In this document: in pieces, positions 1-37,806 of the stretch
How the letters are laid out: each line of letters starts with the position of its first letter
Numbering within the stretch: the stretch's first letter is position 1
NCBI GenBank assembly: GCA_943330235.2
Contig: CALQGY020000023.1
Coordinates: 1 to 37,806, forward strand
Source: Candidatus Kuenenia stuttgartensis
GTDB taxonomy: Bacteria; Gemmatimonadota; Gemmatimonadetes; Gemmatimonadales; Gemmatimonadaceae
DNA: 37,806 nt
Direction of reading: 5' to 3'
Translations under genes and position numbers: made by a program
The notes under the pieces: generated by a model
What the model was told of the DNA's origin: nothing
The model's input: the letters and a program-made list of their open reading frames with translations, nothing else
Databases searched by the model: none

Positions 1-25
1 CCCCTTCTCCCTCTCCGAGCGGTCC

Positions 26-1507
26 ATGTCACGTCGTTCCGTCGCGTCTGCGCGCGGCCTTTCCCGTCTGCTGGGGCGCGTCCTGCCGCGCACTGCCCTC
101 TGCCTGGGTCTTTCGGCCAGCATGGCCCGGGGGCAATCGCCGCCAGCTGCCGCGGCGGCGCGTCCAAGTCTGCCGCGCGAGCAGCGCGAAGCCCGCGAGA
201 TTCTGCGTGAACTCGTGAACATCAATTCGACCAGCGGAACGGTGGGCGTGGGTCGCGCCGCGCGCGCCATGGCGCAGCGCCTTCGGGTGGCGGGGTATCC
301 GGCCGCCGATGTGCAGCTGCTGGGACCGACGCCGTCGTTGACGGCGCTGGTGGCGCGGTTGCGCGGCCGTCCCACCGGACAGAAGCCCATTCTGCTGATG
401 GCACATTTGGATGTCGTGCCGGCCGTCCGCGCCGACTGGCCGTTCGACCCGTTCGTGATGATCGAAAAAGACGGGTGGTACTACGGGCGCGGCGCGGAGG
501 ACAACAAGGCCGGCGTGGCCACGATTCTGGCGAATCTGGTGCGATGGAAGCGCGAGGGATGGGTGCCCGATCGCGATATCATCGCCGTGCTGTCCGCTGA
601 CGAGGAGACCGACGGGGCATCGATGACGTGGTTGCTCGCGCATCATCGCGCGCTGTTGGACGCTGAGTTCGCGCTCAACACCGATGCCGGCGGCGGGGCG
701 CTGGACCATGGCAAGGCCGTCTCGAACGCCGTGCAGGCCAGCGAGAAGGTGTTCGCGAATTTCCGCATCGAAGTGACGAATCCCGGCGGACACAGCTCGG
801 TCCCGCGGGCCGATAACGCGATCTACGAACTCAGCGAACGGCTGGCGGTCTTCGGCAAGTTTGCGTTCCCCCGTCGTCTCACGGACGTGTCGCGCGCCTA
901 TTTCCTGCAGAGCGCCGCCACGCAGTCCCCCGTCGTGGCGGCGCAGATGCGCGCGGTCGCGGCGCAGCCGATGGACACCGTCGCGGCCGCCGCGCTGGCG
1001 GCCGCGAACCCGTACTGGAACTCCGTCATGCGCACCACCTGCGTGGCGACGCGACTCGACGGCGGACACGCCGACAACGCGCTGCCACAACGTGCCTCGG
1101 CGCTCATCAACTGCCGCATCCTCCCCGACGAATCCATCGATTCGGTGAAAGCGACCATTCAGCGCGTGGTAGGCGCGGGCGCGAAGGTGGTGAGCAGCTG
1201 GGACGCGGTGCCGAGCCCACCGTCACCGCTACGCGATGACGTCATGCGCACCGTCACAACGCTCACGAACGAGCGGTTCCCGGGCGCGGTGGTCGTACCG
1301 GAGATGTCCACGGGCGCCACCGACGGATTGTTCACCCGCAACGCCGGTATCCCGACGTACGGCGTTTCGGCGTTGTTCTTCGAGCAGGCGGAACCCAGTC
1401 GCGCCCACGGCCAAGAGGAGCGCGTGGGCGTGAAAGCGTTTCACGATGGTGTGGCGTTCTGGTACACGATGGTGAAGTCGCTCGGAACCAACCGCGTGAC
1501 GCCGTAA
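26..1507 (+). CDS. Secreted M20-family zinc metallopeptidase
   Basis: This 493-residue protein is a probable di-zinc aminoacylase or carboxypeptidase of family M20, exported to the periplasm or beyond. An Arg-rich N-terminus and a hydrophobic stretch (about residues 20-35, ending ...ARGQS) look like a signal peptide. The M20 signature is intact: HLDVV gives H127 and D129, GRGAEDNK gives bridging D159, ADEET gives catalytic E193 and metal ligand E194, LNTDAGG gives D220, and the C-terminal AHGQEER gives H461. The dimerisation-domain entry motif NPGGHSS (about 252-258) is also present. The length matches the secreted M20 subfamily. I see no clear Shine-Dalgarno sequence in the 25 bases before the ATG. 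Nothing in the neighbourhood fixes the substrate; peptide scavenging is an inference. Confidence 0.9.
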   Translation: MSRRSVASARGLSRLLGRVLPRTALCLGLSASMARGQSPPAAAAARPSLPREQREAREILRELVNINSTSGTVGVGRAARAMAQRLRVAGYPAADVQLLGPTPSLTALVARLRGRPTGQKPILLMAHLDVVPAVRADWPFDPFVMIEKDGWYYGRGAEDNKAGVATILANLVRWKREGWVPDRDIIAVLSADEETDGASMTWLLAHHRALLDAEFALNTDAGGGALDHGKAVSNAVQASEKVFANFRIEVTNPGGHSSVPRADNAIYELSERLAVFGKFAFPRRLTDVSRAYFLQSAATQSPVVAAQMRAVAAQPMDTVAAAALAAANPYWNSVMRTTCVATRLDGGHADNALPQRASALINCRILPDESIDSVKATIQRVVGAGAKVVSSWDAVPSPPSPLRDDVMRTVTTLTNERFPGAVVVPEMSTGATDGLFTRNAGIPTYGVSALFFEQAEPSRAHGQEERVGVKAFHDGVAFWYTMVKSLGTNRVTP

Positions 1508-1667
1508 TCCTCGCGTATTCCGGTCCGCTCCCCTTGCGGCTACGGCAGTGGGTAAGAGATTCCATCCTAGTCGGCATCGATGGCAGATGCGGTTGAGCGC
1601 GCGTCTCGTGACGCGATGTCCCGATCGCTGCGCGCTGTCACAAGGCACTCACGGCGATCACGGACTC

Positions 1668-2657
1668 ATGTCACTCAGGCGCACGTTCTCTCTCAGTGCC
1701 GTACCGCATGGCGTGCGGCGCACCGCCGCGCGCCGCTTGCTGGCCAGCGCGCTGCTCTGCCCCACGCTGGGCATGCTCGACGCCTGCGCGCCGGGCATGT
1801 CACAGTACGCCAGTCGTTCGGCAGCAGCGGACTCCTCGGTCCGCGCCGCGATCGCGCGCGAGCGCTCCATCCAGAACACGGAGATTGCCGCCAACGCAGT
1901 CGGTGTCCTGCCGCTCACCGTCACCACCAGTGACTCGACCTACGCGTCGCTGGGCTACGGCGTGGCAGCGCTCCTGGCGTCGGATCTGGCGCGCAGCAGC
2001 AAGCTGGTCGTGGTCGAGCGCTTGCGGCTGGATGCGGTGATTCGTGAACTCGATCTCGCCAAGAGCGGGCGCGTGGATTCCACGAGCGCGCCGCGCGTGG
2101 GCCGGATTATCGGTGCACGCCGCATCGTCCTGGGCGCGCTGGAGATTCGTCCCAACGGCCAGGTGCAAATCGGCTCGCAGATCGCCGACGCCACCAGTGG
2201 CGCCATCGCAGCGTCGCTGTCTGGCTCGTCGGTGATGACACAGATCTTCGACGCCGAAAAGGCGATGGTCTTTCGTCTGTTTGAGGCCATGGGCGTGGTC
2301 CTGTCACCGGCCGAACGCCGGACCATCGAACGACGCCCCACGCCCAGCTTGGTGGCGTTCCTCGCGTACAGCAACGGCGTGCGGGCGGAACTGGCGCGCG
2401 ACTACCCGAGCGCGATCGCCAGCTTTACTACGGCAGTGCGCATCGACCCGACGTTCACCGACGCGTCGGCACGCGTCTCGAACATTCAGAATACGCCGAC
2501 GCAGGTGCCGGGCACCCTCAGTGGTGTGACCCGCGCGATCGCGATCTCCAACGATCTGGTGAATCGCCCCACACCCGTGGTGGTTGGATCCGGCGTGGAT
2601 GCGCCCGTCACCCGTCAGCAACTGCTCACCATCACCATCAGCGTGCGGACCCCGTGA
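1668..2657 (+). CDS. CsgG/FlgO-like probable lipoprotein with C-terminal TPR-like repeat
   Basis: The frame is open from 1548, but I place the start at ATG 1668. From there the protein begins with a basic stretch and a hydrophobic segment ending LGMLDAC, so C40 is a possible lipidation site; Asp at -2 is atypical for a lipobox. Residues about 75-210 match the CsgG/FlgO pattern: a VLPLTV strand, a helix with LLASDLARS, VVVERLRLDAVIREL, then SGRVD...APRVGRIIGARRIVLGALE. Known relatives are periplasmic-face outer-membrane proteins. A single TPR-like helix pair (GVRAELARDYPSAIASFTTAVRIDP) follows. The stop overlaps the next ATG (TGATG at 2655-2659), so the two genes are translationally coupled. 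A related protein is encoded at 3920-4666. Exact function is not known. Confidence 0.75.
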   Translation: MSLRRTFSLSAVPHGVRRTAARRLLASALLCPTLGMLDACAPGMSQYASRSAAADSSVRAAIARERSIQNTEIAANAVGVLPLTVTTSDSTYASLGYGVAALLASDLARSSKLVVVERLRLDAVIRELDLAKSGRVDSTSAPRVGRIIGARRIVLGALEIRPNGQVQIGSQIADATSGAIAASLSGSSVMTQIFDAEKAMVFRLFEAMGVVLSPAERRTIERRPTPSLVAFLAYSNGVRAELARDYPSAIASFTTAVRIDPTFTDASARVSNIQNTPTQVPGTLSGVTRAIAISNDLVNRPTPVVVGSGVDAPVTRQQLLTITISVRTP

Positions 2658-3859
2658 TGCCTCGCTCAGTGTGTCGTCCGCGCGCCATGTTCCCGCGCCG
2701 AATGGCGGCCGCGGCCGGTCTCGCGCTGCTCGTGCAGGCTCCGGCGCTGCATGGCCAAAGCACGCACACCGTGGTGGCGTCGCCCACGGTACAGTCCTGG
2801 CAATTCAACGATGCGGTGCCGCTCGACGCCATGACGGTGAAGAGCGCCACGCAGATCTCGCTGCCGTTCCTGATTGAGCGCGGGTTTGGTACGCGCTGGC
2901 GGGCGTCGGCCAGCGGGGCCGTTTTTTCCAGCAGCATCACGACGGACAGTGCCCTCAGCGGGACTACACGCTCGCTCTCCGGCCTGACCGACGTCCGCCT
3001 GCGCGCGACGGGTCGGCTCATTGGCGATGCGCTGCAGCTGACCGTCGGCGTGAACGTGCCCACGGGCGCGACGGGGCTCTCGGTCATCGAGAACACGGTG
3101 CTCCGCGTCATCGCCGCGCCGGCGCTGGGCGCGCAGGTCGCCGTCCCGGGCACGGGGTTGGGCGGCACGGTCGGATTACTGTCGGCACACACCGTCGGCC
3201 CGTGGGCGCTCGCGCTTGGGGCATCGGTGGAAAAGCGCGGGACCTATTCGCCGGTGGAAGCGACGATCGCCGGCCGCAGCGCGAGCACGGAGCTGGCGCC
3301 GGGTGGCACGGCGCACCTGTCGCTTGGCGCCGATCGGCTGCTGGGGGCCAACCGCCTCACCGTCGGCGTGGTTGGTGACCTCTACGGCACCGATGAGATC
3401 CACGCGATTGCCAACGGAGCCAGCAAGACCGACACGTATCAACTTGGACCGACGGGGCTCATTGCGATCACCCTGCAGATCGCGAGCACGCGCATTCGCG
3501 ACCTGACGCTGCAGTTTAGCGATCGCTATCGCAGCAGCTTCAAGGACGGGGCTGGGGTCGTCGTTGAGGGCTCGAGCGGCAATTACATCGAACTGGGCGG
3601 CATGGGCACCCTCGGCACACCAGGCCGGCCGTCGCTGGTGCTGGGGCTCGACGTGCGTCAGCAGTCGGGGCTGCCGGTGGACAAGAGCTTCATTGGCGCC
3701 GGGCTGACCGCTGCAGGCGCCACCGTGGGCGCGTCGTTTCCGCAGGGGGGCGTGGAGTGGCGCCCGTCGGTTCGGCTGTCCATGGGCACGCTCAAGACCG
3801 AGCAGCTGTCCACCGCCGTCCGCAGTATCACCGCGGGGCTGACCATCTCCGCACGCTAA
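2657..3859 (+). CDS. Probable outer-membrane beta-barrel protein of unknown function
   Basis: Protein of about 400 residues. A twin-Arg-containing basic N-terminus and the hydrophobic run MAAAAGLALLVQAPALHGQS form a good signal peptide. The rest is an almost continuous series of alternating polar/hydrophobic segments rich in Gly, Thr and Ser, separated by short turns, as expected for a beta-barrel (for example RWRASASGAVFSSS, LTVGVVGDLYG and PSVRLSMGTL). It ends in LTISAR rather than the usual terminal aromatic residue. ATG 2657 overlaps the stop of the CsgG-like gene; a GTG one codon earlier (2654) is the alternative start. Coupling to a CsgG/FlgO-like lipoprotein suggests a joint outer-membrane role. 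I do not recognise the family, and transport or adhesion cannot be told apart. Confidence 0.6.
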   Translation: MPRSVCRPRAMFPRRMAAAAGLALLVQAPALHGQSTHTVVASPTVQSWQFNDAVPLDAMTVKSATQISLPFLIERGFGTRWRASASGAVFSSSITTDSALSGTTRSLSGLTDVRLRATGRLIGDALQLTVGVNVPTGATGLSVIENTVLRVIAAPALGAQVAVPGTGLGGTVGLLSAHTVGPWALALGASVEKRGTYSPVEATIAGRSASTELAPGGTAHLSLGADRLLGANRLTVGVVGDLYGTDEIHAIANGASKTDTYQLGPTGLIAITLQIASTRIRDLTLQFSDRYRSSFKDGAGVVVEGSSGNYIELGGMGTLGTPGRPSLVLGLDVRQQSGLPVDKSFIGAGLTAAGATVGASFPQGGVEWRPSVRLSMGTLKTEQLSTAVRSITAGLTISAR

Positions 3860-3873
3860 GGCGGTGGTTCCAG

Positions 3874-3907
3874 GTCGAGCGTGCCGTGCAAGCGTGGCAC
3901 GCTCGAC
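3874..3907. terminator. Bidirectional terminator-like hairpin
   Basis: A perfect 12-bp inverted repeat (3874-3885 and 3896-3907) with a 10-base loop lies between two convergent genes, 14 bases after the stop of the beta-barrel gene and 12 before the stop of the CsgG-like gene. There is no T-tract on either side, so factor-independent termination is inferred from the position and the stem only. Confidence 0.6.
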
Positions 3908-3919
3908 GAGGATGGCGCG

Positions 3920-4666
3920 TTACTTCGGCTTCTGCTCCAGCATCGCCAGGCGCGTGCGCACCACACCCAGATCACCGTTGAGCTCCAACGTCTTCTGGTA
4001 CATCGCGATCGCGCCCTTCGTGTCGCCCTGCTCTTCCAAGCGACGTGCGGCGGACATCGCCTTCATCGCGGCCAGCTGGTTCGGGCCTTCCGTGCCGAGT
4101 TCCTTCGTGGTCTTCTCCGCGCGGAACCCGGGGAGCTTGAGCCCCGCATTGATCTTGCCGGCCAGCTGATCGACCAGCTTGAAGATCTTGTCCCCCTTGC
4201 CGGAGACGTCCTCGGTGTACTCGATGGCCGACGTTTCGCTGTTCACCGCGCGGACGGAGAGGCGCATTTCGTTGCTGGGATCGACGATAATGGCCCCCAT
4301 GAGCACGTAGCGGGCGCCCAGAATCTTGCCGACTTTTGACGCCGTGGCCGGGTCAATGCGTCCGGCCGTCGTGAGATTCTGCTCGTTCAGGATGTCCTGA
4401 ATTTTTTCGCGTTCGACAATGTCGATGCCGGCATTGGTCGCGAGGGAGTTGGTCAGCATGACCTGCACCCCGATGGTCATGGCCGCGAACTCGTCGCGCT
4501 TGACCATGGCGGCATTATCGAACTGAATGACGGCGACCGTGGGCTTGCGAGTGGCCGGCGCGGGCGTCTGCGCGGCGGCCGCGTGCGGGAGTGCCCCGAA
4601 CGCCCCAACCAGTAGTGCCAATGCGATGACGGCCTGTCGTGCGCCGTGCGTCTGAATACGACCCAT
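3920..4666 (-). CDS. CsgG-family periplasmic protein with C-terminal TPR
   Basis: 248 residues. A signal peptide (hydrophobic ALALLVGAFGALPHAAAAQ) is followed by a CsgG-like domain: KPTVAVIQFDNAA, then GVQVMLTNSLAT, GIDIVEREKIQDILNEQNLT, and GRIDPATASKVGKILGARYVLMGAI. This string order is the hallmark of CsgG and its relatives, some of which form curli export pores while others are general outer-membrane accessory proteins. The C-terminus carries one TPR-like helix pair (ARRLEEQGDTKGAIAMYQKTLELN). There is no lipobox Cys, unlike the paralogue at 1668-2657, so it is more likely soluble in the periplasm. It is transcribed away from the kinase gene at 4806, with which it shares a divergent promoter region. 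No curli (csgA/csgB) genes are nearby, so a curli role is not supported. Confidence 0.8.
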   Translation of the reverse strand: MGRIQTHGARQAVIALALLVGAFGALPHAAAAQTPAPATRKPTVAVIQFDNAAMVKRDEFAAMTIGVQVMLTNSLATNAGIDIVEREKIQDILNEQNLTTAGRIDPATASKVGKILGARYVLMGAIIVDPSNEMRLSVRAVNSETSAIEYTEDVSGKGDKIFKLVDQLAGKINAGLKLPGFRAEKTTKELGTEGPNQLAAMKAMSAARRLEEQGDTKGAIAMYQKTLELNGDLGVVRTRLAMLEQKPK

Positions 4667-4805
4667 CGTCTTCCGCTCCGAGGTTCAGGACCCGAATGTT
4701 CTTCAGGCGAGTAAGTTGCCGGTGTGCCGGTGACCGAGTCAACCGGCGATGCCCGACGAGCGGCCCGGCCAGTCGCAACCTTGTTCCTCACGCGTGATAC
4801 ACCAG
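4667..4805. promoter_or_regulatory. Divergent intergenic region between the CsgG-like gene and the kinase gene
   Basis: This 139-base spacer must hold the promoters of both divergent genes. I see no convincing -35/-10 pair on either strand. A short inverted repeat (gccggt...accggc, around 4729-4746) is present, but this base composition makes it unremarkable. Confidence 0.35.
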
Positions 4806-6560
4806 ATGCCCAAGATCTGCCTGATGTGCGGGGACAGTTTTCCCGACGCGACGACGTTCTGCCCGAAAGACGGTTCCGCGCTTCGGGCCGCGGTCCACGG
4901 CGATGACCTGATCGGCGAGTTGATTGCCGACCGGTACCTGATCACCGACCTGCTCAGTCAGGGCGGGATGGGCGCGGTGTACGTCGCGAGCGACGTGCGT
5001 CTGCCGCAGAAGTTCGCGGTGAAGGTGCTCAAGCAGAATCAGTCGCCGGACCCGACGCTCATCGCCCGCTTTCGTCAGGAAGCGGAGGCGGTGTGCCGCA
5101 TCAATCATGATCGCGTGGCGCGTGTGTTCGACTTCGGGTTCATGCCCGATGGCCGCGCGTACATCATCATGGAGTACGTGGCCGGTCGCACGCTCAAGCA
5201 GCTGATTGATGATCGTGGCGCATTGGAGCCCATCGAGGCCGCGCGCATCATCGGCATGACCGCCGAAGGGATGGACGCGGCGCATCGGTTGGGGATCGTG
5301 CATCGCGATCTCAAGCCCGAGAACGTCATGATTCTCGACGACGCGGGCGGCGGCACGCGCGTGAAGGTGTTGGACTTTGGCATCGCGAAGTTGCAGAACG
5401 CCGACGCGGATCAGGGACACACGCAGGCCGGCTACGTCATTGGCACACCGGCGTGGATGAGCCCCGAGCAGTTAATGGGGGAAACGATCGACCCGCGCAG
5501 CGACATCTACTCGCTGGGGCTCTTGGCCTTCGCGCTGCTGACCGGGCTGCGGCCGTTCACCGGCGATTCGGAGCAGGCGGAGATGCTGGCGCGCATCACC
5601 ACCGTGCCGCGCACGCTGGCCGAGGCGTTGCCAACCACGGCCTGGCCGGCCGATGTGCAGGCACTGTTCGACAGCACGCTGGCCCGCGAGAGCGCGCAGC
5701 GCCCCGCCACGGCCGTGTTGTTCGCGAAGACGCTGCTGGATCTGGTGACGGCGTGGAATGATCGCACGCGCGCGGGGTCCACGGCGCCGACGCGCGCGAT
5801 CGGTGCGGCCGCCAGTGCGGCCGCCAGTGCGCCGAGTCGCGCCAGCGCGTCGAACGCCTCGCCTGCCAACGCGTCGTCGAACGCCGCGGGTGCCTCGCGC
5901 CGAACACTCGCGATGAGTGTGGGTGGTGTGGTGGTGGTGGGGGCGATCGTGCTGGGCGTCATGCTCACGCGGAAAGACGCGGGATCGCCCGAGGCGTCTG
6001 TCGCGCCGCAGGCCTCTACGGGCGCGACGGACGTGGCCGCGCCAGCGCCGACGCCGAGCGACGGTGTACTCCGCGATACATCCGCGGTACCGGTGGCCCC
6101 CGCGACGACGCCGGCAGCGAGTCCCGCCCCATCGACCGCCACGGCTTCATCGACGAAGGGGCCGGCCGTGGTTGCTGACGCGCGCAAGCCGGTGGCCACC
6201 CCGAACACGCCCGCGGTGCGCGTCCCCGACGCCGCGGTGGAATCACCGAAGCCGACGGCGCCCGCCACCACGCAACGCAGCGCCGATCTGCAGCGCATCA
6301 TGGACCACTTCGATCGCGACGACAGTCAGGGCAACGCGAAGCTGACCATCATCGAGATCGATGCCATCCGCAGCAAGCTCGGTCCGGTGGATCAGGGGTG
6401 GGCGTGGATCTACACGGGCCTTTCGCAGTTCGCCATGAACGACAAGACGCAGGCCTGCGTGTCGTTTGAACGCGCGTCGAAGGTGCCGGGCGTATCCGAG
6501 GCGGTGCGGAAAGACAGTGAAGACAAACGCCTCATGATCGGCTGCCGCCCGTCCATCTAA
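4806..6560 (+). CDS. Membrane-anchored Hanks-type Ser/Thr protein kinase with N-terminal zinc ribbon
   Basis: Start chosen at ATG 4806 (MPKICLMCGDSF), because the zinc-ribbon Cys pattern begins there; an upstream in-frame ATG at 4749 would add 19 unlikely residues. Of the 584 residues, C5, C8 and C19 form a zinc ribbon of the CxxCG...FCPxDG type. The kinase domain (about 43-310) is complete: QGGMGAVY glycine loop (first Gly replaced by Ser51), K73 in FAVKVLK, HRDLKPEN with catalytic D168, DFG at D190 and GTPAWMSPEQ. An Ala/Ser/Pro linker, one TM helix (about 367-388) and a second low-complexity linker lead to a C-terminal helical domain of about 90 residues with two Cys. The kinase therefore faces the cytoplasm and the C-terminus faces the periplasm. 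It could act on T6SS components, as PpkA does in other T6SSs, but distance and strand do not prove this. Confidence 0.92.
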   Translation: MPKICLMCGDSFPDATTFCPKDGSALRAAVHGDDLIGELIADRYLITDLLSQGGMGAVYVASDVRLPQKFAVKVLKQNQSPDPTLIARFRQEAEAVCRINHDRVARVFDFGFMPDGRAYIIMEYVAGRTLKQLIDDRGALEPIEAARIIGMTAEGMDAAHRLGIVHRDLKPENVMILDDAGGGTRVKVLDFGIAKLQNADADQGHTQAGYVIGTPAWMSPEQLMGETIDPRSDIYSLGLLAFALLTGLRPFTGDSEQAEMLARITTVPRTLAEALPTTAWPADVQALFDSTLARESAQRPATAVLFAKTLLDLVTAWNDRTRAGSTAPTRAIGAAASAAASAPSRASASNASPANASSNAAGASRRTLAMSVGGVVVVGAIVLGVMLTRKDAGSPEASVAPQASTGATDVAAPAPTPSDGVLRDTSAVPVAPATTPAASPAPSTATASSTKGPAVVADARKPVATPNTPAVRVPDAAVESPKPTAPATTQRSADLQRIMDHFDRDDSQGNAKLTIIEIDAIRSKLGPVDQGWAWIYTGLSQFAMNDKTQACVSFERASKVPGVSEAVRKDSEDKRLMIGCRPSI

Positions 6561-6571
6561 CGCAGGAAAAC

Positions 6572-6608
6572 CCGAGGTCGGCCGCCCGACGCGCGCGGCC
6601 GGCCTCGG
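6572..6608. terminator. Bidirectional terminator-like hairpin
   Basis: A 14-bp inverted repeat with one G-T pair (6572-6585 and 6595-6608, 9-base loop) sits exactly between the convergent kinase and methyltransferase genes. An A-run (6566-6570) on the plus strand precedes it, which becomes a U-tract for transcripts coming from the minus-strand gene. Confidence 0.65.
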
Positions 6609-6618
6609 AGCCGTCGCA

Positions 6619-7983
6619 TCACGACGTCCGCGCGACCACGACCAGACCGTTCACCGGCTTGCCGGCTTCGCGACGCAGGACCGCTGGCGTCAGCTCGACG
6701 ACGTGGAACCCAGCGTCCTGCAGCACGCGCGCGATGTAGTCGCGGCTGTGCGAGTACCGGCCGTGCGGGTTCATGCGATAGTCCGCCGGTTGTTCGGCGT
6801 CGGGATGTTCTTCGACGGTGAACACCAGCACGCCCTGCGGACGGAGCGCGGTACTGGCGGCGGCAAGGACCGCCTCCAGCGCGCCGAAGTAGACCAGCGT
6901 ATCAGCCGAAATGATCACGTCGTATTCGGCGGTCGCCGCTTCGATGAAAGCGGTCAACTCCGCCTTCGCGAGCTCATGGTAGCACCCGCGTCCCTCCGCC
7001 TTGGCCAGCATCGCGCCGGAGAGGTCCACGCCCACCAGCCGCCGCGCACGCGCGGCGACCAACGGCCCGCACAGCCCCGTGCCGCAGCCCGCGTCCAGCA
7101 GGTCCAACAGTCGATCGTCGGACGGCGCGTGCCGCGCGAGTGCTTCGGCCACCAATTCCGGTGCCCGATAGTGCAGCTTCACCTGCAACTGCTCATCGAA
7201 GCTGCTGGCGAAGTGATCAAAGGTTTGCTCGATGTACGTGTCATCCGCCCGCAGCGGCACGTCCTCGCCCGAGCACGCGGCATACATGTGGCGCGCCGTC
7301 GGATCATCCGGCTCCTCGTCCAACCACTGCTTGAACACCGCAGCCGCTTCCGTGCGTTTGCCCATCGTGTAATACGCCGTCGCCAAGAGGCGCCGACTTT
7401 CCCGATTGTTGGGCATCAGGGTGATGGACGTGCACAACGCTTCCACCGCCTCCTCGTCACGCCCCTGACGCGAGCGGAGGCGCCCGAGGTTGTTGAACGC
7501 GCGGAAGTGCGTCGGATCGAGTGCTATGGCGCGCTGCAGTGCGAACTCGGACTCGGCCATGGCCCCGCACGCCATGTGGATGGCGCCGACGTTGTTGTAG
7601 ATGTTGGCGTCGTTGGGCGAGAGGGCGTCGGCGCGGCGATACGCGGCCAACGCGTCGTCGATGCGACCGGTCCCCGACATCATGTTGCCGAAGTTGATGT
7701 GGAAGTCGGCAAAGTCGGGCACCAGCGAGATCGCGCGCGCGATGGCATGAATGCCTTCTTCGGCACGGCCACGCTGGTAGGCCAAGATCCCGTAGTAATT
7801 CAGCGCGTCCGCGTACTCCGGTGCGACGGCCAGGATACGCCGATAGAGCGTTTCGGCCCCGTCCAACGCGTTATCCAAGTGCAGCCGGATCGCGTAGGCG
7901 AGCGCTTCTTGGATGGAGATCTCGTCTGGAGTCGACGAGGCGCTGTCGTCAGCAGACGCGGGTACGTCAGGGCCGTCGGCCAT
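6619..7983 (-). CDS. TPR-repeat protein fused to a SAM-dependent methyltransferase
   Basis: The frame is open from 8028, but I choose ATG 7983 (MADGPDVPAS), giving 454 residues. After an acidic, Ser-rich N-terminus, residues about 25-235 are at least five TPR units (ALNYYGILAYQRGR, DFHINFGNMMSGTGR, NIYNNVGAIHMACG, RAFNNLGRLRSRQGR and RRLLATAYYTMGKR). After the linker YIEQTFDHFASSFDEQL comes a class I methyltransferase: motif I LLDAGCGTGLCG (about 296-306), acidic motif II VGVDLSGAML, and a later EYDVIISADTLVYFG strand. This architecture (TPR + YxQxFDxFAxxFD + methyltransferase) is known from many bacteria, but the substrate is usually undefined. It is cytoplasmic, with no signal peptide. It follows the RCC1-repeat gene on the same strand with a 123-base gap containing a hairpin. 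Confidence 0.85.
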   Translation of the reverse strand: MADGPDVPASADDSASSTPDEISIQEALAYAIRLHLDNALDGAETLYRRILAVAPEYADALNYYGILAYQRGRAEEGIHAIARAISLVPDFADFHINFGNMMSGTGRIDDALAAYRRADALSPNDANIYNNVGAIHMACGAMAESEFALQRAIALDPTHFRAFNNLGRLRSRQGRDEEAVEALCTSITLMPNNRESRRLLATAYYTMGKRTEAAAVFKQWLDEEPDDPTARHMYAACSGEDVPLRADDTYIEQTFDHFASSFDEQLQVKLHYRAPELVAEALARHAPSDDRLLDLLDAGCGTGLCGPLVAARARRLVGVDLSGAMLAKAEGRGCYHELAKAELTAFIEAATAEYDVIISADTLVYFGALEAVLAAASTALRPQGVLVFTVEEHPDAEQPADYRMNPHGRYSHSRDYIARVLQDAGFHVVELTPAVLRREAGKPVNGLVVVARTS

Positions 7984-8021
7984 GGAGCACAGTGGTGCGA
8001 GGAATGAAGTACCAGATGGAC

Positions 8022-8081
8022 ACGCCACGCGTGATCGCGCGTGTGATCGAGCGTGTGCTCGCGCGCGTCACCGCGTGGCGT
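8022..8081 (-). terminator. Long imperfect hairpin after the RCC1-repeat gene
   Basis: An inverted repeat of 13 bases (8022-8034 against 8068-8081, one bulged base) has further CGCGCG pairing inside. It lies 26 bases beyond the stop of the RCC1-repeat gene and 39 bases before the methyltransferase start. It is likely a terminator or attenuator between the two. There is no U-tract. Confidence 0.45.
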
Positions 8082-8106
8082 CCGGTGCCGGGAACGGTGG
8101 TTAGCG

Positions 8107-11100
8107 TCAACCCGGCGGGCGCACGATTGGCCGAGGACGGGGCGGAGCGGTGGGCGCGACGCGCGGGCGACCGAATCCCGCGGCGCCGGTTGCTGCGCGC
8201 GACGCGCTGGTGACGAAGCCGCCCGGTGGGCCGATTTGTTGCGGTGTCGCACTGGGGCTCAGGCCGCCGTTGCCGAGTTGCCCGTAGCTGTTATCCCCCC
8301 AGCAGTAGATCGTACCGATCGAGGAACGTCCACAGATTGATTGCCAGCTCGCCGTCAGCGAGGTGAACGACACACCGCCGGAGACAGGCACCGGGGACGG
8401 TGACGGCTGTCCGATTGAGCCATTTCCAAGCTGACCGGCGTCGTTGCCCCCCCAGCAGAAGGCACTGCCGTTGGCCACCGTGCCACAACTGAAGTAGCCG
8501 CCCATCGTCAGTTTGACGAATGTCGCAGAGGTTGCGACGGGTACCGGGGTGAGCTCCCAGCTGGAGATGGTCCCGTTGCCGAGCTGCCCCTGATCGTTCG
8601 CGCCCCAGCAGTAGGTGGGGCCAGCACTCGTCCGACCACAGGTGTGGCTGTCGCCGGCGTCGATGTCGACAAACGTCAGCCCGCCACCCACCAGGACCGG
8701 CGCCGTTGACGGTGTCTGGGTGCCGTTACCCAGCTCGCCGCGCGAGTTGTTGCCCCAGCAGTACACAGCCCCCGCCGCGGTGCGGCCGCAGCTGTGGTAC
8801 CACCCGGTGGCGAGTTGGACAAACACCCGCCCCCCACCAACCGGCGTCGGCACGAGCAGATTGCCGGAGGAGACGCTTCCGCCTTCTCCGTAGTAGTTGG
8901 TTCCCCAGCAGTACGCGGCACCAGCGGTGGTCCGGCCGCACACGTGAAAACCGGCCGCACTGAGTTGCGCGAACGTCAGTCCTCCCGATACCGGCACCGG
9001 GATCGGATTCATCAGCTGTTCACTATCGAAGGTCCCGTTCCCGAGAACGCCCGTCATGTTCTGGCCCCAGCAATAGGCCACGCCCGTTGCCGTCAGACCA
9101 CAGGTGGCACCATCGCCCCCCTCAACTTGTGCCAGCACCGGGGCACTCGCGGCGCGGAGAGGGAGTGTGAGAGGCCCTTGCCGGGCGGATGCGGCCTGAC
9201 CGTAGATATTGTCGCCCCAGCAGTACATCGCGCCGCCGTTTTTGAGCGCGCAGCTGTGATAGGTGCCGGAGGACACCTCGGTGAACCCTGACACGTTGAG
9301 CGTGACCTTCACGCGCCCCACGCGCGCGCCATTCCGCGCGGTCACCGCAATGCGCGCGGTGTACGTGCCCGGCGCGAGGTTGATTTGCGGCACCGGCGTG
9401 AAGCGCAGTGAGGCGGGGAGCAGTTGCCCCGACAGTGACACCGCTTGCAGCCATCCCGCGGACGCAGGCTGGTCGTACGTCACGGAGTACCCGGGGGTGT
9501 CCAACCGCAGCGTATCCCCCGAGACGGTGCGCAGAGACACGCTCTGAGCGGCCCCCTGCTCACCCGGCAGCAGCGTGAAGGCCAGACTATCGGGCGTGGT
9601 CAGAATGGAGTCGCGCCGCACGGTGAGCTGCGCGTTCACGGTATCCGAGCTGGCACCACCGGTACTCGACGCCACGATAATCAGCGCCTGATAAATACCG
9701 TCGGCCAAGCCGGTGGGACGCGGCGTGACCGACATGGTGGTCGGCGTGGCCGTCGTGGACTGCAGCGTGGTCGAGAGCCAGCCGGTACCCGTGCCGAGAT
9801 ACACGATGCTGGACGAGAGGCCCGAGAGGACAATCGCGCCGTTGGACGACGTCACGTTGACCACCTGCGCCGGTCCGGCGATCACGGACGGATCAAGCGG
9901 GCCGAAGGTGAGCGACGCGGCCGACAACACGACCGACGCCGGCGGTGGCACGCGCATGGAGACACGCATGGTCACCGGCTGGCTGGGATCGGTGGCGCTG
10001 ACGGTCACGTCCGCGGTATACGTGCCCGCCGGCAGCGTGCCCGCCGACGCGCGCACCGTGAAGCTCGCGGGCGTCGAGGTGCCCACCAGCGTGGCGGTCA
10101 GCCACGGGGCCACGGCCTGCAGATAGTTCACGCTCAGCTGCAGCCCCGCCAGCGGGCGCGTGGGGCTGGTAATCGCAACGCTGGTGACGGCACTGACCGT
10201 GTTCTGCGGCACGCTGTCATACGCGACCAGCGTCCGGTTCAGGAGAATTTGCGGCGATGGGCGACGCGTCAGCGTGACGGTCAGCACGCCGTCGGGCACG
10301 CCGATCGTCGTGGAGCGCACCCGCACGATAGACTGCGTGGGGACGTTGACCGCCAGCTGTGCGCTGGCGGCGCGCGTGGATGGACGGACCGTCAGCACCG
10401 CGGGGGCCGTGGTGCGATCGAGCGTGGCCGTGACCAGCGAATCGCTGCCGATGAACACGGAGAGCGAGCCGAGGGAGCCAGCGCCGGCGTTCGTGATGGC
10501 GACCGTGCTGGCGGCCGGGAGCGGCTGGCCGAGTTCGGTCTCGAAGCTCAGCGCCGATGGGGCGACCTGCACGACCGGCGCGGCCTCCACGCGCAGCGCG
10601 GTGCTGGCGGTGATGGTCGCGCCGTTGCGCCCCTCCGTGGAGCGGGCGGTGATCACCACTTGGCCGATGCTGAGGGCGCCGGCGAGGCCGGCGGCGTTCA
10701 CGCTGGCCACGCTCGGGTTGGACGACGTGACGGCGATGGTCCGTCCCGTGAGCACGGCGCCGGTGGCCGAGCGGGCGGTCACGCGGTAGGGGAGATTGGC
10801 GCCAACGGAGATGGTGGTATCGGCAGGTGCCAGATCGATGCTGGCAACACTCGCGGTACCCACCGTCAGCGACAGATCCTGCGTCCGTCCGCCGACGGCG
10901 GCGCGGACCACGGCCGGTCCCGACGCGAGCGCCCGCAGGACCCCGGTCGTGCCCACGGACACGCCACCACTCACCACCGACCAGGTCGGCGCGCGGCCGG
11001 CCACGGTACCACCCGCGCGATCCAGCGGCGTCGCCGACAGCACGACGGAATCGCCCGGCTCGGCGTTCGCGATGGTGGCGGGCGCGATCCGTACGGTGGC

Positions 11101-11583
11101 GACTTCAAACAGTTGGACCGGCGAGGCATCGAGCTTGTCGGTCCCGGCCGCGACGGTGAGTCGCTGGCTCGACTCGTCGAGCACCACCCCCGCGCGCTTG
11201 AGCCGCACGGTCAGATCCAGCGCGCAGGGCGCGGATCCAGCTGCGGCAGCGTCGCGGACGCACGCGGTGACATCCGCCGCCAGCGACAACGCGGCATCAG
11301 TGCCGCCCGTGTTCACCACCAGCGAGTCGCGCGCGACCGTCTGCGCCGTACCGCCGGTCGACGGGGTGTAGGTCACGAGGCCTTCCACGACCGCGCCGGG
11401 ATTGGCGACGATGCCCGCCGAGAGGGCCAACCGCACCGAGCCGGGCACGCGGCCGGCGCCAGTGGGATTGTCCGCGCCGCTGCAGGCCACCGACATCAGC
11501 ATGGCCAGTCCCCCGACGCCGCGCAGGACGACAGGACGCGGTCGGGACGCGCGCGTGATCAGGAGGCGAGTAAGCAGGAACAA
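8107..11583 (-). CDS. Large lipoprotein with Ig-like domains and a seven-repeat RCC1 propeller
   Basis: 1158 residues, probably starting at TTG 11583, which has GGAG seven bases upstream (ATG 11502 is an alternative but would remove the basic N-region). The hydrophobic segment ends MSVAC, so C34 is the likely lipidation site. Residues about 163-242 and 246-333 resemble Big-2-type bacterial Ig domains (SSNPSVASVNAAGL). About 337-760 are further Ig/BACON-like beta repeats of roughly 90-100 residues (APSALSFETELGQ, TPDSLAFTLLPGEQ). Residues 767-1120 hold seven RCC1-like repeats of about 50 residues, each with the form H/x-S-C-G-R-x-x-x-G-x-x-Y-C-W-G-x-N-x-x-G-Q-L-G-N-G. Seven repeats fit one closed propeller. 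Each blade has two Cys, suiting disulfides in an exported protein. A Pro/Arg tail follows. Its role is unknown; surface binding or adhesion is an inference. Confidence 0.85.
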   Translation of the reverse strand: MFLLTRLLITRASRPRPVVLRGVGGLAMLMSVACSGADNPTGAGRVPGSVRLALSAGIVANPGAVVEGLVTYTPSTGGTAQTVARDSLVVNTGGTDAALSLAADVTACVRDAAAAGSAPCALDLTVRLKRAGVVLDESSQRLTVAAGTDKLDASPVQLFEVATVRIAPATIANAEPGDSVVLSATPLDRAGGTVAGRAPTWSVVSGGVSVGTTGVLRALASGPAVVRAAVGGRTQDLSLTVGTASVASIDLAPADTTISVGANLPYRVTARSATGAVLTGRTIAVTSSNPSVASVNAAGLAGALSIGQVVITARSTEGRNGATITASTALRVEAAPVVQVAPSALSFETELGQPLPAASTVAITNAGAGSLGSLSVFIGSDSLVTATLDRTTAPAVLTVRPSTRAASAQLAVNVPTQSIVRVRSTTIGVPDGVLTVTLTRRPSPQILLNRTLVAYDSVPQNTVSAVTSVAITSPTRPLAGLQLSVNYLQAVAPWLTATLVGTSTPASFTVRASAGTLPAGTYTADVTVSATDPSQPVTMRVSMRVPPPASVVLSAASLTFGPLDPSVIAGPAQVVNVTSSNGAIVLSGLSSSIVYLGTGTGWLSTTLQSTTATPTTMSVTPRPTGLADGIYQALIIVASSTGGASSDTVNAQLTVRRDSILTTPDSLAFTLLPGEQGAAQSVSLRTVSGDTLRLDTPGYSVTYDQPASAGWLQAVSLSGQLLPASLRFTPVPQINLAPGTYTARIAVTARNGARVGRVKVTLNVSGFTEVSSGTYHSCALKNGGAMYCWGDNIYGQAASARQGPLTLPLRAASAPVLAQVEGGDGATCGLTATGVAYCWGQNMTGVLGNGTFDSEQLMNPIPVPVSGGLTFAQLSAAGFHVCGRTTAGAAYCWGTNYYGEGGSVSSGNLLVPTPVGGGRVFVQLATGWYHSCGRTAAGAVYCWGNNSRGELGNGTQTPSTAPVLVGGGLTFVDIDAGDSHTCGRTSAGPTYCWGANDQGQLGNGTISSWELTPVPVATSATFVKLTMGGYFSCGTVANGSAFCWGGNDAGQLGNGSIGQPSPSPVPVSGGVSFTSLTASWQSICGRSSIGTIYCWGDNSYGQLGNGGLSPSATPQQIGPPGGFVTSASRAATGAAGFGRPRVAPTAPPRPRPIVRPPG
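8224..9285 (-). repeat. Seven tandem RCC1-type repeats inside the lipoprotein gene
   Basis: Seven protein-level repeats of 49-52 residues carry a CxxxxxGxxYCWG core followed by a GQLGNG-like turn. The turn is degenerate in repeats 1 and 3. The core is visible at DNA level as a recurring 'ccccagcagta' word on the plus strand. Confidence 0.85.
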
Positions 11584-11698
11584 CGGACGGCTCCAAAGCG
11601 ATCGAGAAGGGCATCAGGCGGCGCAGCGGTGTGGCACCACGCCGAGACAGGTATCCGGACAACGCGCGGGCATCGCGTCGAGTGACCACGTCGCGTGA

Positions 11699-11720
11699 CC
11701 ACGTCGTTCGTGCGACGTGG
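11699..11720 (-). terminator. Hairpin downstream of the PAAR gene, end of the T6SS operon
   Basis: A perfect 8-bp stem (11699-11706 and 11713-11720) with a 6-base loop lies 13 bases after the PAAR stop codon. An adjacent direct repeat (gtgaccacgtcg, twice in 11682-11706) would allow an alternative pairing. There is no U-tract, so termination is inferred from position. Confidence 0.5.
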
Positions 11721-11733
11721 AGCGTGCGACCTT

Positions 11734-12036
11734 CTACCCGCCAATGAGAACAGTCGGTGCACCCAGCACAATGGTACCACCGTGTGCCGTAGAATCCCCC
11801 ATGCGCGCCGCCGGTAGCGACTGAATGAGCACCGTCGACGATCCCTTGGCGATCACGTCCGGTGGCCCAACACACATGCACATGTTGGTGGCCGTCGCCG
11901 CCGGCATGACGGCGATCAGCACGGTCGGCACGCCGGGCCCGAGAATGGGGCCACCAACGTGCGGAATGGGGGGCACGCCCGGGGTCATCATGGGGCAGAC
12001 GTGCATATCAGTGAGGCGAGCCGCGGGCTGTCCCAT
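11734..12036 (-). CDS. PAAR-domain spike-tip protein of the T6SS
   Basis: A 100-residue single-domain PAAR protein. It has the expected pattern: start MGQPAARLTDMHVCP, a central PGVPTVLIAVMPAA repeat, a conserved CMCVGPPDVIAKGSSTVLI core, then ARMGDSTAHGGTIVLGAPTVLIGG. PAAR proteins form a metal-bound cone that sharpens the VgrG trimer. His12, Cys14 and the later His/Cys residues are candidate metal ligands. There is no N- or C-terminal extension, so this PAAR is not an evolved effector. It is the last gene of the minus-strand T6SS unit, 6 bases after the preceding gene's stop, with a hairpin downstream. Confidence 0.92.
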   Translation of the reverse strand: MGQPAARLTDMHVCPMMTPGVPPIPHVGGPILGPGVPTVLIAVMPAATATNMCMCVGPPDVIAKGSSTVLIQSLPAARMGDSTAHGGTIVLGAPTVLIGG

Positions 12037-12042
12037 GCGCGT

Positions 12043-12732
12043 TTACTTGGCGGTGGGAGACTTCGTGACGCGCTCGTACTCCACGACCGCACGCTGATGC
12101 CGCTCGTACGCACTCGCGAGCGCGGCATCCCAACCGCCCAGCCGCTTAATAATTTCGAGCCCCTGCGCGGCAAACGCCGCCAGCGTGGGCCCCACCAACT
12201 CGGCATCCGCGTTGGCGGCGGCGGCCAGCGTCACCACGCCCGCCACCAGCGGCGGCACCACACCGGGCGGTGGCGGTACAGCGGGCAGGCTCGATGGCCC
12301 AACCGTCGCGCCGCTCAGGAAGACCGCCGCGGACACCATGCCGATGGGGGTGTCCAGTCCCGCCGCATTACCGGCATCCCAGGCCGCCCGTCGCGCGTCG
12401 TCGTCTGGACGCACAATCCACTGCTCCACCGCCGCGATAGCCTTGTGCGCGGCTGCGGTCGGTGCCGCGCCGCCCACCATCTGCGTGGCGTGCCGCGCCG
12501 ACACCCAGGCCCACCAGACGCTTTCGCGCGATGGCATCACGCCGGCGAGCAAGCGAATGGCCGAGGGCACCTGCTCCTGCTGCATCCACGTATCGAACAA
12601 CTGCTCCAGCGCCAAATCGGGGCGCACGAACGCCATCGCCGGCTCATCCGGCGCCACGCGGGTCAGCAGCCAGCGCGCCGGCTCGGCTAGCGCCGCCAAC
12701 GGATCGGGCGCCATGGCAAGAGGTGCAGTCAT
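12043..12732 (-). CDS. Unrecognised protein between vgrG and PAAR, candidate effector adaptor
   Basis: 229 residues, Ala- and Pro-rich. It begins with a helical region (DPLAALAEPARWLLTRVAPDEPAMAFVRP...) that has a Trp cluster (WWAWVSARHA, about 83-92). A Pro-rich hydrophobic middle (LPAVPPPPGVVPPLVAGVVTLAAA) follows, then a C-terminal helix ending ERVTKSPTAK. There is no signal peptide and no catalytic motif I know. It may belong to a DUF6931-like group often seen near VgrG, but that is from memory and uncertain. The 10-base gap to vgrG and 6-base gap to PAAR show co-transcription. In other T6SSs this position is often held by an adaptor that loads effectors onto the spike, or by an effector; either is possible here. 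Confidence 0.7.
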   Translation of the reverse strand: MTAPLAMAPDPLAALAEPARWLLTRVAPDEPAMAFVRPDLALEQLFDTWMQQEQVPSAIRLLAGVMPSRESVWWAWVSARHATQMVGGAAPTAAAHKAIAAVEQWIVRPDDDARRAAWDAGNAAGLDTPIGMVSAAVFLSGATVGPSSLPAVPPPPGVVPPLVAGVVTLAAAANADAELVGPTLAAFAAQGLEIIKRLGGWDAALASAYERHQRAVVEYERVTKSPTAK

Positions 12733-12742
12733 CGCGATCTCC

Positions 12743-14929
12743 TTAATTGATCATGGTGATGCCGCCCTTGAGCATCAACATGCCATCACCGTTCACCTGG
12801 GTCATGGGCGCCTTGATCTGCGCCATGCCCGTGCCTTCCACCTTCACCATTGCGCCCTTGATCTGCACACCGGACATGTCGATCACGATGGAACTGGGAC
12901 CGACTTTCAGCTCGATCTTCTGCATGCCTTCCACCGTGACGGCACCGGCGGCCGCCTTGATGGTGATGCTCCCGAGCTCCGCCTTCGCCTCGATGTTGCC
13001 GGTCTTCACCTTCAACGTCGAATTGCCCTGCTCGACCGTGGTCGCATCGTTACCGGTCACGGTGGTCGTCTGCTTCCCGTCCACGGTGATGGTATGGTCC
13101 GTCGTGACGGCGACGGTCTGACTCCCTTCCACGGTGACGCCGCGATCCAGCGCGACGGTGATCGTCTCGTTGCCGTTGATCGTGACGGTGTGATCCTTCT
13201 CCACCAGCAGTGTGCGGTTGTTGTCCAGCACCTTGATGTGCTGCTCGCCCTTCTCCACCGTGGTCAGATCGTCGCCTTCTTTGACGATCTTCGCGTCCTG
13301 ATGCGTGATGGTGGTGGTGCGATCGTGCCGGACTTCGCGCGTCTCGTCGTTCTTGATGATGGCGTCGAAATTCTTCTCGGCCTGCACGAAGATCTGCTCG
13401 TTGTCCTTCTTATCCTCAAAGCGCAGCTCGTTAAAATTCTCGGCGCCGCCGTTGAGCGTGCTCTTGGTCTTGATACCGCTCTGCGTCTTGTTCTCGGGTA
13501 ACGCCCACGGCGGCAGGTTGGTGCCGTTATACAGGCTGCCGACCACCACCGGGTTGTCGGGGTTGCCGTCGAGAAATTCGACCAACACCTCATGGCCGAT
13601 GCGCGGCAGGAAGACCGCGCCAAAGTTCTGTCCGGCGAACGGCTGTGCGACCCGAATCCAGCAGGAGCGCGCCAGCGTCTTGGCGTCTGAGAGATCCCAC
13701 TTGAACACCACCTGCACGCGCCCGTGCTTGTCGGTGTAAATCTCCTCGCCGTCAGGACCGACCACCGTGCCCACGTGCGAACCGCCCACGCGCGGCCACG
13801 GCGTGGTCAACGCCGGGCGGAAGGGCGTGGAGGCCGGAATGCCCTCAAACCGATTGCCGTACGAAAAGTTGGAGTCCTCGCCAACGCCGTAGGAACCATT
13901 GCTGCCGTGGTGCCACACCGTGATGACGAACAACGACACATTCATCGCGGGGTTTGGATGGTCCAACACCTCGGTCTTTGCGCCGGCTTCGAGCCCCACA
14001 TAGCGGCTTTCCCCCGAATACAGCACCGACAACGTTTCGGCGCGTTCCTGGCGAATGCGTGAATAGGCCTTGGCGTCCGCCGTGAGCTTGCCCGCGTCAC
14101 TGGCCGTGGCGCCGCCGCTGTGCGACAGGCCACTGCGGTGCCCCCCGATCTGCTGCTCGAACCGATAGGCCTTGACGTCCGCCGGCGGCGTGAACGCCCC
14201 CGCCGACGCCGTCACGTCACCCACGCTGCGGTTGAACATGAACTCGCTGGCCGTCCGCACCCGTGTCTCGGCCACGAACGGCGCCGAGTGCATCTGCAGG
14301 TTCGTCAGGCGCGGCTCGTCGAACATCATCTCGTTGTACTTGAGGGCGGTGACGCCCCACGCTGGCTGCGCCGACGCCGTGGAGTCACCCAGCACCAGCT
14401 TCCCCTCGCTCCCGGTGTGATCGTAGCGGAAGAAGATGCCTTCCTGCTCCAGCAGCCGCGCCACGCACGTCCACCGGCTTTCCCGATAGCGGAAGCAGTA
14501 CGGCCGCGGTTCGAGCGTACGCGTCAGCTTCCACTCATGCGGCGTTCCGGTGAGCAACGCGTCGCAGACATCGCGCGCGCTTTTGTTCTGGTAGATATCA
14601 AACCCTTCGTCCAACGCCAGCACGAAATGCGCCGGAACAATTTCCAGCTCGTACGCGACGTAGCCAGCGGGGGCCGACCCGCCACGCGCGAGTCGGCTCA
14701 CCACCCCGTGAATCGTGCGATCACCGCCGCCCGGTAACGCCAGTTTCAGCGAGACCGGCTTGAGCAACAAGTCGCTCGCGCCGATATCCCCGCGCGTGCT
14801 GAATGCCACGACCGTGAACCGGAAGAAGGAGGAGACATGCTCCTCCCCCGTCCAGCGCACGAGCAGCATCACGTCGGCGCCGAGCGGCGTCGTGAGGCGA
14901 AACGGGCGATTCGCTTGTGTCCATTCCAT
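12743..14929 (-). CDS. vgrG: T6SS spike protein VgrG
   Basis: 728 residues, the trimeric spike of the secreted T6SS arrow. Residues 1 to about 380 resemble the gp27-like base (RPFRLTTPLGADVMLLVRW...; FRYRESRWTCVARLLEQEGIFFRYDH is the classic VgrG stretch near 140-165). The gp5 OB-fold follows (DKHGRVQVVFKWD, SCWIRVAQPFAG..FGAVFLPRIGHEVLVEFLDGNPD, PVVVGSLYNG). From about 500 to the end, repeated TVxxGxxTxTV segments build the triple beta-helix needle, ending LKGGITMIN. There is no extra C-terminal domain, so it is a structural rather than an evolved VgrG. It sits between tssH and the unrecognised adaptor-like gene, all on the same strand. Confidence 0.95.
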   Translation of the reverse strand: MEWTQANRPFRLTTPLGADVMLLVRWTGEEHVSSFFRFTVVAFSTRGDIGASDLLLKPVSLKLALPGGGDRTIHGVVSRLARGGSAPAGYVAYELEIVPAHFVLALDEGFDIYQNKSARDVCDALLTGTPHEWKLTRTLEPRPYCFRYRESRWTCVARLLEQEGIFFRYDHTGSEGKLVLGDSTASAQPAWGVTALKYNEMMFDEPRLTNLQMHSAPFVAETRVRTASEFMFNRSVGDVTASAGAFTPPADVKAYRFEQQIGGHRSGLSHSGGATASDAGKLTADAKAYSRIRQERAETLSVLYSGESRYVGLEAGAKTEVLDHPNPAMNVSLFVITVWHHGSNGSYGVGEDSNFSYGNRFEGIPASTPFRPALTTPWPRVGGSHVGTVVGPDGEEIYTDKHGRVQVVFKWDLSDAKTLARSCWIRVAQPFAGQNFGAVFLPRIGHEVLVEFLDGNPDNPVVVGSLYNGTNLPPWALPENKTQSGIKTKSTLNGGAENFNELRFEDKKDNEQIFVQAEKNFDAIIKNDETREVRHDRTTTITHQDAKIVKEGDDLTTVEKGEQHIKVLDNNRTLLVEKDHTVTINGNETITVALDRGVTVEGSQTVAVTTDHTITVDGKQTTTVTGNDATTVEQGNSTLKVKTGNIEAKAELGSITIKAAAGAVTVEGMQKIELKVGPSSIVIDMSGVQIKGAMVKVEGTGMAQIKAPMTQVNGDGMLMLKGGITMIN

Positions 14930-14966
14930 CGGGCCGTCCTCGGGAGATGCTCGAATGACCGTCGCG

Positions 14967-17642
14967 TCAGACCGCGGCGGCGTCTACAACCGGCGCGTAC
15001 GTAAAGTCGCCGTCCTCACCAACGCCCACGCTGAGCGCCGTCGGACGGAGTCCATCCGCCATGGCCGCCAGCAGCATGCGCGAAATTTCCGGCAGCAGGG
15101 TGTTGCTGAGAATGTTGTCCACGTTGCGGGCACCGCTCTCCACTTCCGTGCAGCGTGCGGCCACCTGCGTGATCAACGATTCGTCGTACTGCATCTCCAT
15201 GCGGTGCGTCGCCCGCAGCCGGCGCGCAATCTTGCCGATCTTGAGCCGCACGATCTGCTTGAGATTCTCGTCGCGCACCGGATAGTACGGCACGATGACC
15301 ATACGACCGAGGAAGGCCGGCTTGAAGACGGCATCGAGTTCGGGCTTGAGCGCCTTGGCCATCGCGTCCGGGAACGGCATCGTTTCCGGATCGGCCGTCA
15401 GCTTCATGATGGTTTCCGTGCCCGCGTTCGTCGTCAGAATGATCAGGCAGTTCTTGAAGTTGATCTGACGACCTTCGCCGTCTTCCATGACGCCCTTGTC
15501 GAACACTTGGAAGAAGAGCTCCAGCACGTCAGGGTGCGCCTTCTCGACTTCATCCAGCAGCACGACGCTGTACGGACGGCGACGCACGGCCTCGGTGAGC
15601 ACACCACCCTCGCCGTAGCCCACGTAGCCCGGCGGCGAGCCCTTGAGCGTCGACACGGTATGCGCTTCCTGGAACTCGGACATGTTGATGGTGATGATGT
15701 TGTGCTCACCACCGAACAACAGATCGGACAACGCCAGCGCTGTTTCCGTCTTGCCGACGCCGCTGGGGCCGACGAGCATGAAGACGCCCTTGGGCTTGTT
15801 CGGATCTTCGATGCCGGCCTTGGAGGTCCGCACGCGACGCGAGATGCCCTCGAGCGCGTGATCCTGGCCGATGACGCGCGCCCCGAGATGCTTCTCGAGT
15901 TCGAGCATCGTCTCCAGCTCGTTGCTCATCATCTTGCCCACGGGGATGCCGGTCCAGCCGGAGATCACCTCGCCAACAATCGACGCGTCCACGAAGATGC
16001 GCACCAGCGGGTGCTCGCCCTGCATGGTCTCGAGCTCGCTGTTGAGCGCATTGAGCTCCGCGCGCAGCGCATCGGCGGCCGTGCGATCCACGCTATCCAC
16101 CTCGGCCTCAAGCTTCTCGCGCACGCCCTTGATCTGTTCCACCAGCGCCCGTTCGGCGCTCCAGCGCACTTCAAGCGCGGCCAGCGTCGCCGTGGTCTTC
16201 TCGCGCGTCTCGGCGATGTTCGTCAGTCGCTCACTGTGATCGGCGCCCGACGCCTGCTCGCGCGTGAGCACGCGCTCCTGCAACGCGAGGTCATCCAGCG
16301 TGCGGCGCGCATCTTCAATCGGCGCCGGCGTCGCGCTCTGGCCGAGGGCCAAGCGCGCGCACGCGGTATCGAGCACGCTCACGGCCTTGTCCGGCAGCTG
16401 ACGATCGGGGAGATACCGGTGCGACAACCGCACCGCCGCCTCGGCCCCGCTGTCGAGAATGCGCACGTTATGGTGCTTCTCGAGCGCCGGCACCACGGAG
16501 CGCAGCATCAACTGGCACACGTCCTCGGTGGGCTCTTCCACCTGCACCAACTGGAAGCGACGCGAGAGCGCTGGATCCTTCTCGAAGAACTTCTTGTACT
16601 CGCTCCACGTGGTCGCGGCCAGCGTGCGCAGTTCGCCGCGCGCCAGCGCCGGCTTGAGCAGATTCGCCGCATCGCCCTGACCGGCCGCACCACCTGCGCC
16701 GATCATGGTGTGCGCTTCGTCGATGAAGAGGATGATCGGCGTCGGCGAGTTCTTCACCTCTTCGATCAGCCCCTTCAAGCGATTTTCGAATTCGCCCTTC
16801 ACGCCCGCGCCGGCCTGCAGCATGGCCAGGTCGAGCGAACGTAGCGACACATTCTTGAGCGGCTCCGGCACATCGCCCTGCACGATGCGACGCGCGAACC
16901 CTTCCACCACAGCCGTCTTACCCACGCCGGCTTCGCCGACGAGGATCGGATTATTCTGACGGCGACGCGTGAGGATGTCGATCACCTGCCGCACTTCGAA
17001 GTCGCGCCCCAGCACAGGGTCGATCTTGCCCGCGCGGGCGTTGGCGGTCATGTCCACCGTGTACTGATCGAGATTGGGCGTGCGGCCACCGGCCTTCGGG
17101 CTACCCGTCGCGCCCGACGCACTCGCCGACGACGCGACCGAATCAATCGATCCGATCTCCGCCGCCGCCTCGGCCGACGACGCCGTAATCGTCACGAACT
17201 CTTTCTTCAGCACTTCCGGCGCGATCTTGTCGAACTCCTTGCTGAGATCACTCGCCATGCGCGTGAGTTCGCTCACGCTCACCAAGGCCAACAGGCAATG
17301 GCCGGTGCGCACGCGCGGCGCGCCAAACTCGACGGAACCGATCATCCACGCTTCGCTGAGCATGTTCACCAGCGACGGGCTGAGCGACGGCGTCTTCGCG
17401 TTGCCGCGCTTCAACTTGTCGAGCGCACGCGCGAGATCATCAGCCAACCGCGAGCGGTTCACCCCGAAATGCTTGAGAATGACGGCCACATCACCGTCAG
17501 TGGCGTCCAGCGTCTTCACGAGCAGGTGCTCGATCTCGACGTCATAATTCGTACGCGACAGACACAGCCCGGCGGCGCCTTCCACGGCGCTGCGCGTAGG
17601 TGCATTCATCTTCGCGATCAGACCACGCAGGTTTACAGCCAT
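14967..17642 (-). CDS. tssH: T6SS sheath-disassembly ATPase TssH (ClpV)
   Basis: 891-residue AAA+ unfoldase that extracts and recycles the contracted TssB/C sheath. The N-domain (about 1-160) is ClpV-like (LCLSRTNYDVEIEHLLVKTL). The first AAA module has Walker A GEAGVGKT (about 236-243) and Walker B ILFIDEAH (about 304-311). A coiled-coil middle region spans about 450-545. The second module has Walker A GPSGVGKT (about 625-632), Walker B VVLLDEVE (about 693-700) and a pore-loop stretch GSPPGYVGYGEGG. Length matches the ClpV family. A Ser/Ala-rich linker (about 155-190) separates the N-domain from AAA1. It follows tssG with a 51-base gap and precedes vgrG by 37 bases. Confidence 0.96.
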   Translation of the reverse strand: MAVNLRGLIAKMNAPTRSAVEGAAGLCLSRTNYDVEIEHLLVKTLDATDGDVAVILKHFGVNRSRLADDLARALDKLKRGNAKTPSLSPSLVNMLSEAWMIGSVEFGAPRVRTGHCLLALVSVSELTRMASDLSKEFDKIAPEVLKKEFVTITASSAEAAAEIGSIDSVASSASASGATGSPKAGGRTPNLDQYTVDMTANARAGKIDPVLGRDFEVRQVIDILTRRRQNNPILVGEAGVGKTAVVEGFARRIVQGDVPEPLKNVSLRSLDLAMLQAGAGVKGEFENRLKGLIEEVKNSPTPIILFIDEAHTMIGAGGAAGQGDAANLLKPALARGELRTLAATTWSEYKKFFEKDPALSRRFQLVQVEEPTEDVCQLMLRSVVPALEKHHNVRILDSGAEAAVRLSHRYLPDRQLPDKAVSVLDTACARLALGQSATPAPIEDARRTLDDLALQERVLTREQASGADHSERLTNIAETREKTTATLAALEVRWSAERALVEQIKGVREKLEAEVDSVDRTAADALRAELNALNSELETMQGEHPLVRIFVDASIVGEVISGWTGIPVGKMMSNELETMLELEKHLGARVIGQDHALEGISRRVRTSKAGIEDPNKPKGVFMLVGPSGVGKTETALALSDLLFGGEHNIITINMSEFQEAHTVSTLKGSPPGYVGYGEGGVLTEAVRRRPYSVVLLDEVEKAHPDVLELFFQVFDKGVMEDGEGRQINFKNCLIILTTNAGTETIMKLTADPETMPFPDAMAKALKPELDAVFKPAFLGRMVIVPYYPVRDENLKQIVRLKIGKIARRLRATHRMEMQYDESLITQVAARCTEVESGARNVDNILSNTLLPEISRMLLAAMADGLRPTALSVGVGEDGDFTYAPVVDAAAV

Positions 17643-17682
17643 GACTTCTCCGTCAGCAGGTGGCGAGGGGAGGCGGGGAGGT

Positions 17683-17714
17683 TCAACACAGAATCAACAC
17701 AGAGTCAACCGAAC
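17683..17714. repeat. 11-bp direct repeat across the tssG stop codon
   Basis: Three successive units of about 11 bases (tcaacacagaa, tcaacacagag, then the diverged tcaaccgaac) span the end of tssG; the second unit contains its stop codon on the minus strand. Copy-number change here would shift the 3' end of tssG by multiples of 11 bases. Confidence 0.6.
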
Positions 17715-18746
17715 ATCATCCAGATCACGTGCGCGCGGCTTCGCGCCGAGCCACGTGCCAAAACCAAGCGTCGGCGCGTGCGACGCACCAAGGGAAGCGG
17801 ACGACGCCTCCGTGCGCGACAACACCAACTGCGCCTCCACACCGACTTGATCGTCGGCGAACAGGCGGGCCAGCGCGCACAATCCTTCATGCTGCGCCCC
17901 GCCGGGGAGGAACGTGTCAAACTGCGCGCGCGTCAGCGGGCCAATGCGCAGACGCACAGACGCCAGCGCGTTGAATACGGCATCGCCGACCACGGCCATG
18001 CCCAGACGGCCATCGTCGTCATCCGCGCCCAGACACATCTGACCGCCGTGCCGTAGCGGCTGCCACTGCCCGACGAACTGCTCGACGCGCACCTGAACGG
18101 CGAAGTAGTCCGCGACCAACTGCGCGAGCGCTTCGGCCGGACGCGTGCGGATGGATAACAGCCCCGCGTAGTGCGCCAGTGAATCGATGGACACGCGGGA
18201 CCGCTGCTGCACGGCCGGCGTTCCAGCGCCCACCAGATCCAGGAGGTGCGAGCGCAGGCGGTCTTCCTGACCACGCTCGGCGGGCACCGTCGGCCGATGC
18301 CGTTCCCACGCGCGATAAAACAGCGACAGAGCGCGATGATGAAACAGATCCAGGAAGTCGAGAAACGCGGTGTCCTTGGCCCGCGTGCGCGCCGCGACAT
18401 GCGACGTATACACGTGCGGCAGCACACCCTGCGATCCGGTCAATCCCATAAACCGCACCGACATTTTCGCGGGCTCGGTGGCCCGCCCACGCGTCCCATC
18501 CGCCGCGGTGGTCTCAGCGGGCAAGGTCAGTTCGGCGATTTCCGAGGCGGGAAACGCCAACGACGGTGGGACCGACAGACGCACCACTTCACGCGCCGGA
18601 TCGTCCCAGCCGCCCACCGCCGCACGATCAGGATACAGTCGCGAGAGCAGGCGGATGGCCTGCACGAACTCGAAGCCGGTGCCCTCGCGTTCAAGCGCAG
18701 CACCCAGCTTCTTGCGGCGGCGAGCCTTGCGGAGCTCGTTCGTCAT
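17694..18746 (-). CDS. tssG: T6SS baseplate protein TssG
   Basis: I choose the ATG at 18746 (MTNELRKARRRKKLG) because it forms an ATGA overlap with the tssF stop; the frame is open 33 bases further up. At 350 residues it is the usual TssG length. Diagnostic stretches are EREGTGFEFVQAIRLLSRLYP near the N-terminus, VRLSVPPSLAFPASEIAEL, FMGLTGSQGVLPHVYT, FLDLFHHRALSLFYRAWERHRP and the C-terminal GTWLGAKPRA. TssG joins TssF and TssE in the baseplate wedge around the VgrG hub. The translational coupling with tssF is what one expects for wedge partners. The C-terminus ends unusually in Cys within a short repeated DNA stretch. Confidence 0.95.
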   Translation of the reverse strand: MTNELRKARRRKKLGAALEREGTGFEFVQAIRLLSRLYPDRAAVGGWDDPAREVVRLSVPPSLAFPASEIAELTLPAETTAADGTRGRATEPAKMSVRFMGLTGSQGVLPHVYTSHVAARTRAKDTAFLDFLDLFHHRALSLFYRAWERHRPTVPAERGQEDRLRSHLLDLVGAGTPAVQQRSRVSIDSLAHYAGLLSIRTRPAEALAQLVADYFAVQVRVEQFVGQWQPLRHGGQMCLGADDDDGRLGMAVVGDAVFNALASVRLRIGPLTRAQFDTFLPGGAQHEGLCALARLFADDQVGVEAQLVLSRTEASSASLGASHAPTLGFGTWLGAKPRARDLDDVRLTLC

Positions 18747-20587
18747 AGGAGCGAGCGCCAACCCGCGCGCGCGGGCCACTCCGCCACCACTCGGCGACGT
18801 TGGCGTGACCGCAGCGTCACCTTGGTGAAGCTGTTCATGGTGGCGTACAACGCAACGAAACGCTCAAGGACGCCGGCCATCAGGTACATGCCGCCGCCCG
18901 GAAACTGCTCCTCATCAAATTCCAGCGTGATGTGCCGGCCACGCGCGAACGCGATGCCGTGCTCCGACGTCACGCGCGAAAAGGCGGGCTCGCTCTTGAC
19001 GCCACTCAGACCGTCAATCTGCCGCTCAGCACTCAGCGCATTGCCGATGTTGTGCAGCCGCAAGAGTTCCCGCAGCGCATCGGGCGATTCATCGGTCAGC
19101 GACAGATGATTCAGCGACAGCGACGAGATGAGCCGCCACAAGAGCGTCTTGCCGAGCGCAGGATGAATGGCTTTGGTCGGATTGACGACGCACGAGATGC
19201 GCTGGATGGGCCCACCGCTCACGAGTTCGAAATCCCCGCGATCGTCCACACCGAACGGCAGTCGGCTTGGCAGGTCTCCGTTGAAGCACGTCACGTTGAG
19301 CGACAGCACATCCGCGTCGGGCGTCCGTAGTTCACCGGACAAATCGGTGAACGTGAGCGTCACTTCCGTGCCATGATCGGTCCGCCATGCGGCAGCACGC
19401 CGTGAGGTCTGCCAGAACACATCATCGCCCGCGCCGCTCACCGAATGGCGGTGCGAGTACAGCGGCGAGAGCTCCCGACTTTCGCGCGCTTCATGTTCCA
19501 CCAACTTCACACGATCCACGCTCCACACATCCACTTCCAGCCGACGCCGCGCATCCGCCACCACGAGATGCTCGTACGTCCGCTCCGTGAGCAGGATGGG
19601 CTCGGCGAGCATCTCGAACAGATTCACGGCTGGCACCGCGCTGGTGCGAAAGCTCTTCGCCGACAGTTCCAGTTCGAGCGCCTGCCGACGCTCGGCGCGT
19701 TCGAACGGGGCGATGAGAAAGCTCATCTCCACCCGATCGGTCGCCCCGAGTTTGCGCAGCGCGGCCCCGAATCCCTGCACGTCCACAAAGCGGAACTTCT
19801 CGGGGAACGTGAACAGCTCAAGCAGCAAATTGTATCCCGTGAACGCGCGCGTCGGATACGGCAGCATCTGTTCGTCGGGTCCGAATCCCACCGCTGTGAC
19901 CGCGCGCGGTGCGAGCAGAACGGGTGGGGCGGACGGACGATCCGGATTGCGCAGCACAATCGACGTCGCGTTGTTCAGCAGCAACTCGTACAGCGTATCG
20001 GCCACGCTCGCGTCACCCGCGAGATGCAGCCGCAATGCATCAATGGCGAGGTCCTGTAGGCGCACACCGTCGAACGCGCGCAACTCAAGACGGATGGCTC
20101 CCACGGCCTCGCGCCCCTGAGCCCCGGCGCCGGCGCGGTCGGGCGACGTCCAGGCGGCCGAGGTGACCGTGAGCGGCCAGAGCGTGGTGTCGTAGGCCGT
20201 GCGAAACGTGCACGGCACCCCGTTGACGGGACGCGAATGCAGCACGCTTCCGCGCGGCACAGCAAAGCCCTCGGGCAGACGCCCCTGCGCCGGATCGAGC
20301 GGCATGTCCACGATACACATGGACGGAATCGGACGGATCAGCTGCGGATGCAGCATCTCCAGCAACGTCTCGGAGATCTCAGGGAAGTCGTCATCGAGCC
20401 GTCGATGCACGCGCGCGGCGAGAAACGCAAACCCTTCGAGCAAACGCTCGACATGCGGATCCTCGACCTTGCTAGCCTCGAGCTGCAGACGCGACGCGAC
20501 CTTGGGATACTTTTGCGCAAACTCCGCGCCCAGCTTCCGCAGGTACGTGAGCTCGCGCTCGTAGTAGAGAAGGAGATCGTCCTGCAT
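18743..20587 (-). CDS. tssF: T6SS baseplate protein TssF
   Basis: 614 residues, typical for the family. The start LLLYYERELTYLRKLGAEFAQKYPKVASRLQLE and the following DPHVERLLEGFAFLAARVHRRLDDDFPEISETLLEMLHPQ are the clearest TssF signatures. Later PFGVDDRGDFELVSGGPI and LLRLHNIGN also fit, as does the C-terminal region FARGRHITLEFDEEQFPGGGMYLMAGVLERFVALY. TssF forms the main arms of the baseplate wedge. The start ATG overlaps the tssE stop by one base (TGATG) and the stop overlaps tssG (ATGA), so tssE-F-G are translationally coupled. Confidence 0.96.
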   Translation of the reverse strand: MQDDLLLYYERELTYLRKLGAEFAQKYPKVASRLQLEASKVEDPHVERLLEGFAFLAARVHRRLDDDFPEISETLLEMLHPQLIRPIPSMCIVDMPLDPAQGRLPEGFAVPRGSVLHSRPVNGVPCTFRTAYDTTLWPLTVTSAAWTSPDRAGAGAQGREAVGAIRLELRAFDGVRLQDLAIDALRLHLAGDASVADTLYELLLNNATSIVLRNPDRPSAPPVLLAPRAVTAVGFGPDEQMLPYPTRAFTGYNLLLELFTFPEKFRFVDVQGFGAALRKLGATDRVEMSFLIAPFERAERRQALELELSAKSFRTSAVPAVNLFEMLAEPILLTERTYEHLVVADARRRLEVDVWSVDRVKLVEHEARESRELSPLYSHRHSVSGAGDDVFWQTSRRAAAWRTDHGTEVTLTFTDLSGELRTPDADVLSLNVTCFNGDLPSRLPFGVDDRGDFELVSGGPIQRISCVVNPTKAIHPALGKTLLWRLISSLSLNHLSLTDESPDALRELLRLHNIGNALSAERQIDGLSGVKSEPAFSRVTSEHGIAFARGRHITLEFDEEQFPGGGMYLMAGVLERFVALYATMNSFTKVTLRSRQRRRVVAEWPARAGWRSLL

Positions 20588-21078
20588 CAGACGGCGCCGT
20601 TCAATTCGAAGGTCCCGCGCGAGACTTCCAGGACCGTGTCGAACACGACCTTTTCCGGACTCGGATCCATCAACAACGTGGCTTCGATGCTGAAGCGCAC
20701 TTGCTGCGCGTTGAGCTGCGACGCTTCCACGAGCACGACGCGAATGTTGGTGAGGCGTGGTTCGCAGCGCACGAGCGCATCACGCACGTCGTCGGTGAGT
20801 CGCTTGCGCCCCTCCGTCGTACCGACCGGAATGCCGGTGCTGTCCCCGATGCCGTATTCGTGCACCGAGCGGCGCACTTCCACGCACCCCGCCGGGACGG
20901 GCACAATGGCTCGGCGTGTATTGAGCAGCGCTTCCACATCGCGTTGCACCGCGCGGCGATAGACCAGCGCGGACTCCGCAGGTGACGTATGCCGATCGGC
21001 AGGCTCGCGCGGCGCCTCGTCGGTCAGACGATCGAAGAGCGACGGGCGAACCGCGCGATCAAGCTCCGTGCGCGCCAT
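20587..21078 (-). CDS. tssE: T6SS baseplate gp25-like protein TssE
   Basis: 163 residues. The N-terminus PSLFDRLTDEAP is the typical TssE start. Further on come the conserved VQRDVEALLNTRR, the gp25-like SVHEYGIGD, and the C-terminal LTDDVRDALVRCEPRLTNIRVVLVEA...VRFSIEATLLMDP. The R-D-x-x-x-L-L-N-T-R string near residue 46 corresponds to the conserved EFR-type helix of gp25 proteins. It is the baseplate subunit at the sheath interface. It lies 9 bases after tssA and is coupled by a one-base overlap to tssF. Confidence 0.95.
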   Translation of the reverse strand: MARTELDRAVRPSLFDRLTDEAPREPADRHTSPAESALVYRRAVQRDVEALLNTRRAIVPVPAGCVEVRRSVHEYGIGDSTGIPVGTTEGRKRLTDDVRDALVRCEPRLTNIRVVLVEASQLNAQQVRFSIEATLLMDPSPEKVVFDTVLEVSRGTFELNGAV

Positions 21079-21087
21079 CAGCGCCGG

Positions 21088-22959
21088 TTACCGGGACTGC
21101 AGCGCAATGGCCTGCAGCGGATCAAGACGACAGACGCGCAGGTACAACTCGTAGCGCGCGCTTTCATCGCCGCCGGTGCGATCGATCACTCGGCACATGA
21201 GCGCCATGGGCTGCGCGACCACCGGCCCCGATTCCCACTGGTCGAGCCCCTTCTCGTCGATGGTCTCGATGAGCTTCTGCAAGATGGGCGTGGCCACCGC
21301 GTCGAGCCCCGCCTCCACCATCACGTACGCGATTTGCGTCTGGCGCACGAACCGCCCGCGCGGCGACTGCTCGCGTGCGAGATCGGCCATCAGGAGTTCG
21401 ATGGCACGATTGGGGCGACCGAGCGCCAGTTCGCTGCGCGCCACATCGAAGGTGTCGCGTCCACGGGTTGGCGCGGCGCGGCGCACGGCCCGCGTGCGCG
21501 TAAACCCACCTTGATGCGCGGAGGACGCGTCGTCTTCCAGCGCTTCGGCCAGCACGTCGCTGCCGTCGCCAACGTCGCTGTCGGCGGCACCGTCGTCGGC
21601 CGGCTCGTGCGGGGCATCGGACTCGTCGGGCGCGGGATTGAGCCCTTCGCTCTCCAACCACGCGCGGGTTTCTTCGTTGGCCGAGGGCGTATCATCCATG
21701 AGCGTCATCCGGGTGAGCTGCGGCAACGCGCGCAGCAGGGCGCGCAATTCACTACGAATGGCCGCCGCGATCGCGTCGTGGCCGGTGCCCAGCTGGGCGC
21801 AGGCGGTCAGGACATACCGCTGCAAGTCCAGCCAGCCGCGACCGGGGGCGGTGGCCATCAGCACTTCGGCGTTCTCCAGCAGCTCGGCCCACTTGCCGTC
21901 GAGCAACAGCGTCTTGAGCTTGGCGCGCGTGACCGTGGGCGGCGCTTCGAGCAACTTGGGATCCAGCTCCGGCGCCTGCGCGCGGAGCTCGCCCCAACGG
22001 AACCCACGCACCAGCAAATACGGCGCGGGGCTGCCGGCATCCTGCTGACGCAACCACCGCGCAATCACGCCGATGCGCTGCGCGGCATCGGCCCGGTTAC
22101 TGGGCTCCGTCGTCATGGGGGCTCCATCGTCTACGCCAGTCGCGGCGACGGCGTCGGCGATGTCCGCTTCCGCTTCGATCGGATCCGGATCCAGCTCCAA
22201 CTTGCGGGTCACCTGTCCAGCCAGAAACCGGCGGATGTCGTCCAGTTCCTTGCGCACGCCGTTGAACGCGGGGGCCTCGCGACCGAAGCGTTCGTCAGAC
22301 ACTTTTTCCAGCGCCGCCAGCGACGCGATGGCAAGATCGACATCGCCCAACACCGCGCGCACCGCGACCTTGGTCATCGCCTCCAGCGCGGCGTCAATCG
22401 ACTCGGGGCTGGGCTTCCCCTGTGCCAACGCCTCGGTGCGGGCGTCGCCCTTGGTGTAGTCGGCCTCCACCTCCGCGTCGGTGGGCATGGTGCGCGACAG
22501 CGCAAAACGCAGCATGGAGACGCCGCTGTTCCCCCACGGGATCATACGCGTGGGGATGCCGAGCTTGGCGCCGATGAACTCCAGCGGGCCCATGCGCAGC
22601 TCGAGATCGTCGTCCTCGGGGAGCGGATGCACGGTGTCCCAGAACTGCTGTAACGTGGCCGCGATGGCCTCGAAGCCGGTGGCCATGCCGCCAAAGCCCT
22701 GCTTGTTCAGCAGCCCTTCGGTGAGCCACACGAGCAACTGGAGGTCCTTCGTTTCCTTGGACAGCAGATCCGTGCAGCCGGCGACGACCGCGCCCCAATC
22801 GGCCAGCTTGCGGTTGGTGACACCGGGGAGATCCAGCTCTTCGCGGCGCGCCTCTTTGATCGCGTCGACGCGCGGATCGTAGCGGAGATCGCGGCCCGAG
22901 GGCGCGTCTCCAGCGATCGGCTGCAGGAGCCGCGCAACAAGTTCGGTATTGACTGGCAT
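21088..22959 (-). CDS. tssA: T6SS priming and capping protein TssA
   Basis: 623 residues. The N-terminal ImpA domain begins with the classic LLQPIAGDAPSGRDLRYDP and continues with WGAVVAGCTDLLSKETKDLQLLVWLTEGLLNKQGFGGM and FWDTVHPLPEDDD. Residues about 200-430 are helical. An acidic linker (about 445-477) separates them from a C-terminal TPR-like region (FDVARSELALGRPNRAIELLMADLA..., 504-620). TssA primes polymerisation of tube and sheath and in several classes stays at the distal end. At 623 residues this is longer than the short TssA forms. It follows tagJ after a gap of 85 bases that contains a hairpin, and is followed 9 bases later by tssE. Confidence 0.93.
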   Translation of the reverse strand: MPVNTELVARLLQPIAGDAPSGRDLRYDPRVDAIKEARREELDLPGVTNRKLADWGAVVAGCTDLLSKETKDLQLLVWLTEGLLNKQGFGGMATGFEAIAATLQQFWDTVHPLPEDDDLELRMGPLEFIGAKLGIPTRMIPWGNSGVSMLRFALSRTMPTDAEVEADYTKGDARTEALAQGKPSPESIDAALEAMTKVAVRAVLGDVDLAIASLAALEKVSDERFGREAPAFNGVRKELDDIRRFLAGQVTRKLELDPDPIEAEADIADAVAATGVDDGAPMTTEPSNRADAAQRIGVIARWLRQQDAGSPAPYLLVRGFRWGELRAQAPELDPKLLEAPPTVTRAKLKTLLLDGKWAELLENAEVLMATAPGRGWLDLQRYVLTACAQLGTGHDAIAAAIRSELRALLRALPQLTRMTLMDDTPSANEETRAWLESEGLNPAPDESDAPHEPADDGAADSDVGDGSDVLAEALEDDASSAHQGGFTRTRAVRRAAPTRGRDTFDVARSELALGRPNRAIELLMADLAREQSPRGRFVRQTQIAYVMVEAGLDAVATPILQKLIETIDEKGLDQWESGPVVAQPMALMCRVIDRTGGDESARYELYLRVCRLDPLQAIALQSR

Positions 22960-23012
22960 AAAGACGATCCGCTGACGAAACGAGGGAGAGTCCGCTGAAG
23001 CAGTGCCGACAA

Positions 23013-23039
23013 CGCCACCGCCCGGATCGGACGGTGGCG
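23013..23039 (-). terminator. Intra-operon hairpin between tagJ and tssA
   Basis: An 8-bp perfect stem (23013-23020 and 23032-23039) has an inner CCG/CGG pairing that leaves a tight loop. It lies 5 bases after the tagJ stop and about 50 bases before the tssA start on the minus strand. It may partly terminate or process the operon transcript, making tssA and later genes less expressed than tssB-C-hcp-tagJ. This role is inferred from structure and position. Confidence 0.5.
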
Positions 23040-23044
23040 TGGAT

Positions 23045-23749
23045 TTACTCTGCGGTCAGCAGTAACTGGCGTATTTCAAGCACGGGGACGTCGCGGCCAT
23101 CGATGCGCCACACCTTCTGGCCGACGGGCGCGAAGTCACCGTCGGGCAACTCTTCCCAATCGGTGGCGCGACCGAGCCGGAGCTCGGTATCGCTGCTGCG
23201 CCACGCGGACGGCGAGAGCGCCGGAATCAGCACTTCCCCAAGATCCATGTGGCGAATGGCCTCGGTCGTCAGCACGCGCGCGGGAATCCAGCGGAGGTCG
23301 CGCAGTCGCGCCGGCGGTTCGATACTGATCGACGCCAAATGGGCAAACGGAATCCAGAGATAGCGTCCACCGGCACTGACTTCGACACGGGCACCGATCC
23401 GCGGATCGGCGTCTTCGATGGTGGTAAACGGCACGCCGTTGCAGCTCCCGCCACGCACCACGGGTGCCGGATCCTTGGGGTAGTCGCCCACGCTAAACAT
23501 GTGCTCACGCACCCGTTCGGCGACGATGGCCGCGCGGTACACGGCGGCCCCCGCCTCAGCCATCGCGCCATCGCGCGCGAGGGCGTCCAGCTGCTTCTCC
23601 GCGCGGTCATACTGCCCGGCGAAGGCGAGTAACTCAAACAAAAACGAACGCCGCTGAGTGTCGGTCGGATGACTCCGAAGCTCGACACCCAGCGTTTCGA
23701 TGGCCGCGTCCAGCCGACCCTCCGAAAACAGCTCCTTGGCGGTTGGCAT
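23045..23749 (-). CDS. tagJ: T6SS accessory protein TagJ/ImpE
   Basis: 234 residues of the ImpE/SciE/TagJ family. The N-terminal half is helical and TPR-like (AKELFSEGRLDAAIETLGVELRSHPTD, RRSFLFELLAFAGQYDRAEKQLDAL). The C-terminal half is a beta-rich domain with the family strings LWIPFAHLASISIEPPARLRDLRWIPAR and GEVLIPALSP...SDTELRLGRATDWEEL. In P. aeruginosa H1-T6SS, TagJ binds the sheath protein TssB and ClpV; it is an accessory part found in only a subset of T6SSs. Here it sits next to hcp, with a 15-base gap. The gene has no signal peptide, consistent with a cytoplasmic role. Confidence 0.93.
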   Translation of the reverse strand: MPTAKELFSEGRLDAAIETLGVELRSHPTDTQRRSFLFELLAFAGQYDRAEKQLDALARDGAMAEAGAAVYRAAIVAERVREHMFSVGDYPKDPAPVVRGGSCNGVPFTTIEDADPRIGARVEVSAGGRYLWIPFAHLASISIEPPARLRDLRWIPARVLTTEAIRHMDLGEVLIPALSPSAWRSSDTELRLGRATDWEELPDGDFAPVGQKVWRIDGRDVPVLEIRQLLLTAE

Positions 23750-23764
23750 GGACGGGGGCTCGAC

Positions 23765-24250
23765 TTACGCGTTCTTGATGATGTCCCAGCTCGCCTGTCC
23801 AGCCACGGACAGTGCACCCTTCGCATCCTGCTTGAAGTACTCCATCGCGACCTTGCCGAAGGCGAAGCTCAGATTTTCCGAGGGCCGGTCTTCGCCCGTG
23901 CTGGTGCCCGACGAGTACGACGAGATGATGACGTCCGTGAAGGTGTACTTCAGGAAGTCGCCGAGCTTGCCGTCGCCGGTGGCTTTCCGCACGGTGAGCA
24001 GCGCGCTCTTGATGTGCTTGCCGTTGCAGACATGCTGGAACAGCGCCGCGGTGGACGCGTCCGTGTACTTCGTGAGCGAGATGTCCTGAATGCTCACGCG
24101 CCCCGCCGTCGCACCGCCCGCGCCGCTGTGGAAGCCGCCACCGTTGGAAGCGCCCCAGCTCCACGCCAGCACTTCGATGGACTTGGCGTGCTTGTCATCG
24201 GTGCTCTCACCATCAATCCCGTCGATCTTCAGGAAGATATCCAGCGACAT
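23765..24250 (-). CDS. hcp: T6SS tube protein Hcp (TssD)
   Basis: 161 residues, exactly Hcp-sized. It begins MSLDIFLKIDGIDGES and continues IEVLAWSWGAS...AGRVSIQDISLTKYTDASTAALFQHVCNGKHIKSALLTVRKA, and ends with an AFGKVAMEYFKQ strand, all typical. Hexameric rings of Hcp stack to form the expelled inner tube. An aggaaa-type Shine-Dalgarno lies just before the ATG on the minus strand. An 11-bp hairpin in the tssC-hcp gap may set its own expression level, which makes sense because Hcp is consumed in bulk. Confidence 0.96.
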   Translation of the reverse strand: MSLDIFLKIDGIDGESTDDKHAKSIEVLAWSWGASNGGGFHSGAGGATAGRVSIQDISLTKYTDASTAALFQHVCNGKHIKSALLTVRKATGDGKLGDFLKYTFTDVIISSYSSGTSTGEDRPSENLSFAFGKVAMEYFKQDAKGALSVAGQASWDIIKNA

Positions 24251-24279
24251 AGTCGTTTCCTCACGAGCTTCGGTTCAAT

Positions 24280-24307
24280 CGCATCCCGGCGGAAGTGCCG
24301 GGATGCG
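24280..24307 (-). terminator. Perfect intra-operon hairpin between tssC and hcp
   Basis: A perfect 11-bp stem (24280-24290 and 24297-24307) with a 6-base loop lies between the tssC stop (24337) and the hcp start (24250). There is no U-tract. It could be an attenuator, an RNase-processing site or a 5' stabiliser for the hcp message; sequence alone does not decide. Confidence 0.5.
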
Positions 24308-24336
24308 TGTTACAGCGTGCTTCGACCTACCGAGAC

Positions 24337-25815
24337 TCAGGACGCGGCGGCGGGCAAATCCGCCACGAGCCGCATCGCGATACCGATTTCATCCAACTGG
24401 TAGTGCGGACGCATGAACGCCACGGCCCGATACGCGCCGGGCTTGCCGGGCACTTCCACCACGTCGATCCGTGCTTCCGACAACGGCTTGGAGGCCTTCA
24501 CCGCCGCCGGTGCGTTCTCGAGTGCGATGTAATTCTGGATCCAGCGGTTCAGGAAAATCTCCACATCAGCACGCGTGGCGTAGCCGCCGATCTTGTCGCG
24601 CATCATCACCTTGAGGTAATGCGCGAAGCGCGACGTGGAGAAGATGTACGGGAGTTGCGCCGAGAGCCGCGCGCTGGAGTTGGCCTTCGGATCGTCGTAC
24701 ACCTTGGGCTTCTGCGCCGACTGCACCGAGAAGAACGCCGCCTTGTCCGTGCCCTTCTGGTGCACGAGCGGCACAAAGCCCAGGTCGGCCAGTTCTTTTT
24801 CGCGACGGTCGGTGATCTGCACTTCGGTGGGGCACTTCATGGCGATCTCGCCCGACTCAGTGCGGAAGTTGTGCACCGGCAATCCTTCCACCAATCCACC
24901 GCTTTCCACGCCGCGAATGGAGGCCGTCCAGCCGTAGAACGCGAAGGCCTTGTTCACGTTGGCCGCGAGGGCGTACGCCGCATTGCCCCAGCAGTAGTCA
25001 TCGTGATTGGTGCCATCCACGCGCTCTTCGTAGTTGAACGCCTCGACGGGCACGGTGGTGCTGCCGTAGGGCTCGCGCATGAGAATGCGCGGCGCGCTCA
25101 GCGTCACGTAGCGCGAATCTTCGCTGCCGCGGAACGACTTCCACTTCGCATACTCGGTGCTGTCGAAAATCTTGGCCAGGTCGCGCGGCGTGTCGAGATC
25201 AGCCCAGCTGTCGAGATTGAGCATCTCGTGCGACGCGGCCGTCATGAACGGGGCGTGCGCGGCCGCGGCGACGTTGGAAATCTTCTCCAGCAGCTCGATG
25301 TCCTGACCGCTCTTGTCGAAGTAGTAGTCGCCCACGAGCGCGCCAAAGGGCGTGCCGCCGAAGACGCCGTACTCTTCTTCGTAGACCTTTTTGAACAGGG
25401 CGCTCTGATCGAACTCCGGCGCGCGCTGCAAGTCGCGCAGCAGGTCTTTCTTGGAGACGTTGAGCACTTTGATCTTGAGCATCGTGCCCGTCTCGCTCTG
25501 GTTCAGCAGATACTTGAGGCCGCGCCACGACCCTTCAAGCTTCTGGAACTCCGGGTGGTGCATGATCTCGTTGATCTGCAGCGAGAGCAGGTGATCGATC
25601 TGCGCGATACGCGCATTGATCATCGTCTCCGTGTCACGATTCACGGTGATCGCCCCTTCGAGCACCTCAGAGACGAAACGGCGCAGGAGATCTTTCCCCT
25701 TCCCCTTCGACTCGGCATCCTTGCCCATCTTGCCCTGCTCGACGATCTGGTCGAGCAGCGACAGATCGGCATCCATCGTCACGGCCTGTGCCGCGGCCTG
25801 TTGCGCTTCAGCCAT
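24337..25815 (-). CDS. tssC: T6SS contractile sheath large subunit TssC
   Basis: 492 residues. It has the family signatures INEIMHHPEFQKLEGSWRGLKYLL, FGALVGDYYF, APRILMREPYG, YCWGNAAYALAANVNKAFAFYGW and GLPVHNF, plus the C-terminal SRFAHYLKVMMRDKIGGYATRADVEIFLNRWIQNY. TssC pairs with TssB to form the sheath that contracts around the Hcp tube. It follows tssB with only 2 bases between stop and start, so the two subunits are likely made in fixed ratio. Confidence 0.97.
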   Translation of the reverse strand: MAEAQQAAAQAVTMDADLSLLDQIVEQGKMGKDAESKGKGKDLLRRFVSEVLEGAITVNRDTETMINARIAQIDHLLSLQINEIMHHPEFQKLEGSWRGLKYLLNQSETGTMLKIKVLNVSKKDLLRDLQRAPEFDQSALFKKVYEEEYGVFGGTPFGALVGDYYFDKSGQDIELLEKISNVAAAAHAPFMTAASHEMLNLDSWADLDTPRDLAKIFDSTEYAKWKSFRGSEDSRYVTLSAPRILMREPYGSTTVPVEAFNYEERVDGTNHDDYCWGNAAYALAANVNKAFAFYGWTASIRGVESGGLVEGLPVHNFRTESGEIAMKCPTEVQITDRREKELADLGFVPLVHQKGTDKAAFFSVQSAQKPKVYDDPKANSSARLSAQLPYIFSTSRFAHYLKVMMRDKIGGYATRADVEIFLNRWIQNYIALENAPAAVKASKPLSEARIDVVEVPGKPGAYRAVAFMRPHYQLDEIGIAMRLVADLPAAAS

Positions 25816-25817
25816 GG

Positions 25818-26324
25818 TCAGCTCTCCAGGCCAAGTTCGGCCTTGAGCTTCGCCATCTTGTCGGCGTCGCCCAGCGTGGCCTGCAAGACTTCGTCCAGCT
25901 TCTCGTTGGTCTGCAAATTGGCGCGCAAGTTCGCGAGCTCACTGCGCAGCTCGAGCAGCTCGCGCAACGGCTTCACCTGCTTGGCCACCGCGTCGGGGGA
26001 GAAATCATCCATGCTGCGGAAGTCGAGCTCAACCGCCAACTTCGGCGCGTCGGCGTCTTCGCTCAGCTTGTTCTCCACCGTGAACTGCAGGCGCGGCTTC
26101 ATGCTGGCCAGCGTGTCGTCGAAATTGTCCGGCGTGATTTCGGCGAACTTGCGGTCCTTCAAGCGCGGGAGCGGCTCGGCAGGGTTGCCGCTGAAATCAC
26201 CCATGACGCCCATCAGGAACGGCAGCTCCTTCATCTCGATGGCGCCGCCCGTCTCGACTTCGTACGAAATCTGAATGCGCGGGGGACGGACGCGCTCCAG
26301 CTTCTTCTGGGTACTGTCAGCCAT
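25818..26324 (-). CDS. tssB: T6SS contractile sheath small subunit TssB
   Basis: 168 residues. It has the classic TssB strings RPPRIQISYEVETGGAIEMKELPFLMGVMGDFSG, KDRKFAEITPDNFDDTLASMKPRL, LDFRSMDDFSPDAVAKQVKPLRELLELRSELANL and a C-terminal helix. It is the first gene of the minus-strand T6SS unit. A GGAG sequence lies about 7 bases before the ATG, and a TTGACA-based promoter candidate is about 70-100 bases upstream. Confidence 0.97.
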   Translation of the reverse strand: MADSTQKKLERVRPPRIQISYEVETGGAIEMKELPFLMGVMGDFSGNPAEPLPRLKDRKFAEITPDNFDDTLASMKPRLQFTVENKLSEDADAPKLAVELDFRSMDDFSPDAVAKQVKPLRELLELRSELANLRANLQTNEKLDEVLQATLGDADKMAKLKAELGLES

Positions 26325-26392
26325 TCGAATTCTCCGACGCCATGGGCCTGAGGAGGATGTGTAGACGATCGCAGTGCAGTGCGTAGCGTCGT

Positions 26393-26421
26393 AGTGTTCC
26401 CCTGTTCGAAAGACTTGTCAA
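26393..26421 (-). promoter_or_regulatory. Candidate sigma-70 promoter for the tssB operon
   Basis: On the minus strand a perfect TTGACA (26421-26416) is followed by a 17-base spacer and AACACT (26398-26393), which keeps the second A and last T of the -10 consensus. Transcription would begin near 26386, giving a leader of about 60 bases. The -10 match is weak, so this is a candidate only. Confidence 0.4.
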
Positions 26422-26554
26422 GCGTAGTCCCCTCATTAGAGCAGGCGCCGCTGGGACCATCGGCAATTCGTGACAGATGCTGTACGTCACGCGTCTGCCG
26501 CGGTGGTCCTGTCGAGCGAACGGTGGGCGATGTCGCGCGCGACACGCCGCGACC

Positions 26555-26591
26555 GCATCCCGCGACGGCATCCCGCGACGGCATCCCGTGG
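26555..26591. repeat. 13-bp tandem repeat upstream of tssK1
   Basis: Three head-to-tail copies of gcatcccgcgacg (26555-26567, 26568-26580 and a partial, diverged third at 26581-26591) lie 55-91 bases before the tssK1 ATG. This could be a set of operator half-sites or a slippage product. Confidence 0.65.
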
Positions 26592-26645
26592 CGCCGTCCG
26601 CGCGCACCTCTGACGTTCCTCGCATCGCGGGGATACGTTACGCCC

Positions 26646-27992
26646 ATGCGCCACTTGCAGCCGGTTCTCTGGACCAAGGGCGTCCTGCTCTCGCCGCAGC
26701 ATCTGCAGGCACAGGACCGCCATCACGAGGAAACGCTCGCCTTCCAGGTGGGCGCGCTGGCGTTTTGCCCCTGGGGCTTTGCCCGCCTCGCGTTCGATCA
26801 CGAGGCGCTCGCCGGTGGCGCCCTCGTCGTCAGCGCCGCCGCGGGACGGTTCCCCGACGGCCTGCTGTTCGATGCGCCCGCCGGTGGTGCCACGCCGTCG
26901 CCGAAAGCCCTGGCCGACGCCTTCGCACCGGATCAGCGCACGCTGCAGGTGTATCTCGCCGTGCCCGAGTATCGGCCCGGTGCGCGCAACGTCGCCCGCC
27001 TCGGTGACCACGCCGCGACGCGCTGGCACGCCGATGAGCAGCTGGTGCGCGACGAAACGACCGGACTGTCGGAACGCCCCATCCAAGTCGCGCCGCCCAG
27101 TCTGCGCGTGCTGCTGGAAGGCGAAAGTCTGGAAGGGTTCGTCACCCTCCCCATCGCCCGCCTGACGCGCGCCAGCAGCGGCGAAGTGGCCTTCGATCAC
27201 ACGTTCATTCCGCCACTGCTCGATCTCGCCGCCAGCGAGACGCTGCTCAGCCTGGCTCGACGTCTCGTCGATCGACTCTCCGCCAAGAGCAGCGCGCTCG
27301 CCGGCAGCCGCCGCCAACGCAATCAGGGGCTCGCCGACTTCTCCGTGGCGGACGTCGGCAGCTTCTGGCTGTTGTACACACTCAACACGCACTTCCCCGC
27401 CCTCCGGCACCTGCACGACGTGCGCCGCGGTCATCCGTCCCTGCTGTGGGAGACGATGCTGGCGCTGGTGGGGGCGTTGTCCACGTTCGCCCCCAACGCC
27501 GATGCCCGCACGCTCCCCGCGTACGATCATCTGCGGCTCGGCGAAGGCTTCGCCGAACTCGAGCGACGCCTCTACGAACTGCTCGACGGTGCCGCGGTCG
27601 ACACCGCCGTGTCGCTGCCGCTCAAGGCGGTGCGCCCGACGCTGCATGCGGTCGCCATCGATCAGACCAAGTGGCTGGAAGCGCCGCAGTGGTTCCTCGC
27701 GGTCAGCTCCCCGCTCCGGCAGCAGGAGCTCATCCCCAAGGTGCTGCACGGCTGCAAGGTGGGCTCGGCCGACGTGGTGGACACGCTCATCCGTCAGGCG
27801 CTCCCCGGCATCGAGCTCGCCCACATGTCCTCACCGCCAGCCGCGGTCCCGGTCAAGCTGGACTTCCAGTACTTCGCGATCCGTCAGGCTGGCGCGGCGT
27901 GGGACGCTATCAGCCGCGCGCGGAACCTGGCCGTGTATGTACCGGCCGAATTGGTGGATGCCCGCTTCGAACTCGTCATCGTCCTGAAGTAG
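26646..27992 (+). CDS. tssK: T6SS baseplate-membrane connector TssK, first paralogue
   Basis: Start chosen at ATG 26646 (MRHLQPVLWTKGVLLSPQHLQAQ), since homology to TssK begins there; 448 residues. It has the N-terminal shoulder motif W-x-x-G-x-L-L-x-P-Q-H-x-Q-A-Q-D-R, then PDGLLFDAP, YLAVPEYRPGARNV and FIPPLLDLAAS. The middle has SFWLLYTLNTHFPALRHL...HPSLLWETMLALVGALSTF. The C-terminal head has QWFLAVSSPLRQQELIPKVLHGCKVGSADVVDTLIRQALPGIEL and ends VYVPAELVDARFELVIVLK. TssK trimers join the baseplate to the TssL/TssM membrane complex. A second, clearly divergent TssK is encoded at 29953-31356. No strong ribosome-binding site is visible. Confidence 0.94.
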   Translation: MRHLQPVLWTKGVLLSPQHLQAQDRHHEETLAFQVGALAFCPWGFARLAFDHEALAGGALVVSAAAGRFPDGLLFDAPAGGATPSPKALADAFAPDQRTLQVYLAVPEYRPGARNVARLGDHAATRWHADEQLVRDETTGLSERPIQVAPPSLRVLLEGESLEGFVTLPIARLTRASSGEVAFDHTFIPPLLDLAASETLLSLARRLVDRLSAKSSALAGSRRQRNQGLADFSVADVGSFWLLYTLNTHFPALRHLHDVRRGHPSLLWETMLALVGALSTFAPNADARTLPAYDHLRLGEGFAELERRLYELLDGAAVDTAVSLPLKAVRPTLHAVAIDQTKWLEAPQWFLAVSSPLRQQELIPKVLHGCKVGSADVVDTLIRQALPGIELAHMSSPPAAVPVKLDFQYFAIRQAGAAWDAISRARNLAVYVPAELVDARFELVIVLK

Positions 27993-28002
27993 CAACGACA
28001 AC

Positions 28003-28038
28003 CGTCACGCCGACCGCGCAGGAGCGGCCGGCGTGACG
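28003..28038. terminator. Bidirectional terminator-like hairpin
   Basis: A 15-bp inverted repeat with one mismatch (28003-28017 and 28024-28038, 6-base loop) lies between the convergent tssK1 and proline-rich protein genes, 10 bases after one stop and 4 before the other. Confidence 0.65.
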
Positions 28039-28042
28039 TCCG

Positions 28043-29758
28043 CTACTTGGCGACTGGCGCGGTGACCGCAGGAGCGGTGACGGTGGGTGCGGTGACCGCT
28101 GGTGCGGTGACCGCTGGTGCGGTGACCGCTGGTGCGGTGACCGTGGGAGCAGCCGGTAGCGTCGGCACGGTCGGCTGCGGGCGCCGCAGCAGGAAGAAGA
28201 CCATCACCAGCGCGAGCACGATGACGACGTTGATGATGATGATCAGCCCCATCGGAATGCTTTTCTTCGCGGCGGGGGCCGGTGCAGCGGCCGGCGCCGG
28301 CGCCGGTGCCGCGGGGACGACCGGCGGTGCGGCCTTGCTAATCATCATCGTGAATTCACTGGGCGCAGGCGCCGCAGCGCGGCCCGACATCGCGGCGCCG
28401 CCCATCGCCGACAGCGGAGCGGCGTCCGCGTTCTTGAACAGCGGCGGCGGCACCACCGACGGCATCGCCGACGGGGTCCCCATCGGGGATGCCATCGGGG
28501 ATGCCATCGGGGATGCCATGGGGGATCCCACTGGTGACCCGACCGAGGGTGGCATCCCGACGGACGGCATTCCGACGGGCGGCTGTGCAAGCGGGAGCGG
28601 CGCCACCGGCGGCACGTAGGCAGGCGGCGTGGCCGCGAACGGCGGCACGGCGAAGGGCGACGGCGATGTGGCCGCCCCACCGAACAACGAACTCGACGCG
28701 GGCGCCGGCGGCGACATCGGCGGCGACATCGGCGACGGCTGGGAGGTCGCGGGCAACGGCGTGGCGGCCGGCGACGAGAACATCATCGTGAACTCGCCGG
28801 GGCCGGTCTTGGCGGGCGGCGCGGGGGGCGGTACGGGGGCCGGCGCTGGTGTCGGTACCGGAGTCGGCGCGAACGGCGCAAACGGTACGGGGGTCGGCGT
28901 GGGCGGCGCCGCGGCAAACGGCGGCGGCACCATCGGCGTAAAGAGCCCCGATGTCGCGGTGGATGGTGCCGGCGTCGGCGTGGGCGCCACGGGAGTCATC
29001 GGCCCAGGGGCCGATGCCGCAGGGGCCGATGCCGCGCTGAACATCATCGTGAACTCACCGGGCACGTGCGGCGCCGCCGGGGGCACCACTGGCGGCACCA
29101 CTAGTGGCACAACCGGCGCCGCCACAACCGGCGCCGCCACAACCGGCGCCGCCACAACCGGCGCCGGCGCGAGCGCGCCGAACATCTGCGTAAACGACCC
29201 GGCCGGCGGCGCCGCAGACGAGGGCACGGGCGGCGCAATCGGCGTCGGTGCGGGAAGCACCGGCACGATCGGCTCCGCGGCCAGCGCGCCAAACATCTGC
29301 GTGAACGACCCGCCCGACGCGGCGGCGGGTGCGGCGTCGGGTGCGGCGGCGGGTGCGGGCATCGGCGGGAACGGCGGCGGAACAACCGGCGCCACCGGCG
29401 GCGCCACGGGCGCCACCACCGGCGCCACCACGGGTGCCGGCGGCGTCGCGATCTCCATCGTCGCTGGTCGCCGTAAGCCGACCCATTCCACGAACGAGCC
29501 CATCGCGGGCACAAACTCGGTCACGATGGCAAACCCCGACGTCAACGTCGCGGTCTCCAGCACGCGATTCTTGTCCGCGCCGGACAACCGTCCCAGCAGC
29601 GTCCGGAGCTGCTCCACTTCGTCCGGTCCCGCGTTATCGGCGATATGCACCAGCACCACGCGCCCGGAGTCCAGCTCCTGCGCGCTGTGGGTGCGGATAC
29701 CATCGTCGACCGCTATGCACTTCAGCAGGCGGTACCGGGCGCTGAAATCGTCGCTCAT
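28043..29758 (-). CDS. Proline-rich single-TM protein with degenerate kinase-like N-lobe and F-T-x-M-F repeats
   Basis: 571 residues from ATG 29758 (a TTG five codons up is possible). Residues 9-95 follow the order of a kinase N-lobe (ARYRLLK, SGRVVLVHI, FAIVTEFVPAMGSFVEWV), but the glycine loop and the VAIK lysine are missing and no C-lobe follows, so it cannot be an active kinase. Residues about 100-495 are a Pro/Ala/Val linker. The motif F-T-[QM]-M-[FI] recurs at 152-156, 189-193, 236-240, 323-327 and 469-473, usually preceded by G-S, G-E or S-E, with a weaker FTPMV at 273-277. A TM helix (about 502-525) and a TAPAV repeat tail follow. It lies inside the T6SS cluster, between the two tssK genes and on the opposite strand. 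A cytoplasmic tether or scaffold for the T6SS is an inference. Confidence 0.8.
   Translation of the reverse strand: MSDDFSARYRLLKCIAVDDGIRTHSAQELDSGRVVLVHIADNAGPDEVEQLRTLLGRLSGADKNRVLETATLTSGFAIVTEFVPAMGSFVEWVGLRRPATMEIATPPAPVVAPVVAPVAPPVAPVVPPPFPPMPAPAAAPDAAPAAASGGSFTQMFGALAAEPIVPVLPAPTPIAPPVPSSAAPPAGSFTQMFGALAPAPVVAAPVVAAPVVAAPVVPLVVPPVVPPAAPHVPGEFTMMFSAASAPAASAPGPMTPVAPTPTPAPSTATSGLFTPMVPPPFAAAPPTPTPVPFAPFAPTPVPTPAPAPVPPPAPPAKTGPGEFTMMFSSPAATPLPATSQPSPMSPPMSPPAPASSSLFGGAATSPSPFAVPPFAATPPAYVPPVAPLPLAQPPVGMPSVGMPPSVGSPVGSPMASPMASPMASPMGTPSAMPSVVPPPLFKNADAAPLSAMGGAAMSGRAAAPAPSEFTMMISKAAPPVVPAAPAPAPAAAPAPAAKKSIPMGLIIIINVVIVLALVMVFFLLRRPQPTVPTLPAAPTVTAPAVTAPAVTAPAVTAPTVTAPAVTAPVAK
28059..28150. 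repeat. 15-bp tandem repeat coding the TAPAV tail
   Basis: About six copies of a 15-base unit (gcggtgaccgctggt and close variants) encode the C-terminal TAPAV/TAPTV tail of the proline-rich protein. The inner three copies are identical, suggesting recent slippage. Confidence 0.8.
28481..28530. repeat. 12-bp tandem repeat coding M-A-S-P units
   Basis: Four near-identical units of ggggatgccatc encode PMAS repeats (residues about 412-426) of the proline-rich protein. Confidence 0.75.
29107..29165. repeat. 15-bp tandem repeat coding V-V-A-A-P units
   Basis: Units of ggcgccgccacaacc in tandem (three identical copies plus partial ones) encode VVAAP repeats at residues about 200-215 of the proline-rich protein, between the second and third F-T-x-M-F motifs. 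Confidence 0.75.
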
Positions 29759-29952
29759 AGCTCCGTGACGCAAGTGTGATCCGGCAGGCTCGCAACGGAA
29801 CGGCGCGACAAACGTCCTCCCGTTGTATTCTTCAATTGTTCACGCCGCGCACCTCGTGCGCAATGTGAGCCGCCAATCGCGAGTCATCCGGCCCTCGTTC
29901 GAGTGACCGGGCGCCTCCCCTGCCCACCGTTCCGCTGCCCGCCCCCAAGCCC
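29759..29952. promoter_or_regulatory. Divergent promoter region, locally AT-rich
   Basis: This spacer separates the minus-strand proline-rich protein from tssK2. The segment around 29820-29845 (ttgtattcttcaattgttc) is clearly more AT-rich than the surroundings and the most likely promoter core. A clear -35/-10 pair with normal spacing was not found on either strand. Confidence 0.4.
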
Positions 29953-31356
29953 ATGCGATTGATGTCCGCCCCGGCCCGACGCGTCATCTGGGAAGACGGC
30001 ATGCACCTCACGCCGCAGCACTTCCAGGCGCAGCGCCGGTATCAGGAAGATCAGGCGACACACACCGTCGATCTGCTGTTTCCCTTTGCGTACGGCGTGT
30101 CGGCCATCGCCCTGGATGCCGACGCGCTGAGCAACGGCACGCTCGCGCTCGTCCAGGCGCGCGGCGTGCTCCCCGACGGCACCGTGTTTCATACGCCCGA
30201 CACCGACCGCGCGCCGGCCCCCGCCGCGCTCGCGTCGCGATTCTCCCCCACGCGCGACACGCATCTGGTGTTCCTCGCGCTCCCGCGCTGGCGCGGCGAT
30301 GCCGCAAATGTGCGTGAGGCAGATTCGAGCGTGGCGTCGTTGAGCACAGATACCCGCGCGGATACCCGCTACCGCAGCGTCGAGGAGATCGTCACTGACG
30401 AATCCACCGGCAGCGACCCGCTGGCCATCCGATTTGCCGCGCGCAATCTGCAGTTCCTGCTCGACGAAGAGCTGACGGACGAAGTGATCGCTATGCCGAT
30501 CGCCCGGGTGCGGCGTGATGGACGCGGCCAGTTTCAGTTTGACGCGGAGTACGTGCCGCCCACCCTGCAGATCGGGGCCAGCGACCAGTTGATGGCCCTG
30601 CTCCGTCGCACCGTGGCGTTGCTCGAAACCAAAGGCAGCGCGCTGGCCGCGACCATCAACATGGCACCCTCCGGTGCCGCCGGCGGCGCCGCCGCCTACG
30701 TCGGCAACGAACTCGCCACTCGGTGGCTGTTGCACGCCGTCCGCTCGGCGGATGCGCCGCTGCGCCATCTGCTGCTCACGCGGCGTGCCCACCCGGAACG
30801 TCTCTACATCGAACTGTCGCGACTCACCGGCGCGCTCTGCACCTTCGCCATGGGCGCGCATCCGCGCGACGTGCCCGCCTACGATCACGACGACCTCACG
30901 ACCTGCTTTGAGGGACTCGAACGGCAGCTCCGCATGCACCTCGATGTGGTGATTTCCGCGCGCGCGATCATCGTGCCGCTGCAGCGCGCCTCCGAAGTCC
31001 TTCATGTGGCCGCGATTGCCGACCCACGCTGCTTCGAGCCCGGCGCCAAGTGGTTTCTCGCGGTCCGCGCGGATGTGAGCCAGGCCGACCTCATTGATCG
31101 CGTGCAGCGCCTGACCAAGACGTGCGCCAGCAAGTTCGTGCTGGAGCTGGTGCGTCGCGCCTTCAATGGCTTGCCCACCGAACACATCCCCACGCCGCCG
31201 GCCGGCCTCGCGCCCAAGCCGGAGCTCACGTACTTCGAACTCACGATGAGCGGTCCGTGCGCCGTCTCGCTCGCCGATGCGCGCGAAGTGGGCGTGTATG
31301 TGCCCGATGCCTTGCCGGGTGCGTACCTGGAAGTCGCGATTCTGGTGCCGCAATAA
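29953..31356 (+). CDS. tssK: T6SS baseplate-membrane connector TssK, second paralogue
   Basis: 467 residues (ATG 29953, or ATG 29962 three codons later). It shares the TssK frame with the gene at 26646: RRVIWEDGMHLTPQHFQAQRRYQED, LPDGTVFHTPD, HLVFLALPRWRGDAANV, RFAARNLQFLLDEELTDEVIAMPIARV, FDAEYVPPTLQIGASDQLM. It then has WLLHAVRSADAPLRHLLLTRRAHPERLYIELSRLTGALCTF and KWFLAVRADVSQADLIDRVQRLTKTCASKFVLELVRRAFNGLPTEHIPTPP. It ends VGVYVPDALPGAYLEVAILVPQ. Sequence identity to TssK1 is limited outside these motifs, so this is not a recent duplication. It is followed 31 bases later by tssL, so it probably contacts the membrane complex and may be the canonical copy. Confidence 0.94.
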   Translation: MRLMSAPARRVIWEDGMHLTPQHFQAQRRYQEDQATHTVDLLFPFAYGVSAIALDADALSNGTLALVQARGVLPDGTVFHTPDTDRAPAPAALASRFSPTRDTHLVFLALPRWRGDAANVREADSSVASLSTDTRADTRYRSVEEIVTDESTGSDPLAIRFAARNLQFLLDEELTDEVIAMPIARVRRDGRGQFQFDAEYVPPTLQIGASDQLMALLRRTVALLETKGSALAATINMAPSGAAGGAAAYVGNELATRWLLHAVRSADAPLRHLLLTRRAHPERLYIELSRLTGALCTFAMGAHPRDVPAYDHDDLTTCFEGLERQLRMHLDVVISARAIIVPLQRASEVLHVAAIADPRCFEPGAKWFLAVRADVSQADLIDRVQRLTKTCASKFVLELVRRAFNGLPTEHIPTPPAGLAPKPELTYFELTMSGPCAVSLADAREVGVYVPDALPGAYLEVAILVPQ

Positions 31357-31387
31357 TTCACGCACGAATTCACACCCAGGAGTTGTT

Positions 31388-32086
31388 GTGAGCGCTTCCC
31401 CGCATGTCGCATCCGGTCGTCTCGCCACGGCACTGCAAGAAGTGTTGACGGCGGTCGTACGCCTGCGCGCTGACCGGCAACCGGTCACCGACGCCGCCTC
31501 CTTCCGGGCGCAGATGACGCAGCTCCTCGCGCGCGCCGAACAGGACGCGATGGGCGCCGGCTTCTCCGCGCAGGACGCGCGACTCGCCATCTTCGCCGCC
31601 GTGGCGTATCTGGACGAGTCGGTGCTCAACTCGCGCACCGCGGCCCTGGCCGACTGGGCGCGACGCCCGCTGCAGGATGAACTGTTCGGCGGCCACATGG
31701 GCGGCGAGTGGTTCTTCCAACACATCGAGCAGCTGCTCGCACGCCCGGACAGCGCCGAACTCGCCGACCTGCTCGAAGTCCATCAGCTCTGCTTGCTGAT
31801 GGGCTTCCGCGGCAAGTACGGCGCCGGCGATCACGGCGAGTTGCACGCCATCACGTCGCGCGTTGCGGAACGCCTCGCGCGCCTGCGCGGCCCGGCGGGC
31901 GATCTCGCCCCCATGTGGCGCCCGCCCGCTGACCGCGTCGATGCGACCGATCCGTGGCTGCGCCGCCTGACCATCGCCTCCGCCAGCGCGTTCGTGCTGC
32001 TGTTGGCACTCTGGGGCGGATACTTCCTCATGCTCCGCGGTGGCAGCAGCGAGATCCGTACGCTCGCCGCCACCGTCACGCGCTAA
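31388..32086 (+). CDS. tssL: T6SS inner-membrane protein TssL (IcmH/DotU family)
   Basis: The frame is open from 31277, overlapping tssK2, but I set the start at GTG 31388 (V/MSASPHVASGRL). The sequence caggag lies 6 bases upstream, and the extra upstream residues do not resemble TssL. At 232 residues it has the DotU hallmarks: AQDARLAIFAAVAYLDESVLNS, DWARRPLQDELFGGHMGGEWFFQHIEQLL, and LEVHQLCLLMGFRGKYG. One TM helix (about 200-222) near the C-terminus anchors it, leaving only about 15 periplasmic residues and no peptidoglycan-binding OmpA domain. TssL with TssM and TssK forms the trans-envelope complex base. Confidence 0.95.
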   Translation: MSASPHVASGRLATALQEVLTAVVRLRADRQPVTDAASFRAQMTQLLARAEQDAMGAGFSAQDARLAIFAAVAYLDESVLNSRTAALADWARRPLQDELFGGHMGGEWFFQHIEQLLARPDSAELADLLEVHQLCLLMGFRGKYGAGDHGELHAITSRVAERLARLRGPAGDLAPMWRPPADRVDATDPWLRRLTIASASAFVLLLALWGGYFLMLRGGSSEIRTLAATVTR

Positions 32087-32127
32087 CCGCACGCGAACCG
32101 CACGCGAACCGCACGCGAACCGCACGC
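32087..32127. repeat. 11-bp tandem repeat in the tssL-tssM gap
   Basis: Three perfect copies of ccgcacgcgaa and a partial fourth start directly after the tssL stop codon. The tssL-tssM gap is 111 bases, longer than other gaps in this operon, and the repeat accounts for over a third of it. Confidence 0.85.
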
Positions 32128-32197
32128 TTCCCGCGCACAGGCCTCCTGCGCGCGACCATCGAATACCCGCTGATCCCCGAAGCCCCCGACCATTCCC

Positions 32198-35100
32198 ATG
32201 GCGACTCGTAAGCCTTTCGTCCGCTGGCTCATTGCCGCTGCGGTGCTGTTGCTCTTCCTCGTCGCGATGCTCGTGCTCGATCGGACGCTGGTCCTTGACG
32301 ACGTCACGCGCTGGGGCATGCGCATTGGGTTTGTCCTGCTCGGACTCATCGCCGCGGGCGCGATCGTCTGGTATCTGCGTCCACAGGACGAAGAGCCCGC
32401 GATTGATCCGGGCGACGACGTGCTGATGGTCATCGGTGGTGCGCGCGCGAAGTTGCCGCGGCGCAGCTTCGCCAACCGGCCGGTGGTGTTGGTGATCGGC
32501 CCGGAGGGCGGGACGAAAACCACGCTCGTCGCGCGATCGGGGAGCGATCCGGAGCTGCTGGCCGGTGATGCCGTCATGAAGCAGGGCGAGGCACCGGCCT
32601 CCACCACGACGGCGAATGTGTGGGCCATTCGACAGTCCATCCTCGTGGAGCTCGCGGGCTCGCTGCTGAGCGACGGTCCGCGCTGGACGAAAGTCGTGCG
32701 CGCGCTGCGTGCGCCGCGCATGGCCGCCGCAGTGGGACAAGGCGAGGCCGCGTCGCGCGCCGCCGTGGTGTGCGTGCCGTGTGATCTGTTCTACGCGGGC
32801 GGCAACGGGCAGCAGCTCGCCGCCCTCGGCGTGGCGCTGCGTCAGCGACTGGCCGAAGCCTCGCGCGAGCTCGGACTCGCCATGCCCGTGTACGTGGTGT
32901 TCACCAAGATGGACCGCGTGCCGCACTTCGAGCCGTGGATTGGCGCGTTAACCAAAGACGAACTGCGCGCACCGTTGGGCGCCACGCTGCCGCTCGATCC
33001 GGCCGCGAACACGGCCAACTTCGCGGAGCGACTGACGCCGCGCATCGATGCCGCCTTCCGGCAGATCGTGCAGGTCATCAGCGCACGTCGCGCCGAGCTG
33101 CTGGGGCGCGAAGCCACGCTGGATCGCCGCTACGGCGCCTACGAATTGCCGCGCGAACTCGGGAAGCTTGCGCCGTCCATCGCCGCCTTCCTGGTGGAAC
33201 TGTGCCGTCCGACGCAGTTGGGCTCGAGCCCGCAGCTACGCGGCTTCTACTTTGTCGGCGCGCGTCCCGTGGTGGTGAGTGATGTCGCACAGGCCGCCGC
33301 CGTGCGCGCGGCCCCGGAAGCGTCGTCGGCCAACGCGACCATGATGTTCCGACAGGCCATGCAGCCGGCCGCGGCGTCGGCACCGCTCGCCGCCGCACCC
33401 ACGTCACGCAAGGTGCCCGAGTGGGTGTTCCTCAACACGTTCCTGCGCGACGTCGTGCTGGCGGATACGGGCGCACAGTCTATCGCCAGCGGTGGTGTGC
33501 GCGTGCAGCGCACGCGGCGCGTCATGCTGGGCGCGACCATCGCGGCCAGCGTGCTGCTGCTGCTCGGCGTCACCGCATCGTGGCTCGGCAATCGCGCGCT
33601 CACCGCGCGGGTCGCCGATGCGGCGCGTGATGTCGCGGCACTGCCCGTCGTGAAATCCGCCCCCGGTACGATCGCGTTTCCATCAGCGGATGCGTTGCGC
33701 CGTCTGGATGTGCTGCGTGCGCAGCTCGACACCGTGCGCCGCTACGTAAACGACGGCCCGCCGCTGCGCCTGCGCTTCGGACTGTGGCAAGGGCCCGCGC
33801 TCATCGACGCCGCGCGCCCGGTGTGGTACGAAGGCTTCCGCCGCCAACTGTTTGCCGACGGCTGGGGCGCCATGGTGGATTCGCTCAAGGCGCTGCCGGA
33901 AATTCCCACCACCGCCAACGACTACGGCACGACGTACGGCTGGCTCAAGGGCTATCTGATCACCACCTCCTCGCCCGACAGCAGCACGGCACAATTCCTG
34001 GCGCCGGTGTTGCTCAGCAGCTGGCAGCGCGGGCAGGCAACCGACGCGGACATCACCGCGCTCGCGCGGCGCCAGTTCGAGTTCTACGCCAGCGAATTGC
34101 CGGCGTTCAATCCGTTCCCGGTCGCGGCCAACGCCGCCATCGTCACACAGGCGCGCGATTTCCTCGGCCGCTTCACGGGCGGCGAGCAGATCTACCGCAA
34201 CATGATCAGCGACGCCGACAAGGCCGTCCCCGCCACGCCCATTCCGCAGACACCGGGGCTGCTGACCACCACACCGGAAGTCGAGGGCGCGTTCTCCACC
34301 AAGGGCGCGGCGTTCATGGCCGAGGCGTTCCGCAATTCCGATCGCTACTTCCAGGGCGAGACGTGGGTGGTGGGTGATGCCACGGCGTCGCGCGCGGTCG
34401 ATCGCGACGCCGTCATCGCGACGCTGCGAGGTCGGTACCATGACGACTACGTGAAGGCATGGAGCGGCGTGGTGCAGAGCGTCGCCATCGCGCGTCCCTC
34501 CACGGTGAAGGACGCGGCGCAGAAGCTGGAAGTGCTCTCCAGCGCCCAGTCGCCCATCCTGCAGGTGCTGCGCATCACGGCGGTGAATACCGCCGTCGAT
34601 TCGGCCATGCGTGCGACGTTCCAGCCCGTGCATGCCGTCACCCCCCCCGAGGTGGTGGACAAGTTCGTGTCGGACAAGAATCAGCCGTACATGGACGGCC
34701 TGCTGGGGCTGCAGGCTGCCCTCGGCCAAGTGGGGAACATGCCGGCCCCGGTGGACACGGCGTCGGCGGTGGCCATGGCGCAGGCGGCACAGCTGGCCGC
34801 CGGCGATGTCACGAAGGCCCGTCTCGCCGAGAAGAAGGTGGCGCAGACATTCACGCTGACCCCGGACGCGGCCCCGCTCGCGAGCGCGGTGGACAATCTG
34901 CTGGTGGCGCCCATCACGGGCGCGGAAGCGGTCCTGCGCACGGCGGCGTCCATGAAGCCGCCCACCAAGCGCGTGGTCGCGGCCGCACCGGCCCCGGCGG
35001 CGCCCGCCGCCGGTGGTGGTGGCGGTGTGAACGTCGCCGTCATTCTGAACGAGCGCGGTCGCGCGCTGTGCGGCCAGATGAACCCCATTCTGGCCAAGTT

Positions 35101-35728
35101 CCCCTTCAGCCCTGATGCGGCGTCCGAAGCCAGCATTGCCGAAGTCACCGCGTTGCTGGCCCCGGGCACGGGCGCCCTCTGGGCGTTCCAGCAGGAGCGA
35201 CTCGCGCCGTATCTGGACAAGCAGGGCGGCAAGTGGGCGGCCAAGCCGGTGGGGAACGTGGCGCTGTCGGCGTCGTTCGTGGAGTTCTTCAACCGCGCCG
35301 CGCAGATCTCCTCGGCGCTCTTCCCCGACAACGCCCCCACGCCCACGCTGCGGTGGATGGCCAGCGGCATCACGTCGGCGCAGACGCCCATCATCACGCT
35401 CAAGCACGGCGGCCGTGAGGCGCGCTTCGACGCCAAAACGCCGCGCAACGAGATTGTCTGGCCGGCCGAGTCAGGACGCGAGGCGAAGCTCGAGGCGCAG
35501 TTCAAGAAGAACAAGCCGGTGGTCGTCGCGTCGGGCACGGGCGAGTGGGCCCTATTCCGCCTGGTGGCGCAGGCCGCCCGCTTTGATGGAGCCGGCCACG
35601 CCGAGTGGAACGCCACCGGCAAGGACGCGCAGCCGGTCGTGGTGGAGTTTGATGCGCCGGGTGGGATGCCGGTGCTCAAGCGCGGGTGGCTGGGTGGGAT
35701 GACGTGTGTGGCGCAGGTGACGCAGTAG
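32198..35728 (+). CDS. tssM: T6SS inner-membrane protein TssM (IcmF family)
   Basis: 1176 residues. Two N-terminal TM helices (about 8-28 and 41-60) and a third (about 443-463) frame a cytoplasmic NTPase-like domain. The usual GxxxxGK[ST] loop reads GPEGGTKT (101-108), with Thr in place of the last Gly. The Walker B/G3-like stretch reads SILVELAGSL with Glu where family members usually have DTAG. FTKMD (about 235-239) is the conserved G4-like TKxD. After TM3 the long periplasmic part ends with a TssM C-terminal domain (KNKPVVVASGTGEWALFRLVAQAARFD...). TssM spans the periplasm toward the outer membrane. A T-M-M-F string (381-384) in an Ala-rich cytoplasmic loop resembles the motif in the proline-rich protein. 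It is the last gene of the plus-strand T6SS unit. Confidence 0.95.
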   Translation: MATRKPFVRWLIAAAVLLLFLVAMLVLDRTLVLDDVTRWGMRIGFVLLGLIAAGAIVWYLRPQDEEPAIDPGDDVLMVIGGARAKLPRRSFANRPVVLVIGPEGGTKTTLVARSGSDPELLAGDAVMKQGEAPASTTTANVWAIRQSILVELAGSLLSDGPRWTKVVRALRAPRMAAAVGQGEAASRAAVVCVPCDLFYAGGNGQQLAALGVALRQRLAEASRELGLAMPVYVVFTKMDRVPHFEPWIGALTKDELRAPLGATLPLDPAANTANFAERLTPRIDAAFRQIVQVISARRAELLGREATLDRRYGAYELPRELGKLAPSIAAFLVELCRPTQLGSSPQLRGFYFVGARPVVVSDVAQAAAVRAAPEASSANATMMFRQAMQPAAASAPLAAAPTSRKVPEWVFLNTFLRDVVLADTGAQSIASGGVRVQRTRRVMLGATIAASVLLLLGVTASWLGNRALTARVADAARDVAALPVVKSAPGTIAFPSADALRRLDVLRAQLDTVRRYVNDGPPLRLRFGLWQGPALIDAARPVWYEGFRRQLFADGWGAMVDSLKALPEIPTTANDYGTTYGWLKGYLITTSSPDSSTAQFLAPVLLSSWQRGQATDADITALARRQFEFYASELPAFNPFPVAANAAIVTQARDFLGRFTGGEQIYRNMISDADKAVPATPIPQTPGLLTTTPEVEGAFSTKGAAFMAEAFRNSDRYFQGETWVVGDATASRAVDRDAVIATLRGRYHDDYVKAWSGVVQSVAIARPSTVKDAAQKLEVLSSAQSPILQVLRITAVNTAVDSAMRATFQPVHAVTPPEVVDKFVSDKNQPYMDGLLGLQAALGQVGNMPAPVDTASAVAMAQAAQLAAGDVTKARLAEKKVAQTFTLTPDAAPLASAVDNLLVAPITGAEAVLRTAASMKPPTKRVVAAAPAPAAPAAGGGGGVNVAVILNERGRALCGQMNPILAKFPFSPDAASEASIAEVTALLAPGTGALWAFQQERLAPYLDKQGGKWAAKPVGNVALSASFVEFFNRAAQISSALFPDNAPTPTLRWMASGITSAQTPIITLKHGGREARFDAKTPRNEIVWPAESGREAKLEAQFKKNKPVVVASGTGEWALFRLVAQAARFDGAGHAEWNATGKDAQPVVVEFDAPGGMPVLKRGWLGGMTCVAQVTQ

Positions 35729-35744
35729 GCGAAACCGCCCCTAC
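35725..35744. terminator. Weak hairpin joining two convergent stop codons
   Basis: GTAGGCG and CGCCCCTAC can pair with a 2-base bulge around an aaac loop. The two stop codons (TAG of tssM on plus, TAG of the M28 peptidase on minus) lie in opposite arms. The genes are only 12 bases apart, so any bidirectional terminator would have to be here. Confidence 0.3.
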
Positions 35745-37354
35745 GGCACGATCGCCTTCGGCGCGAAAAAGCTGCCCTTCCGCCACGCCGGCTTGGTGGC
35801 GCGATTGGCCACGCGCAACGCCAGCTCCGCATACATCGCGTTGTACGTCGCCGCCGTCTCAAAATTCACCGGCTGCGTAATGTCGTCCGACAGCTTGTGG
35901 TAATGATCGCGCACCCACGCCGTCCACACCGCGGCGTCGGGGGTGCCGGGCGTGTAGCCCACTTTGAACGCCAGCGACGGCACACCGCGGCGAATAAAGC
36001 TGTACTGATCGCTGCGCACGAACCGGTTCTCCTGCGGCTCGGGGTCGGGGAGCAACGTGAGACCGCGTGCCGTGAGCACGGCGCTCACATCGTCCGCCAA
36101 GTCCGATTCGTCCGAGCCGTACGCGAACACCCCGCGCAACGGAATGAGCGGCAGGAACATGTCGGTGTTGAGGTCGGCTACAATGGTGCCGCTGGTCAAC
36201 GACGGATGCGCGGCGAAGTACCGCGAACCCAGCAACCCTTTCTCTTCGGCCGTCACCGCCACGAACGCCAGCGTGCGCTTATTGCCACCACGCTGCGCGG
36301 CCAGCCGCGCCGTTTCTATCAGTGTCGCCACGCCGCTGGCGTTATCCATCGCGCCGTTGAAAATGCTGTCGCCCGTGAGCGCGGGTCCGTCAAAGGTGCC
36401 GACGTGATCGGAGTGCGCCGAGAACACGACGACTTCGTTGCGGAGCGCCGGATCGGTGCCGGGGAGAATGCCCACGACATTGGGCGAACTGAGCGCACGC
36501 CGTACCGTGGGCAGCGTGGCCCGCAGCGACACCGCAAGCGCCGCCCGCGGCAACCGCGCCCCGCGGCCGGCCTGCGCCACCAGACTATCCCACACTAAGC
36601 CGCTGCCAGCCAATAGACGCGCCGCCAACGCGGGATTGACCGTCGCCCCAATGCGCTGCCCGTTGGTGTCGTCCAGCGTGGTATCGGCCAGCGACACCGT
36701 GCCGCCGGCCGCTGCCGCGTTATCGGTCCACACGCCGCCGCCCGCACCGATGGCCAGAATGCCCACCGCGCCCGCCTGCTGCATGGCCTGCCACCGCGAG
36801 CGCGTGCCGTGCGCCTGCAACGTGGCCGACAGCCCCGCCGGCACCCCGTTCATGTGCAGCACGATCTTGCCGCGCAGATCCATCCCCTTCAACTCGTCGA
36901 TGCCAGCCTCCGGCAATGAAAGGCCGTACCCCACAAACACCACTGGGGCCTCCACATCGCCCGTGGACAGGCGCGCCGTGATGCGCAGGTCGCGCCCCAC
37001 CCGCAGCGGCGACCACGCGCCTTGCTCGCGCAGCGCCAACACCGCGTGCTCCACATCCAGCCGCACGTCCACAAACGGGATGCGCTGAAACCACCCGTCC
37101 GTCCCCGCCGGTTTCAGCCCCGCCGCACGAAACTGCTCGGCGATATACCGCGTCGCGCTCTCATGCCCGGGCGAACCGGTGTTACGCCCCTTGAGCGAAT
37201 CGTCGGCCAGCACCGTTACATGACGCCACCACGCGGCGGCCGCCGGCGGTGGCACCTGCCGCGGTGCTGCTTGCGCGTGCACCACCAGTGCCGGTGTAAA
37301 CAGCGACGCGACCAGCGCGATCGCGCCGGCGGTATGACGACGACTCGATGGCAT
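35741..37354 (-). CDS. Secreted M28-family zinc aminopeptidase with PA-type insert
   Basis: Start chosen at ATG 37354 (MPSSRRHTAGAIALVASLF), which gives a clean signal peptide ending HAQA; the frame is open 117 bases further up. The protein has 537 residues. A protease-associated (PA)-like insert (about 130-260, with EAPVVFVGYGLSLPEAG and GKIVLHMNG) precedes the catalytic M28 core. Zinc and catalytic residues are visible: H314 in FSAHSDHVG, D337 in GAMDNASG, E370/E371 in VTAEEKGLLGS, D398 in LNTDMF and H486 in HYHKLSDD. The product is probably an exported aminopeptidase. It converges with tssM with only 12 bases between stop codons and follows the serine hydrolase gene by 52 bases, which may make these two one operon. 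Confidence 0.9.
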   Translation of the reverse strand: MPSSRRHTAGAIALVASLFTPALVVHAQAAPRQVPPPAAAAWWRHVTVLADDSLKGRNTGSPGHESATRYIAEQFRAAGLKPAGTDGWFQRIPFVDVRLDVEHAVLALREQGAWSPLRVGRDLRITARLSTGDVEAPVVFVGYGLSLPEAGIDELKGMDLRGKIVLHMNGVPAGLSATLQAHGTRSRWQAMQQAGAVGILAIGAGGGVWTDNAAAAGGTVSLADTTLDDTNGQRIGATVNPALAARLLAGSGLVWDSLVAQAGRGARLPRAALAVSLRATLPTVRRALSSPNVVGILPGTDPALRNEVVVFSAHSDHVGTFDGPALTGDSIFNGAMDNASGVATLIETARLAAQRGGNKRTLAFVAVTAEEKGLLGSRYFAAHPSLTSGTIVADLNTDMFLPLIPLRGVFAYGSDESDLADDVSAVLTARGLTLLPDPEPQENRFVRSDQYSFIRRGVPSLAFKVGYTPGTPDAAVWTAWVRDHYHKLSDDITQPVNFETAATYNAMYAELALRVANRATKPAWRKGSFFAPKAIVP

Positions 37355-37406
37355 AAATATTCCGGACGAGGGAACGCGTGACATCGCGCGGGAGATCACG
37401 CGCCGA

Positions 37407-37806
37407 TTACTTCGCGGGCAGCAGCTTCTCAGCGATCTTCTCGGCCATCGCGCGCGCATCCGCCGACGCATCGTTGGTCAGCACGATGACCGTCGCATGC
37501 CGCGCGGGGAAGCGCATGAACGCGGCCCGCTTGCCGTCCGCGGTGCCGAACGCGCTGTAGCGCGCCGTGCCGCGATAGCTGTCGGCCTGCCAGCCCTTGG
37601 TATAGTCGATGGTGGCCGGTGCCGCAGTGGGGTCGGTGGAGGGCGCACTGACGTACGAACGCGGGTTCTCGAGCCCCAGCGACAGCCGATAGAGCTCGTC
37701 CACGTTGGACATGACCTCGCCCGCTGGCGTGGCGGACGTTTTATGCATGCCCACCGGCGTGGAGAGCCGCTGCGCGACGCAGCTCTGGAACGGCGTCAGC
37801 GGAGAC
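37407..37806 (-). CDS. C-terminal part of a beta-lactamase-family serine hydrolase (runs off the window)
   Basis: The minus-strand frame is open to the window edge; 132 residues are visible and the N-terminal catalytic part lies outside. The strings FQSCVAQRLSTPVGMHKT, then GEVMSNVDELYRLSLGLENPR, and the C-terminal HATVIVLTND...AMAEKIAEKLL fit the end of class C beta-lactamase/DD-peptidase-like serine hydrolases (the usual F-x-x-F-V-x-x-R-I-x-x-P-L-G-M and V-V-V-L-T-N features). The SxxK and YxN motifs cannot be checked here. It is upstream of the M28 peptidase on the same strand. Confidence 0.65.
   Translation of the reverse strand, partial: SPLTPFQSCVAQRLSTPVGMHKTSATPAGEVMSNVDELYRLSLGLENPRSYVSAPSTDPTAAPATIDYTKGWQADSYRGTARYSAFGTADGKRAAFMRFPARHATVIVLTNDASADARAMAEKIAEKLLPAK

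Follow-up and report, generated by a model that had tools for sequence, protein, structure and literature searches.

What is the role of a protein that belongs to no catalogued family and is encoded in the middle of a T6SS cluster, on the strand opposite to the two tssK genes between which it lies? The window, by which we mean the whole stretch of DNA analysed (37,806 nucleotides), is an entire 37.8-kb contig from a Gemmatimonadota genome of 4.0 Mb. Pfam matches to VgrG, ClpV, TssG, TssF, TssE, TssA, ImpE, Hcp and TssC, and in the same cluster to two TssK proteins, TssL, TssM and one Ser/Thr kinase, identify it as a T6SS cluster; the protein encoded adjoining tssC we take by its position to be TssB. 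The product of the gene between tssK1 and tssK2, here called X, consists of a kinase-like N-lobe, a linker with repeated motifs and a C-terminal tail anchor (Table 1), and its start, MS[DE]DF, is common to the same-genus homologues. X has no family in scans of Pfam, NCBIfam, PHROGs or PADLOC, and the literature searched contains no report of the motif or of a comparable Gemmatimonadota T6SS component.

Two other genes of the window are placed near vgrG: one for a 1158-aa RCC1-propeller protein with a Big_2 domain (8107-11583), two genes away, and one for a DUF6931 protein (12043-12732), which adjoins vgrG and occupies the same place in same-genus genomes and in G322.

Table 1. Positions of gene X, its parts and the neighbouring or accompanying genes; positions without a locus label refer to the window.
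Feature	Position	Strand	Residues or size	Basis or remark
Gene X	28043-29758	minus	571 aa	ATG start; open frame, homologues, motif shuffle test
Kinase N-lobe	29468-29758	minus	1-97	AF2, Foldseek/PDB, alignment; VAIK Lys replaced by His38
Motif 1, FTQMF	29291-29305	minus	152-156
Motif 2, FTQMF	29180-29194	minus	189-193
Motif 3, FTMMF	29039-29053	minus	236-240
Weak motif, FTPMV	28928-28942	minus	273-277	not retained in relatives
Motif 4, FTMMF	28778-28792	minus	323-327
Membrane-proximal motif, FTMMI	28340-28354	minus	469-473	GPS[DE]FTR[MIV][IV] type in relatives
Transmembrane helix	28187-28252	minus	503-524	C-tail anchor; AF2 and hydropathy of 35 relatives
Tandem array	29108-29166		15 bp x 3.9
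Tandem array	28480-28530		12 bp x 4.2
Tandem array	28054-28143	minus	15 bp x 6	C-terminal tail, lineage-specific
tssK1	26643-27992	plus		convergent neighbour of X; PF05936, TIGR03353
tssK2	29953-31356	plus		divergent neighbour of X; PF05936, TIGR03353
tssL (DotU family)	31277-32086	plus		real start probably further in
tssM	32198-35728	plus
Ser/Thr kinase of cluster	4749-6560	plus		PF00069; proposed to phosphorylate motif threonines
FHA-protease	L149:2443-4413
FHA-protease	L154:10282-11718
FHA-protease	L157:3217-4692
FHA-protease	L162:9318-10700
FHA-protease	L165:12121-13536
CsgG-like/outer-membrane-like	1548-3859
CsgG-like/outer-membrane-like	L150:579-2875 and 5696-6517
CsgG-like/outer-membrane-like	L153:4297-9779

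Co-occurrence of X with T6SS genes

Both distribution and gene order tie X to the T6SS. Of 61 genomes, 10 have strong TssK matches, and these same 10, with no others, carry an X homologue. Among 395 Gemmatimonadota genomes, 44 gave an N-lobe match, and 43 of these belong to the 46 with a full-scoring TssK (G373, from which just one copy was recovered, is counted here). The three TssK genomes without an N-lobe match comprise one with a diverged homologue (G352), one with a version lacking the N-lobe (G387) and one whose contig ends just past tssK, where X would be expected (G351); with the diverged and N-lobe-less versions, both of which occupy the usual place, included, X is encoded in 45 of the 46. 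X is missing from all 12 genomes whose TssK match is merely divergent, low-scoring or partial. The cleanest comparison is provided by the window's own genus, in which the T6SS is patchy (8 of 30 genomes) and the presence of X matches it perfectly. The position of the gene is also fixed: X is divergent to tssK2, with 132-350 bp between the domain starts, in 43 of the 44 assessable loci, namely those with the upstream tssK on the contig, and the sole exception is G387, where X and both tssK genes share one strand. A DNA pattern for G[ED]FTR[LMI]F gave 76 matches in 47 genomes against 2 for a reversed control, and the coordinates place multi-copy clusters at T6SS loci only, with stray single matches in other genomes. 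X therefore meets the criteria of a dedicated T6SS component, which are co-occurrence with T6SS genes only and a fixed position in the cluster. It is a T6SS-linked cluster member, an uncatalogued and nearly obligatory protein of the T6SS wherever this occurs in Gemmatimonadota; its effect on T6SS activity is inferred.

A preliminary description of this locus, made without database searches, had placed X between two tssK genes on the opposite strand, had inferred the T6SS link from that position, and knew of no described T6SS component of this form. The placement holds, the link is now shown by distribution in 395 genomes as well as by locus position, and no such component was found in the literature searched. 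Homologues in T6SS-free genomes, which if widespread would have refuted the link, were not found. These counts are not independent events, because the genomes within the phylum are related, and many of the assemblies surveyed are fragmented. A contig scan matched Gemmatimonadota only; as it relied on N-lobe peptides of four sequences, little can be concluded from it on other phyla. No plasmid-borne relatives of X were found.

Two matches were rejected as X: the 44th N-lobe match, in G245, is a true Ser/Thr kinase, and the match in G014 is short, out-of-family and contains a stop. In ten genomes (G075, G152, G173, G275, G279, G306, G308, G309, G328 and G359) the sole TssK-like match is a divergent one (~135-155 bits) and X is missing; it is likely that they possess a different contractile system. 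The orthologue in G029 has its frame broken by an exact Nextera transposase-adapter sequence, CTGTCTCTTATACACATCT (L050:3676-3694), which is an assembly artefact in a single-contig genome.

Architecture of protein X

The N-terminal domain of X has the fold of a kinase N-lobe. AF2 modelling of residues 1-100 with five relatives gives the order b1-b2-b3-aC-b4-b5-aD (pLDDT 84, pTM 0.76), and all 50 of the best matches listed by Foldseek against the PDB are protein kinases (best E 8e-4, TM-score up to 0.67), the pseudokinase Rv3910 among them. The N-lobe topology (b1-b3, aC, b4-b5) is thus met on both AF2 and Foldseek, while the criteria for an active kinase (PF00069: VAIK lysine, HRD, DFG and C-lobe) are failed. 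The VAIK lysine is a histidine in 31 of 31 aligned relatives, among which Ala26 and Trp92 are invariant, and the protein has no catalytic loop, no DFG and no C-lobe; as the domain ends after aD, X cannot be an active kinase. The evidence from sequence comparison is weaker than that from the fold: hhalign against 19 same-genome kinases places the entire lobe in register (P ~1e-4) with a probability of just 57%, and the N-lobe profile retrieves no kinase from the PDB sequences, its best matches being designed repeat proteins and chance. The identity of the N-lobe is therefore settled by fold comparison and not by sequence profile.

The N-lobe is also the best conserved region of X within the genus, at 80% identity. 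This conservation, the well-supported fold and the presence of a kinase in the cluster favour a reading of X as a pseudokinase regulator, with the N-lobe as the active part and an allosteric partner of the kinase, and the linker as a spacer or substrate sink. We consider this unlikely, as the motif copies are conserved far above chance and the G387 version, encoded at the same locus, has lost the N-lobe while its motif array and anchor remain. That protein (L108:2731-3693, 321 aa) carries three motifs, the sequence DSYLDRLY and a transmembrane helix, and its gene lies between the tssK genes, directly beside tssK1. It suggests that the motif array and the anchor form the core of X, and since G387 has a cluster kinase, the link to the kinase does not depend on the N-lobe.

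Five linker matches to F[TS]x[LMI][FIL] compare with 0.019 expected from the shuffled linker, and none of 20,000 shuffles reached five; across 35 X proteins there are 107 motifs against 0.4 expected from shuffles. Deriving the consensus with each position left free in turn gives PG[EDA]F-T-[RQ]-[LMI]-[FI], of which the Q/M form seen in the window (FTQMF/FTMMF) is a local variant. No motif residue varies less than the central threonine: when this position is left free, 106 of 108 copies have T and the other 2 have S, against 97/110 for F(-1) and 91/119 for F(+3); position -2 is mostly acidic (E/D in 89/114) and +3 is hydrophobic. The last, membrane-proximal motif is of a separate type (Table 1), and the element DDYLDRL precedes the transmembrane helix in many class-level relatives. 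Full-length AF2 modelling finds order only in the N-lobe and the helix at 503-524, with the linker disordered and no helix at the motifs in isolation. Among same-genus orthologues the motif columns are 76% identical, against 46% in the other linker columns, and gaps occur in 150 of 368 non-motif columns. Arrays are retained in close and distant relatives, also in families with unrelated linkers, and the linker is a clear case of fast-evolving disorder in which only short motifs are conserved. The other T6SS proteins of the window have no motif array, with single unrelated matches in ClpV and Hcp only, and no second array was found in the window's own genome.

That the linker is merely a drifting Pro/Ala repeat, with the motifs as by-products of slippage, is a further rival reading, and tandem arrays do occur in the linker. 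This low-complexity explanation is all but excluded. None of the three tandem arrays in X overlaps a motif, the motifs exceed shuffled expectation by two orders of magnitude, and they persist in other families with unrelated linkers; the shuffle and conservation data contradict it.

A single clear hydrophobic helix near the C-terminus is found in 34 of 35 X proteins, the exception being L091, which is probably frameshifted. In 16 of the 34, no more than 10 residues follow the helix, which marks the Pro/Ala repeat tail seen in the window protein as a lineage-specific addition. X has no N-terminal signal and no earlier helix, from which we infer that its N-terminus is in the cytoplasm. Basic residues flank the helix of the window protein on both sides, so that charge alone does not fix its topology, and this leaves some room for a reversed arrangement in which linker and N-lobe are non-cytoplasmic and X acts in the periplasm. 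Such an arrangement is very unlikely, given the lack of a signal or earlier helix, the short tails of nearly half the relatives, which end like tail-anchored proteins, and the cytoplasmic nature of a kinase-type lobe and of kinase- and FHA-type partners.

Most of the preliminary description of the protein is borne out by these data. The short kinase-like N-lobe without catalytic residues, the one transmembrane helix, and the Pro/Ala linker with five clear and one weak F-T-x-M-F motif are all confirmed, with a consensus broader than the Q/M form. So is the claim of slippage at three tandem repeats with the motifs intact, although one of these arrays lies in the C-terminal tail; the repeat tail holds in part, being present in the window protein and lineage-specific. 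Neither of two possible refutations, absence of the motif from close relatives or an N-terminal fold unrelated to kinases, was observed. The suggested scaffold presenting multiple docking sites is supported, whereas a decoy is not, and a reading of X as an effector likewise has no support. To this the present analysis adds the invariant threonine, the cluster kinase, the FHA partner in part of the phylum, the tail-anchor layout and the N-lobe-less version in G387.

A putative phosphothreonine scaffold and its rivals

The invariant threonine draws attention to the kinases encoded near X. In 15 of 17 loci with the flank read, a Ser/Thr kinase gene lies within ~3 kb of tssM, next to it or nearly so; no kinase adjoins tssM in the other two, G331 and G223. 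The window kinase has the layout of the G020 kinase and is located at the far end of the cluster. For the C-terminal region of the G020 kinase, close relatives (68% or above) occur in each of the six remaining genomes of the genus that have a T6SS, the window's genome set aside, always on the tssK2 contig and ~4-6 kb from tssK2. One T6SS-negative genome, G022, carries a relative of the cluster kinase. In the class-level families f5 and f6 a conserved FHA-TM-coiled-coil-trypsin protein is encoded beside the T6SS kinase gene at nine loci (G103, G196, G322, G352, G387, G294, G218, G089 and G368); it is an FHA protein of the inner membrane whose protease part is probably periplasmic. No FHA gene was found in the T6SS clusters read from the window's family.

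Known systems offer partial precedents. In Agrobacterium, PpkA phosphorylates TssL at Thr14 and Fha binds the phosphorylated residue (PMC3953482). The X locus shares with this pathway a Ser/Thr kinase in the T6SS cluster and a threonine on a disordered segment of an inner-membrane protein, a segment that in X is inferred to be cytoplasmic; part of the phylum also encodes an FHA protein nearby. It differs in that the sites are numerous and repeated and have a dedicated protein of their own, where the known pathway has one on TssL or Fha. X is, in addition, headed by a kinase N-lobe, and its phosphorylation is inferred only; the Gemmatimonadota FHA protein, moreover, is a protease of the membrane, and the clusters read from the window's family lack it. 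By analogy, X resembles the logic of the PpkA/Fha pathway, and membership in it is not shown. In M. tuberculosis, the pseudokinase tail of MviN (Rv3910) is phosphorylated by PknB and recruits FhaA, and the N-lobe of MviN mediates back-to-back dimerisation (PMC12599244). MviN is, like X, a membrane protein with a dead kinase fold, and its phosphorylated tail recruits an FHA protein, but its pseudokinase domain is complete, with both lobes, and belongs to a multi-TM protein that acts in peptidoglycan synthesis, with no motif array and no T6SS. EssB/YukC of type VIIb secretion (PMC12599244) also has a single TM helix, carries a pseudokinase fold in its N-terminal, cytoplasmic part and works for a secretion machine. 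That machine is a different one, the folded pseudokinase forms the structural core of EssB/YukC itself, and there is no long disordered motif linker; X fails the EssB/YukC criterion of a complete pseudokinase next to one transmembrane helix, having an N-lobe only and its helix ~400 residues away.

Given the context of the invariant threonine, the cluster kinase, the FHA association in part of the phylum and the PpkA and MviN precedents, we propose that X is a tail-anchored phosphothreonine scaffold. We regard this as the best explanation of the protein, with confidence that is evenly balanced; phospho-docking is inferred, and there are no phosphorylation or binding data. According to this model, X would be a dedicated accessory part of the two-TssK T6SS of Gemmatimonadota, anchored by its C-terminal tail in the inner membrane with the N-lobe and long disordered linker in the cytoplasm, where the linker would display three to seven copies of the consensus motif. 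The cluster Ser/Thr kinase would phosphorylate the invariant threonines, probably helped by the dead N-lobe docking the kinase as an adaptor. The phosphorylated array may then recruit phosphothreonine readers or T6SS parts at the TssL-TssM base and in this way tune assembly or firing; in f5 and f6 the reader would likely be the FHA-TM-protease encoded beside the kinase, and none is identified in the window's family. PknA-dependent sites of M. tuberculosis have acidic residues upstream and Leu/Val at +3 (PMC7164672). The model is further favoured by the second X gene of G331, which is paired with a kinase gene in divergent orientation. Cluster membership, the fold, the helix, the motif array with its conservation and invariant threonine, and the kinase and FHA neighbourhood are shown, while topology, phosphorylation, the reader and any effect on the machine are inferred. 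Several observations weigh against the phospho-scaffold: the clusters of the window's family lack the proposed FHA reader, two of the 17 loci have no tssM-side kinase and a kinase relative exists in the T6SS-negative G022, G387 has a cluster kinase without an N-lobe on its X, and the F-xx-L-F spacing of the motif also fits a helical docking motif that needs no phosphate.

This last observation leads to the main rival, a constitutive tether, in which the FTxLF motifs form short amphipathic helices that fit directly into a groove on TssK1, on TssK2 or on some other part of the baseplate, and so tether baseplates to the membrane complex with no need of phosphorylation. In its favour, X is always encoded beside tssK2 and usually between both tssK genes, positions 0, +3 and +4 of the motif are hydrophobic, G387 retains motifs and anchor without the N-lobe, and TssK binds short hydrophobic repeats of TssG (PMC8406304). 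The TssG foot loops resemble the array as short repeated hydrophobic docking elements of a TssK-containing baseplate, but their LG repeats are not FTxLF and are carried on a folded wedge protein without an anchor. Against the tether, the hydrophobic positions vary more than the threonine does, which a purely hydrophobic groove does not explain, the cluster kinase and FHA genes are left unaccounted for, and AF2 gives no helix at isolated motifs. We hold it to be a serious possibility, but one clearly less likely than the phosphothreonine scaffold.

Returning to the phosphothreonine scaffold, a bolder version would have the repeated motifs on their tail-anchored disordered tether, with the kinase-lobe adaptor, act as a phospho-tunable multivalent platform that clusters two-TssK baseplates under the membrane complex. 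This we offer tentatively, as more apt to be wrong than right; if true, it would add a principle of control that no description of a contractile injection system yet contains. X ties together the two-TssK baseplate, the cluster kinase and, in part of the phylum, the FHA-protease, and phosphorylation control of T6SS assembly outside Proteobacteria thus becomes directly testable.

Two further observations concern the surroundings of the kinases. CsgG-like proteins and an outer-membrane-like protein accompany the T6SS kinase in several genomes (Table 1). A second, shorter copy of X in G331 (L093:3515-4594) lies ~24 kb from the first; 548 bp separate it from a kinase gene in head-to-head orientation, which adjoins vgrG and a DUF2169 gene.
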